A stretch of DNA of 64,000 bases, taken from NCBI GenBank assembly GCA_024741835.1, contig JAENRP010000110.1, positions 1-64,000 on the forward strand. Direction: 5' to 3'. A model generated the notes under the pieces. The model was not told the origin of the DNA. It made no database searches and worked only from the letters and a program-made list of their open reading frames with translations. Source of the DNA: Diplocarpon mali. Lineage: Eukaryota; Ascomycota; Leotiomycetes; Helotiales; Drepanopezizaceae. Both the position numbers and the translations under genes were made by a program. Below are positions 1 to 64,000 of this stretch, one piece after another (positions within the stretch are counted from its first letter, which is position 1; the number at the start of each line of letters is the position of its first letter).

Positions 1-3000
1 CTGTATTATCTATTAATTATTATAAAATATAGACTATAGAGCTTCTACCTTAAGCTATATTTCCTTAAAGAACCTTCTTAAAGCTATTATTTCCTTTGCT
101 ATATGCGCTACTCTTAGGAGCTCAGCCTTTATAGTAGAAGTAGTAACTATAGGTTGCTTTAAAGCTTTTTAAATGATTGCTCTTTTAAATAGGAATATAA
201 TAAAACCGTAGGAGGAGCGCCTTATCTCTAGATCATCTATAAAGGAAGCATCTGATAATACTACTAGGTTATTTGATCTATTAAATCGACTATAAGTGAT
301 TCTTAGGAAGCGTATATTAAAAAGGTAGCATATTATCTAATTAATAGCTTTAAGGTATTTAAAGCTTAGGTTTATATAGAAATGAGATAGCTAGGCGATT
401 GCAAAAGCTATATCTAAGTGTAGTATAATAGCTATATATAAGGCGGAGCCTACTTTTTCCTAAAACTCCTTAATTCTTGAGTAGGGAGCTATTTCGTAAT
501 TCTTTTTAAGTTCGAAGTAGGAAAGCGGCGTATTAGGGAAACGCCCTATATTAAGGCTAAACCTCTTTGCTATCTTCTTAATATAAGCGTTATAAAGCAG
601 AGTAATTATACCCTACTTCCTATCTTAAGAGACTCTTATCTTTAAAAACCACTTAATATCTCTTATAGCTATTAATTCGTATGCTTTGCGCAGTCCTTCT
701 ATAGTCTTTTAAGCTTCTTCTGCATAAGAGGAGTAGTATATTACTTATATATCATTAATATAAAAGGCTATAAATATAGTCCTATCCTTATTAATAAATA
801 TGCAAGGCTCCTTATTAAGAGGGGTAAGCTTTAGAGACTTTAGAGTACTAGTGAAATCCCTATACTAGAGCGCTAGGGAGTCTCGAAGGCTATATAAGGC
901 GCGATCGAGCTCTACTACTTTATCTTTCTACTTTTAACTATCTAGCAAGAAGCAAACAACTGATGCGCTTTAAGGGTCTCTCTTAGCATTTATAAAGGCG
1001 TTAATAATATCGAACTATTAGAGCTCTATATCGAATTTAGCGGCTATCGCTATTATAACCTTAAAAGATTTTAATATAAGCGTTATAGCATAGGTAGAGA
1101 AAATAGAAGCTTCCTCTTAAAGATCTCCCCTTACTATTATTCTTAACCTAAAGCGGCTAATCTCCTTAGAGGAGTTTAGCTTATAGTTAAAGACCCACTT
1201 TAATAGTATAAGCCTTATAGTAGCCTCGCTTCTATCGATCACTTTCTAGCAATTGCGCGCTTCTAGGTTTCTGATCTTAGTTCTAGCTCCCTCTTTAAAT
1301 TGCTCTTCGAAAGGGTGATTTGCAAGCTCCTTCTAATAAGTTAGCGCTTTAGGAAGCTTGTCTTAAGGTAGAATTAGAAGGGTAGAGTTTCCTTTAGAGC
1401 TTTTAAATTAAGTCGCCGCGGTAATGATATAATATACTACTTTATACTCTTCTCTATCAGTTCTCGCAAGCTCTTAACTTAGCTAGAAAGTTGATATAAA
1501 GCTGTTTACCTACTTTAACTAATGTATTTTAAGTTCTTTAAAGGCTAGTAGGAGATCCCTAACGCATATTGCGTATATGGCATTCCCGCTTCCTCTTCTC
1601 CTTTTTAACCTATAGAGCGGTATAGGTACTATTTCCTACTTCTCATTAGGCTTTTTGCGTTTTCGAAAGGCCCTTATATTAAGTACTTTAGGCTGAGCTT
1701 CTATTAGTTTTAGAGAGCTCCCTCTTTTAGTATTACCCTTAAGAGCTTCTATATCTTAGCGTAGCTTCCGATCGATCGGTACTTTTAATAAAAACTAGCG
1801 TGCTTCTTTACTAGTTGCCTATAGTAGAGCTTCTAGTAATTAAGGGGCCTGCTCCTACCCTTGCGATTGCTTAGTCTGTATAGTAATTAAAGGCCTAGTA
1901 TTACACTCCCTAGTAGAACTAGTATTTATAATATCGCTTTCGATGCTCTTCCTAACTATTGACAGTTATCTTAAAGCGTCTAACCCTTTGCTACTAGGCA
2001 GCTGCTCTTAAGTAGCTAGAGTAGAAACGCTATAAGTAGCCTTATAAGGGACGATAGCCCTCGATAGATCTAAGCTTAAAGCTTCTATTAGTAAAAGATT
2101 AATAAGCTTACCTCCTATTAGGTTATCTGCAGGCTGCTTATCCAATGCTTCTTTTATATTCTTAATGATTAACTTAGCGTCCTAAGCTTCCTCTTCCTCC
2201 TCTTCAATCATTTGCATAATCTCCTTAATAATTAAGAGCAGGTAGCTAGCTACCTTTTCGTACTCCTTAAAGTAGAATTTGGACTTATCGAATTCGACGT
2301 TTTAAGAGATTATAACCTTTTAGAGCTTAGGCACTTAGATCCTATATATATTAGTAGCGTAGTAATTAACTAGGTATCTAATATACTCTTATAGTATAGT
2401 TTTAAAAGCTCTTTTATTCTTTAAAGCTTCCCTTTCCTTTACTAATAGGTATACGCGCGCTTTATACGCTTTTATACCCTCTTATTCTAGTCTTAAATCG
2501 GTAGTAAGCTTTATAGTGATCTACGGATCATACTACTTAAAGTATTATCTAAATTAGAGCTAAAGCACCTTATTTAAACTCTTTTATCTCTTGCGCTTTA
2601 ATAGGCCGATATTATAAAGGTATATTGCGGCTAGTACGGCTTTAGGCTATAGGTGCTCTAATAGGTTAGTAGAGATTAGTATAGTAAGTGCCTTTTTAAT
2701 AATCTCTGCTCCTGCTCTCTTAAAGGCTCTATTTAGTTTATAAGTATAGGATAGAGTGACTTTTACCTCTATGCCTTCAGCTTTATATTACTCTTTATAT
2801 TTCGATACTCCTTATAAGGGAAATACTAAAGTATTATTATCGCTCCTTAGAATATATAGGAAGAGGTAGTAATAGCACTTTACTTATACTTCAAAAGATT
2901 AAAGAGCTCTTAAAACTAGCGTTAGGGACTTATAGAGTAGAGTATATTTAAATAACTTCCTATTAAATTTATCCTTAATTAAGAGAAGCCAGCTTTCTAA

Positions 3001-4175
3001 GGAGAGGCTTGATATACTATAGTCAAATAGGTCTTAGGAGCACTTAAAGAACGGTCTTAAAGCCTTAAAATCTGACTCTCTTTTAAAAGGCTTTTGCTTA
3101 GCTTTTACTTAAGCGCAAGCTTTATAATTGATTTATAGCTTCCCTTTAATCTTTACCCCCTTTGCGTTTAGTATAAGCTTCTCGAGCGCCTTAGCTCTTA
3201 AATGGCTTAATTAAAGGTGCTAAATATCTGCCGAATCGTTCCTAGCTCTTAGGAATACGCTACTCTTTAGGGGTTTATATTAGCTTCGTAGACGCTATTA
3301 TAAGGTAGGAAAGGCTAGGCAGGTTGGTTGAGTATAGTATAGCGAGTTAAGAGCGTTATAAAAGTTAATAGGCTTATATTTAAATACTATAACGTTTGAC
3401 CTACGCTTTAGCTACTTTATAATTATATTATTATTTACTATACCCCTTTAGAGCGTTACGTCTAGGCCTATATACTATACCTTAGCCTTCTTTAAAAGAG
3501 GCTTTAAGATAATATTAATATTAAACCTATTTATAAGCGCTATATTCCTAAGCTCTAAATCTCCTCTATTAGTAAGAACCCCTTTTATTAGATATATACT
3601 CCTCCTCCTTATTAGCAGACTTAAGCTTCTTGCCTTTATATAGTCCTAAGGATATGCGATTTTTAAATAATCTAGGAATTAGAAGCTTCTTTCGATTAAT
3701 AAGGTGCGTCGTAGCGCAGTTGTTGAGTAGGGTTATATTTAAGAGAGTATAAGGAGCTCTAAGGGTGGAGTATATTCTTAGGGTAAAGTCTTTAAAGAGA
3801 GATAGATTTAAGAGGGCGGCTATAATCTTAGATTTGCCGCTTCCTAAAGCTTTAATAGATATTCTTTCCTTAAATTGATTTATAGGAGTATATTTAATAT
3901 AGGAGAGCTTAGCTTAAAGCTCTTTCTATTCTAAGGAAGCAAGGTTTTTACGTATTCTTTTGACCTTATTATAGCTAAGGAGGTTTTGAAGCGTACCTTC
4001 CTTAGCGCTAGTTAAGGCGTATTTCAGCCTATTATACTCCTCTAGGTTCTAAAAGTGATTTTTAACCTAAAGGCAAAGGCACTTTTTAACGCTCCTCTTA
4101 AGAGTCTTCTTCGCCTTACCTTTACTTAATACTTTTAGATTAGTATAATCGCCTACTCCTTTAAGCGAGGCGTAT
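1..4175 (-). mobile_element. RIP-degraded Copia retrotransposon relic, 5' truncated
   Basis: On the minus strand this stretch carries remnants of a Ty1/Copia polyprotein, with RNase H and reverse transcriptase at about 1-1300, integrase to the right of that, and protease/gag to about 4170. The DNA around 960-1130 is clearly homologous to the reverse transcriptase of the element at 11602-18599 (around 14210-14390), but it is too divergent to be the same family. A protease-like stretch LNNCATTHLI is readable near 3700-3730. No frame is open; CA and TG are depleted in favour of TA, as RIP produces. The reading stops in gag exactly where an LTR begins at 4176, so a later insertion probably removed its 5' end, and its other end lies outside the window. 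Confidence 0.75.
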
Positions 4176-4375
4176 TATGGTGCGGTCGGCTGGAGGGCCT
4201 TCATTAGGTCGCTTAGGAGGCTCGCTAATATGGATAAAGATGATTGATTATATTATTATCTAATATATATATAGTAAGGAGACTTTAGAAAGAAAAGGGA
4301 GAGTTTATAACTTAGTAGGAGTTATATAGAAGGTCTTTAGAATAAGTAGAGACTCTGCCTATTTTATATAATATA
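4176..4375 (-). repeat. LTR (short form), RIP-mutated
   Basis: This 200-bp repeat matches 11403-11601 and the right halves of the tandem LTRs at 18599-19355. It begins TATGGTGCGG, the RIP form of TGTGGTGCGG, and ends ATATA in place of ATACA. Confidence 0.75.
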
Positions 4376-4677
4376 CCCCTTAGTTAGGCGATGCTCTTAG
4401 AATCGCTTAGCTATATAGATAAAATAAAAGAAAGAATAGTAATTATAAGGAAAAGAGGCTCTATCTTATATGCCGCCCTTTTAAAGGTTATTTCTTTTAA
4501 AATAAAAAGGGTTGCTATAGGCAATAAGCGCGCTTAAGAATCTTTGCGATTTTACGCTAGTACTTTATTAGGCTTCTTATAGAGTATTTCTATTGCAGAG
4601 GTTCTCCTTTCCTTCTTTTAAAAATAACCCTCCTTTATTATTTAAAAATATTATCTTTATACTAATAATTTTTAAAT

Positions 4678-5656
4678 ATAAAAGGAACTCCTGCTTATTA
4701 TAGCCTTAGCTGCCTTTGCAAAGTAAGACCCTTAGAGTCCTTATACCTTATATTATACTAACTTTACGCTAGGTCGCTAGCGCTCCTTTAGAAGCTATAA
4801 CCCTAGCGCAATCGTCCTAGTGCTTACTAGGCAATAAGCTGCTGCTACTATTGCCTTTGCTGCCGCTGCCGCCTTTGCTACTGCTGCTGCTACTTAAGAG
4901 CCCTGCCCCTGCTATACGCCGTATGCCTAAGCCTATAATAGAGCGCGACGATATATATATATATTACATTATATAGAAGAGCATCGGTAATCTCGATTAT
5001 TAGTACTTTAATAGCACCTTTGGTACGCGTTGCGTTTATTATATAATGCTAAGCAACGGCTGCTAATAGGCTAGCGGACCTCTCCTCGCCTCTTAAGAGG
5101 CTATTATATTAGCCTATGCCCGCGGTGCCTTTAAAGAGGAGGTAGTATTACTACTTAATATAATAAAGGGTGCGCTCTAAAGCTTCTATAGTACGTTTAT
5201 TAAGTCTTATTAAATTCTAAGCTAATTTTAAAAGATAAGAGCGATCGGACCCTAATGCTAAAAGGGCCTGCTACTCTTATAAGTAGTAGTATTGCTACCT
5301 CTCCTACTCTTAGCATACTATTTCTATTTGCTCCTAGGCCCTTTGGCTTAGACCTATTTGCCTTTGCTACTGCCGCCGCTCTTATCCCTTCTACCTCTAC
5401 TATTGCAGCCGCTGCTATAGTCTTCCCGTTTGTCTCTTTAGCCCCTGCTATCGCTGCGCCTATCTTTGCTACCGCCTCTGCTACCCTTGCTCCTATTGCC
5501 CTTGCTGCACCCCTTGCCTTTGCCCTTGCTATCGCTAGTATATTTGCCAGTAGGCCTTTGGCCAAGGGAGTATTAGTAGGCCTCTCTTAAGAGGAGATCT
5601 ATGCGAAGCTCTTAGCTATAGCGTCTTAGCTCCTAGCCTTAGCTAAGAGAATTTAA
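4678..5656 (+). pseudogene. Antisense accessory ORF of the Copia element, RIP-destroyed copy
   Basis: This is the counterpart of the open frame at 11904-12856 in the sister copy. The initiator ATG has become ATA (4678-4680) and the terminal TGA has become TAA (5654-5656). The 50-nt intron (4723-4772) is still recognisable, with GTAAGA at the 5' end, an ACTAAC branch point and an end in GCTAG. Many CAG or TGG codons have become stops. The longest surviving stretch, 5255-5590, keeps the Ala/Pro-rich C-terminal part. The function is unknown. Confidence 0.5.
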
Positions 5657-8600
5657 AAGAGGGTCGCGCCTTATAATAGCAGCTTAAGAATATTACCTAT
5701 TTTATATTTTTAAAAAAGGAGAAGCTTCTATAGTACGCTTTATAAGAGAAAATAAATAAACGTAACTATAAGAAAGTAAGAGCTTATAAGTATAAGTCTC
5801 TTAATAATAAATAACTACTTGCTAGCGAGTGCAAGTTGCTAAACGATTATTTAAAAGCTTTAAAGGTTTAATAAATAAATAAAGCTTTTAAACTTCTAGT
5901 AGTCTAAGTTCTTAATAAGCCTATTTGCGTGCATTTCCTTAGTAGGGAGGTAGATTATTTAAAAGCTTTCTCTCTAATACTCTTAGCGGATCTATATATT
6001 ATTAATTTCGATATATTAAAGGCTTATTTTAATCTTCTTATTCTTTATAACTATTAGCTGAATCGTCTATTAGTTATTATAATATATATTCTATTTAAAG
6101 AGGGAGTCTATGCGAATCTCCTTAAAGAGGTATTTTATAACTATTATCTCCTTTATAGTAGAAACTATACTATAGAGTTCTACTTTAGTAAAGGAGAGCG
6201 TGATAGTCGCTTAGCGATTCGCTTTTTAAATAATCGGTCCTTTAAATAGGAAGAAGACGTATCCTTAAGAGGATCTGCAAGTCTCTTGGTTATTTTTAAA
6301 AGAAGCATCTAAAGATGCGACCAGTTAGTATTCCTTAGCCTTAAAGCTATAGGTAATTCCTAAGAAGCGCATGCTATATAAGTATTAAAGCGTTTAGTTT
6401 GCGGCTAAGAGGTACTTAAAGCTTAGATTAGTTAAAAAGAAAGACAGTTAAAAGGCTACGAATGCAATATCTAGGCGTATTATAATCGCTATATAGAAAA
6501 TAGAGCCTATTTTCTCTTAATACTCCTTTACCTTTTCTAAGGAAGCTTGCCTTAAGTTCTTAATAAACTCCTTCTTTAATAGTAGAGTATTAAGCACTCT
6601 TCCTATATTAGCTCTAAACTTTTAAGCGATCTTCTTAATATAGGTATTATAAACTAAGGAGATCCTCTTTACTTTCTTATCTTAAATAATCCTTACTCTA
6701 AGGAACTAAGAGATATCTCTTATAATAGTAAGCTTATACGCCCTCTTTAAGTCTTTAATTAAATAAGTCGCCTGATCTAGGTTAAAGGCCTTATATAATA
6801 CTTAAATATCATTAATATAAAATACTATAAAGACTATATAATCCTTTATTATAAAAATATAAGGCTCCTCGCCTAGTGGCTTAAGTTAAAGGCCCTTAAG
6901 TATTCCTGCGAAGTTCTTATACTATAGCGCTAAAGAGTCTTTTAGCTTATAAAGCGCGCGGTTTAGTTCTACTACTATACTAAGGCGCTTAAAGCCATTT
7001 AATAAGAAGCATATAACTAAAGTACTCCTTAGGTCTTTAAGAGCGTTAATAAACGCATTAATAATGTCGAACTACTTTACTTCTATATTAAAGTATATAG
7101 TAAGTGCTATTAGTACTTTGAAAGACCTTGCTATAAGCGTGGCTATATAAGTTAAGAAAATTGAAGCTTTGTCTTAGAGATCCCTTTGTATAATTAGCTA
7201 TAATTAGCACTTTAAAAGCTTGCTAAAGCTATTGACCTTATAGGTAAAAACCTATTTTAATAGTATCGGCAGGAGCTTTGAGTAGTCCCTTTATACGATT
7301 CTCTAGCAACTCTGAGATTCTAAATTCCTAATCTCCTAGCGCCCTCCTTCTTTAAATCGTTTGCTAAAAGGGTGCTTCTCTAAGTCTAGCCATCCTTTCG
7401 GAGGCTTTGGTAGAGAGCCTTAATACTATAGGCAGTTAAGAGATTGCGCTTTATCCTTTGCCTGACTATTAACTGCAGCTTTAATAATTATATAAACCGT
7501 CAAATAGTCCTTCCTATCCTCTCTTATTTATTCGTTTGCTTAAAAGGTTAATATAAACTCCTATGCATATAGGAAGTAGAGTAAATTAATATTACTTTAA
7601 GAGAGTATATACTTTAAAGTAGTAGCGTACACTTTTAAAGTCTCCTATTGCTTAACGCTTAAGTGTCTTATCCTCTTTTGCTTAGAAAAAGGGAGTTCCT
7701 CTTTGCGCTTTTTTCTATAGGTCTCTTCTTCTATTTTTATTATTACTAAAGGTTCCTTTAAGAGTCTAAGTGGCTTTATCTCCTAAGCCTATAGTCTTTA
7801 AGCTAGTATTATAACTTAAGGTATTATATTATTAAGGCTTACTCCTTTTACTAGATCGCTTCTTATAAGACTATTAGAGCTCCTCCCAGATCTTAGCAGT
7901 AGTACCTTTAGCCTTTTACTAGAGTTTACTAAGGCCTGCCTTTATAATTAAAGACTCTATCTTAAAGCCCTTAAGCCATCTCTATTCTTATATAAAATAG
8001 TAGCTAAAGATCTACCGATCGCCTTATAGAACTTGTCTTTAGAGACTCCTTTAGAGTTATCTATAGTTCCTTCTTTAATAGGGCCTTTATAGGGAATTAT
8101 CACCCTTAAGCTCTAGTCGCCATTTGCCTTCTTAAAGACTAGCGAAGTGGCTTCTAGTTCGCTTGCTTCTACCCTTGAGTTTCTAAGCGGGTCTCTTAGA
8201 GAATTTGGATTTAAGTTAAGGCCTTTTATATTATTAGTTAAAGGTTATAGAGCAGCGTTAGTCTATAATATAGGCTCTTCTTATCCGGCGGCTTCTTCTG
8301 CAGCAATTGCATTTAACCCTACGATAAGCTCCGATTCTTTGAAAATGCCTTCGAACTTAGCGTCCTAAGCTCCCTCTCCCTCTTTGATTAATTAGAAGGT
8401 CGTTTTAAGTTCCTAGTGCGATATAGGGTTTGCGCGCTTAGCTTCTGGACTATAGAAGAGAGATTTGTCGAATTCGATATTATAAGTTGTTATTACTCGC
8501 TAGAGTATAAGAACCCAGATTCTATAAATATTAGAGGTAATATATCTAACTAAGTAACTTAAGTGCCCTTGTAGTTCAATTTTAAAGGTTCAGCGGTCCC

Positions 8601-11402
8601 TTCTTGCCTCCTTTTCCTTAATTAAAGGATATGCGCAAGTACTATATATATAAATGTAACTTTAGTCGGGCTTTAAGCTTGCTATTATCTGCTTAATAAG
8701 CAGTAGCTTATAGAATTGAAAATACTATTTAAACTAATTATAAAAAGCCTTGCTTAATAAGATTATCTTCTTCTTAGTAAGTAAGGAGATATTATAAAGG
8801 TATATAGCAGCCTCTATAACCTCTGGCCAAAGGCTTACTAAAAGTCTAGCGTAAATCCTTATTTTAATAGAGCGTTCAATCAACTCCCTTCCTACTTGCT
8901 CTACGCCTCTATTAGGTTAGTATATATAGGCAGGAGTAAGCTTTAAATCAATTCCCTCCTCTTTTACCTATCTCTAGTACTTTATAAGAAAGTCTTCCCT
9001 TAAGGAGATTACTAAAGTGTTATTATCTTACTTGATTTTGCAAATAGAAAGCCTATATTAGCGTTTCACTTATACTTTAAAGGCCTAAAGGACCTTTATA
9101 ACCACGTCTTCGCCCTTCGATCTTAGTAAGAACGTCTAAAGTATACTACTATACTCGTCCTTAATTAAAAGAACCTATAAGCAACTATTATATAAGTTAT
9201 TTAAAAAGTCAAAAAGATCCTAAGAGATCTTAAAGAAGGGCCTTAAAGATCGGTTCTTAAAGGTAGTGCGAGAAATAACTTGCTTAGCAAACGCTACTAC
9301 GCATATAAGGCACTCCAGCCTCTATATTCCTCTGATCTTTACTCCTTTAGTGCACTTAACTAGCGCTCAGAGAGCCTCTGCGCCTAAGTGGCTAGCGCGA
9401 AGGTGCTAAGTGTATGCATTATCATCCCGCACCTTAATAGGTGTATAGCTAGATTAGAACCTATTATAAAACGTCGTCTTAGCTATAAGGAATACTATTA
9501 AGGCAGAGAAGTCATATTAAAGCATATTTAAAAGATCTAAATAGTTAATAGGCTTATATTTAAAGAAAACGAGATTATAGTAACGCTTTAATTAAGCTTG
9601 CTTTATAGAATCTCTAATGCTTTTAAAGCGCAAAGTGAGGTCTACTCTAGAGTACTAAAAACCCTTATCCGCAAGGAGCCTCTTTAAAATAATATTAGTA
9701 GTAAACTCTTTTATAATAGCAACGTTATATAGCGTTATCCCTATAAGAGAGCTATTACGCTATAGAAGAGAGTCTGCTATATATCTATTACTTCTCTTAA
9801 TAATTAAGAGTCTCGAGGTACCTACTTTAATATATTACTATAAGTCGCCAGAAGGCTTAAAGGTGCCTGCGATAAGTAAATCCTTTAAATTAATAATATG
9901 AGTAGCTATGCAATTATTAAGGAGCGTACTTAAGGAGAGCAGGTGGCGTTCTAGCTTAAAGAGGTAGTAGATATTAAACGATTCTTCAAAAGCGTTAAAG
10001 GCAGAGGGATCTATTACTATAAAGACTAATAAGTTCTCCCTTTTATTACCTAAACCGTCCTCCTTAAAAGCTAAAGCCTTTCTTTTAAATTTGTTAATTG
10101 CTATTACTGTAATATTATTCTCCTTAAGCTATGCTTAGAGACCCTTGAACTGGTCTCCTGCGTTTAATGCCTTTTGTATTTGTAGGACCTCCTTTTGCAA
10201 GGGGAGAACCTTTATATTTTCCTTGCGCCTGTTTATAGTATATAATAGTTTCTAATAGTCCTAAGGCTTCTAATAGTGATTTTTAGAGCCTTTATAAGGG
10301 CACTTAGGCCTAATCTCCCTTTTAGAGCTTATAGAGCGATTTTAGGAGCTGCTTGCTAGAGCTTGCGAAAGGGTTTCGATATCTAAGAGAGACTCTTAAG
10401 TAGTAAAAACTGCTAGCCCTTTATTATCGATCGCTCTATTAGATTCAATGCTTGCTAAGGCGCAGCTTAGCTGTATTAGGTTGTACTTATATAGGGTTCC
10501 TATCTGCTTATTAGTAATAATTTCCTCCTTTAAGCGAGTCGCTTAACTCAGATTAATCTTTACTATAATTAAGTTTAAAAAGTTAATAACTCTTAGTCTT
10601 CCTTTAATCTTAAGAAGACTATATTATTCTACTAGGCGGTACGCCTCCTATTACTCCTAGATCTACTGCTAAGTATTAGTTCTCTTAGTCTTGCCTTAGC
10701 GTAGTATATTATAATACTAAAGCCTTATCTAAGACTGAATAGCCTCGTCGGAAGGTATAATATCACACTTTAAAATAGATACTAAGCCTTAGAGTAAGAG
10801 TTGCTAATTCACTAAAATAGAATATAGGTTGTTAGCAGTAGTTCTAGTTATAAGAGTATCTTTATTAAGTATTAAGGAGGAGAGCTTCTTAGCTTGGATT
10901 TGTACTTAAGCTATTGTAGAAGCTAAGAGCGTTCTATTAATAGTCTTAAAGACCTATTTTAAAAGTAGCTTATAGTATTTGCATTAGGTCTTTTAAGTTT
11001 CCTTATATATATAGTGCTCCTTTATTAGGATTTTATATTTATCCTTAATATCCTTATAAGAAGCTTATAGAAGAGGAGCCTTTGACGGATCTCCTAAGGA
11101 AAAGCGGGCGTAAATCTATTCGGATAGAGTCGCTATATACTCTTTATACAACCTTGCGTATACTATGCAAAGGTTAGACGTTTCCAATTCCTTAAGCTCC
11201 TATATAAAGGGAGCTTAAGGCTTAGTCTTTATAATTGACTTAAATAGGAGTCTTAAATCGGTAAAAATAGTAATATTATAAAGCTTAGCGAAGAATATAT
11301 ATTTACTAAACCACTTTACCTAAGAGGCAGAGGTATTAAAGCGAGGCTTAAAGATGCTTAAAGAGTCAGATATATTAAATAGAGTCTAGTGAAAAAGGTT
11401 AG

Positions 11403-11601
11403 TGTGGTGCGGTCGGCTGGAGGGCCTTCATTAGGTCGCTCAGGAGGCTCGCTGATGTGGATAAAGATGATTGATTGTATTATTATCTAATGTATATATG
11501 GTAAGGAGACTTCGGAAAGAAAAGGGAGAGTCTATGACTAAGCAGAGTCACGTGGAGGGTCTCTAGAATAAGTGGAGACTCCGCCCATTCTGCACGATAC
11601 A
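11403..11601 (-). repeat. LTR (short form) shared by the two tandem Copia copies
   Basis: The repeat starts TGTGGTGCGG and ends CGATACA, so it has TG...CA termini. It serves as the 5' LTR of the left copy and the 3' LTR of the right copy when read on the minus strand. It lacks the roughly 175-bp segment that precedes the same sequence in the LTRs at 18599-19355. Confidence 0.8.
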
Positions 11602-11903
11602 CCCCCTAGTTGGGCGATGCTCCTAGAATCGCTCAGCTATATAGATAAAACAAAAGAAAGAATGGCAGTTGTGAAGAAAAGAGGCTCTATCTTATATGCC
11701 GCCCCTCTAGAGGTCGTTCCTTCTAGAATGAGAAGGGTCGCTATAGGCAATAAGCGCGCTTAGGAATCTTCGCGATTCTACGCTAGTGCTCCATTGGGCT
11801 TCCTATAGAGTATTTCTATCGCGGAGGTTCTCCTTCCCTTCTTCTAAAAACAACCCTCTTTCGTCCTTTAAAAATATCGTCTTTATATTAATAATTTTTG
11901 AAT

Positions 11904-12856
11904 ATGGAAGGAACTCCCGCTCGTCGTGGCCTCGGCCGCCCCTGCAAAGTAAGACCCTTAGAGTCCCTGTACCCTGCGTCGTACTGACTTTGCGCTAGGT
12001 CGCTGGCGCTCCTTCGGGAGCTGCAACCCCGGCGCGATCGTCCCAGCGCCTGCTGGGCAACAAGCCGCCGCCGCCGTCGCCTCTGCCGCCACCGCCGCCC
12101 CCGCCGCCGCCGCCGCCACCTGAGAGCCCCGCCCCCGCCGCGCGCCGTGTGCCTGAGCCTACGACGGAGCGCGACGACGCGTGCGTGCGTTGCATCGCAC
12201 GCAAGAGCACTGGCAATCTCGATTGTCGGTGCTTCAATGGCACCTTCGGTGCGCGTTGCGTTCGTTATGCGGTGCTAAGCAACGGCTGCCAGTAGGCCAG
12301 CGGACCTCTCCTTGCCTCCTGGGAGGCTGTTATGTCGGCCCGTGCCCGCGGCGCCTCTAAGGAGGAGGTGGCGCCACTGCTTAACGCAGTGAAGGGTGCG
12401 CTTCGGAGCTTCTATAGTACGTCTTATTAAGTCTCGTTAAGTTCTAGGCTGATTTTAAAAGATGGGAGCGATCGGACCCCGGTGCCGGGAGGGCCCGCCA
12501 CTCCCGCGAGTGGTGGTGCTGCTGCCTCCCCCGCTCCTGGCATCCCGTTCGCGTTCGCCGCCGGCCCGTCCTCCGCCGCCCCGTTTCCCCCGCTCGCCGC
12601 CGCCGCCACTCCTGTCCCTGCCGCCGCCGCCGCCGACCCCTTTGTGTCTCCCTTCGTCTCCCCGGCCCCTGCCGTCGCCGCTCCCGCCTTCGCCGCCGCC
12701 CCTGCCGCACCTCCTGCCTTCGCCCCTGCCGTCGCTGGTGTGTTCGCCGGCGGGCCTCTGGCCGAGGGAGTGCCTCCGGGCCTCTCTCGGGAGGAGATCC
12801 GTGCGGAGCTTATGGCTATGGCTTCGCGGCTCCTGGCCCTAGCTAGGAGGATCTGA
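11904..12856 (+). pseudogene. Antisense, intron-bearing accessory ORF in the Copia element (Cys-rich plus Ala/Pro-rich protein)
   Basis: A start ATG at 11904 follows an in-frame stop at 11892. Exon 1 is 11904-11948. The 50-nt intron 11949-11998 has GTAAGA, branch point ACTGAC and end GCTAG. Exon 2 is 11999-12856. The frame runs about 300 codons with only two internal stops, TAG at 12293 and TAA at 12428, both one C-to-T step from Gln codons as RIP would give. The product would have a proline run, a cysteine cluster (CVRCIARK, then DCRC, then GARC), a predicted helix and a long Ala/Pro-rich tail ending LLALARRI. I do not recognise the family. It lies antisense to pol, downstream of RNase H, in both copies. 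The alternative minus-strand Ala-rich readings have no comparable features. Confidence 0.55.
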
Positions 12857-13648
12857 GGAAGGGTCGCGCCTTGCAATAGCGGCTTGGGAACGTTACCTAT
12901 TCTTATATTTTTAGAAAAGGAGAAGCTTCTGCGGTACGCTTTGCAAGAGAAAACAAATGAACGTAACTATAAGAGAGTAGGAGCTTATAAGTACGAGTCT
13001 CTTGGTAATGAGTGACTACTCGCTAGCGAGTGCGAGTTGCTGAACGATTGTTTAGAAGCTCTGGAGGTTTAATAAACGAATAAAGCTCTTAAACTTCTGG
13101 CAGTCCAGGTTCTTAGTAAGCCCATCTGCGTGCATCTCCCTAGTAGGGAGGTAGATTATCTGGAAGCTTCCTCTCTAGTACTCCTAGCGGATCCACATAT
13201 TGCTGATTTCGATATGTCGGAGGCTCGTCTTAATCTTCTTATTCTCTGTGACAATTAGCCGAATCGTCTGTTGGTTATCGCAATAGATGTTCCATTTAAA
13301 GAGGGAGTCTATGCGAATCTCCTTGAAGAGGCGTTTTATAGCCATCATCTCCTTTGCAGTAGAAACTATGCCATAGAGTTCTGCTTTAGTAGAGGAGAGC
13401 GTGACAGTCGCTTGGCGATTCGCTTTCTAAATAATCGGTCCTCTAAATAGGAAGAAGACGTATCCTTAAGAGGATCTGCGGGTCTTTTGATCATCTTCGA
13501 AAGAAGTATCTGAAGACGCAACCAGTTGGTGCTCCCTGGCCTCGAAGCTATAGGCAATTCCTAAGAAGCGCGTGCCGTATAGGTATCGAAGCGTCCAGTC
13601 CGCGGCTGCGAGGTGCTCGGAGCTTGGATTAGTTAGGAAGAAAGACAG

Positions 13649-14497
13649 TTAGGAGGCTGCGAACGCAACGTCCGGGCGTATTATAATCGCTGTATAGAGA
13701 ATAGAGCCTATTTTCTCTTGGTACTCCTTTACCTTTTCTAAGGAAGCTTGCCCTGAGTTCTTGACAAACTCCTTCTTTGGCAGTGGAGTATTAGGCACTC
13801 TCCCTATATCAGCTCCGAACTTTTGAGCGATCTTCTTAATGTAGGTATTATGAACTAAGGAGATCCTCTTTGCCTTCTTATCCCGAATAATCCTTACTCT
13901 AAGGAACCAGGAGATATTTCCTATGATAGTAAGCTTGTACGCCCTCTTTAGGTCTTTAATCAGACGAGTCGCCCGATCTAGGTTGGAGGCCTTATATAAC
14001 ACTTGAATATCGTCGATGTAAAACGCTATAAAGACTGTGCAATCCTTTGTTGTAAAAATATAAGGCTCCTCGCTTAGTGGCTTGAGTTGAAGGCCCTTAA
14101 GCGTTCCTGCGAAGTTCCTATACTATAGCGCTGGAGAGTCTTTTAGCCTGTAGAGCGCGCGGTCTAGTTCTACTACTATACTAGGGCGCTTAAAGCCATC
14201 TGGTAGGAAGCACGTGACTGGAGCACTCCTTGGGTCTCTGGGAGCATTGACGAACGCATTGACGACGTCGAACTGCTTTACTTCTATATCGAAGTACGCG
14301 GCAAGCGCTATTAGTACCTTGAAAGACCTTGCTGCAAGCGTGGCTGCGTAGGTTGAGAAAATTGAAGCTTCGTCTTGGAGATCCCCTCGCACAACTAGCC
14401 GTGATCGGCACTTTAGAAGCTCGCTAGAGCTATTGACCTTATAGGTAAAAACCCATTTTAATAGTATCAGCAGGGGTTTCGAGTAATCCCTTCGCAC
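13649..14497 (-). pseudogene. Copia reverse transcriptase (RVT_2) remnant
   Basis: Two adjacent open stretches (14497-14123 and 14002-13649) belong to one RVT_2 domain broken by RIP-type stops. The first contains the Copia landmarks RLVVRGDLQDEA, DVVNAFVNA and DRALYRLKDSPAL. The second contains the following fingers/thumb region, IGNISWFLRVRI, and ends in RPDVAFAAS just before RNase H. The YVDDI-type catalytic strand lies between the two pieces and is disrupted. The enzyme would have synthesised element cDNA in virus-like particles; this copy cannot be functional as it stands. Confidence 0.8.
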
Positions 14498-16420
14498 GAT
14501 TTTCTAGCAACTCCGAGATTCCAAATTCCTGATCTCCTAGCGCCCTCCTTCCTTAAATCGTTCGCTAAAAGGGTGCTTCTCTAAGTCCAGCCATCCTTTC
14601 GGAGGCTTCGGCAGAGAGCCTTGGTGCTATGGGCGGTTGGGAGACTGCGCTCCATCCTTTGCCCGACTATCAACTGCAGCTTTGATGACTGCATGAACCG
14701 TTAAATGGTCCTTCCTATCCTCCCTTGTCTATTCATTCGCTTAGAAGGTCGATACAAACTCCTGCGTACGTAGGGAGCGGGGTAAATCAATATTGCTTTA
14801 GGAGAGCATATGCTCTAGAGCGGTAGCGTACACTTTTGAAGTCTCCTATTGCTTAACGCTTAAGCGTCTCATCCTCTTTTGCCTAGGAAGAGGGAGTTCC
14901 TCCTTGCGCTTTTCTCTATAGGTCTCCTCCTCTATTTTTATCATTACTAGAGGTTCCTCTAAGAGTCTAGGTGGCTCTATCTCCTAAGCCTATAGTCTCT
15001 AAGCTAGTATTACAACTTAAGGTATTGTATTATTAGGGCCTACTCCTCTTACTAGGTCGCTTCTTATAAGACTATTAGAGCTCCTCCCAGATCTCAGCGG
15101 CAGTGCCTCTAGCCTTCTACCAGAGTTCACTAGGGCCTGCCTTTGTAACCGAAGACTCCGTCTTAAAGCCCTTAAGCCATCTCCATTCCTGCGTAGAATG
15201 GCGGCTAGAGATCTGCCGATCGCCCTATAGAACTCGTCTCTAAAGACTCCCTTAAAGTCGTCCACAGTTCCTTCTTCAGTAGGGCCTCTATAGGGAATTA
15301 TCACCCCTAAGCTCTAGTTGCCATTTGCCTTCTTAAAGACTGGCGAAGTGGCTTCCAGTTCGCTTGCTTCTACCCCTAAGTTTCCAAGTAGGTCTCTTAG
15401 AGAATTTGGATTTAAGTTAAGGCCTTCTATATCATTAGTTGGAGGCTGTAGAGCAGCGTTGGTCTATGATGCAGGCTCTTTCTATACAGCGGCTTCTTCC
15501 GCAGCAATTGCGTTCGGCCTTGCGATAAGCTCCGATTCCTTGAAAATGCCTTCGAACTCAGCATCCTAAGCTCCCTCTCCCTCTCCGATCAATTGGAGGG
15601 TCGTCTTAAGTTCCTAGCGCGATATAGGGTTTGCGCGCTTAGCTTCTGGACTATAGAAGAGAGACTCGTCGAATTCGACATTATAAGTCGTTATTACTCG
15701 CTAGAGCATAGGAACCTAGATTCTATAAACATTAGAGGTGATATATCTAACTAAGTAACCTAAGTGCCCTTGTAGTTTAATTTTAAAGGTTCGGCGGTCC
15801 CTCCTTGCCTCCCTCTCCTTAATTAAAGGGTATGCGCAAGCGCTATACGTATAAACGCGACTCTAGTCTGGCTTTAAGCTCGCCGTCATCTGCTTAATAA
15901 GCAGCGGCTCGTAAAATCGAAAATACTACTTAAACCAACTATAGAGAGCCTCGCTCGGTAAGATCATCTTCTTCCTAGCGAGTAGGGAGATGTTATAGAG
16001 GTATATAGCAGCCTCTACAACCTCCGGCCAAAGGCTCGCTAGAAGCCTGGCGTAGATCCTCATTTTAATAGAGCGTTCAATCAACTCCCTTCCTACTCGC
16101 TCCGCGCCTCTATTGGGTTAGTGTGTATAGGCAGGAGTAAGCTCCAAATCGATTCCCTCCTCTTTTACCCATCTCTAGTACTCCGTAAGAGAGTCTTCCC
16201 TTAGGAAGATCACTAAAGTGTTATTATCTTATCTGATCTTGCAAATGGAAAGCCTATATTGGCGTTTCACTTGTGCTTCAAAGGCCTAGAGGACCTCTAT
16301 AACCACGTCTCCGCCCTTCGATCTTAGTAGGAATGTCCAAAGCATACCGCTATACTCATCCTTAATTAAAAGAACCTACGAGCAACTGTTATACGAATTA
16401 TCTGGAAAATCAAAGAGATC

Positions 16421-17215
16421 CTAGGAGATCCTAAAGAAGGGCCTTAGAGATCGGTTCTCAAAGGTAGCGCGAGAAATAACTTGCCTAGCAGATGCTACTG
16501 CGTATGCAGGGCACTCCAGCCTCTGTATTCCCCTGATCTTCACTCCCCTAGCGCACTTGACTAGCGCTTGGAGAGCCTCCGCGCCTAGGTGGCTAGCGCG
16601 AAGGTGCCAAGTGTACGCGTCGTCATCCTGCACCTTAGTAGGTGCATAGCTAGACTAGAACCTATTATAGAGCGTCGTCTCAGCTATAGGGAACGCTATT
16701 AAGGCAGAGAAGTTACGTTAAAGCATATTTGGGAGATCCAAATAGTTAATAGGCTTATATTCAAAGAAAACGAGATTGTGGCGACGCTCTAATTGAGCTC
16801 GCTTCACAGAATCTCCAATGCTCCTAAAGCGCAAAGTGAGGTCTACCCTAGAGTACTAAAAACCCTTGTCCGCAAGGAGCCTCTCCGAGATGATATTAGT
16901 AGTAAACTCCTCTACAATAGCAACATTGCGAAGCGTCATCCCTATAGGAGAGCCGTCACGCTATAGAAGAGAGTCTGCTATATATCTATCACCTCTCCTA
17001 ATGATTGGGAGTCTCGAGGTACCTGCTTTAATATATTGCTGCGAGTCGCCAGAAGGCTTAAAGGTGCCTACGACGAGTAAATCCTTTAAATTAACGATAT
17101 AAGTGGCTGCGCAATTGTTAAGGAGCGTACTTAAGGAGAGCGGGTAGCGTTTTAGCTTAAAGAGGTGGTAGACGTTGAACGATTCTTTAAAAGCGTCGAA
17201 GGCAGAGGGATCCAT
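16421..17215 (-). pseudogene. Copia protease and GAG-pre-integrase/integrase remnant
   Basis: The stretch 17215-16961 reads LLNNCAATYIVN, the position of the aspartic protease active site (normally D-S-G-A-T), with the catalytic Asp now Asn and the following residues altered. It continues into the post-protease linker. The stretch 16633-16421 has WHLRASHLG with downstream C and A in place of the C-x2-C pair, which is the HHCC zinc-binding start of a Copia integrase. Together they give the order gag, protease, integrase, reverse transcriptase on the minus strand, typical of Ty1/Copia and not of Ty3/Gypsy. Confidence 0.6.
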
Positions 17216-18598
17216 TACTATAAAGACTGGTGAGTTCTCCCTTTTGCTGCCTGAACCGTCCTCTCCAGAGGCTGAAGCCTTTCCTTTGAATTTGTCAATC
17301 GCTATTACCGCAATGTCATTCTCCTTAAGCCATGCTCAGAGACCCTTGAACTGGTCTCCTGCGTTTAACGCCTTTCGTATTCGTAGGACCTCCTCTCGCG
17401 AGGGGAGAACCTTTATGTTTTCCTTGCGCCCGTCCATAGCATATAACAGTTTCCGACAGTCCTAGGGCTTCTAATAGTGATTTTTAGAGCCTCTACAAGG
17501 GCACTTAGGCCTGATCTCCCTCTTGGAGCTTATGGAGCGATTTCGGGAGCTGCTTGCTAGAGCCTGCGAAGGGGTTTCGGCATCTAGGAGAGGCTCTCGA
17601 GTAGCAAAAACTGCTAGCCCTTTATTATCGATTGCTCTATTGGATTCAATGCCTGCTAGGGCGCGGCTCAGCTGCATTAGGTCGTGCTTGCATAGGGTTC
17701 TTATCTGCTTGTTAGTAATGATTTCCTCCTTTAAGCGAGTCGCCTAACTCGGATTGATCTTCACTGCGACTGAGTCTAAAAAGTCAGTTACTCCTAGTCT
17801 ACCTTTGATCTTAAGAAGACTGTGTTGTTCTGCTAAGCGGTACGCCTCCTGCCACTCCTGGATCTACTGCTGAGTATTGGTTCTCCCAGTTTTGCCTTGG
17901 CGTAGTACGTCGCGGTATTAGAGCCTCGTCTAAGACTGAATAGCCTCGTCGGAAGGCGCAATATCACGCTTTAAAATAGAAACTAGGCCTTGGAGTAAGA
18001 GTTGCTAGTTTACTAAAATGGCTTGCGGGTCGTCAGCCGTAGTTCCACTTATAGGAGTGTCTCTATCAGGTATCAAGGAGGTGAGCTTCTCAGCTTGGAT
18101 TTGTACTTAAGCCATCGCGGAAGCTAGAAGCGTTCTATCGACAGTCTTGGAGACCCATTCGAGTAGTAGCTCGTAGTGTTTGCGTTAGGTCTTCCAAGTT
18201 TCCTTGCGCATATGGTGCTCCTTTATTAGAATTTCATATTCATCCTTAATATCTTTATAAGAAGCCTGTGGAGGAGGAGCTTTTGACGGGTCTCCCAGGG
18301 GAAAGCGGGCGTAAATCTGTTCGGATGGAGTCGCTGCATACTCTTCATACGACCTCGCGTATGCTACGCAGAGGTTAGCCGTTTCCAGTTCCTTAAGCTC
18401 CTGTATAAAGGGAGCTTAAGGCTTGGTCTCTATAATTGACTTAAATAGGAGTCTCAGATCGGCAAAAATAGTGATATTATAGAGCTTAGCGAAGAACATA
18501 TATTTACTAAACCACTTCACCTAAGAGGCAAAGGTATTGAGGCAAGGCTCGGAGATGCTCAAAGAGTCAGACATATTGAATAGAGTCTGGTGAAAAAG

Positions 18599-18976
18599 GT
18601 TAGGTATATAAATAAGGTTTGCAAATAAGGTTCGATTGGAAAATGGAGATTTATTGATTGAAAATGAAGGTCCTTCGAGTTGTCATAAGTACTAGAAAAG
18701 TCGGTTAGGAGCTCAAAGGGCCCTCCAGCCGGTTGCATGCAAAGAGAAAGCATATTAAAGTGCTTACAGGGCTTATAACTATAGTGCGGTCGGCTGGAGG
18801 GCCTTCATTGGGTCGCTTAGGAGGCTCGCTGATATAGATGAAGATAATTGATTGTATTATTATCTAATGTATATATGGTAAGGAGACTTCGGAAAGAAAA
18901 GGGAGAGTCTATGACTAAGCAGAGTCACATGGAGGGTCTCCAGAATAAGTGGAGACTCCGCCCATTCTGCACGACA
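18599..18976 (-). repeat. LTR, long form, first of a tandem pair
   Basis: This 378-bp unit begins GTTAGGTATATA and ends TGCACGACA. Its right half (18780-18976) equals the short LTR at 11403-11601. Its left half (18599-18779) is absent from the other two LTRs. It abuts the gag leader of the right Copia copy. Confidence 0.7.
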
Positions 18977-19355
18977 GTTAGATATATAGATAAAGTTTAA
19001 AAATAAGGTTCGATTGGAAATTGGAGATTTATTAATTAAAAATAAAGGTCCTTTAAGTCGTTATAAATACTTGAAAAGTCGGTTAGGAGCTCGAAGGGCC
19101 CTTTAGCCAGTTGCATGCAAAGAGAAAGCATATTAAAATGCTTATAGGGCTTATAACTATAGTACGGTCAGCTAAAGGGCCTTTATTAGGTCGCTTAAGA
19201 GGCTCGCTAATATAGATAAAGATGATTAATTATATTATTATCTAGTATATATATAATAAAGAGACTTCGGAAAGAAAAGGGAGAGTCTATAACTTAGTAG
19301 GAGTCACGTGGAGGGTCTCCAGAATAAGTGGAGACTCCGCCCATTCTGCACGACA
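18977..19355 (-). repeat. LTR, long form, second of a tandem pair
   Basis: This 379-bp unit directly repeats 18599-18976. Its first three quarters are more RIP-mutated than the first unit, while its last 90 bp are nearly unchanged. A tandem LTR without internal sequence suggests unequal recombination between LTRs or a solo LTR left beside a full element. Confidence 0.7.
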
Positions 19356-20137
19356 CCTTATAACCTTTGCCTTATTTGAGGAATTCTTAGCCTTTGCTTT
19401 AAAATCAGATCTTAGTAAGAGAACTATTAATGCTATAGAGTAGGAAAAAGCCTCTACTCCCTCTTATATTAAAGACCTTAAGAGCCTGGTCTAAGAACAC
19501 TCGAAAGCTTTAGAAGTTATAGAAGAGGTAAAGAAGAACCTAGTAGTTATACCTTTCACTTGCGGTCCTAGCTTAAGAGTGAAATCTGCCTTAAAAATCA
19601 AGGAACTTAAAGCCTAGTTTTCTAAACTCTATATCTAACATTTAGAAACCTTAATCGAGGGCCTTCTTTAGGAAACTTATTGCGTCCCTTAGTTTGGAAA
19701 TCGATAGGCTTTAGAAGGTAAAAACTAGCATACGAACTCTAAATACCTAAATCCGGCTTCCTTTAAGTTAAATAAGCGAGTTGCTACCTTAAAAAGGCTT
19801 AATAATTGTATATAGTTATATTAAAGAAGTTCTTAGATTATTAGTCGAATTTTATATAAAGTCTAGATTTTCTTTAATAAGGACGCCTCTTAAGTTGGTT
19901 AGGGTATATATACTTAGGATTACTTAAAATTGTCTTCGAATTTTCTTTAAAATTGCGATTTAATAGCTTTAATAACTTTGAGCTTTTGACTTATAAGCCC
20001 GGCCTAAGAGTCGCATTACTAAAGGAGGAAAAAGGAGTTTTTATTATTTTTATTCGTTTACTACCGCACCTCCCTCCTTCCCCCTTTCTCTTTATATATT
20101 TCTTTAAAATCCACTTATAGGCCTAACCCGCGAGTTA
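19356..20137 (+). mobile_element. Relic of an unidentified transposon ORF
   Basis: Plus-strand translation from about 19365 to 19850 gives a long frame interrupted mainly by TAG and TAA codons at former Gln positions (for example KSDLSKRTINAIE, then stop, then EKASTPSYIKDL). This is the appearance of a RIP-killed gag-like coding region. I cannot assign it to a family. The segment 19990-20137 shares short motifs (CCACTTATAGGCCTAACCCGCGAGT) with 23500-23650 and 24310-24340. Confidence 0.4.
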
Positions 20138-20163
20138 NNNNNNNNNNNNNNNNNNNNNNNNNN
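20138..20163. other. Assembly gap (26 N)
   Basis: A run of 26 undetermined bases lies inside the repeat-rich region, so the neighbouring order should be treated with caution. Confidence 0.98.
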
Positions 20164-20312
20164 CTTTCCTCTTCCTACCTTTAAGACTTTAGGTACTAAC
20201 CTTACTTGCACTTATTATTTTTACAAATAGGGATTAGTATTCTCGACCTATAAAAGTCTTATATTCTTTACTAATAGTAGCAGAGGCCGCTACTTAAGTT
20301 AGTTAAGGTATA

Positions 20313-20560
20313 TATAAAGACCTAGAAGTAGAAGATCTTATAATATAAGTTATATAATTAAATGAGGATTAAGAAAGGGGTATATATAAGACTACTATTA
20401 TACTTAGAGATAGCGCGCAATGCTAACCACTTATTCTACCCTTAACTAGTGAATTGTCCTAGTTCTTGTCTTCGGAGAGCCCGCTTGTAGTACTTCCTCC
20501 CTTTGTTCTTTGGTCTTTACGTAGGCCTATTCTCAAGTGTTGTTCCTACTCCCTCTTATA
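20313..20560 (-). repeat. Solo LTR, family A, inverted orientation
   Basis: This 248-bp sequence is the reverse complement of the copy at 23129-23375, running from TATAAAGACC to CTCTTATA. It carries the same inner blocks (AGCGCGCAAT, GAGAGCCCGCTTG). It is RIP-mutated and I found no exact target duplication. Confidence 0.65.
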
Positions 20561-20569
20561 TTATAAAAA

Positions 20570-23480
20570 AGCTAGAAACTTAGAAAGTAATAGAAGAACG
20601 CCGGACTTAGTTGAAGCTAATAGCTATTAGGTCTAATAACGCATTAGAGATTAAGGTAAAGCTTAATAAATAGGCAAAATAAGGAGTTTGTTATAAACCA
20701 ACTGTAATATACAAAGGTTCCTACTAGAATAGCATTACTAAGCGAAGCATCTAATAAGTAGAGACTAACTATCGCACTCTATTGCAAGATGCTGACTTGC
20801 TATTAGAATTCTAAGACCTTGCAATTAAGGCAGATGTATACTTATAAAATAGAATAGGTAGTAGACTAATAGTTAATAGTACCCGAATATCGCTATATAA
20901 GGCATATTTCAGATAGAAACTAAGCCTAGACTATATTTGCGTCTTTAGAAGCGTCTGCTACTCTTATATTAGCCTAAAGTCCTAGCCTGCAGGTATAAAG
21001 AGTAAAAAGCTAATAGACCGAGGTAAAGAGTATATATTTATTAGGTATATTAAATAGATAATAAAGTAATAAATAGTATACGCATCAGATCTAAGGCGAG
21101 TAATCATATCCTTAATAGTTAAGTTCGATAAATCTTAAAATAGGAGGAAGCTATCCTTAAAGCTCTATATACTTAAAGATTCGCAAGGTATACTACTTAA
21201 CGGTAATACTATTAAGCCGAACTAATAACCTCTTTCTCTTAGCTTAAGCATATTAAGCGCATCTGCTGATCGACGACCTGCTAATCGCCTAAAGGCCGAA
21301 TAGACTATTCCTATCATCTGCAAACTGCTTAAAGTATAGAATAACTTCGATATTATTATCCCTTTAGTTAAAGTACCTATAGTAAAGGATATTCCTAAAA
21401 TAGGTATAAGTAATAATAAGCCTCTACTATTAGAAAGCGGTTCCTTAGATAATAAGCCTATAGAACCTATAGCTAAACCTACGCCTTTAAAGAGGAATAG
21501 AGACCCAAAACCGGAAGACACCTTAGACGAATGTAAATCTAAGCGTATTTAGGCTATAATAGCATATAAGATCTATAAGCTCGAACTTTAATAGAGCTTT
21601 AATAAAGATAATGCGTTCTTAGCCGCTAGGAGGATAATGAAAATCTCTCTTCTAAAGATATATAATAAAGCTATTAACAATTTAAAGAATAGAGCAGTAT
21701 AGAATAAGGTAATTTAAAAAGAGATAAGCTCTCTTACTGCAAATAGCATATAAATAAAGGAACTAACGCTAAAGGATATAAACCTAGTATTAATAAAGTA
21801 GGTCTTTACAATTAAGATATATACAAATAGGACCTTAGAATATTATAAGGTAAGGCTTATAGCTAGAGGCTTCTCCTAATAATATAAAGAAGACTACTTC
21901 GACACATTCGCGCCAACAGTTCGCATAAATACCCTTTATATATTTATAGCAATAGTAGCCGCTAAGAACCTTAAATATAGATAGTATAATATTAAAAATA
22001 CATTTACTAAAGCGATTATAAAGGAACGGATTTTTCTCTCCCGACCTAACGGTATTCCTATACGCGCTAGCCACTCTCTTTATATACTCTGCAGTATCTA
22101 TAGGCTTAAACAATCAGCTTATAATTAGAACCTCTTATATAGCTCTACTCTAATAGAAATAGGATTTATTTAAAGCCTAGCTGACCCTTATCTATTTACT
22201 TATATTAAGCGTAAAATCAAGTTACTATTATATATTAATAATATTGCTATAGCTACAAAAACAACTACTTAATTGAATTGGTTCTTTATAACTATTCGGA
22301 AACGTTTTAATACTAAGGATCTAAAGGGAATTCATAAGATCCTTAGTATCTGCGTTATAAGGAACCGCTCTACTTAAGAACTCTAGTTGGATTAAGAGCA
22401 ATATATTAAGAAGATCCTAGACCGAATAGGACTCTCTACTTATACTCCCAACTTTAAGCTAAAGCGTACTTTAATTAAAGGAAAGTATAATAAGTTAAAG
22501 CCTACTAATGAAAATAAGTAGAAAGGAGATCTAAAGAAGTACTAATAGGACATTAGAGCGATTATATATACTATAATATATATAAGACCAGATATCGCCT
22601 TTATTATTAAGCAACTTAATCAGAACCTAAAGGATCTAACGATTTAATATAAAAATGCAATCAAGCGACTTAAAAGGTACCTTCAATCGATAATTATATA
22701 AAAGGTAAGATATAAATTAACAAAATATATAAGCGCAAAGCTTAAAGTATATACTAATTCCGATTAGGCAAATATAAAAGGTTAGAAAAGTATATTTAAA
22801 AGCATAGTAGTACTATATAGTAGACCTATATTATAAGGAAGTAAAAAGCAGAAATCAATAGCTACTGCAAGCACTAAGGCCGAATATATATTAATATTAT
22901 TAAATTGCAAGCAAGGATTATAAATCGCCTAAGTTTTAAAAGATATAGGTTTCGCTAAATATATCAGATAAGATAGGAATTATATTAATCTTTAAGCAGA
23001 TAATATAAAGGCGATTATACTTATAAAAAATCCATACTTATATAAGCGATCGAAATATATTAATATTACCTATCATTTTATCCGCAACCTTATTATAAAG
23101 AATAAATTATCAATTACCTATATCCTAATATAAGACAGAGGGGAGACAACACAAGAATAGGCCTAAGGGAAGACCTAAAAACAAGAGGGAGGAAGCACCA
23201 CAAGCGGGCTCTCCGAAGACGAGAACTAGGACAATTCACTAGTTGGGGGTAGAATAGGTAGTTGGTATTGCGCGCTGTCTCTAAGTACAACAGTGGTCCT
23301 ATATATACCCCTTTCTTGGTCCTCATCTGACCATGTGACCTATGTCACGAGATCCTCCACTTCCAGGTCTCTATACTAATCAATTAAATAATAGCAGATG
23401 GATTTATAAAGCTATTAAAAATAGTTGCAAAGTTTAAAGCATTTAAAGATATACTAAAGTTATAAAAGATAGTAAGGGCT
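20570..23480 (+). mobile_element. Plus-strand Copia relic interrupted by a solo LTR
   Basis: Plus-strand translation recovers Copia landmarks between RIP stops. A reverse transcriptase start lies near 21840-21950 (RLIARGFS, then DYFDTFAPTVR), followed by KRKIKLLLYINNIAIAT at about 22200-22260. RNase H runs to about 23120 (YHFIRNLI). The frame breaks at a family A solo LTR (23129-23375) and resumes as ADGFIKLLKIVAKF at 23390, the normal C-terminal end of RNase H. The 5' LTR is not visible. No product can be made. Confidence 0.7.
23129..23375 (+). repeat. Solo LTR, family A, with CTAA target duplication
   Basis: This 247-bp insertion sits within RNase H of the Copia relic. It is flanked by CTAA at 23125-23128 and 23376-23379. 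It begins TATAAGACAGAGGGGAG and ends GGTCTCTATA (TACA in less mutated copies). Confidence 0.75.
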
Positions 23481-23499
23481 TAATAGGCTTAAGGACGAC

Positions 23500-23650
23500 T
23501 CCTAGGCCCACCCTGCGAATTAAGTCATATAGTCTTATAAAGGAAAGTTTTTTTTAAATCGACTCTTAGGCCTAGACCGCGAGTCAAGTTATATAGTCTT
23601 ATAAAGGAACGCTTTTAGAAAAATTAACTCCTAGTCCCGCCCTACAAGTA
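23500..23650. repeat. Two diverged direct copies of a roughly 65-bp sequence
   Basis: Two imperfect tandem units share GTCATATAGTCTTATAAAGG-like and CCTAGGCC-like blocks. Related fragments occur at 19990-20137 and near 24310, so this is probably debris of one dispersed element. Confidence 0.4.
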
Positions 23651-23959
23651 GAGTTTAGTGATTTTAATAAAAGTTGCTATTAATTAATTGTTTTTAATTT
23701 AAAGAGATACCTAAGAGTTGGATTAGCGTAAAAGGACAGTTGTTATTTTCCTAACTATAAGTCAATTAGAGTAAGGTCTAAGTAAAAGTATTAAGATAGG
23801 TAATATAGCTATTACTCTAATATATTATCATATAACCCTATTGCTTAATCAATAGGATATTAATACATATATAGCTATAAGGAAGAAAGGGGTAACCTTC
23901 CTTCCTTAACTCTTATTAATATATCGACCATCGACCTTTAGAAGTTTCTATTACCTACT

Positions 23960-24262
23960 GCGCCGACTCACTTAAGCTCAATAGATTTCGCCTTAGTGGT
24001 TGCTAAAATAGGTTTAAAGGTACTTGATCTAATAGGGGTCGACGGCTAGGATTAAAGGTTGGATAATCGGGAAGTAGTAGTCTAAGGGAGGTAATAAGTC
24101 GGCGGTAAGGGACCGAGTATTCTAAGGGCTAGCACTTAAGGAAGTAGGGGCAGCAGTATTATTTTAAAGAGCAGCAGCTATAGCAGCGCTAATAAGGTTT
24201 GCGATTTCGGCCTGCTAAGCAGCTAAGCAAAGAGGGGCCGATATAGTAAAGGTAGACGTCAT
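23960..24262 (-). pseudogene. Relic of a gag-like ORF
   Basis: From an ATG at 24262 the minus strand reads MTSTFTISAPLCLAA, then a stop where Gln is expected, then QAEIANLISAAIAAAL and further Ser/Thr/Leu-rich sequence to about 23960. All interruptions are TAG or TAA codons that RIP can derive from CAG or CAA. The composition resembles the N-terminus of a retrotransposon gag protein, but no family motif is visible. The flanks (23650-23960 and 24262-24880) show only TA-rich relic sequence. Confidence 0.3.
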
Positions 24263-24887
24263 TAGGGAGAGTATATCTTCTTCTTTAACTTCAATCGATA
24301 GCAATAAGGTATTTCGAAAATCCACTTATAGGCTAGGCTTAAGAGTAGAATCTATATTAGGAGAGGTTTCTTCTTAAGTAAGCTTAAGAAAGGGAATATC
24401 TCTAGGACTAGGGTTAGCAGTAAGGCTTATAGAACTAATGGCAGTAAGGCCTAGTAATAGAGGTGCGGTTAACCTTTTACTTCTCCTAAGTAGTATAAGA
24501 TTAAAGGTCACGAGTACTAACTCTCCTTATATTATCTAGTTTAGTCTAAAGGGACCTAATGCTAAATAGTAACCTATTCAAAAGGGGGAAGATTAGTATA
24601 AGTAGAGCTATATACGTTCTTAAAGCCTTTTAATAAAGTATATATTAAGGTATTATAAGTTTATAAATCTTAAGAGAGAAGGTTTTACTTTAAGATCATA
24701 TCTCTTTACTAATTAAGAGTTGTAATAAAGTTGTATAAAGAGGGGTGCAGTGCAAATCCGAGGAAGTAGGGTCTAAAGCTTATTACTCTACCAAAGTTGA
24801 CTTAGTCTTAAATGGTATAGTATAACCTACTAAGGCTAACTAAGTCTCTATATGTATATATAGGTATAGGTCCCTTAGTTTATACCC

Positions 24888-25092
24888 GAGGGTTTCGAAG
24901 GAAGGAGTAAGGAGCTTCGAAGAGTATAAGGAGAGTTATCGATAAGTATAGGTCGACGGGGAGTGTAAAGAAGGTCGATGACTTATTCGCAAGGAGGGTT
25001 TTTCGAGGAGTCGAGTTGTATTCGAGGGTTTCGAAGGAGTGAGGAGCTTTGAAGAGTAAAAGGAGAGTTGTCGACGAGTATAGGTCGATAAA
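24888..25092. repeat. Two-copy direct repeat, about 72 bp
   Basis: The block CGAGGGTTTCGAAGGA...GGAGAGTTATCGATAAGTAT (24888-24963) recurs at 25023-25092 with a few transitions. I see no coding potential here. Confidence 0.5.
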
Positions 25093-25408
25093 AGCGAGGG
25101 GTATAGAGTATTTGTAAAGGAGGGAGAGAGTTAAGAAGAGAAAAGTTATTATACTACTCTAGGCAGCAGCCTACGCTAGCGAAGCGAGGATATAGTGAAT
25201 AAAATTTTTTTTCTTTTCGAATTGAAATTGAAGGTGAATTTCTATTTGCAAAATAGAGTAGGTAAGGGGTCGAAAAAAAACGAGCTGATCTTATATTCGA
25301 AGGTCGTTTTTTAGCTTCCTTTGAAAACTAGATCAGTAAGATCTAGGCGCTATGTATAAGTTGCTTAAGGCAGTTCGTAGTAGAAGAGTCGAGATCGAGA
25401 GATCGAGT

Positions 25409-25743
25409 TGCTTAAGGCAGTTCGAAGTGACAATTCTAAAGGGGGTAGATATTAAGCTTCTTAACAGAGGTTAAGGAGATCTTTTCTTATATTACGACTT
25501 GCTCTAAAGCATATAAAGGGGCGATAATCGAGTAACGCCGACTATATTACCTCAAGAGGTATACTATATAATAGAAAAGAAAAGATAAAGAAGAGAGAGT
25601 CTCTAGTAGAGCTCCTCCAGAATAAGTATAGGTGCTTCACTAGCGTGCACGTGATCTAGCCACCTCGCTACCTTAGCGTGCACCTGACTTCTTGCAGTCT
25701 TAGCGACACGTGATATAACCGTGCACGTGATGCGGCCGTAACA
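25409..25743 (+). repeat. Solo LTR, family B, first copy
   Basis: This 335-bp sequence runs from TGCTTAAGGCAG to GGCCGTAACA. A second copy follows almost directly at 25746-26339 and a third, 5'-truncated, at 26810-27087. A short duplicate of its first 20 bp lies just upstream near 25362. Confidence 0.6.
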
Positions 25744-25745
25744 GT

Positions 25746-26339
25746 TACTTAAGGTAATTCAAAGTGACGATTATAAAAGGGGTCGATATTAAGATTCTTT
25801 ATAGAGATTGAATTAATCTTTTCTTATATTATAAACGGGAGCAGGAACAACACCTAAGAATAGGCCTAAGGGAAGACTAAAGACAAGAGGGAGGAAGCAC
25901 TATAAGCGGGCTCTCCGAAGACAAGAATTAGGATAATTCACTAGTTAGGGGTGGAATAGGAGGTTGGCATTGCGCGCTATCTTTAAGTATAACAGTAGTC
26001 CTGTTTATACCGCCTTCGACCCTTAGCCGATCATATGACTTTGTCACGTGACTTATATCACGTGACTCTCCCTTCGACTCTCTATCCCGTGACTCCTCGA
26101 CAGTCACGTGACTCCTCTTCTTCTTGGTCTCTACAATATTACAACTTACTTTAAAGCATATAAAAGAATAATAAATGAATAACACCGACTATATTACTTC
26201 TAAAGGTACGCTATATAATAAAGAAGAAAAGATAAAGAAGAGAGAGTCTTTGGCAAAGCTCCTTTAGAATAAGTACAGGTGCTTTACTAGCGTACACGTG
26301 ACCTCGCTTATATGCACGTGATACCGCCTTGCCGTAACA
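25746..26339 (+). repeat. Solo LTR, family B, second copy, split by a family A insertion
   Basis: The two halves (25746-25829 and 26136-26339) are continuous with the first family B copy once the insertion 25830-26135 and one duplicated ATAT are removed. It ends GCCGTAACA. Confidence 0.65.
25830..26135 (+). repeat. Solo LTR, family A, with ATAT target duplication, nested in family B
   Basis: This 306-bp copy starts TATAAACGGGAGC and ends GGTCTCTACA. It is flanked by ATAT at 25826-25829 and 26136-26139. It is longer than other copies because of extra CACGTGAC-containing sequence near 26040-26115. Confidence 0.75.
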
Positions 26340-26809
26340 CCTAAGGGAAGACCCAAAAACAAGAGGAGAAAGCACCATAATTGGGCTCTCTAAGACAAGG
26401 TATTAGGAACAAATCCCAAGTTGGGAGTATATTCAAGAACTATAGCGTTGCGCGCCTGTTTCTATATATAGTAGAGGTCCCTTTTATCCTCCCATCGGCC
26501 CTGCGCCGATCATATGACTTATGTTATAGAGACCTGGGAATGGATTGGATCACGTGATATACGTCATATGATCGGCGCGAGACGACAGGAGGATAAAAGG
26601 GCCATCTTCTGTACATAGAGACAAGCGCGCATCGCCATAAGTACTAAATATACCCCTAACTTGGGACTTGTTCCCAACACCTTGTCTAAGAGAGCCCGCT
26701 TGTGGTGCTTCCTCCTCTTGTTTTTGGGTCTTCCCTTAGGCCTACTCCTGTGTTGTCTCCCCTCAGTTTTATAATGTCACGAGACCCTATCCATCTCCAG
26801 GTCTCTACA
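26340..26809 (+). repeat. Solo LTR, family A, 5' truncated and interrupted by an inverted family A copy
   Basis: The left part, 26340-26524, and the right part, 26774-26809 (ATGTCACGAGACC to GGTCTCTACA), join into a normal family A LTR when the inverted copy 26525-26773 and one ATGT are removed. Its left end abuts the family B end at 26339 and lacks the terminal 30 bp. Confidence 0.65.
26525..26773 (-). repeat. Solo LTR, family A, inverted, with ATGT target duplication
   Basis: This 249-bp copy runs from TATAGAGACCTGGG to CAGTTTTATA. It is flanked by exact ATGT at 26521-26524 and 26774-26777. With the host copy it forms a palindrome with arms of roughly 180-200 bp. Confidence 0.75.
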
Positions 26810-27087
26810 TTAGCAGAGGTTGATTGATCTTTTCTTATATTACAACTCGCTCTAAAGCGTATAAAGGAATAATAAATGAATAACGCCGACTGTATTACCT
26901 TTAAAGGTACGCTATATAATAAAGAAGAAAAGATAAAGAAGAAAGGAAAGAGCTTTAGTAAGGCAGAGAAGCTATATACAAGGACCCTACTAGTATATGG
27001 GGACTAGTGTAGAGGGCACGTGGGGCTGCCGTTTCTAATATCAGCTGAATAACACGTGACCTCTTGGTATATGCTCGGATCGTAACA
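26810..27087 (+). repeat. Solo LTR, family B, third copy, truncated
   Basis: From GCAGAGGTTGATTGATC to GGATCGTAACA this matches the inner and right parts of the family B LTR. The left end is missing where it meets the family A LTR at 26809. Confidence 0.55.
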
Positions 27088-28241
27088 ACCTCTAGATTCT
27101 ATCAGTAACAGTTTGCTCTGAAGCTCGGCGCACGGAAGAGCGGATTTGCTTCCAGCTCGATTAACAGTATAAAGAATCTCCATCTGGGGTAGAGGAGGGG
27201 GCCTGGCGTTACTAGGGAAAGAACATATCGACAGCTCCGTGTCAAGAAGTGTTGCAGGTAAATTCACATCACATTTTAGTCACATGACGTAGTGACAAGG
27301 CGCTGAGGCCGAGGCACCCACACTTGGATATTCTCGAGTTCAGAGCAAACCTCTCTCTATCTAGGATACAAGGCAATCAACACCAACGCTTGAACCTCAT
27401 ACTTTCTCGAGCAGTCTATAGGACTACTATTCGAGGATTACCTCGCCATAAGAAGATGTCGTGCATACGCGGCATGGTGATCGTTAGTGGGTCGCGCGAC
27501 TCTCTTGAGATCAGAAAGTGCCTTGCTTATTAGCGAGAGATCGAAAAGAAAGAAAGAGGAGAATGGAACCGGCGTGCGAGACTTGAGGTTCCTATGGGGA
27601 ATCGATAGTCAGGCGAATCGAATAACCGCCGACGGAACCGCTCCTATTTTCATTGTGTAAGAATGGGGCCTTTCAATAAGTATTATTATTAGTAGTTACG
27701 AACTACGCCGGGCCCCTTCGCGCGTGGCAGACACGACTCCGATAAGATGCTTGGAATCCTGAGCTCCGAACGACGAGACGAAGATGCTGTGAGAAGCCGC
27801 GCGGGATTGGAATCGCTGCAGCCCTTGGGATTTATCGATTGCTACGTATGCATAGGACGACTTTTCTTCGAGAGCAGGCAGTTCTATATCTGCAGCTCAC
27901 GAAATCAGGCGAGCAGCTCCTGCGAGGTACTAGGGCTTTCGCGCACGGCGCATTATGCGCACCTAGCATATCCAGAACGGCGTTTCCGTCGACCAGAGCT
28001 ACGTATGTGAGGCGGGAAAGGCGAGGAAGGGAAAGGGGAGAAGGGAAAGGGGAGGAAGGGAAAAGGGAGGAAGGGAAAAGGATATAAAGCTGGAGAAGCC
28101 CAGGTTCGATCGGAGGCTTTGTTCGCTTGCTACATCTACCATTCACCACCTTTGTTACGAGTCTGCCGATCCAGGGCGAGCTAGCAGCAGCAGCAGCAGC
28201 AGCAGAAGAAGAAGAAGAAGAAGAAGAAGAAGAAAAGCAAG
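27088..28241. other. Transition from TA-rich isochore to gene-rich DNA; no gene seen
   Basis: Base composition returns to balanced values here and CA/TG dinucleotides reappear. Several short open frames exist but none shows codon bias or a recognisable motif. A GA-rich imperfect repeat (28021-28081, unit about 13 bp such as GAGGAAGGGAAAG) is followed at 28184-28235 by a GCA/GAA trinucleotide run. That run ends seven bases before the ATG of the next gene and is probably in its 5' leader. Confidence 0.5.
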
Positions 28242-29935
28242 ATGAAGTTCGCCAAGCGGGCTGCCTTTGCTATGACGATTGCGTCTTTGCTGAAGGCTCT
28301 GCCTGCTACTGTGGTCGAGAGGCAGTTGGCGTTGGTAAATTCGGTATCTTGCCCCCCTCGCCCCTAAGCATGTCGAGTTCCCCCGTTTCCCTATTCCCCT
28401 CTCCCATTTCCCATGTCCTCATTCCCATTTCCCGGAAAACCCACTCACCGCGGTCAACGATGGATGGTGAAGCGACCATCTCCAAGAGAATACACAAGTA
28501 CTAACAGGCCTATCACCCGCTAGGAAACCCTCCGCCAGAACATCCAGACGGCCTCCCTCGTGGACAAGCTTAGACAACTGCAAGAGATGGCCGACCAAAC
28601 GCGTAGCCGCAGCCGTTTTATCGGCACCGCTGCCCACGCCGAAACCCTTAGTTACATCTACTCGCAGCTTAATCACACCGGATACTATAATATCGACACC
28701 CAGAGATTCACTGCCTCATATGATCATGCCGAGCTCATGGTGAATAGGGTGTCTTATAAGTCTCTAGCGTTCACCTTTTCTCCTTTGGCGAACATGAGTA
28801 CGTCGTTGGTAGCCGCCGAAAGGCAGGGCTGTGCACCTGAGGATTACCCTGCCGAGGTGGAAGGGAATGTGGTGATAATCAGTCCTGGAAGCTGTTCTTA
28901 TGATGCGAAGGTGAGTTTGAGGGCCGGGGGTGAGGTCGTCGTCGGTGGGCAGAGGAAGTGCTAACCTGTTGGGCTTAGGCGACGGCAGCAGGGCAAGCGG
29001 GGGCCTTCGGAGCTGTCATTTACAACTCGATCGAAGGAGAGGTCGTCCTCGAAGGGCAATTCGAGGCGCCTGGCAACTTTGTCCCGACAGTCGGCGTCTC
29101 GTGGGAGACCGGGCAGACTCTCCTCCAGTCTTTGGGCGACGTGATTCTGTTTATCGCGCCGAGAGACGTCGTGACGTACGTCTGCCACCCCGACCCTCTC
29201 TAGGTCACGTGACCTCACCCAAGCCCGCTCCGACCACTGACACGGGGCAGGTATAATATTATTGCAGAGACCCGCGGCGGCGACCACGATAACGTTCTCA
29301 TGTTGGGCGCCCATACCGACTCGGTGGCCGCAGGACCCGGCATCAATGACAACGGCAGCGGCACTATCGGTGTCCTCGAGGTCGCCCTCCAGCTTAGCAG
29401 GTCCTCGACGACCAACGCCGTCCGTTTCGCCTTCTGGTCTGCGAATGAAATAGGAGCGCACGGATCTAGGCACTATATCAGTACCCTCTCGCAGGCAGAG
29501 GCGCGTAAGATCCGCCTCTACCTCGACTTTGATACGATCGCCTCCCCAAACTACGTATACGAGGTCTTGGATGGCGACGGATCGGCCTTTGGCATGCCTG
29601 GCGCGCGCGGCTCAGGCGCAGTCAAGAGGCTATGGCAGGACTACTTTGAGGGTCTCCAGATCGAAACGACACCGGCCCGCTTGAACGGCACCGGCGACTT
29701 CGAACCCTTCCTCTCTGCCGGCATCGCCGTCGGTGGGCTAAGCTCCGGCGCCGACGGCCTCAAGTCCCAGAAGGACTGTGAAAATCATGGGGGCCAGGCA
29801 GGCGCACCCTACGACCCAAACTACCATACCGCTCGGGACAGGCTAGTGAATATCAATACCCAAGTGTTTCTCGAGATTACCAAGGCGATTGCGCACGCCG
29901 TTGCCACCTTGGCCAGGAGTTTCGAGACGCTGTAG
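28242..29935 (+). CDS. Secreted M28-family aminopeptidase-like protein with altered active site
   Basis: Exons 28242-28334, 28524-28910, 28979-29175 and 29251-29935 join in frame to give 453 residues. Each intron ends in AG with a CTAAC or CTGAC branch site. The N-terminus MKFAKRAAFAMTIASLLKAL is a signal peptide. Residues around 130-190 form a protease-associated domain. The peptidase domain has zinc ligands in GAHTDSV and NDNGSG, then SANEIGAHGS, DFDTIASPN and the last ligand in NYHTARD. In active relatives the third motif is A-E-E; here the first Glu, the general base, is Asn. The two cysteines that normally flank the last His (CYHQAC) are also absent. Family members remove N-terminal residues from extracellular or vacuolar peptides; this one may bind without cleaving. 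It lies 3.4 kb before the repeat-peptide precursor. Confidence 0.85.
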
Positions 29936-30643
29936 GCACGCGTTGAGGTGGTGGTAGGCGACGATGGCGAGAACTCTTCCGACGCCCGAATGAAGGCCAG
30001 GCTCACGCGGCTCAGTGCGTGGTAGTGGCCATGGGTACAAGAATGGGGAGGATTGTGTCTGAAAATGAGAACAGGGAAAGGGAGCCGTGGACTACGTATA
30101 GAACTCGCTTTTTATATCTATCCTTGTTCGAAATAATCTACAAAGACAGCGCCGCCCGAGCCGTTGGCAAGACAAGACCCCTTCCCTTCCGTCTTACCTC
30201 CCTCCCGTCTCTCGCCGCTGGCACGTGTACGGACCGTGACCCCCTGTGTATGTTCGCAACACCACCTCAAGCACTCGATTTTGCCTTTCAAAAAGCGAAC
30301 CTCTGTGTTCGTCGTAGAATCGGTCAAGATGAGTGTCGGGTGGTGCACGTGGACACGTCCGTCCGGGGTATTCATCCTTCGATCCCGTGACGTACTAGGT
30401 TCGCCTGCTCAAGCCCGACGAGGTGTATTGCGCGCCCGAGGCAGATCCGGATCGGTACCTGGGCCTTACCAGCACGACCTTCCCCATTTTCAAGTTCCCC
30501 TATGTCATCCTGGATCGTGGAAGTCAGTCATCGAGGACGAGCGGGAGTAGCTGGCGGGGGAAAATTGATCGTTGGAACGTGTTGAGGGTTTGAGACGTTG
30601 CGAGGAATTGTGCGGTTGTTGGACGGAGCCGTCGACTCAGCCC

Positions 30644-31010
30644 CTATAATCGGACAACCATGCCGATCCTTTTAGCCCAAGGAAATGTGCGCCACCCTTC
30701 CTTCGTATGGAAGAACGCGCTGGCGCCAACGAAAGCAGTACTGAAGACATACTCCCTCCTCGTTTCCAGTGCCGTGCCCAACAAAGTATAATTCAGAAGC
30801 AGATACCTGGCCCCCCCGTACGACGGATGGTAGTGAAGATATTATCGCTGAGTAAAGAGGAGCTCCCTCTTTAGCACCTGGTTGACGCCGGTCGTCGAAG
30901 GAATATGATTAGGATCGTAAATGATCATCCTACGTCGATTAGCCTCAAGAATCCCCAGCCAAGCTACCCACGCGGGTACAGGCACTCGTCTTCGTGGCCG
31001 GGAGAGAAAA
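30644..31010 (-). pseudogene. Frameshifted coding relic, family unknown
   Basis: The minus strand reads MIIYDPNHIPSTTGVNQV and continues to a stop near 30842. One frame over it continues as YLLLNYTLLGTALETRREY and GWRTFPWAKRIGMVV to a stop at 30644. Both parts look like protein in composition and lie end to end, so a single ancestral exon with one indel is plausible. I do not recognise it. Confidence 0.3.
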
Positions 31011-31336
31011 TGTGGGTAGTACGAGAGGTGGTTGGTTGTATGTAACAGGGTTATTGATTTCGTAGGGATGTGAATAGTGGAAAGAAATATATACATGTAG
31101 CGATGTGTGCCTGAGGCCCCTGCTGACTGTTCCACGCTAAGCAACCCATATTTTGTGGGAAGTGAAGAAGGTCAAACGGAGTCCGGCAGGCCCGCTGTCC
31201 AGGTCATCAGGCGCGGACCTAGTGGAGCCGGAGAAGATCTCGAAGCTCTTCATATTACCTTAGGAGTTGGCTTGGGCAACGTTGTCTCGGTGTGCATATG
31301 GGTATTGAAATCGCATAGAATCAGACTCTGATGAGG

Positions 31337-31530
31337 AAACGGTCTTATAGCATCAGAAGGAATAGGTTGAGAGAAAAAACGGTCTTGTAGCATGAGAATA
31401 GATGAAGAAAGGAAACGGTCTTATAGCATCAGAAGGAATAGATTGAGAGAAAAAACGGTCTTGTAGCATGAGAATAGATGAAGAGAGAAAACGGTCTTAT
31501 AGCATCAGAAGGAATAGATTAAGAGAGAAA
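31337..31530. repeat. Tandem repeat, 76-bp unit, about 2.5 copies
   Basis: Units begin AAACGGTCTTATAGCATC at 31337, 31413 and 31489. Each unit is itself two related halves of about 38 bp (GGTCTTATAGCATCAG and GGTCTTGTAGCATGAG). I see no coding potential and no CRISPR-like unique spacers. Confidence 0.85.
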
Positions 31531-31544
31531 GGTGGCCGCTTAGT

Positions 31545-31822
31545 TCTGAACATCTAAAGGTGTGAAGTTCTTCGGGGTATGGCAAGAGTCTCCAGGATGG
31601 ATCAATAGCATCCGCTATTGTTTTATCACGTCCGCGGAGCATCATGTGATGCTGGAAGTATAATCCGCGGTAGTCGCTATGGCTTGGATTAACGTGTTCA
31701 AAGGCATCACACCTTGCTGCCTCTTGTAGATCGTCATCCTCATTGACTCCGGGGATCTGGTCCCGTGCGGTGATAGCTGCCTTAACCTGGTCAATAGTGA
31801 ATCCAGCCGCGACATATAGAGC
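31545..31822 (-). pseudogene. Open coding fragment without start codon, possibly of a fungal recombinase/Ndc10-like protein
   Basis: About 90 codons are open on the minus strand with protein-like composition (AAGFTIDQVKAAITARDQ, FEHVNPSHSDYRGLYFQHH, MMLRGRDKTIADAIDP). There is no ATG at the beginning and an in-frame TGA precedes it. The HHMMLRG stretch reminds me of the Ndc10/Crypton-type domain of fungal recombinases, but this is only a resemblance. It is probably a remnant of a larger gene. Confidence 0.3.
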
Positions 31823-33342
31823 AGGGGCTCATTTCATGATAGCAGGAGCTCTAGTAGAGGAGTGACGTGAATATGGAGGGTGCTTTTGAATATTGAGAGC
31901 TGGGGAGTGACTAGTACTAGTAGCAAAGGAGTGTGATCGAATATAAGGGTTGAATGCAGTGACGAGCCGTTGCTTGCACATCTTTGCTGAGGGAAAAGGA
32001 CGTCTTGGTCATTGGTTGGCACAGTATAGTTACCAACACTATAGCAGTAGTACGCGTAATTTTAGAGGTGCTTATGTAAGATTTTGATTCTCTTTTTTCT
32101 TTTCCTCGCCGACCTACTATAGGGATTAAGACCTGGCCAAGAGAGAACCATATCAGCGTCCTATCACGGGCAGTACGAATAACGCGCTTTTGTTAGGGAA
32201 GATGCACACTTCTCTAAGCGAGATGTTTTGACCTGCGATAGAATAAAGAGAAAGATAAATAGCACAGTGTAACGTCGCGACGGCACTCTAAGCGAGAATA
32301 AGGATAGGGGCAAGTATAGGGGCAGAGAGTGAATTCATGGGTCTACTACGAAGAAAACGGACAAGTCAGAGAGCCCCGCTGGTACGGAGCTCTCTCCATC
32401 TACATACATGAATTTAGCCAGCCTCCATTCCACATACGATTCCTCTCCGTATCGTATCTGACTGATACTAAAGCCGAGTACATAGCACAGGTAACCTCCC
32501 TCCTATTTTTCTTTCTTTACTGCCTCGGCTGGTATCAGTACACAGGCCGGTACGATGTCTTCTACAGGACTAATTGAGCCGTCGTTACACCTGATTGAAA
32601 TGTTAAAACGTACGAAAAACAGAGCAAAAGTGACACGAGATAGCGCCCTAACAGCTAGCCTTTGAACAGGCGTACTAAATTTGGATCTTGTTCTTATATT
32701 TAGTTTCCTATTTCTATCCTCGCTTTTTCATAGCTCTCTTTGGACTGGATCCTGGCCTTTACTTTGATACTAAACAAAGAGGGCAAGCTTTACGTTACTT
32801 ACAGGGTACCTATCTTACACCTTGGGTGGCGACCCGAGTAGTCCTGTGGACAGGTCTGTTTCGAAGCAACGTTCTCACCGAATCTTTGGGAAACAACATT
32901 ATATCTCTTAGGTAACATTACATCCTCGTGTTCAATGCCGAGACCAGATTCACATAAACGATATGTGAGGTCTCGGGCGCTGGGAGACCTTGCAGCCTCA
33001 GAGACCACGAGGGCTGAAAGGGTTGATACTCACCGCCACATTTTCAACCTCCACATCAAAAGGCCCGTAGAAAAAGACTCGTACCAAAGGCAAATACGGT
33101 TATGGGATTTGCGCGGGACAAAACCACATGAGCATCTTGCTCAACACGGTACGACCTTACAATTGAAAGCCTTGCACAGGAAGCGGTGAGTATGATCGGG
33201 CCCGAAGGTTAGAGTGAAGTCGAACAGTTATATTTGCCCGCATCCTACGAGGTCTATTACGATTCTAGTAGATCGGCTATCGATTCTATCCAAGACCTTC
33301 ATACATCCTGTTATATAGTCATATACACTGCTCATCATCAAT

Positions 33343-33873
33343 ATGCATTTCATTGGACTAGCTTCTCTTGTAATCCTCCTCACTGGGGTTGCTGCCGCAC
33401 CGGTAGCTACTTCCAATGCCCTGATCTCCCGTCATACCTCGACAAATAACAACGCCAACTTGCAATCTGCTACCGGGAACAAAAACCCGGTCGATGATGG
33501 ATCTTCAGTCGAGAAGCGCGGTACTGGAAACAAAAACCCAGTCGATGATGGATCTTCAGTCGAGAAGCGCGGCACTGGAAACAAGAACCCGGTCGATGAC
33601 GGATCTTCAGTCGAGAAGCGCGGTACTGGAAACAAGAACCCGGTCGATGACGGATCTTCAGTCGAGAAGCGCGGCACTGGAAACAAGAACCCGGTCGATG
33701 ATGGATCTTCAGTCGAAAAGCGCGGCACTGGAAACAAAAACCCGGTCGACGACGGATCTTCAGTCGAGAAGCGCGGTACTGGAAACAAAAACCCGGTCGA
33801 TGATGGATCTTCAGTCGAGAAGCGCGGCACTGGAAACAAGAACCCGGTCGACGACGGATCTTCAGCGGAGTAG
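33343..33873 (+). CDS. Secreted repeat precursor with eight Kex2-bounded units (candidate RiPP/KEP precursor)
   Basis: The 176-residue product has a clear signal peptide (MHFIGLASLVILLTGVAAA, cleavage expected before PVATS) and a short leader. Seven exact 17-residue repeats TGNKNPVDDGSSVEKRG follow from residue 44. A last, shortened unit ends DDGSSAE at the stop. Each full unit contains the dibasic KR that Golgi Kex2/KexB protease cuts, so seven or eight peptides around GTGNKNPVDDGSSVE would be released after trimming. No intron is needed. Fungal dikaritin RiPP precursors and other Kex2-processed repeat proteins share this architecture. A UstYa gene and oxidases lie downstream, which favours a RiPP role. 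The core lacks Tyr, Phe, Trp and Cys, unlike characterised dikaritins and mating pheromones. Confidence 0.85.
   Translation: MHFIGLASLVILLTGVAAAPVATSNALISRHTSTNNNANLQSATGNKNPVDDGSSVEKRGTGNKNPVDDGSSVEKRGTGNKNPVDDGSSVEKRGTGNKNPVDDGSSVEKRGTGNKNPVDDGSSVEKRGTGNKNPVDDGSSVEKRGTGNKNPVDDGSSVEKRGTGNKNPVDDGSSAE
33472..33870 (+). repeat. Eight 51-bp coding repeats of the peptide precursor
   Basis: Units start at 33472 and every 51 bp thereafter, with the eighth truncated to 42 bp. Differences between units 1 to 7 are all at third codon positions (Thr, Gly, Lys, Pro, Asp, Asp, Glu and Gly codons) and all synonymous. Only the last unit changes an amino acid (Val to Ala). Confidence 0.95.
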
Positions 33874-34560
33874 ATGGATCGAAAGACTTGCTTCTACTAG
33901 AATTTGCGGTTAACGAATGAATGGTTTGTGCTTGGTGATAGGCTTGGGAGTGGAAACATCCTTGGTTTGGTTTTCCCTTCCTGTTAATAGGAAGGTTTCC
34001 CAAACCTTAGTGCAAATGCAAAGGCTTGTTTTCCAGAAATGATCTAAATGCTTGTAAACAACTACCAATTGTAAAGTGACTTGACAACTTTGAAAGTATA
34101 CTAGGGTGGGCACCAAAGCTGTCTTGGAGGCTCAGCCTGTACTGTGATCAACATAGTAATGTCAACAGTTTGTGGCAAGCTCGTGATGAGATCCAAGCTC
34201 GAAATTTTTCAATTTATCGCGAAGTAGAAGCATTTTCCCATCGGTTCTGTGGGGATTTTATCACAAATTTATGATCAAGCAAATGAAGTCATATATCTCG
34301 AAGGCGTAGGGCTCACTCGAAGCTACTTTTTTTTCTTCAGTACTTTTATCATCCAATTTAGAATTTCAAGGCCAAAAAAGCACGACAATCGAGGTTCATT
34401 TCAGAGGCCGCCAAATAAATCAGGTTCCCGTGTATCTAAAGTTGTGGTGAATCAACCCAAGATTCTAGAATTTCTGTTAAACCAAATCAATTTCCGGTAC
34501 ACATTTATGTGAGGCAAGCTGCAAAATTGATCACAACTATTAATGATCCCATAGTCCTAG
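33874..34560. other. Intergenic region between convergent genes
   Basis: This AT-moderate sequence lies between the 3' ends of the precursor and the minus-strand HxxHC gene. I see no gene, repeat or clear terminator motif. Confidence 0.5.
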
Positions 34561-35265
34561 CTAACAGGTCAAAAACCCAATCGTCCCATAGGTGTGAATC
34601 TCCTCCAGCCTTTCCATACTCTCCCCCAGGTGTTCCCTCAGATAGTCAGTACAATGTGCCGCATGCTTATGGCTGCCTGTCAAGTTGTCTAGCCGGCCTC
34701 CTCTAGCTACGACATCCACAGCCCTCTTGAGGATGAACGAGCAGTGGACCGCATGCTCCAGCGTGCTGCTCCAGTACTCTCCGTTGCGTCCCAGCTCCTC
34801 CCACGTCATCGGCTGCGTGCCGTTGCGGTCTCGGTAGAAGATGAACGGCGTGGAAGCGCCCTGGTAATAGTAGAACTCGTCGTGATAGTCCCGAGGGCAC
34901 GAATTGTGCACCCAGTTAGCAGCCAGGGCGTCGTAGACGCAACCTAGGGCTTCGGCTTCGGAGGGAGAGCTGCCGCAGGAGAGAGGGGCGCGCGGCTGGG
35001 TGAGGGGCTCGAGTTTATCAAGATCGAGCTCGATCGTTATCCGGCCAATTCTGGCAATGTAGAACCCTATTATACCGGAGAGGGTAGATACTGCTAAAAG
35101 GAGGAGAAGGATAGAATGCTGGGAGTGGAAAGCGTATTTAGGCTCGCGAGCGCTTTCGTAGGTGTTGCATCTAGCGGTGGCGACTGATTCATGGTCGGAT
35201 TCATGAACTGCTTCATACTGAGTATCCGCTCTCTTGCCCTCTGATCTCCATGCAAATGCTGGCAT
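34561..35265 (-). CDS. Single-pass membrane protein with two HxxHC motifs (UstYa/DUF3328-associated type)
   Basis: The uninterrupted frame gives 234 residues from the ATG at 35265; this start matches the usual short N-terminus better than the next in-frame ATG upstream at 35382. A transmembrane helix spans about residues 50-71 (HSILLLLLAVSTLSGIIGFYI). The lumenal part has GCVYDALAANWVHNSC, a Tyr-rich stretch, then HAVHC at 171-175 and HAAHC at 201-205. Paired HxxHC motifs are the presumed metal-binding catalytic feature of UstYa-like oxidases, and this architecture recalls HC-motif proteins found beside DUF3328 genes. It is divergently placed from the UstYa gene across 705 bp, suggesting co-regulation. 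A role as partner oxidase, comparable to the UstYa/UstYb pairs of dikaritin pathways, is an inference. Confidence 0.65.
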   Translation of the reverse strand: MPAFAWRSEGKRADTQYEAVHESDHESVATARCNTYESAREPKYAFHSQHSILLLLLAVSTLSGIIGFYIARIGRITIELDLDKLEPLTQPRAPLSCGSSPSEAEALGCVYDALAANWVHNSCPRDYHDEFYYYQGASTPFIFYRDRNGTQPMTWEELGRNGEYWSSTLEHAVHCSFILKRAVDVVARGGRLDNLTGSHKHAAHCTDYLREHLGESMERLEEIHTYGTIGFLTC

Positions 35266-35970
35266 CTTTCTCTCTCTGATCAGTGGCGGAGTAAACTGCT
35301 GGGGATAAACGTCAACGCTGCTAGGAGATGCACTGATTGCGACACACGTATGGAAAGTAAAGAGGATAAGATTCTCAAACAAATCTCAGCTCTGGGATGA
35401 AGTATGTCTTGTGCCCCTCGGCTTCAATGCTCATCAGCCGACCGCAGTGCTGTCTGGTCGTACCTTCGTGGTATCTCATCCGAGAGTTCTCGGCGCTTTG
35501 TTCTTTGTTTACACTCCCGAAATTAGCCGAGCCCTCGATTAAGCGAGTGCTCACCGCTACCAACGGGTGGCATATCTTAACACCCTCCTGACAGCAATAG
35601 TGCTACCATGTCGGCCCCTCATGACAACTTACTTAGTGTAAGATGCATCTCCCCATCTGCAGGCTTGGGTATTTGATACCGCTTCCTGTGCCACAGTTAC
35701 CGCATGGTGCTGTGTATCGGCGTGGTATTACGTTACTTGTTAGCGCAGACCGCTCTCCAAAGTCGAAGCGGTCAAAGATCCCAAGCCCAGCTGAGATTTT
35801 CAGCCCAAAGCAACTTGGGGCTCGGGTAACGAGACGTGGTGAGCGCGGAGAACGACCTTGGGGGTCTTCTAGGCTTCTCAGGACCATGACTTGAGCATAT
35901 CACTTAACCACCAAACTAATTCACGATCTCCTACTACAAATTTCAGCACAGAGAATTTGATATCTTCGCG
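35266..35970. promoter_or_regulatory. Shared divergent promoter region
   Basis: The 705 bp between the two divergent HxxHC/UstYa genes is the only space for both promoters. I could not identify a specific factor site with confidence. Confidence 0.4.
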
Positions 35971-37137
35971 ATGGCTTACCCGACAAATTTCAATTACACC
36001 CCACTAGGGAAGTCCAACGAGAAAGGAGATCTTCAACGCCCTTATACAATTAAATCGCTGGCTCTCAAGATCACCAGCTTTGTAGTGATACTACTGCCAT
36101 ACGTCTACATCCTCTATCTCAAGACACAGCCACATCAAAAATGCGGCCTGAATACCGATATTCTTTTCGGAGAGAGTGAGTTGCTCAGTGATCCGCCCGG
36201 CTCCATCTCAGATTACCATTCCTCTACAAAAGGAAGGAGCAAGAGACCATCCCCAGTGAGAACACATACTCACAAGATATTAGTCCCCTTCAATGACACA
36301 GTTATCGAGAACGACGATGTTTTCCTGCACACAGACCCCTTTGTCGAAGGTAAAAAGTGGGTCATGAACCCGCCCTGGGATGAGATGTATCTCGGTATCC
36401 TATGCCCTCCTTGCCCCCTCTTAATCACGCCATTGGACAGGACATGAAATGCTAAGAGAGGCACAGGGAGTTGGATAGCCCTCACACCCTCTCCGGGTCA
36501 AGTCCCAGCCCGAGAGATTCAGTCAGGCATGCGAATGCGAAGCGTAGCAGCCGATCCAAGCGAGTGGGAAGAAGAGAGTCGAGGGTTTGGGGTCGCTGTT
36601 ATGCACCAGATGCATTGCATTGTAACATTCCTTGCTTTCAGCCTCATCCCATCTTTTAAGTTCAAACGCTGGAAATGCAGACAGAGGGATTGACCTAAAG
36701 CGCAGATGGTCATCAAACATACGCTCATCGAGTTCCAAGCTGACGGCTCCTCGAAGGAGGATCTCGCGCATGTCCATCATTGCATCGAGACTTTGCGGCA
36801 GGTTCGTGCTAATCATCTTTGCCTCTGAAATTATAATGCACTGCTTGATTCTCTCGGGGTATCTTTGCCACGCTTCCATCTATTACGCGCCGCTTCGAGA
36901 CCACAGCTGATCGCATCGGCCGAGCAGGCAGTGAAATGCCACGCTGATCTCGCCCTCGAACACCCCTCGCCCCAACGCAGCGGAACCAAAAAGACACAAA
37001 CCGTTTCCGGGTGGGGGAATACGCACTTCTGTCGTCATTGGCCGAGCGTCGCGGATGCGATCAAGAAGCGGAGTATTGAGCGGGATGGGGTGGGAAAGTG
37101 GTTGAGATCTGGGTCTGGATCTGGATCTGGTTCATAG
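35971..37137 (+). CDS. UstYa-family (DUF3328) oxidase-like protein
   Basis: Four exons (35971-36394, 36461-36621, 36706-36801, 36928-37137) join in frame to 296 residues. The N-terminus has a cytosolic YTPL-type start and one transmembrane helix at about 31-50. Exon 1 ends in NPPWDEMYL and exon 2 continues GTGSWIALTP, a join typical of the family. The first catalytic-type motif is HQMHC at 190-194. The second is HVHHC at 217-221, followed by IETLRQAVKCHADLALE and GWGNTHFCRHW, the canonical C-terminal blocks. UstYa proteins catalyse oxidative cyclisation of precursor peptides in the secretory pathway of ustiloxin, asperipin and related pathways. The tail ends in a Gly-Ser run encoded by (TCTGGA)n. 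The first intron's acceptor lies close to its branch site and is the least certain. The substrate here is presumably the repeat precursor 2.1 kb upstream. Confidence 0.85.
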
Positions 37138-37219
37138 TCATATTTATGGCGACTCTCTATCTTGCAATCGAATTTCGAATTCCCCATGCTGAAAAATGAG
37201 AATATCTTGGCAAGCACGA

Positions 37220-38909
37220 TTACTGCTTTCCCCCCGCTTGAGCCCCAGCATCTGCCATCCGTTCCCGCTCCCGCTCCCGCTCCCTCTCCCGCTCCCGTTC
37301 CCGCGCCGCGTACCCTTCCCGCTCAAGTTTCTTGTCACCGAGCGTGACGCCTATTTGCTTGATGACGAGCCAGGCTGGAAGCAGGGCGAGGCCCCAAAGC
37401 CCGAAGTTGAGGTATACGCCGCCGACTTCACCGAAGATCTCGACGCTGTTGAGGCCATACTATATTTTCGCTGTTAGACGAGTCCGATCCCAAGCAAGAA
37501 GATCAGTACGGCACGAGGGGAATGCTTACGCTCACAGCCTGGACAGCCGATTCTGTAGCTCTGAGTAGACCGGCAATACGAATGACCTCCGCGTCTGTAC
37601 TGGCAAGCTCGCCGATCACAAAATACCTTGCCTGGTCAGAAGTCGCCCCAAAGGAAAACGAGAGGAGGCTAAGGAGAGGGAAGGACAACAGAGATGAGAA
37701 GAGATGTTGTGACATACAGATACATATAATTCAGCTGAAAGCCCATCACCCAGAACAAAAACAAGGCAAATGCCTTCCCGAATCCAGCATCGTTCCAATC
37801 ATACGTCGGCCGACTGACCCTGAAATCCGTCACCAGAATCGTCGCCCAGGCCCACCACACGCCCTGCAGACCCAGGATGACGAGAAGAGCTCCGCGCGCT
37901 CGCGTCTTGAGCATCATTCTCTTTGAGTCGAGGAATACGCCGAGGATGTTGCCACCGACCATGGCCACGATGCCCGAGAGGAACGAGCCGAGCGCGCGAG
38001 CCCGCACGCTGAACCACAGGGCCTCGAAGGTGAAGAACACGGCTTCGGCGTACACGGCCTGCGCGATGAGAGGCACTAGCAGCAGGAATTCTCTGCTGAA
38101 GAAGAGCCTGGTGTTGGCCTTCAGCTCGTAGCCTGCGCTGTTCGTGATGGCCAGCTTGACCTTGACCCCGTCCGTCCTCTGGACCTTGTCGGGCGGGTTC
38201 AGCAGCAAGCCTGCGAGAGGGCCGACGGCTTGCAGAGCGATGAAGGCGAGGTAGACGTTGTAAGAGACCTTGCCCACGCGGTCGTGGTCGGCGTTCATGC
38301 CCAGATTGATGGCACCGCCTAGGACCTGGCCCCCGATGCGGAAACTCAGCCAGAAGCCCAGGAAGCGGCCCTGGTTCTGCGGCTCTGGGTAGGCGAGCGC
38401 AATAGCAGCCTCGGCCATCCAGAACACGCCCGCAGAGATGCCACACAGCGCCGCGCCGACGAGCACGAACCACTCGGTGCCGAAGCGGTTGTTGGTGTAC
38501 AGGCCGGCGGCATACGGCGCGTAGCCCATGGTCCCGAAGATCAACGACCATTTGATGCCGACCGCTTTGACGAGGATCGGGGAGAAGAAGCACGAAACGA
38601 CCATGAGGCAGAACGTCAGCGCGTTGGCTGCGTTGACCAGGTACGGTTTCTGCTGCCCGCCGGCCCCCAGGGAGTTCATGGCGCCCCAGATTCCAGGCGC
38701 GAGGAAATTGCAGATACCGAGGATGAGCGCGTTGTATAAGGTGCTGCGGTACCATTTGGCTGAGGATGTGAGTGGAAGCATGAGCATCGAAGGAGGGAGT
38801 TGGAGAGAGACGTACGTTTGGTGTATTCATGCGAAACTGGGAGAGCTTCGTTGTCTGATGAGAGATCTGTGTCGACTTGAGGTACCGACTTGAGCCCGGG
38901 GTCCGGCAT
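37220..38909 (-). CDS. UNC93-like (DUF895) major facilitator transporter
   Basis: Exons 38909-38816, 38759-37718, 37668-37530 and 37459-37220 give 504 residues in one frame. The start MPDPGLKSVPQVD precedes a cytosolic segment, then the family hallmark KWYRSTLYNALILGICNF and FLAPGIWGAMNSLG. About ten to twelve membrane helices follow (for example WFVLVGAALCGISAGVFWMAE), then GELASTDAEVIRIAGLL and a final helix LNFGLWGLALLPAWLVI. The tail is an alternating Arg-Glu run encoded by a CGGGAG microsatellite. UNC93-like fungal MFS proteins are uncharacterised exporters or channel regulators; in a biosynthetic cluster this one would be the candidate efflux pump. It converges on the UstYa gene with only 82 bp between stops. 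Confidence 0.85.
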
Positions 38910-39610
38910 TTTGAAGCTTCCCTGAACCTGAAGACAGTTCTTGGGGAGAGGACTGTATATCACGATTGCCTACCCAAGAGTCCGGGCTAGACTGAGGATC
39001 CCCGACAGGTCAGTCTTCTCTTTTAATTATCTCTTCTTTGACCCGTCTTCCCTCTTCTTATAAGCCTGTCTCCACCCATCACTCACAACATAGGACCTGC
39101 CAATGACACCAGCCACTAGCTCTCAACAAAGACCTATCAAGATCTCTCTTCTCCTCTCCTCTCCCCCCTCTCCTCTCCTTAACCTCCCCTCTCCAACATG
39201 CTTCCTCGGGAGTTTGATAAGAAACCTGCCATGTCGAGACGCGCCGATGGCGTGCGATCACGAAATCCAAGCCCTGCCAGCACGCTCTCCCCGATCCACT
39301 TTTGGACTCGAGGCAGCCAGCGGCGCGTCTCCTAAGGTGACTCGGGCGGAAGAATATCACGGCGTGGGATTGGATGGCGGAACTGATTCTTGAGATCGCA
39401 TGGTAGAACTCCCTCAACGGCTCGCTTCGTTTCGTAGTGATTTCAGACAGGCACGGTTCGTGGGCTGATATGAAAGACTGGAATAAGTTTGATGGCAAAG
39501 AACAACGATACCATCGCTCACCGCTTCGCATGCCAACAGGTCTTTGGTTCTCAACAGCTTCCCTGGCTTGTCGGTACTGAGCGGATCGCCTGATATCGAG
39601 ATATCTCCAT
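38910..39610. other. Intergenic region between two minus-strand genes
   Basis: This 700-bp gap between the end of the flavin monooxygenase and the start of the transporter holds a pyrimidine-rich tract at about 39150-39200. That is plausible as a promoter element of the transporter. No gene is supported; the open frame at 39079-39618 has no recognisable feature. Confidence 0.45.
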
Positions 39611-41200
39611 TCACACAATTCGCTGTCGTTTGGCAGGACTATCTAACGTCTCCGTTGATCCACTGACTCTCTTTTCGCCATTTGCCTCTGGAGCCGCCAC
39701 TGACCCATTGGACTTCTTCCCTCCAAGTGTCTCTTCTGCCCCCAAGGCTCCATTATCCTCCTTGCTGGCATTCGCCTCTCTAGCATACTCAGGCACATCC
39801 TCCCCCGCCTTCCAGAAGAATCTAGCCCCAGGATGCGTCTTATCCAACCTCTCTCTCCCCTTGACGCCCAAATAATTCTCTCTTAGCGTCCCTCCTTGCA
39901 CTGCGTAGTCCGCCCAGAATAGCCCCCTCCGCCGCAACTCCGGCAGCAGAAACTCAATCACATCGTCAAAGGTCTCCGGCACCGCCGCATAACTCAGATT
40001 AAATCCATCCACGTCCGCGACCTCGACCCACCTCTCCAGCTCGTCCGCAACCGTTGTTGCGCTACCGACGACTTTGGCCCCGTTACCGCCGATGATCAGG
40101 TGTTCCGCGATGGCCTTCTTGTTCCATCTCGTGCCCTGCGGTGACGACGCAGCCCAGTGGTTCACCATGCTGCGCACAGCCGGGGGAGCTGTGTCGAGAA
40201 ACCTGAAATCCTCATCATCGCTATACTTCCCAAGGTCGTATCCCGACCATCCTCCAAACAGAGCCAATGCGCCTTCTCGATCGCCGTAGCTGGCTAGTTC
40301 CTCGAACTTCGCGTGCGCTTTCTCATCTGTCTCGCCTACGATGACCAACAGTCCAGCGACAATCTTAATGCTGCTCGGGTCCCGCCCGAGAGCCCTGGCT
40401 TGCGCCCGTATCGAGTCAACTGAGGGCCGCACCAGCTCGGCTGTATGGCCGTTCAGAAATATTGCTTCGGCATGCGTCGCCGCGAATCTCCTTCCTGCGC
40501 TTGACGTGCCAGCCTGAAACAAGAATGGTGTTCGTTGCTTCGAGGGCTCGCAGATGTGTGGCCCTGGGATAGCGAAATGCTTTCCCTTGTGATCAATCTG
40601 CCTCACGCACTTTGGATCCGCATAGGCCCCCTTTGGCGCGGCGCTCCTCGCATCGTCGCGCCACGACCCTTCCCAGAGTTTGTATGCGACTTCCATGTAC
40701 TCATGGGCGATCTCGTATCGTTCATCGTGCGGAATCTGCGTGTCCAGGCCGAAGTTCCGCGCCGCAGAATCGAGATACGATGTCACGATGTTCCACGCCA
40801 CCCTGCCCTCGGCTAGGTGGTCCACCGTCGAGAACTTCCGCGCGAGCATGTACGGGCTCTCATATGTCGTCGACGCCGTGACTCCAAACCCGATACTCTC
40901 CGTCGCGGCTGCCATGGCCGGGATACTGTACAGAGGATCGTTGATAGGGAACTGCGCTGCGGCTGGGATCGTTGCATCGAGGTTCGCAGGCCCATTGTAC
41001 ACATCGTAACCTCCGAGCACGTCTGCGAAGAATACAGCGTGGAACTTGGCTTTTTCGAGCTTCTGGGCGAGAGAGATCCAGTGCTTGATGCTGGAGTAGT
41101 CGGTGCTGGTGTCGGAGGGGTATCGCCAGAGGCCCGGGTTCAGATGGCCTGGCGCCTGCATGGCGAAGGCATTGATGATCAGCTGTCTCTTTGCTGCCAT
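39611..41200 (-). CDS. FMN-dependent monooxygenase, DszA/NtaA/SnaA family
   Basis: The intronless gene encodes 529 residues from the ATG at 41200 (MAAKRQLIINAFAMQAPGHL). That start matches the family's N-terminal strand; the frame is open further upstream but that part has no family resemblance. Family blocks include HLNPGLWRYP, KFHAVFFADVLG, ATTYESPYMLARKFSTVDHL-like sequence, RVAWNIVTS, FLFQAGTSSAGRRFAA and LLIVGETDEKAHAKF. These are bacterial-luciferase-fold enzymes that use reduced FMN from a partner reductase to oxidise sulfur, amine or aromatic substrates. The last 65 residues are a polar Ala/Glu/Lys extension ending PAKRQRIV. It shares a divergent promoter with the FAD monooxygenase. 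The substrate is unknown, and catabolism unrelated to the peptide is an alternative. Confidence 0.88.
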   Translation of the reverse strand: MAAKRQLIINAFAMQAPGHLNPGLWRYPSDTSTDYSSIKHWISLAQKLEKAKFHAVFFADVLGGYDVYNGPANLDATIPAAAQFPINDPLYSIPAMAAATESIGFGVTASTTYESPYMLARKFSTVDHLAEGRVAWNIVTSYLDSAARNFGLDTQIPHDERYEIAHEYMEVAYKLWEGSWRDDARSAAPKGAYADPKCVRQIDHKGKHFAIPGPHICEPSKQRTPFLFQAGTSSAGRRFAATHAEAIFLNGHTAELVRPSVDSIRAQARALGRDPSSIKIVAGLLVIVGETDEKAHAKFEELASYGDREGALALFGGWSGYDLGKYSDDEDFRFLDTAPPAVRSMVNHWAASSPQGTRWNKKAIAEHLIIGGNGAKVVGSATTVADELERWVEVADVDGFNLSYAAVPETFDDVIEFLLPELRRRGLFWADYAVQGGTLRENYLGVKGRERLDKTHPGARFFWKAGEDVPEYAREANASKEDNGALGAEETLGGKKSNGSVAAPEANGEKRVSGSTETLDSPAKRQRIV

Positions 41201-41915
41201 TGTGAGGTGGGGGGACAGAAGGAATACAATGAGAAGGGGTTGGGCAGCTCGGCGACGCGTTGCGTTGAATGCAATGGAAAACAAAGCTCGCCGATAGAAG
41301 TATGAAATAGACAAGCTTACCTCACGCTCGATGCTTAGAGCGAAGACACACCCACTCACCTTCTGTTGCTTGATGATTGAAGCTGACAGGTGTGATGAGC
41401 CGCCTCTTCCTCTGTCGTTGGTTGCAGGCTGTCGTCGTATTCCGCCATTCCGCCCCGCTATCCCGCCAACGCCAAGCCCCGCTCCGCCCACTAGCTCCGA
41501 CCTTATTCTAACGTTTCCACGTGCTGCCCCTGAATACCCTCCCCTGATCTTCGTCCAGATCGCCGAGCGCAGCTAGTGCTGTCCCCATCTATGTGAGAAT
41601 TCACTTGAGACTTCGAAGAAAGTCGTCATGTCGAGCACTGATTGCATCATTTGGCGTGTAGGAGAGACATTTGTCGAGGCGGCACGATCAAAGGATGCAG
41701 CAAGAAGCAACTCTTATCAGAACCCGCGAGCTCTTCCTACCTGGCGCCTGTTTCCAAGCGGAATCTAGTATGATGTTGCCATAGATGCTTGTGATAGCGT
41801 GATGCGTCGTGAGGGCTTGGAATTGGGGTGGAGCGTGAGCAGCCTCTGCTACGTTTCCTTTGTTTACCTCTCCTGCTTCCATACACATCGGTCATATTTT
41901 CTGGTATTTGCGCGC
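41201..41915. promoter_or_regulatory. Divergent promoter region between the two flavin monooxygenases
   Basis: Both monooxygenase genes start from this 715-bp interval and point away from each other, so common regulation is likely. No specific operator could be identified by eye. Confidence 0.4.
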
Positions 41916-44046
41916 ATGGCAGCCTCAGTTGAGAGCGAGAGCGTTGTTGCTACCATGGGCTCGGCTCTGTTGAAGCAACCGACGTCTTACGATGTCGAGA
42001 TGGCTTCGCCTCTCGACGTCAGTTGGAAGGACGAGCTCGCAGCAGTGACACCTCCGTCAGAAAGCAACGGCTTATATGGCAATGCTAATTCCACAAAATC
42101 GACACAACCTCCTCAGAGATCTCCATCTCCCGAGATCAAGACCCAGAGCGAAAATCACTCGGTGAAGACCGCCAAAGATCCCAAGCCCTCGCGTACCTTT
42201 GAGCTGGAAGATCGCCCAATCGATGCCCCATCAACTATACGAGTAAGCCCTCTCCTCGACTCTACTTGTTCCATTAGCCTGAATATCTTCAGGTCGCGGT
42301 CATTGGCGCGGGACTGGCAGGAATCACAGCTGGGATCCTTCTTCCTGCCAAAGTCCCCGGCATCTCCCTCACTATCTACGACAAGAACGCCGCCGTGGGA
42401 GGAACATGGTAGTAAGTAGCTGCCCGAGATTGCTTCTCTCCATCGTTTCTTACTCTTCCTCGTCAGCCTATCTGCCCATCACATCCCCTCACCTTCGGAT
42501 CACTCCACATCTGACCCACTCTAGCGAGAATGTTTACCCCGGCGTCCGCTGCGACATCCCCGCCAACGTGTATCAATCGACCTTCGCCCCCAAGACTCAA
42601 TGGACCGAAGAATACGCCCAAGGCGCCGAGATCCTCTCCTATTGGACTGACGTCGCCGAAAAATACAACGTCTATCAGTACCTCCAACTGCGCCACAGAG
42701 TCGCCGGCGCAACCTGGGACCAAGGCAGCGGGATCTGGACTCTCCGCGTGGAAAATCTTGCAACGGACGAGACATATGCGACGGAGTTTGACGTGGTGAT
42801 CATGGCGATTGGACGATTCAATGATTGGAAATTACCCGATTACCCTGGCATCAAAACTTACAAGGGCCACCTACGACACTCCTCGGCCTGGGACCCGAAG
42901 TTTGATCCGAGGGGAAAGACAGTAGCAGTCATCGGGAACGGCGCAAGCGGCATCCAAGTCGTGCCCAACCTCCAACCCCTCGTCGCTCACTTGGACCACT
43001 ACGCCCGCTCGCCAACCTGGATCGCCGGCTCCTTTGGCGGCGAGGGAGCCGGAAGACGCCTGGAGCCGAATTACTACGCGAAAGAGCTTCTCGCATCTTT
43101 TTCAGACTCGGAGACCTACCTCCACTTCCGCAAAGATCTCGAATCGACCTTCTACCGGCGATTTGGCACGCTGTTCGCAGGCACGGAAGCGAACGAGAAT
43201 CTGCGCAGAGAGTTCATAGCTCTGATGGGCGAGCGGCTGAAGCAGAAGCCGGAATTACTGGACTCCATCGTCCCAGATTTCCCGCCCAATTGTCGCCGCC
43301 TCACGCCAGGCCCGGGGTATCTTGAGGCCCTCACCGAACCCAACGTCACCTTCATCCGCACGCCCATCTCCCATTTCACGCCGACCGGCATCGTGACCAC
43401 GGATAACATCCACCGCCCCGTCGACGCGGTGATCTGCTCCACCGGCGCCAACGTCGACATGCGGCCCCCGTTCCCCATCACAGCCCACGGCCGTGACCTG
43501 CGCGATGCCTGGTTCCCCGACCCGTTGACCTACCTCGGCCTCGCCACGCCCGGCTTCCCGAACCTCCTGCATCTGCAGGGCCCGAACGCCGCGGGCCACA
43601 GCGGCACGGTGCCGAACCAGGTCGAGACGCAGGTGACCTACATCGCGAAGCTGCTGCGGAAAGCTTCGGCTCAACGCATCAAGTCCTTTGTACCGTCTCA
43701 AGCCGCGACGGATGACTTTGTCGCGTACGCCGACTCCTTCTTCCCCCGGACCGTGTTCACGGCATCATGCAGCTCGTGGGCCAACGGCGGACGCCCGGGC
43801 GGCCGCATCCATGGTCACTGGCCAGGCAGTGCGAGTCACCTTAATCTGGTGCGCAGGGATCCGAGGTGGGAGGATTGGGAGTGGACGTCCGGAGCAGAGA
43901 GCGGCAACCGGTTCGCGTGGCTGGGGAATGGCTGGACGGGCAAGGAGGTCAGAGGAGAGGGAGATCTCACGCCGTATCTAATGAAACCAGAGGATATTGA
44001 TCTGAGGAGTTATCATGAGACCTGGTTTGAGGGGTTAGATAGCTAG
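41916..44046 (+). CDS. FAD-dependent Baeyer-Villiger-type monooxygenase
   Basis: Exons 41916-42242, 42293-42411 and 42525-44046 join in frame to 655 residues. An N-terminal extension of about 110 residues, Ser/Pro-rich, precedes the FAD-binding VAVIGAGLAGITAG. GGTWYENVYPGVRCDIPA follows, spanning the second intron and typical of BVMO/FMO enzymes. The fingerprint YKGHLRHSSAWD corresponds to the F-x-G-x3-H-x3-W motif, and VAVIGNGASGIQVV is the NADPH-binding Rossmann motif. The C-terminal block NLLHLQGPNAAGHSG also fits. Such enzymes insert oxygen next to ketones or oxidise heteroatoms using NADPH. The ustiloxin pathway uses two flavin monooxygenases, so a tailoring role here is plausible but inferred. 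The extension is longer than usual and of unknown use. Confidence 0.88.
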
Positions 44047-44675
44047 GGAGGGGAGTGCATTCTTGCCGAGTAGGCCCTCCCAGTCTGTATGTCCTTGAGC
44101 CTTCTGCCCGAGGAGAGGACGAAGAATGCCCAAGGAAGAAATCTAGGGAGGCATCATAGCCCTCCCCTCGTAAGCTGAACACAAGGTGGCAGGCCCATAC
44201 GGGGGCCGAGGCAACACGGACAGGACCGGCCAGGATATGGATATGGTCTGTGGAAAGAAATGAGACGTAAACTGAGCGCAACGGTGCGAAGAAAGACAAG
44301 ACATCACGGGTGATGTAGGGACAAGTTCAGATTAGATCGTCACTGTCATGGCATCATAATCGGAAGCTATGTTCCGCATGTTAGATCGCATTTGTATACT
44401 TCGAGTGGTCATCCTATCTGGATAACACCCCGGACTCTTAAGGAATCATCTTCGGGAGTCACGAACGAAAATGGAGGGGCCTGCAGGTCCCGAGAGAATG
44501 CAGGCCAAGTTCCACCGGGAGAAGCGCAACGGGAAGAGCAAGGCTCTCACAGACTCGCAGGGAACGCAGCAAGCCGGCATCTCCAATCAGGTGCCACACT
44601 GTAGGCTCTCCACCCCCAACAGGCTCCTCAGATCAGGCTTGGCCCATGCGTTGCGAACCTCTCGAGGCGCGTCCA
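44047..44675. other. Intergenic region between convergent genes
   Basis: This stretch separates the FAD monooxygenase from the C2H2 zinc-finger gene, whose 3' ends face each other. I see no gene or repeat. It is a natural right border of the putative cluster. Confidence 0.5.
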
Positions 44676-46461
44676 TCACCACTTTGGCGTACGGGTGTCC
44701 CAGTACTTGTTGAATTCCAGGTCCGCAGCCTGCTGCTGCGATCGATGAGCCGCGATGATACCGGCGCCTGCTGGCAAAGCAACGTCGGGGTTGATGGCAT
44801 ACTTGATGGTATCGTCAGCGTTACGGCCGGCTGTGAGGGCCGTGTTGGCGGTAACTCCCAGGACGACTGAATCGAAACTGTCGGTCTCTCGGACGGTGCA
44901 GCGGACTCCCTGGGACTCGTAGTGTTGGGTGAGGGCGGTGGCCGTGGCGTAGTATCGGAGACATCGTCGACACTGCAGCTGTTCCTGACGATGGGCTGGT
45001 GACTTGAGGTGGGCAATGAAGGCGTTGCGGTTGGGATTGCTCTTTGGGCAGAGCGGGCACTTGTACTTACTGAGCGGGGCGACCCAGAAAGCGCTCACAC
45101 GGAAGCCGGGATGGTTCGGATCGACCTCGACGTGATTCTTGTCCTTGACAACAGGCTTGGAGGTCGTTGGCAGCAAGACCTGGGCGGGTCGGGCGACGGC
45201 GGCAGGGACATCGGGAAACAGGCCTGCCGCAGCGGAGCCGCCAAACCAGGCGTTGCCAGGGGGCGCACGAGCCGAAGGCTGGACCGCGACGAACGCCTTG
45301 GTGGCGTTGTTGACATTGCCGCCCCTCGACACTGGGACTGGGACGGCGGCAGGGTTGAGCGGAGCGGCGTTGCCGGACTTGCTGTTCAGAGCATATGAGC
45401 TGGCCGAGGTGAACTTGGGACTCCCCGATAGCTCTGTCGCCGTTTGGCCCCAAGGAGCACCCAAGACAGCATGTGTGGTGAATGAGATCAAGTCCTCGTC
45501 CTCGAAGATCGGTTCGTCTGTTGTCGTTAGCAGAAGATAGGCATCTCGGGCTTGGGCGCTTCTCACTGCCGCGCGCATTTCCACCAAGAGGGCTGTCGTG
45601 TTTGTCCCTAGCGTGTGCGGAACCTGGCGCCGTGAGACCGGCAGGATAGTTGCTACCGCGAGTGTGAGAACTGCCCGATCCCCCGAGCCCGGATTGGTCG
45701 AATTGGGCCTGCAGGTCCAATAACGAGGCTTGCTGTCCCGCTGGAGCCCCGCCATCATATCGTCGGAGAGGAGGGAGAGGTTCGTCGGTGGCATTTCCCG
45801 ATCGACTGACATCCCGGAAGCGGTTGGCCGCACGCATGGCATCCTGGTGCTCGGTCGTCGCCTTACGAGCCTCGTCGAAAGCCGCGCTTGGAAGACCACG
45901 GCACTCGTTCAACTCCAAATGACCGATCAGACCACCGAGGCGGGTGAAATGACCGGCGCAGTGAGGGCAGGTGAGATCTTGCGCGGCGCCGTGGTGCTGG
46001 TTCCTCGTCAGCGGGAGAAGGGGGCAGCGGCTGCTGTCGATGGGNATAGGGACCGAAGCACCTACAGCGTGACGGTGAGCCTTCTTCGCCTCGTCATCGT
46101 GGAACTCCATGAAGCACACATCGCACACGACGTGGCGGGGGGACTTGATCTTGTGGGCGCGGAACGATGCCTCGTCGCGATACTCCTGCTTGCAAGGTCT
46201 GCAGTAGATGTAGACGGTACGAGGAGCTTGAGATTCTGGAGTAGCTTGGTCTTGACCGTGATCTTGACCCTGATCTGGGCCATAATGTTGAGCTTGACGA
46301 CGCCCCTGCGCCTGCGCCCGACTGTGGTCTTGAGCAGTAGGATGAGCTTGAGCGGCTTGAGGATGCCCTTGACCTTGGCCTCGACCTTGAGACTGACCTT
46401 CAGCGCGACCTTGACCCTGTTCTCCAGCAGCCCACGGCTTGATCCTGTTCGCAGGGGCCAT
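44676..46461 (-). CDS. Multi-finger C2H2 zinc-finger protein
   Basis: Two exons, 46461-45657 and 45607-44676, flank a 49-nt intron (GTAGCA...CGCTAG) that restores a single frame of 578 residues. The start MAPANRIKPWAAGEQG is the first ATG. Residues 15-75 are Gln/Gly/His-rich. Finger-like modules follow: CRPCKQEYRDEASFRAH, CDVCFMEFHDDEAKKAH, and CPHCAGHFTRLGGLIGHL. After a disordered middle come CPLCPKSNPNRNAFIAHL and CRRCLRYYATATALTQHY. Spacing deviates from the classical C2H2 in several fingers, as in many fungal zinc-finger proteins of unknown role. One base (46045) is undetermined and yields an unknown residue. It could be a DNA- or RNA-binding regulator; a link to the neighbouring cluster is unproven. 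Confidence 0.75.
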
Positions 46462-48077
46462 GACTGTGAGCGCGACGAGCGACTGAACGATGCAAGCCAC
46501 GAGGGAATCAACTCAGACGTCGTCGGTGGGGGAGGAGACTCGACGGAGGGCGTTTGAAGGCGGAATGAGGATGTTGATCTTGCGTCTCGGGTTGGATCTC
46601 GAGATGGCTGACCGGGCGGCTGTCAGGCTTTTCGGAGATGTGTTGGTCGCCGGCCTGGAGGAGCGAGGCAAGAGCGGAGCCAGCGCCGGTCAAGTGATCG
46701 CGGGTCAGGTGAGCGCTAACCGGAAGGCGAAAGTCAACAGAGCCAGCGCAGGTCAAGTGATCGCAGGTCAGGTGAGCGCTCACCGGAAGGCGAAAGTCAA
46801 CAGAGCCAGCGCCGGATGCAGCGACTGCTCCATTGCTCGGCTCGGCTACAAGGTCGGCAGAGTCCTGAGCTCGGGAGGGCATCTCATTCCCCAGAGACGG
46901 GGATCTCTGGCATGCTGCCGTGGGCCAGACGTGAGCTTTCTCCTCCGGAAAGGTCTGGGTGGCCAGGAAAAGCACAGCTTGGAGGATGTCGCTCCCCACG
47001 GCTTCCACTGGATACTCATCGTGGGACCATGAGATAGTCCTGGCCGATCTCCCCGTTGCGATCCCATCACAGCATGTCAGCCCCAGCATCACTGCTCACT
47101 TCGAACCAGGTCTGGCTCAGGCATCCCCCCCGTGGACTGAGCCCGGGGATGGACACTCTTGCACTGACGGAGAACTCATGGTACAAGATGCTTTTCCACG
47201 GAGAGAAGGCGGTTGCGTCGGACGACATGCCTCGGGTGAGCTGGGCCTCTCAGGCAATGCCCCTCCGCATTCGAGTGCTCGGGGAAGTGATCCTGTATAT
47301 GGCATTGGCATCGGACATCACAGCGCCCACTCCTCCAGCAGCCGGCATTCCACAAGGGTTCCAACACTGCACCCCAAGCCCCTCTCCACACCCAGGCTGC
47401 TGAAGGAGGGAATGCAACGCGATGCAACGCAGCTGGCAGTTGTCCACATGCGTCCCGAACCCTCGCCATTTCTCGTGGTATGTCCTCCAGCCAGCGCTGG
47501 TTGGAAACATGCTCGCCCCTCCCTTTCTGCACCCCTCCATGCCCCTGGTATTGTGGCATAAGAACTCTGTCCGCGGGATGCACATGTAAGAAGGTGGGCA
47601 GGAGAGGCAAGCCAAACACTAGAAAGACAATCAATCAGACGGCCTGGCCATAAAGGCAGAGAGAGACGGGGGCCAGTGGCCGAGATTGAACCTGGGACCA
47701 GCCTGATAACACTCCTCGTCTGCCAAAGCGATTCAAAGATCCACGGAGACTGCACTTGTTCTCTATGGAACAGAGATGGAAGACGGCTGGGGGAAGGCTG
47801 CAAGAAGGCTGCAAGAAGGCTGGGAGCAGGCTGAAAGAAGGCTGGGAGCCCGATAACAAGCGTGACATCTTGGTCATGCCAAATATAGTCCAGAGAGTGT
47901 TTCAGCGAGAGTTGGAATTCCTTGTGCGAAATCCAGACGTGGTTGTGCGAGCGGGGCTAGCGACTGGAGCGGAGTTTCAGTATCTCCGCCTCGGCCTCCT
48001 TTCCAGCATCTGGAGGAGCTCGGCAGAAAAAAATCCGCCGTTCAAGCTCGCAAGATGTTCTGTTCAACCTCCTGAGC
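46462..48077. other. Divergent intergenic region with minisatellites
   Basis: The region between the zinc-finger gene and the palmitoyltransferase gene includes a 63-bp tandem repeat (46681-46815) and a short GAAGGCTG-type repeat at about 47776-47850. Near 47660-47745 there are tRNA-like box A and B motifs on the minus strand. Several overlapping open frames occur but none is convincing. Confidence 0.45.
46681..46815. repeat. Tandem repeat, 63-bp unit, just over two copies
   Basis: CAGCGCCGGTCAAGTGATCG-type units start at 46681 and 46744, with a partial third at 46807. The two full units differ at a handful of positions. The period is a multiple of three and stays open in two frames, but no gene context supports coding. 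Confidence 0.85.
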
Positions 48078-49605
48078 ATGGCTACCCTCGCATCCTCCAG
48101 TCCTCCTCGATCTCCCAGCAGGATGCCTCGCAGATGCGCCCGCAAATGTGAACGTTACTGCTGCCTTGGAGTGACCTACTTTCCCTTATTCTTCGTGTAC
48201 AGCATCACCAGCTGGGCTGTCTGGGTCGAGACGACGATAGGATTTCTACAGGCCAAGAGGACCTGGGCAGGTAGGACAGCCATCGCGTCGACGCTCATCG
48301 GCCACTGCTGACGGGGTAGGGAACGGCACGGCGTTTCTAGGAATCAGCCTCTATCTCCTGCTGAACTGGTCCTACACCACAGCCGTCTTCACGAGTCCTG
48401 GCACCACCGTCAGCAAGAATGGGTACAGCTCCCTCCCGACGCATGCACCGCCCGCAGCGACGAACTTCACCGTCAAGTCCAACGGCGAGCTGCGCTTCTG
48501 CAAGAAGTGCCAGGCGCGAAAGCCGGACCGAGCGCATCACTGCTCGACGTGCAAGACGTGTGTGCTGAAGATGGATCATCACTGCCCGTGGCTGGCGACC
48601 TGCGTCGGACTGCGAAACTACAAGGCGTTCCTGCTCTTCCTCATCTACACCACCCTCTTCTGTTTCGTCTGCTTCGGCGCCTCGGGCTACTGGGTCTACC
48701 GGGAGATCCTGACCGACGGGGAATTCACCGAGGCGCTGATGCCGATGAACTACGTGATGCTGGCCGTCATCTCGGGTATCATTGGGCTGGTGCTGGCTGG
48801 GTTCACCGGATGGCACATTCTGCTTGCGTCGCGGGGGCAGACTACAATCGAGTGCTTGGAGACGACGAGATACCTGTCTCCGCTACGCGTGCAACAGCAC
48901 ATGTCGCAATCGAACTACGAGCAGCGGGAGAGCGGTCGGAACGGGGAGGGGCAGCGACACGAATCGTACGATGCGCTGGAAAGGTTCAGAGCGAGGGAGA
49001 GGTACGAAGCCTATCTCGACGAGCAGGACTCCACGAAACTGCCTAGCGCATTCGATCTCGGGCGGAGGAGAAACCTCGCCCATCTCTTTGGACCGAGTCG
49101 GCTGCTGTGGTTTCTTCCCATCTGCAACACGACAGGCGATGGATGGACTTGGGAGGCCAGTCCCAAGTGGCTGGAGGCGAGGGAGAGGATCGCGAGGGAG
49201 AGGCGGGAGCAACAGGAGCGGGAGCACGCTGCTGGATGGGGGCCCGAGCCTCCGCCGCAGATTCCTCGGGTTCGCGAGGGTGCTGGCAGGCATTACGTCT
49301 CGTACCCTACCAGGACACAGTCCAAGGCAGACAGGCTACTCGGCAGGGCTCCGGACGAGTACACCGATGAAGCGGTGCCGATGCAGAGCCTCCGCTCTCG
49401 AGATCCACTCGACCAGTACGACGTTAGCAGCGACGAGGACGAGGCTGAAAGCAACGAGGCTGATAGCAAGGTCCTCAATCGCAAGGCTGCCCACGGGTGG
49501 CCGCAGAGGGTTGGCGTCGTGACGAATACCCTGCTAGGAAATACTATTGCCCGGCAGAAGAACGACGTGAGGGGGTGGGATGGCATCGACGAGGGGGTCG
49601 ATTGA
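48078..49605 (+). CDS. pfa3: DHHC palmitoyltransferase, PFA3-like
   Basis: Exon 1 (48078-48270) and exon 2 (48320-49605) are joined across a 49-nt intron with a CTGAC branch site, giving 492 residues. Membrane helices lie at about 29-50 (CCLGVTYFPLFFVYSITSWAVW) and 69-88, then two more after the catalytic domain. The cysteine-rich domain FCKKCQARKPDRAHHCSTC leads to DHHC at 150-153. TTIECLETTRY is the TTxE motif. The N-terminus RRCARKCERYCC and the C-terminal VGVVTNTLLGN match ascomycete PFA3, which palmitoylates the vacuolar protein Vac8. The enzyme transfers palmitate from CoA through an acyl-Cys at C153. Assignment among DHHC paralogs rests on these end motifs and is fairly secure. Confidence 0.85.
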
Positions 49606-50065
49606 TGATGAGTCTATACCGGGCTGGACGGGGCGTTAACGGGGACGGATATGTCACATAACTACGCATCTACCGGTCGCGCGTATAACACAAGCTGCAC
49701 AGCCGTGTATAGAGCTCCGACTTCTTGAGAGGGTGTATAAGGCTGTGATCGAACTGAACCCTGGTTCTCTGGATGCTGAAATTGAGGTATTCGCCAGACT
49801 CCATCTATCGGAACCTGCACGGGGACTTGGTCGATTCGTTCTCGAAAGGCGCTGTGGGGTGCTTGTCTCGAAGCTCAAACTGAAGCGTGGCATCATCTCA
49901 AGACGCGGCTAGTCTTATCGGGTCCCTTATCGCTCCCGTCAAGCTGTTGCTATCCTCCCTCTCATCTACCTCCTCTTCCCCCTCCCTCTCTCATCTCCCA
50001 CACATCTGCAATTCAATCCTCCAAAGAATTTCACTCCTCTCGTATCTTCCTCTACATCTGCCATT

Positions 50066-51110
50066 ATGGCAACACCAAAATTCAACTCCAAATCCCCCAC
50101 CATAAAACGTATCCGTAAGCCCTCTCCCCTCATCATCGCCTCCCCCCCCCCCAAAGAGCCTCTTCTCTCTCAGCTAACAACCCTCCCCAGTCCGCGAAGC
50201 CTCTGAAATGGCCACCTCTCCCTCCCCCGATTTTCACGCTGCTCCCGCTTCAGACGCGGACCTCTTCGACTGGCACTTTACACTCCGCGGACCCCCCTCC
50301 TCAGCCTTCCAATCCGGCATCTATCACGGCCGCATCGTCCTCCCGCCGACCTACCCACTGCGCCCGCCGTCCTTCCGCTTCCTGACTCCCAGCGGCCGCT
50401 TCGAGGTCAACCGTGAGATCTGCCTCAGCATCAGTGGCCATCACGAGGAGACGTGGATGCCCGCTTGGGGTGTCCGGACAGCCCTCACGGCCCTGAGGAG
50501 TTTCATGGAGACGGATGCGAAGGGTCAGCTGGGCGGCCTAGACACGAGCAAGGAGGAGCGGGGACGGATTGCGCTAAGCTCTGGGAGCTGGAAGTGTGGC
50601 GCTTGTGGGAAGAGCAATGCCGAGATCCTCCGGGAGTGCGAGGAGGCTGCCAAAGAGGCGGGGAGTAGTCCGGAGCCGGACGTGCCGGTAGAATTGGCGA
50701 TGGCGTACAAAGATCAGCTAGGAAAGAATGCGGAGGGGAAGGGCGAGGATATAGAGGGTAAGGGGCAGGGTGAGGGTGAGGATGCAGAGACTGAGCTGGC
50801 CGAGGGGTTTGTGAAGACGACTGATGGAGCGGGTGATGTACCGGAAACGCATCCCGTCGTCGCCTGTCCTCCACCTGCGCCTGTGGCATTGAGACCAAGC
50901 GCACCGGCCAGGCCTGCGCAGAGCGTCCCTCAGCCAACAGCCGCCGCAGTCCCGAATGCGCCGAGGGCGGCGCTCGCTCAAGCATATCCTACGAGGGTGG
51001 TCCAGAGAACAGTAAGCGAAGAGGCAGTGCCGGTCTGGATTGATCGAGCCATCGGAGGGGTGGTTCTCTGCTTAGTGGCCATGCTTCTAAAGGTCTTGCT
51101 TGGGCTCTGA
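50066..51110 (+). CDS. Tail-anchored ubiquitin-conjugating enzyme E2, UBE2J/Ubc6 type
   Basis: Exon 1 (50066-50114) and exon 2 (50191-51110) give 322 residues. The start MATPKFNSKSPTIKRILREA is spread over both exons and is highly typical. The core includes LFDWHFTLRGPPSSAFQSGI, YPLRPPSFRFLTPSGRFEV and the catalytic region ICLSISGHHEETWMPAWGVR, whose Cys forms the ubiquitin thioester. As in UBE2J enzymes there is no canonical HPN motif, and a CGACGK knuckle follows. A Glu/Gly-rich linker leads to a C-terminal membrane anchor, GGVVLCLVAMLLKVLLGL. These E2s work on the cytosolic face of the endoplasmic reticulum in ER-associated degradation. The sequence is nearer UBE2J1 than yeast Ubc6, so I leave the symbol blank. 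Confidence 0.9.
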
Positions 51111-53832
51111 AGCAAGGATTGAGGAGGCTGATAAGGTTCAGCTGGGTACTCTTAGACTTGACAGGGTGGCGTTGAGGAGTTGTTCTTTTGATACCAATGC
51201 CAGCTCTGGATAGTTGAGGCTATCATCCGCTCGGACATCTAGTGCAAAGATATGCAGGCATAGCTTGGTGGAACTGAACGGTTGTTGAAGACCATGTGAC
51301 TATGTGAGAGAAGGCCAACTCACCAGACCAGCTGTTTCACATCCATGTCCAAGCTGTACATATCCTGGCGAAACACCGACATGCCTTCAACCAAGCAGGT
51401 ATAAAACTACGAACCTCGAAAAGAAAAGAATATCAGGCAGCACAAATCGCTGGAGTCATTCCCATCCTGGCTTTGGCTTTCTCTGCGTCATGGAGCTCAG
51501 ACACTCTCAATTCCCTACCACGTCACACGCAAACGAACCAGCACAGCAGAAGCATCTTCTCCAACCCACGACCGGAGACCTCGACCGAAGAAGACAACAC
51601 GAGAAAGCCGGGAGCGGAAAACAGAAGTCACATGCCGCAGCCCGATGAACAGATCCTCGCTTAGATCAAGCCTCCTCTGGCTTACGAGCAACGTAAACAA
51701 AGGACAGAAACCACCCAAACCCTTTGATCCCTGCCGGAGTATTGCCTAAACCCACTGTGCCGTATCGAGAGGTGGATTTTTTTTTTGTTCTGTTCTTTCC
51801 CCTAGGTTTTTTCTTTTCTTGTTGGTTCTTTTTTATTTAGTGATTTGTGTTTGAGTCGTGTGGTGTATGTTTCACAGATTAGATTTACGTTTCAGTTAAC
51901 AGAGGTTTTAGGCGTGGAAGTGATGAAGTTTTCAGGTGCCTGTTGGATATTGACGGGCTGGGATTTGATTTAGCTGGTTCGTTGGTTTTGTATAGGGGGG
52001 CTGTGTTGAATGTGCTGTGGCGGTAGTAGGTTTGAGAACTTTGATGTGAAGAATGGATGAAGCAAAGGAGCCAGTGTGTTGCTATGATGCTTTCCGGTTT
52101 TGTTGGTAGTGCCGTGGTAGGGTTGTCGTAGAAAGAAAGGATATATGATGTATCTACCATAGAAGGTTAACTCCTTCAAAACCTCGCCTTGCCCGTTCAA
52201 CCAATTTTAGGAATGCTGATTCATTCCCCCGTCTCGCTTTCACTCTAAAATGGAGATGTCTAGCCACACTACGGAGCCATCCTGCGGCTGTTTCAACCGT
52301 ACCTAACACGCTACGCGCGCGAGATACGAGGACAGCAATAGGGACGAGTTGAGCTGCTGGTAGAAGAGATGGCCGTGCTGAGGGTTGGAGAAAAGTCATA
52401 CCCGGGTGGCTGGATGGACATCAGCCTCGCTGGACCGGTCATGGCAACAGCACTCATCTTTTGAGCTCCATGCCGCCGGGCGTCTCGTTCCTCTCGTCTG
52501 CTCTATGATGATATGTGGCATATCTGGAGTAGCTCCCCGAAGCAACGCTCTAGATGTATAATGACAGGTGGTGTTGATCGTCCGGCTCCAAAACGAGGGC
52601 GAGGACTACGTGCTCCAGACGGACTTTCCCGTGAGCACACTTGCGAAAATGTCATGACGTTGTGAGCAACTGACGTGAAATCCCATTGAAGTCCCGAAAA
52701 GGCTATATTTTAAACACACGAATTAAATTATCATAGAGGATTATACTCAGCAGGCTGTTATTAGTTGAGTCCCGAAACTAGCTGAACTCACAATCGAACA
52801 AAACGATCAGCATTATGGTCGAAATCTCGATTCACGATACGTAGCTCGACAACCTTTTCTTCGTCCTTTTGCTGCAGAGAGCATCGTAAACACCGAGACG
52901 GTCCTCCACGCCACTGAAATAAACCGTGCTGCTATTGGCGACTGGGCGGATAAGGAGAATCCATACTGCAATTAGGTATTATAATCAAGAGTGAAAGTGA
53001 GACGATATAATAGCAAAGTATCTGTCAAAGCAGCTAATATCGCTCTATTGCGACCTCGTGTGTGGTAGAGTATGTCCCGGGCCTGGTAGCATGGCATTTG
53101 ATTATTATACTGTCAAAGTATGGATGGTTCTTAAGCGCGGGAGAAGTATATGGTCCAGCTACCAGATAAAGAAAAGAGGGCAAGAAGAATCTCGATAAAG
53201 ATCCCGGGACTTGGAAATGGATATGACATGGGCAAGCGATTATGTGGCGGCAGGGGGTTGAAATGTTAATATTGAATGGGACGAAGAGGCCCCGGCGCGC
53301 GAGAACGAGTTTTATGCTTGGATAGAGCCCTTGGTAGGCACTGTACAGCGCTAAATTGAGTTTTGAACAATAAACTCACGACTTCGAATATACATCTAGA
53401 GATATCTCGCGAAACACGCGAGAGGCTGAATCAGGAGGGAAAGACCAAATGAAAAGACGAGAAGAGCGAGAATATGAAATGGCGGCAATGGTCTCCCGAG
53501 TGCTCAAGGTTTAGATGAAGAAATGAGTTGAATTGTCACGTAGGAACCAGCACGCAGACAGGAATTGTAAGCGTGTCTTTGTATTGCTCGCAGTGCCTTG
53601 ATTGTGAGACCGTGCAAAATAGCCCGAAGCAATGTGTACGCTGCAACAGAGTATTTGAAGGACACTTTGTGATGCGAATTCCACGTGAACCGCCCCGAAT
53701 GCACGCGTCTAAAAGCAAAATCACAGCTACCACGAGAACAGGCCCATCGTCCCTCTGATCACGTAAGAGCAAGGAAGGTAACCGTAAGCCGCAGGATGAG
53801 TCATTTTTCGCATTGAAAACCATGTGGCCCTC
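51111..53832. other. Intergenic region without supported genes
   Basis: This 2.7-kb stretch has T-rich and TA-rich parts (51780-51850, 52690-53000) and only short, unconvincing open frames. A 50-nt piece near 52570-52620 reads VVLIVRLQNEGEDYVLQTDF before a GT-type splice site and may be an isolated exon relic. Confidence 0.45.
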
Positions 53833-54466
53833 TTATCCAACGATGCGTCTCTGATCGGAAATGATGAGACTGTTCAGTTGGTCGATCAAGAAGTCCAATT
53901 TGTTGTTCTCCTTCCACTGACCAACCAACTCACGTTGCACTCCTTTGACGTATTCAAACAACGCCTCTGGGTGGGCATTTGTTGCAGACCGGAAGTCCTC
54001 CGCAGTCTCGAAGAAGTAATCAGGGGGCGGAACAGGGTCCTTAGAGAGGATGCGCTCGGGATAGAGATGGGTGGATGTGGCAGAAGACCTGAGATTGGGA
54101 GAGTCTCTATCGGCGACGTGAACAGCTGTAGATGGGCTGGATGGGGATGATTCGCCGGACTCCGAAACAGATGGTGAGTAGGTTGCTGGGTCTTGTACCG
54201 CAAATGCAGGTGCTGCTCGGTCAGGCGTCAGCATGCCGTAGCACTTGAGAGCCGAGTCAATGTCCCAGATATCCGACATGTACTCGCTGTACTTGCGCTT
54301 TCTTGTGACCGAGGAGCTGGCGAACTTGAGCTTGGGTTGGACCTGAAATGGGGAATTGCGTTTGACGTCCTCCGCCGCCGCAGCACTAGGCGCGTAAGTC
54401 AGATACGAATGTCAACAGGCGCGAGAGAGCTTACCTTTCCATGGGGATCTCCGGCTGTGGATCCAT
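53833..54466 (-). CDS. Hypothetical protein, 194 residues
   Basis: Exon 1 (54466-54435) and exon 2 (54385-53833) flank a 49-nt intron with GTAAGC, a CTGAC branch site and CCTAG, and the joined frame is open. The start is MDPQPEIPMES. The middle contains KLKFASSSVTRKRKYSEYMS and DIWDIDSALKCYGMLTPDR, then a Ser/Pro-rich disordered part. An amphipathic C-terminal half follows, with FEYVKGVQRELVGQWKENNK and LDFLIDQLNSLIIS that could form a coiled coil. The RKRK cluster may be a nuclear signal. I do not recognise the family. The intron structure and composition support it as a real gene with no functional clue from its neighbours. Confidence 0.6.
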
Positions 54467-57400
54467 ACTTGTCCTTGTGGTAGCTGCTTCGTCGAAGGTG
54501 TGTATCGTAGCGGTTGAGAATCGAATTTTTGAAGCTGAGGAGTGCTTGCGACGGCGGAACTTGTAAATAAAGCCAGCGCTAGACTACGAACAATCAAGCT
54601 CAGTGATAGCATAGCCGAGCTGACATTGGAAGTCGCAATGGCCTCGAAGCACTTCAATTTGCGACTTAAGTCCGATTCCCACGGTTATTGATACCACTCC
54701 ACATCCTCCAGGCGAATACTACAGACCCCAGCCGTCAATCTTCCACTTCGACTTTGCAGAGTCACCGCGAGTCTTCTGGCGAGCGGGCTCACTCATAGCC
54801 TGGCCCAGGAACTAGCCGTCAGGAGGGTCTGCTGAGGCTGGTGATGTTGAGTAAGAGGCAGGTTTGCGACGAGGACTAGAGAACATCCAAGTTCTACCTC
54901 CAATCTTGTAACGAACATCAGCGCCATAACTCCAGGGGGAAAAGGCTTATTCCAAGCCAATGCTAGCCGTGAAAAATCAGAAATTCTTCGGACATGAAGT
55001 CCACGTCTCGTTCCTATGGCTATATCGACAAACTTGAACCGAAGATCTTGCTTCCAGAGGCATTTCAGATATCCCGGCAGTTTCTGGCATATCCAGGCCT
55101 TCAGGAGCACGCTTTGAACCTAGCTTACCGATCTTAGGAAACGCTCTTTGGGTCACGAAATATGGAGTCGAGCATAGTCTCAGACGATCCAGATCAGCAT
55201 CTTTTGGGTCGTTGCTGCGGAGTCGAGACAGAAACCATTACTGAAGTGGCAGCGGTTCAATCTGCCGTCTTTGCTGCAACATGGAACAATACCCTAAATT
55301 TGAGTTCAGTCCTTGCATACAAAGCCACCGAAGTCGCTTCCTCCAGGCACTAGACCCGAGAAGCCCTTAACAATCTGGAAGATCGTGTCGAGTGGTAATT
55401 GAGCGCAAGTATTTTCGGGGAAATGTATTAGAGTTCCTTTGATCCTCCCACTGCCAAAATTCGTGTTGTTCGTGTTCTTGACAGACCCATGTTTCGGACT
55501 TGCTGGCTGCCCTGCTCAATACTACGAATGCTTTGCATTACATACCCATTGCTTGCTTCCGCGGCGCCTGATGCAAGTATCATCATCATGACTGGCTTTG
55601 CAATGTCACTCAAAGAAACAGACTTAGGTCTTGCTGTTCCCATTGATGAGAATAATTTTCTTTTGAGATGCAGCCCCCCTTGTCATACGACAAAGGGTTA
55701 TATCCGAGCGCAGACTTCAAGACTCAGATGGCGTTTCAGCGTATTTTCTGACCCTTGCCGTGGCCTAAGATGTATCAAACGGATCTCATGGCTCTGAAGA
55801 GTCCGGGTTCGAGGGTGCGTGTTCGGCATAAGCTGACAGCGACCTGGCCGAAGCAAATCTCTTCCATCACCGTCCTGCCTGAGAAAATCTGCGACAAGGT
55901 CCTTTACCATAATGAAGCATTTCCCGCGGCAACGTATCCTCCTTGGTTCCTCACTTGGCCCTGCGAACTCCAGAATCGATGTGACAGCCTCGCGCTCTCG
56001 GGAACTCGATCACTGAAGGGGAAGTAAGAAAGCTTTTTCTGGCCAGATCCGCAGGTCTGTAAATCCCTGATATTTCATTTCCAGAGAGCCCCTCTTCCGT
56101 CTTTGCCGGTGGGCATACTGTTCCACGTGTGATGGCTGTTTGATATTTGTATTTCGAGCTGCTTGCTGATTACAAGCTTAGGATACTGAAGGCACTCAAG
56201 CATAGGACGATAGGACTCGGCCTGACTGAGGGCGGTTGTCTTCATCACGATTGCCGGTTGTATTTCTCAAAAGGACATTTTTTCTTAGTGAGGGTGTGTC
56301 GTCTAATCAGCTGAGACCTTCGATGAAGTTTCCATCTTTAAGCAGTACTTCTTCGTGGGTGGGATTCATGAGCTCCCTATGAATTGAATCGCTTTCCTTC
56401 TTTGCTGTTATAGAGCTAGAGCAAAGTAAGTACGGTACACGAAGATAGGGGGACTTTCAGCTCACAAGGGCTGCCTAGGAAAGATCCAAGTGAATGTTTT
56501 TGCATATCCTTAGTAACTAAATCAGACAGCCGGGCTCCGATTCAAAGGTGCAAGGATGCGTTATCGAGAAAATCTGCGTCTCTGATGTGGTTATTCGCAG
56601 TGGTTCTTTTGGATAAGGTATTCGCAGGTGCAGATCGGTCTTGTCAATATTCAGCCTGCTGAGTGAGATGACGTTGGCTCCGGCCTCTCATCGGCACTCT
56701 TTTAGCGTCACCCCACGCGATTGTACTCAAGAAGGTCGCTAAGAAGGTGGGAGTAAACAAATGTTAACAAATGATAGGCCATAGGTATGTGTTAAGATCC
56801 CATTTTTCACATATCTCTACTTGGGAAATTTATTTTTGAAATGATTACGCACATATTATAAAGCCCGCGTACTTGATGATAGAAGAGTAAGTGGCTGCTG
56901 CTGGCAAATAGTGCAGCATGGTACAAGTATTTCAAAGTGGCTTCAGTGTTTGAGCGCTAAATAAAAAACGCAGACATTTTCATTCCTAAGAAACTTGGTA
57001 TATAGGATATAGATTCAAGTCTTCCCCAATTTCATGCAGCTGATTTTATATGAGATTTAGTCGCTTAGCTATTCGCCAGAAAAGCAGTACTTGGGCCTCA
57101 TTTAATATGAATAATATTTCATAACTTTTGTTTGATTCAAGTTTCACCCTTGAAACGGAACTCTGACTAGTTAATCCAAGTATTGATCTTTACAGCCACT
57201 TTCCTTCCCTCACTATTATAACAATAAACTTCCCACCCCTTTACTGTATCCTGGTTTCGGATTTTCTTCAGAATTCCCTTTAGTTGCACTACCTCCATCT
57301 TCTCATAGCTCTCCAGGATTTTCCCCACCTTCAGCTTCTCCTTTGGTCTCTTATTAATCGTAGCTCTACTGACAAACTGCACATCGCCAAACCTACCTTT

Positions 57401-58054
57401 CTCCTGGTGTTTCTTCATTGTTGTTTCATGAGACTCTAGCTCTTCTGCCAGCTTCACAATCTCCTCTCCTTTAAAATTGGTTCAAACATCTTGCTCTTTT
57501 TCTATTTCTTTTTCTCATTCAACACCTGATCTGATGCTTCCGACAGTAGTTGGCGAGAAACGCATGCATTTGGAACATGTACGTCGTAAGCCCTCATCGC
57601 GAACTCGTTGTCAGTCGCTTGCTTTAGGGGTCTTCACATGCTCTATAGGCTGAGACATCTTTTTTTTTTTGTGGATCAATTTGCTAGAGCAGTTGCAAGT
57701 TTCATTATGGATTTGGCTGTTACCCTGATTTTCCAGTGTTTCTGCTTGACTGGCTATTGTATTTTCTTAAATGCATCAAAGAGAACATTCAACCTGAAAT
57801 TTCCCATATGAACAATATAAGAGAAGTATGATGGATCGAAATGGACGATTTAGTATTGGTTATACCAATTGGATGAGTGGGATTCATCTGTACCCTAACC
57901 GGGACGAGAGTTTCTAAGATCCGCCATGAATGGGTAACGACAGGGCGGGAATGGAGGGCGTGCCGTGGTTTATAACACAATCAGGCTCGTTCGAATGTCA
58001 CAAATACACGCAGGCTTGCAATATCTTAAGTGGGTATCTGGCATCATTCGTGGA
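54467..58054. other. Gene-poor region
   Basis: About 3.6 kb without an intact recognisable gene. Fragments such as 55110-54793 (minus) look protein-like but are short, have no family motif and lack credible starts. The stretch 56030-57160 is AT-rich and holds nothing I can name. An open frame of 96 codons at 57167-57457 is listed separately. Confidence 0.45.
57167..57457 (-). pseudogene. Charged 96-codon open frame, possible gene remnant
   Basis: The minus-strand frame MKLAEELESHETTMKKHQEK...KVAVKINTWIN is Lys/Glu-rich and has sensible codon use. Translation directly upstream continues protein-like in other frames with stops, which suggests the end of a decayed gene or transposon ORF. No family is recognised. 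Confidence 0.3.
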
Positions 58055-60038
58055 TCACTTGTGCTCAATCTGAGCTTGGCAAATCGTAATCCGATCTCCC
58101 AGTAACAGCATGTCCATCTTCGATCCTCCTAGATGGGCCAAAGTCTCAGTACTAGAGCTCAAAGCCTTTAGCCCTTGCTCTTGGGCAGATCTCAGGGGAC
58201 CTAAGTATCTCTCCTCCACGATCGACAACATGCCCGGAGGTACAAGATGCGAATATGAATCCCCGCTGATAAAATAGAGAAAGTTGACGACCGCCATGTG
58301 AAAGGGAAATGCTGTCTCCAATTGTTGCAGTAGACTCATGTCAGACGCTTCCGCCAGGGCGGATGTGTCTGGGAAGAGATATGGTTGAGCTGCGGTAAGG
58401 GCAACGGTGGTGGCAAACAGATTCTCGCTTTTCCTTGTGTTGGCTGTGATAATTTCTTCCTTCAGCCATGAGACTGCGGAGCCTTTCAGAGACTCATATG
58501 GGCAATGCTCTAGTGTGTCGCAAATGAAGGTTAATCGCAACCGATCAACTGGATGGGCGTGTAAAATTGAAGATGTAAGGACGTGGGCAGCGTATCTCTG
58601 AGTTGAAGACGGGGTATTGGCGGAAAGTAGGGAAATGGTTTGAAGATGCTGCAGAAATTTCTCGTCCTCTAGTGGTCCAGCCACAAAGCTATTCGCGTGT
58701 TCTAGCCAGAGCCCCATAGCCAAGATGGCATCGATGACTCCGGTTTCTTCAGTTCCGACGCTTTCTAGGCCACTCGTACCAATGAAATGCTGCACGAGTT
58801 TGGCATGGTCGGGGAATATAGCAAGTTGCGATTTTTGGATCTCGGAATCGAAGAGAACAGAAGAGAAGATGGACGAGAGGATAAGGAATAGAGCGCCGGC
58901 GCGGGATAAAGGTATCTCTCCTGGCGAGGAGGGATATTCGGAATCATATTCAGAGGGGTGTGGATCTTTTCTATAGATGGCATCGAGGAGAATCTTGAAA
59001 TCGGATAGATCAAGATCTTTGGACAGGGCCTAGCATTGTTAGCCGACTTCAGTCAAGGCTGTAGGCTGATTGTGGGGACGTGGGAAGGGGAAGGGGGGCA
59101 GCCTCAAAATGGATGATTTTGGCGGATTCGCCTCCACTCTGAGAGTATGAGTCTCCAACCGCGAGACTTACGACTAGTTTCCCAACAATGGTAGTCCTCG
59201 TTTGGAGCTCAGAGTCATCCTTGAAAGATTGACCTAGACTCGTCCTCGTGGGAACCACCATTTGAGGTACAAACTGTTCCTGTAACCTGGCCGCCCACTC
59301 CAAGGTATTTGAATTGATGTATTCTTCCAAAATGTGCGTGATAAAGGCCTGCAGTAGCTTCTCTTGTATGGCTGCCTCTTCGGGGTCCTCGTCCTGTGCT
59401 TCTGGGTCTGGCGCAGATGGGGCAGAAGCACCGTTCGATGCACGCGATAAACTCACACTCGAGTTTCGACATGGCAGAGACGGACGCTTCTTGCCTGAGA
59501 TTGTATGCACGAAAGATATGACCGCGAGAGTGGCTTGGTTAGATGGGCGAAACGCAGATAGAATGGCCATCAAGGACGTGGAGAGGAATTGCGAAGGGTG
59601 CTTCGTCTTGATACGAGGATGCAGTATAGCCAGGAGGTGCACCAGCGTGCAGAATTTGTCAATTGAGGAAGGCCGTGCCGCCGTCGTATCTTTGCCCTCT
59701 TCTTCTCGCTCCCCTTCGTCGGCCTCCTCGTCGGCCTCCTCGTCAGCGTCCCCGTCGAGCTCTAACGATTGCATAGCCTCTGTGACTTTCAACACCACCT
59801 CTCGCGGATTCCCCAACCTTGCAATTGTATCGAGGCACTTTTCAGATCCCGGTAGAGGAAGCAGAAGGTGTACTAGGTCCCAGCCGATACTCTGCGTTAA
59901 TTCTGTATCGTGAAGGATGCTTTCCAGGCTCGGCAGGATATCTGGGGACATATGGGTTTCGAGGATCGTGAGGTAGGTAAATGGGTCTGTTACGGGTGGC
60001 AGACTCTCCGTAATGGCAGTGATCGTGTAGTCGGCCAT
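58055..60038 (-). CDS. DUF1760 protein (YAP-binding/ALF4/glomulin-like)
   Basis: Exon 1 (60038-59172) and exon 2 (59029-58055) give 613 residues in one frame across a 142-nt intron (GTAAGT...GCTAG). The ATG at 60038 opens MADYTITAITESLPPVTDPF, the usual start of the family. Leu-rich helical repeats continue through DILPSLESILHDTELTQSIGWDLVHLLL-like sequence, an acidic Glu/Asp run at about 140-160, and DRLRLTFICDTLEHC in exon 2. Family members are alpha-helical-repeat scaffolds. Yeast Ybp1/Ybp2 bind the oxidative-stress factor Yap1, and glomulin/ALF4 binds the RING subunit of SCF ubiquitin ligases. Which role applies here is not decidable from sequence. Its upstream region is occupied by a gag-only LTR element 150 bp from the start codon. 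Confidence 0.75.
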
Positions 60039-60190
60039 GTCGATAGATGAAGGTCTGGGATTTGACGTCAAGGGAGAGGAGGCTGAGAGTGTTTGAGAGG
60101 GGAGGATTTGCCCGCACCTAGGGCGAGGCTGATATCGCACGTCCGAGCGCCCCATCCAGCCTCGCAGCGAGAGCCTGAAGCTGCATTGAT

Positions 60191-60298
60191 TGTGACAGAA
60201 TCTAAGGGTGTAAATTCTGAGTTTTGTAGAGCTGTAGGAGTATATATACAAGGTACGATTACATAAGCCTTAATATTCAATCCTTGTATATTCTAACA
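60191..60298 (-). repeat. 3' LTR of the gag-only element, 108 bp
   Basis: It shares GAGCTGTAGGAGTATATATA and the following 36 bp with the right LTR. It reads toward the DUF1760 gene and carries a TATATATA box. Confidence 0.75.
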
Positions 60299-60487
60299 CG
60301 CCCCCTACTCCAAAGCTCTATGAACTCAGAGTAAAGATGGCCCACAATTTTTTTTTAGTAGTCTAGGCCTCATTAACTCCTACAATATACTTCCCTAGTA
60401 TATGGCGCCTACGTCTCCCTTATAGGGAGTTCAGCCGCCCCGCAGTATAAAAACGTGCGTTGTAGTAGTACCTCTGACTCAGCCATA

Positions 60488-61273
60488 TCAGCTTTTTCTT
60501 CCTTTTATATTGCCACTATTATGGCTTCCTCCTCCTCTTTCTCCTTTCTGTATTCCTCCTCTTCCTCTGTTGCCTCTGCCTCTATATCTGCCTCCTCTGC
60601 CTCTGCCACGACTTCCTCGAGAGATATTGGCTTCAGTATTCAGAGCCGCAGATTGCGTAGCAATCGGGGTCACTTTCAGCTCTTCTCTATATGTCTGTTC
60701 GTACTGTTGGATCGCGATGACAGTCTCTTGCCAGCTCTTATTAGTATGTTTGAGCTGAAGCTGAATTATTAACCACATTCCAGCTTTTGGCAGACCTGTA
60801 ATCATCTGCTGTTTCATTTGGCTGTCGTTTGGAGGGTTGTCATAGCCTTGGAGGCGAGTTTGGATATTCTGAAGTCGTAGGACGTAGTCTTCTAACGACT
60901 CAGAATAAGGCACGTACTTGGCCTCGTACAATTCTTTAATTAGAATCATATGACCCTCCTCGGTATTCCCCAGTTTACTCTCTCCGTCTCTGATTGCGTT
61001 CCAGAGAGCGTTAGCGTCGTTAGCGATAATATCGTTCTCATACTTCTCGCAGATCATAGGAGTGAGGCTTTTAGCTATAGTAGCTATAGCTTCTTGGTTC
61101 TTCTCTTCCCATTTGCCATCAGATTTGGCAGGTCGTTGAGGAACAGGGCCAATAGCCCAAGCAAGACAGCCGTTTGTTGCTAAGCTTTGAATGATTGTTG
61201 GTTTCCATTCCCAAAAGTTAGACCAGCTAAGCTCGGTCTCGATCTCAGTTTTCTTGGTGATCATATTGGCCAT
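60488..61273 (-). CDS. Copia-type Gag protein (UBN2-like), intact
   Basis: The single-exon product is 261 residues, MANMITKKTEIETELSWSNF onward. The N-terminal two thirds show the Copia gag pattern: WSNFWEWKPTIIQSLATNG, ALWNAIRDGE, EGHMILIKELYEAKY, ESLEDYVLRLQNIQTRL, and QMKQQMITGLPKAG. The C-terminus is a basic Arg/Gly-rich tail (GRGRGGRYRGRG) replacing the CCHC zinc knuckle, probably for RNA binding. There is no protease, integrase or reverse transcriptase downstream. The frame is uninterrupted, which suggests recent activity or selection. It would form particles and rely on enzymes of a full-length relative. Confidence 0.85.
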   Translation of the reverse strand: MANMITKKTEIETELSWSNFWEWKPTIIQSLATNGCLAWAIGPVPQRPAKSDGKWEEKNQEAIATIAKSLTPMICEKYENDIIANDANALWNAIRDGESKLGNTEEGHMILIKELYEAKYVPYSESLEDYVLRLQNIQTRLQGYDNPPNDSQMKQQMITGLPKAGMWLIIQLQLKHTNKSWQETVIAIQQYEQTYREELKVTPIATQSAALNTEANISRGSRGRGRGGRYRGRGNRGRGGIQKGERGGGSHNSGNIKGRKS

Positions 61274-61475
61274 TGTGTTGGTAAGGGTTTTGATCGAATT
61301 GTCGAGGTGTTGAGAAAAATTTCGAAGAAAAGGGGTTATGAATAGGGTTAGGTCGGTATGAAGGGTTGTTATAAAAAAAAGGGTAGAATATTTGCTAATA
61401 AGCAGGTATAAGGGTTTTTATCAATTGATGAGATTGATTGAGCTGATTTTGTTTTTAGAATCTAGGAATTGCTAC

Positions 61476-61559
61476 TATGACAGAATCTACAGGTGTTGAT
61501 CCTGAGTTTTATGGAGCTGTAGGAGTATATATACAAGGTACGATTACATAAGCCTTAAT
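61476..61559 (-). repeat. 5' LTR of the gag-only element, truncated
   Basis: It matches the left LTR from TATGACAGAATCT to AGCCTTAAT. The outer 25 bp or so (ATTCAATCC...TAACA in the left copy) are missing, so no target duplication can be read. Confidence 0.7.
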
Positions 61560-61948
61560 CTCCAAGTACCTCGGTTCACCTTTGAACAGTTCTGCGGGTT
61601 TTTTTTGTCTACCCTCTCATCAACTTCGACTCTTGCCCTAAGAATTCCCCCGAGCAATCGTCTTGTGAGTCATTGACTCACAACATTTGATAGGTCTATG
61701 TCAATATTGCTATATGCATTTTGTGGGCCATCAAGTACGCCTCTTGCCCAAATCAAAGATTAGCAAAGCTTCGTGTTCACCTTCTCAAGTATTCCTCGAC
61801 TCTTTTCATACCTTGAAGTGAGTTTATTCAGATCCATAGCATCACTGAACGCATACAAGACTCCATGCGCGGAGTCTTACCAGTTCGAGCTTCATCTCAT
61901 CCTTTGGCACAGATAACTCTAAAGAATTTCACACTATCTACTCGGAAA
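61560..61948. other. Short intergenic region upstream of the CMD-fold gene
   Basis: I see no repeat or gene. An in-frame ATG at 61865 precedes the chosen start of the next gene, but the added segment has no family resemblance. Confidence 0.4.
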
Positions 61949-62834
61949 ATGTCATCCATCTGCGAACCCACAGCACAGGAGGCACTGGCTCTCTTCGAAA
62001 CCGTTGAGGCGAAATTCCCCCACAAGACAGTCGGCGAGGACATGTGGTATCTTGTTGTTGTATGGTGGCAGATATTCTTCCAGAAGATCTGCGGCAACTG
62101 ATATCTGCCAGCTTTCTGCTCTTGTGGGAGTGGAACCTGAACATGCCGCCTACTTATACACCTACTTGATCGAGAAACCCCAATTCTCCACTTCTGAGTC
62201 CCGGCAGAACATCGTACGACGTCTCCGCGAAGCACTAGTAAAAATTATCTCAGTACAGGGCGTGTGCAAACCTTTGGAAGCCCTTTTTTCCATTGCGAGA
62301 TTGGAGCGGCCGGAGGATAGGGACTATTCTTTCTCGCGGTAGGGACATCTAATGTCGACAGGTAGCTGTCATGCTGATACAATGGTCCTCGACAGGGAAC
62401 ACTGGCAAGCTGGGCCTGAAAACCTGGAAAGGGGAGAAAAGTGGCTGAAAACCATATATCAGGGCGACTTGTCGGCTTCAACAGATCCATTCAAGGCCCA
62501 CAAAGACTTCGACTTCATCTCCCGTCAGATAACCTACGGCTTCTACCTCTCGGACCATACTATCATCGGCCCAGTCGAGACCGAGTTGGTTGTGCTTGCT
62601 GGAATAATGATTCAAAACCTTCCACTGGAAACTTCTTGGCACTTGCGTGGTATCAGGAGGGTCGGGGTCAGCGTGGAGGACGTTGAGACTGTGCAGCAAT
62701 GCGTAAGTCTTTCCCCGATTATGGTGCTAGCTAACAGTTGGTAGATTGAGCTGGTGGGCAAGTATGGAGGTGCTAGAATGCATAAGGTCCCTAGGGTTGC
62801 GGACATTGAGCATGAGATCAAGAGTGAAAGCTAG
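61949..62834 (+). CDS. AhpD/carboxymuconolactone-decarboxylase-fold protein
   Basis: Four exons (61949-62059, 62112-62338, 62396-62702, 62745-62834) with CTGAT or CTAAC branch sites join to 244 residues. The start is MSSICEPTAQEALALFETVE. Conserved blocks are ALVGVEPEHAAYLYTYLIEK, RQNIVRRLREALVKIISVQG and LEALFSIARLERPEDRDYSF. DHTIIGPVETELVVLAGIMI, SWHLRGIRRVGVSVEDVE and HKVPRVADIE follow. The helical arrangement and the SWHLRGI segment match the CMD/AhpD fold. The catalytic CxxC of AhpD peroxidases is absent (the site reads ETSWH), so peroxidase activity is not expected. Fungal members of this type are uncharacterised. The third intron is only 42 nt. Confidence 0.7.
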
Positions 62835-63165
62835 TATAAGCTCTTAGTATGAGTGTAATATCTTCTCGATACTAATCTTAGCGATGGACGTGGCCTTTCT
62901 CCATGAGCACCACGTTCAATCTATATGTTTTCTTCAGAAGAGTTAGAAGCAGCGGACTCGTGCCCAAGAAAACAAGTTGTCGACCAACACGTGTCGCCGT
63001 CCTCTATTGTATCTTCAAAATATTCTGCGCCATTGCAATGGCATTTTCCCTCGTGGATCGCTCTTACCTGCACGGCTTATCACAAGGCAACCCTCCACTC
63101 GAAACAGGTAATACCATCAACGTCTTCCCACAACATACCAACGTCGGTATGAATAGCTGCCAGCC

Positions 63166-64000
63166 ATGGACCTTCTCCGATTTCGTATGGCCATCGAGTT
63201 TGCAGTCGGATACCCGAAATGGTCTCGGAATACTGTTGAAGCCAAACACAAAGATGCGCAAATAGCAAGGCTCTATGAGGATATCTCACAAAATGCTAAC
63301 GCTGTCGCCCCCGCCCCCAGCTTCGATCGAGACGCCTCAAGCAAGAATACATTTGGGGTAGGGGAGACCACGCGAGACTGGAACGTACCATTGCAGTCTT
63401 ATGGCCCTCTCTTTCCGTTGATTTCAAGTCGCAACGACTGGACGGCTATGAATCCCAACCGCCTGGCTCCCGCCTCTCTCCCCGTGGTCCTCGATTTTCA
63501 AGGTGTCATTCTGTGGACGCCAGTATTTGATGCCTCTGCCACGTCTCTGCACTTGATCTCCGTCGTCTGCGAAATGCTTTTGAGAGACTACAATGTTTTC
63601 TTCAGCAAAGACTTCGTAATGGAGATACATGTCTACAGGAAGACGTGTCGACCGTATACGGGCATAGATATTGCAAATTTCCTGGCTACGGTCTGGACAT
63701 TTGAGCACCTACTGGATACACTACATGCCAAGCCCCCTCCATCGGCTGTCTCCAATGGAGGCTGGCTGCTGCAGAAACCACTGCACGCCCGACATCTGCA
63801 GCACGACCAGCGCAATCCAAATCCAAGACACCCAGCTTCCTGGCCAAGCTACGACCCTTATATGTCCAAAGAGGAACTGGAGTGCGTCCTGTCTTGTCGG
63901 AATCTGCAGGAGGTTATCGACATGACCTATGGTCCGCATGGGCTGAGCTGCCAAAAATACGGTTTCTGCGATAGCCCTATACCATCCATTCGGTTTAATC
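63166..64000 (+). CDS. Putative amidoligase-family protein, partial at the window edge
   Basis: The frame is open for 278 codons from the ATG at 63166 (in-frame stop at 63154) to the end of the window, so the C-terminus is missing. The start MDLLRFRMAIEFAVGYPKWS fits the N-terminal strand of fungal amidoligase_2 proteins. ISSRNDWTAMNPNRLAP and VILWTPVFD stand where the family has its ELxSP-type motif. FVMEIHVY occupies the CGxHVHV position, followed by FLATVWTFEHLLDTLHAK, a characteristic helix. Amidoligases of the ATP-grasp-related glutamine synthetase fold join amines to carboxylates. The first metal-ligand His and the Cys of the signature are replaced, so activity is doubtful. An upstream exon cannot be excluded. 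Confidence 0.55.
   Translation, partial: MDLLRFRMAIEFAVGYPKWSRNTVEAKHKDAQIARLYEDISQNANAVAPAPSFDRDASSKNTFGVGETTRDWNVPLQSYGPLFPLISSRNDWTAMNPNRLAPASLPVVLDFQGVILWTPVFDASATSLHLISVVCEMLLRDYNVFFSKDFVMEIHVYRKTCRPYTGIDIANFLATVWTFEHLLDTLHAKPPPSAVSNGGWLLQKPLHARHLQHDQRNPNPRHPASWPSYDPYMSKEELECVLSCRNLQEVIDMTYGPHGLSCQKYGFCDSPIPSIRFN

Follow-up and report, generated by a model that had tools for sequence, protein, structure and literature searches.

Next to each other in the genome of the apple blotch fungus Diplocarpon mali lie a gene for a Kex2-processed repeat protein (KEP) and a gene of the UstYa (DUF3328) family, both within the window analyzed here, a stretch of 64,000 nucleotides. The KEP repeat contains no aromatic residue, and the question is whether an oxidatively modified peptide could be made from such a core. 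On balance, we lean toward the view that the locus, by means of UstYa and UstYa-like genes, gives rise to a secreted peptide of the ust-RiPS kind that carries oxidative modifications and has an aromatic-free core.

Precursor gene and its repeats

The precursor gene (33343-33873, forward strand) is a single open frame for 176 amino acids, in which a hydrophobic leader (residues 1-21) and a pro-region extending to about residue 42 are followed by eight 17-residue repeats and the stop codon. The leader is predicted from its composition to be signal-peptide-like, since residues 3-21 are hydrophobic (19-residue mean 2.26) with an AAA-P end. The array (33469-33873, forward strand) consists of eight in-register 51-bp repeats with the consensus GTGNKNPVDDGSSVE-KR and contains seven KR sites. 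TRF assigned it a period of 51, 7.6 copies, 94% matches, and a score of 671, which ranks first among the 24 rows for the window. The first repeat starts with A and the eighth finishes with SSAE and the stop; since repeat 1 has no preceding dibasic site and repeat 8 runs into the stop, only six of the eight are flanked by KR on both sides. The preliminary description of eight KR-bounded repeats holds for the number of repeats, but not for all of their boundaries. With this arrangement, the repeats fit the published KEP definition of at least three tandem repeats, each of at least 8 amino acids, between Kex2 sites (PMC7329392); the definition also includes an N-terminal signal peptide, for which the hydrophobic leader is a candidate.

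The repeats differ from one another at twelve nucleotide sites. Four of these belong to the array ends (residue 1 of repeat 1, two sites of a Val/Ala codon, and the stop of repeat 8) and were set aside. Since all eight remaining sites are synonymous third positions (chance about 1.5e-4 under random site variation), the frame looks selected, and the repeats appear to be under purifying selection (pS 0.28 and pN 0.013 over all pairs). The repeat lacks Tyr, Phe, Trp, His, Cys, and Met; past residue 20, the whole precursor is free of F, W, Y, C, and M, and its sole H, residue 31, falls within the pro-region.

The gene is present in a single copy, as a genome search found its own copy alone. No relatives were found at E<=0.01 among the 7989 word-sharing candidates scored, a set of uncertain fungal coverage, and two stretches of the repeat had no match in the searched paper text, which excluded the supplementary tables of PMC7329392. 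A match to the Pfam family YdfZ (21.5 bits, cut-off 27) was sub-threshold and was taken as a repeat artefact. The protein does not look like an ascomycete alpha-pheromone precursor: Leotiomycete-type pheromone cores have two Cys and STE13 sites of the KREA/KRDA type (PMC6339444), whereas the precursor has no Cys, and its KR is followed by GT.

UstYa and a divergent paired-HxxHC protein

The UstYa gene (35971-37137, forward strand) starts 2.1 kb past the precursor stop and comprises five exons (35971-36175, 36284-36394, 36467-36621, 36706-36801, and 36928-37137) encoding 258 amino acids. The protein scored 72.5 bits against PF11807 (DUF3328; cut-off 25) and carries the motifs HQMHC (residues 152-156) and HVHHC (179-183), with no His or Cys of HxxHC(x)nHxxHC missing, as expected from its initial annotation as a complete UstYa. 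It has one hydrophobic stretch of helix length and two further Cys (193 and 224), which are kept in relatives. The splice junctions agree with those of relatives P0005 and P0006, and the database model, P0004, lacks the HQMHC stretch. An earlier 301-residue splice model had retained two intron stretches and was dropped after comparison with P0004, P0005, and P0006; a PDB sequence search with that model returned no UstYa relative, only a chance row with E=0.52. Structure prediction for relative P0006 was poor (mean pLDDT 40).

The gene for the second neighbor, UstY2 (34561-35265, reverse strand), has one exon encoding 234 amino acids. The protein has one predicted membrane helix and the motifs HAVHC (171-175) and HAAHC (201-205), in agreement with its first description as a second paired-HxxHC membrane protein. 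Its PF11807 match of 17.2 bits is under the cut-off of 25 and covers residues 155-213, spanning both motifs, and profile comparison with UstYa using hhalign gave a probability of 32% and P 0.00048 over 90 columns that also span both. Judged by these sub-threshold values, UstY2 is a putative relative of UstYa. Relatives of UstY2 are P0002 (99% identity), P0003 from Xylogone (49%), and a paralogue on contig C203; neither P0003 nor the C203 protein matched PF11807 even at E<=1. The structure prediction for UstY2 was poor (mean pLDDT 43).

Comparison with dikaritins and proposed chemistry

Dikaritins are defined by a KEP precursor with one or more UstYa homologues (PMC10512285), and both elements are found here. 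The locus shares with ustiloxin, phomopsin, asperipin-2a, victorin, and epichloecyclin a leader that resembles a signal peptide, repeats arrayed in tandem at Kex2 sites, and an adjoining UstYa gene with a complete paired HxxHC site. In contrast, Tyr, Phe, and all other aromatic residues are absent from its core. A core Tyr has been called essential for dikaritins (PMC6339444), Phe serves for cyclization in victorin (PMC9233826), and linkage through an aromatic residue is described for all five of these UstYa-associated RiPPs (PMC7329392, PMC9233826). Since ustiloxin, phomopsin, and asperipin cyclize via residues absent from the repeat, the label "dikaritin-type" given to the locus at first is not supported as stated, and without Tyr or other aromatics, a tyrosine cross-link of the ustiloxin or asperipin type is impossible. 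The locus also differs in that its single PF11807 gene is accompanied by a relative scoring below the threshold, and in having no tyrosinase on its contig: none of the 19 genomic PF00264 matches counted, a lower bound, lies on the 127.6-kb contig of the precursor, as the preliminary description had noted for the part it covered. Tyrosinase is not needed by every dikaritin, and asperipin-2a is made by a cluster with few accessory genes (PMC12048977). In architecture and gene distance, the locus resembles the KEPs with DUF3328 neighbors, reported for 1758 of 7878 KEPs (PMC7329392).

UstYa (DUF3328) proteins were defined in 2025 as binuclear copper enzymes (PMC12435403). One of them, CctR, performs copper- and O2-dependent C(sp3)-H hydroxylation, and its mutants showed the His and Cys residues of the HxxHC pair to be essential (PMC12435403). 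Like CctR, the UstYa described here combines one hydrophobic helix with the HxxHC(x)nHxxHC pair and an additional two Cys; the substrate of CctR is a non-ribosomal peptide, whereas that of UstYa is one that we infer.

If the locus makes a modified peptide, Kex2 would cut the precursor after KR once it had entered the secretory pathway, and the product would be trimmed to GTGNKNPVDDGSSVE, with [M+H]+ 1475.66 when unmodified. UstYa would be anchored in a membrane of the Golgi type, its copper site facing the lumen as has been proposed for CctR, and would meet the peptide there. Since the repeat offers no phenol, copper-dependent desaturation or hydroxylation of aliphatic side chains would be the likely reaction. 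The Pro-Val-Asp-Asp stretch would be the best candidate site because proteins of the UstYa family are reported to desaturate Ile, Asp, and Pro in phomopsin, where PhomYc, PhomYd, and PhomYe perform desaturation (PMC10880069), and to carry out hydroxylation at a beta-carbon in cyclochlorotine. Export of the product may fall to the MFS protein encoded nearby.

More tentatively, UstYa and UstY2 could be a pair of copper oxidases, with one member belonging to a divergent HxxHC family that has no name, that oxidizes or links aliphatic and polar side chains. Putative targets would then be Pro-Val-Asp-Asp, Asn, and Lys in a core that has no aromatic residue, His, Cys, or Met.

Any modification at this locus would need to differ from the tyrosine cross-links of related fungal peptides. 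An invariant aromatic-free repeat beside an intact UstYa would provide a direct test of aliphatic modification on ribosomal peptides without a phenol anchor, and the locus could point to an undescribed secreted metabolite of this fruit-tree pathogen.

Pairing of precursor and UstYa genes in the genome

A KEP precursor was found at two of the four UstYa-bearing contig places in the genome. Given that ascomycete strains have on average 5.25 KEPs each (PMC7329392), 0.0085 KEPs would be expected within 10 kb of these places vs the 2 observed. The pairing in this genome is well above chance and is not accidental; enrichment of KEP-DUF3328 pairs has been reported for fungi generally (PMC7329392).

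The second KEP locus, on contig C13 (131.5-136.4 kb), has a precursor with four repeats that contain Tyr, beside what appear to be three UstYa genes, as judged from four PF11807 matches. It represents the canonical internal comparison: both loci have a KEP beside PF11807 genes, but the C13 repeats hold Tyr and those of the precursor have no aromatic residue. Since the genome also contains this Tyr-type cluster, both types can be compared in one organism. The two precursors share the hexamer DDGSSV, noticed post hoc; when a 66-residue part of the C13 precursor was shuffled 200000 times, 21 of the shuffled sequences had any hexamer in common with the repeat. No Pfam match was obtained for four large frames next to the C13 cluster.

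An alternative explanation is that Kex2 releases an unmodified linear peptide, a signal- or effector-like product, and that the UstYa pair is a bystander or acts on another substrate. The repeat has no residue of the type used in characterized UstYa RiPP cyclizations, 78% of the 7878 KEPs have no DUF3328 neighbor, and KEPs such as mating factors are regarded as linear by the author of that survey (PMC7329392). Moreover, no KEP was detected in uninterrupted frames over 19.8 kb at each of the UstYa-type places on C85 and C162 and the UstY2-type place on C203. We also counted against a modified peptide the report that 34.4% of the KEPs near DUF3328 genes have no Tyr in their repeats (PMC7329392). 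However, the precursor and UstYa are adjacent at a distance far closer than chance, and in reported cases, UstYa proteins do act on aliphatic residues. An unmodified product is unlikely, although it deserves serious consideration.

Neighboring genes and extent of the cluster

The preliminary description extended the cluster over 16 kb and seven genes, and all the additional genes it listed are present. An M28 peptidase-like gene (28242-29935, forward strand; four-exon model, 453 amino acids) matched PF04389 with 129 bits. A spliced gene for an UNC-93-like MFS transporter (37220-38909, reverse strand; junctions approximate) matched PF05978 with 50.2 bits, and the gene for an FMN-dependent monooxygenase of the NtaA/DmoA family (39611-41200, reverse strand; start judged by eye) matched TIGR03860 with 489 bits (cut-off 279.7). 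The last is a spliced gene for an FAD-dependent FMO-like monooxygenase (41916-44046, forward strand; start and introns approximate), with a PF00743 match of 35.6 bits in the frame 42283-44046. Rfam and tRNA searches gave no match.

If all seven genes (28.2-44.0 kb) formed one pathway, the M28 protein would be the processing peptidase and the flavin enzymes would tailor the peptide. No housekeeping-type gene was recognized among the frames scanned between 33 and 44 kb, the DHHC and ubiquitin-conjugating genes starting past 48 kb, and two flavin-containing monooxygenases take part in ustiloxin B biosynthesis (PMC12048977). On the contrary, the flavin enzymes are members of broad families, and the M28 gene lies 3.4 kb off, beyond a stretch with a 76-bp tandem repeat. 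In M28 enzymes, the first residue of the Glu-Glu pair is the catalytic base; NE aligns to the EE of keratinase KP1, and the adjacent Glu-Glu of an active aminopeptidase thus appears to be missing.

The upstream regions give a weak hint of a smaller unit. The 9-mer CTCACCGCT occurs upstream of the precursor, in the 705-bp divergent promoter region of UstY2 and UstYa (35266-35970; at 35550), and upstream of the MFS gene, with no other occurrence in the 143 kb examined; it is missing upstream of the M28 gene and the flavin pair. Thirteen 8-mers are common to three of the five upstream regions; none of 100 shuffles and 7 of 2000 sets drawn at random from the genome reached this number. Two 9-mers occur in three regions, but at least as many turned up in 4 of 100 shuffles and in 110 of 2000 genomic sets, and 8-mers in two regions were not enriched (47 of 100 shuffles). 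The shared 9-mer, noticed post hoc, gives weak backing to a core of the precursor, the UstYa pair, and the MFS gene. A possible but weak candidate for a shared regulatory site, also post hoc, is CTCACCGCTTC (33180-33190, reverse strand), 153 bp upstream of the precursor ATG, with an identical 11-mer at 39517 (forward strand) upstream of the MFS gene; it is no commoner than its reversed control (20 vs 25 copies in 49.4 Mb). Since CGG-N-CCG sites number 1, 0, 0, 0, and 2 in the five upstream regions vs 2 and 3 in two control regions, they are not enriched.

Of the proposed cluster, the Kex2-type repeat precursor beside a real UstYa stands, but the 16-kb scope lacks support, because the M28 gene is 3.4 kb off with its NE, and the MFS and flavin genes are tied by position only. 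The MFS gene is a possible member, the M28 gene is probably not part of the pathway, and the flavin enzymes and M28 protein are probably mere neighbors; little other than proximity supports placing all four in one pathway, and a seven-gene pathway is improbable.

It is still harder to credit a locus that is silent or in decay on the margin of a retrotransposon island, with intact frames but no expression: the greater part of the 1-27 kb stretch is rich in AT and bears RIP-type signatures, and copia-type remnants occur there, but the composite RIP index is <=0.06 at each 2-kb step from 28 kb onward, the precursor has intact repeats, no HxxHC residue is lost, and UstY2 is 99% identical to a database record named D. 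coronariae.

Precursor gene

The candidate precursor, a Kex2-processed repeat protein (KEP), is encoded by a single uninterrupted frame at 33343..33873 of the forward strand. Its 176 aa begin with a hydrophobic segment that closes with Ala-Ala-Ala-Pro, continue through a Ser/Asn-rich stretch, and finish in eight 17-residue repeats. All eight repeats of the preliminary description were found, but only seven KR sites separate them, and repeat 1 has no preceding dibasic site. The array varies at 12 nucleotide sites. With four at the array ends set aside (residue 1 of repeat 1; two sites in a Val/Ala codon and the stop in repeat 8), the remaining eight were all synonymous third positions, an outcome expected about once in 6,500 by random site placement. 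Phe, Trp, Tyr, Cys, and Met are all missing from the precursor beyond residue 20, and the sole His in this part is residue 31, outside the repeats.

The precursor protein is single-copy in the genome and was not found among the database proteins. No relatives were detected at E ≤ 0.01 among the 7989 database candidates sharing the most words with it, which is weak evidence of absence given that only these candidates were scored and fungal coverage of the database is uncertain. Two stretches of the repeat had no hit in the text of 5.39 million open-access papers.

UstYa and the divergent HxxHC protein

The UstYa gene (35971-37137) has five exons encoding 258 aa, with junctions consistent with those of the relatives P0005 and P0006. 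The protein matched PF11807 with 72.5 bits (cut-off 25) and contains a single hydrophobic stretch (30-48) and both motifs, HQMHC and HVHHC, which confirms that this UstYa is complete. The homologue and PDB searches used an earlier 301-aa model retaining two intron stretches; the former matched JHW43_005901 of Diplocarpon mali. The database model of this gene, P0004, lacks the HQMHC stretch (window 36600-36640), and motif-based annotation mining would therefore miss it.

UstY2 (34561..35265) lies on the opposite strand, head to head with UstYa and 705 bp apart. Its 234 aa include one hydrophobic stretch (52-70) and the pair HAVHC/HAAHC, as previously described for a second paired-HxxHC membrane protein. 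The PF11807 alignment spans both motifs and reached 17.2 bits only (cut-off 25), the relatives P0003 and a protein of contig C203 had no PF11807 match even at E ≤ 1, and profile comparison with UstYa gave P 0.00048, yet a probability of 32%. For these reasons, UstY2 was treated as UstYa-like and not as a PF11807 member. A D. coronariae database protein is 99% identical to UstY2, and a Xylogone relative stood at 49%; we take D. coronariae to be the same fungus as D. mali. The C203 paralogue (43207-43884; HINHC and HTDHC) had no Pfam match at E ≤ 1 and is surrounded by housekeeping-type genes, with no KEP found among the uninterrupted frames of the 19.8 kb examined. Such proteins possibly form an unnamed fungal HxxHC family. 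Predicted structures of UstY2 and P0006 were unusable.

Pairing of KEP and UstYa genes

The genome contains at least eight PF11807 matches on at least four contigs (C85, C162, C13, and C110, the contig of the window). Uninterrupted KR-type repeat frames, sought in the window and in 19.8 kb at each of the other three, were present at two of the four UstYa-bearing places, C110 and C13. Scaling from a published average of 5.25 KEPs for each ascomycete strain (PMC7329392), one would roughly expect 0.0085 KEPs within 10 kb of the four places; two were observed. At the C13 locus (131500-136412), a second KEP, with Tyr in its four repeats, lies beside three apparent UstYa (PF11807) genes, a predicted layout that is canonical dikaritin-like. 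Both precursors contain DDGSSV, and some hexamer of the window's repeat arose in 21 of 200,000 shuffles of a 66-residue part of the C13 precursor; this match, noticed post hoc, may point to a recognition stretch common to both.

Relation to dikaritins and possible modifications

The name dikaritin-type proved too strong for the window locus. Ustiloxin, asperipin, and phomopsin are cyclized through Tyr (PMC7329392; PMC6339444) and victorin via Phe (PMC9233826), whereas the repeats here contain neither, nor any other aromatic residue. As reported for 1758 KEPs beside DUF3328 genes, 65.6% contain Tyr and 34.4% do not (PMC7329392); Tyr-free KEPs are thus not rare in this position, and the aromatic-free locus is a variant within a known landscape rather than a new kind.

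The DUF3328 protein CctR is described as a membrane-associated binuclear copper enzyme hydroxylating an sp3 carbon with O2; its motif His/Cys-to-Ala mutants are inactive, and its catalytic domain is proposed to face the lumen (PMC12435403). For phomopsin, deletions suggest that three homologues introduce the dehydro-Ile, dehydro-Asp, and dehydro-Pro residues (PMC10880069). Each repeat here carries Pro-Val-Asp-Asp, residues of the type desaturated in phomopsin. Since CctR hydroxylates, the phomopsin homologues probably desaturate, and this stretch offers suitable residues, we infer that Kex2 would cleave the precursor and that its residues would be desaturated or hydroxylated, in either order, in the Golgi lumen.

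Limits of the cluster

The proposal that seven genes (28242..44046) form one pathway found little support beyond their proximity. Within the 143 kb examined, the 9-mer CTCACCGCT has three copies. One precedes the precursor, one lies between the divergent UstY2 and UstYa genes, and one is upstream of the MFS gene (UNC-93-like), which adjoins UstYa. The 9-mer is absent upstream of the FMN (NtaA/DmoA family), FAD (FMO-like), and M28 genes. The longer CTCACCGCTTC has 20 genome copies, two of them at this locus, versus 25 for its commoner reversed control. Thirteen 8-mers were common to three of five upstream regions (equalled by 0/100 shuffles and 7/2000 random genomic sets), as were two 9-mers (4/100 and 110/2000); 8-mers in two of the five regions were not enriched (47/100 shuffles). 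This evidence for common regulation is weak and post hoc. In the M28 peptidase-like gene (28242-29935), residues 37-445 of the product align with keratinase KP1, with Asn-Glu replacing the expected Glu-Glu; its peptidase function is doubtful for this reason, and the protein may be a pseudoenzyme. In line with the earlier remark that no tyrosinase is visible, none of the 19 tyrosinase matches listed for the genome lies on contig C110.

Genomic setting

The host is the apple blotch fungus (Helotiales), and D. mali is given as the teleomorph of Marssonina coronaria (PMC7864672). Biosynthetic clusters of the PKS, PKS-NRPS, NRPS, and terpene types are reported in the paper on the M. coronaria genome, where the main text has no occurrence of "RiPP" (PMC7864672). 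The window represents bases 1-64000 of the 127,566-bp contig C110 in a genome of 49.4 Mb. Most of its first 27 kb is AT-rich, except for a GC-rich stretch at 12-13 kb, and this island shows RIP-type dinucleotide skew and contains copia-type RVT_2 (reverse-transcriptase) remnants (13649-14503). It stops just short of the M28 gene, and the composite RIP index is ≤0.06 at every 2-kb step from 28 kb onward. The precursor/UstYa locus borders a transposon island. Between the M28 gene and the precursor, a 76-bp unit is tandemly repeated in 2.6 copies with 95% matches (31334-31530). The frame 60488-61417, in the right part of the window and outside the island with RIP signatures, has a copia-type gag match of 35.4 bits.
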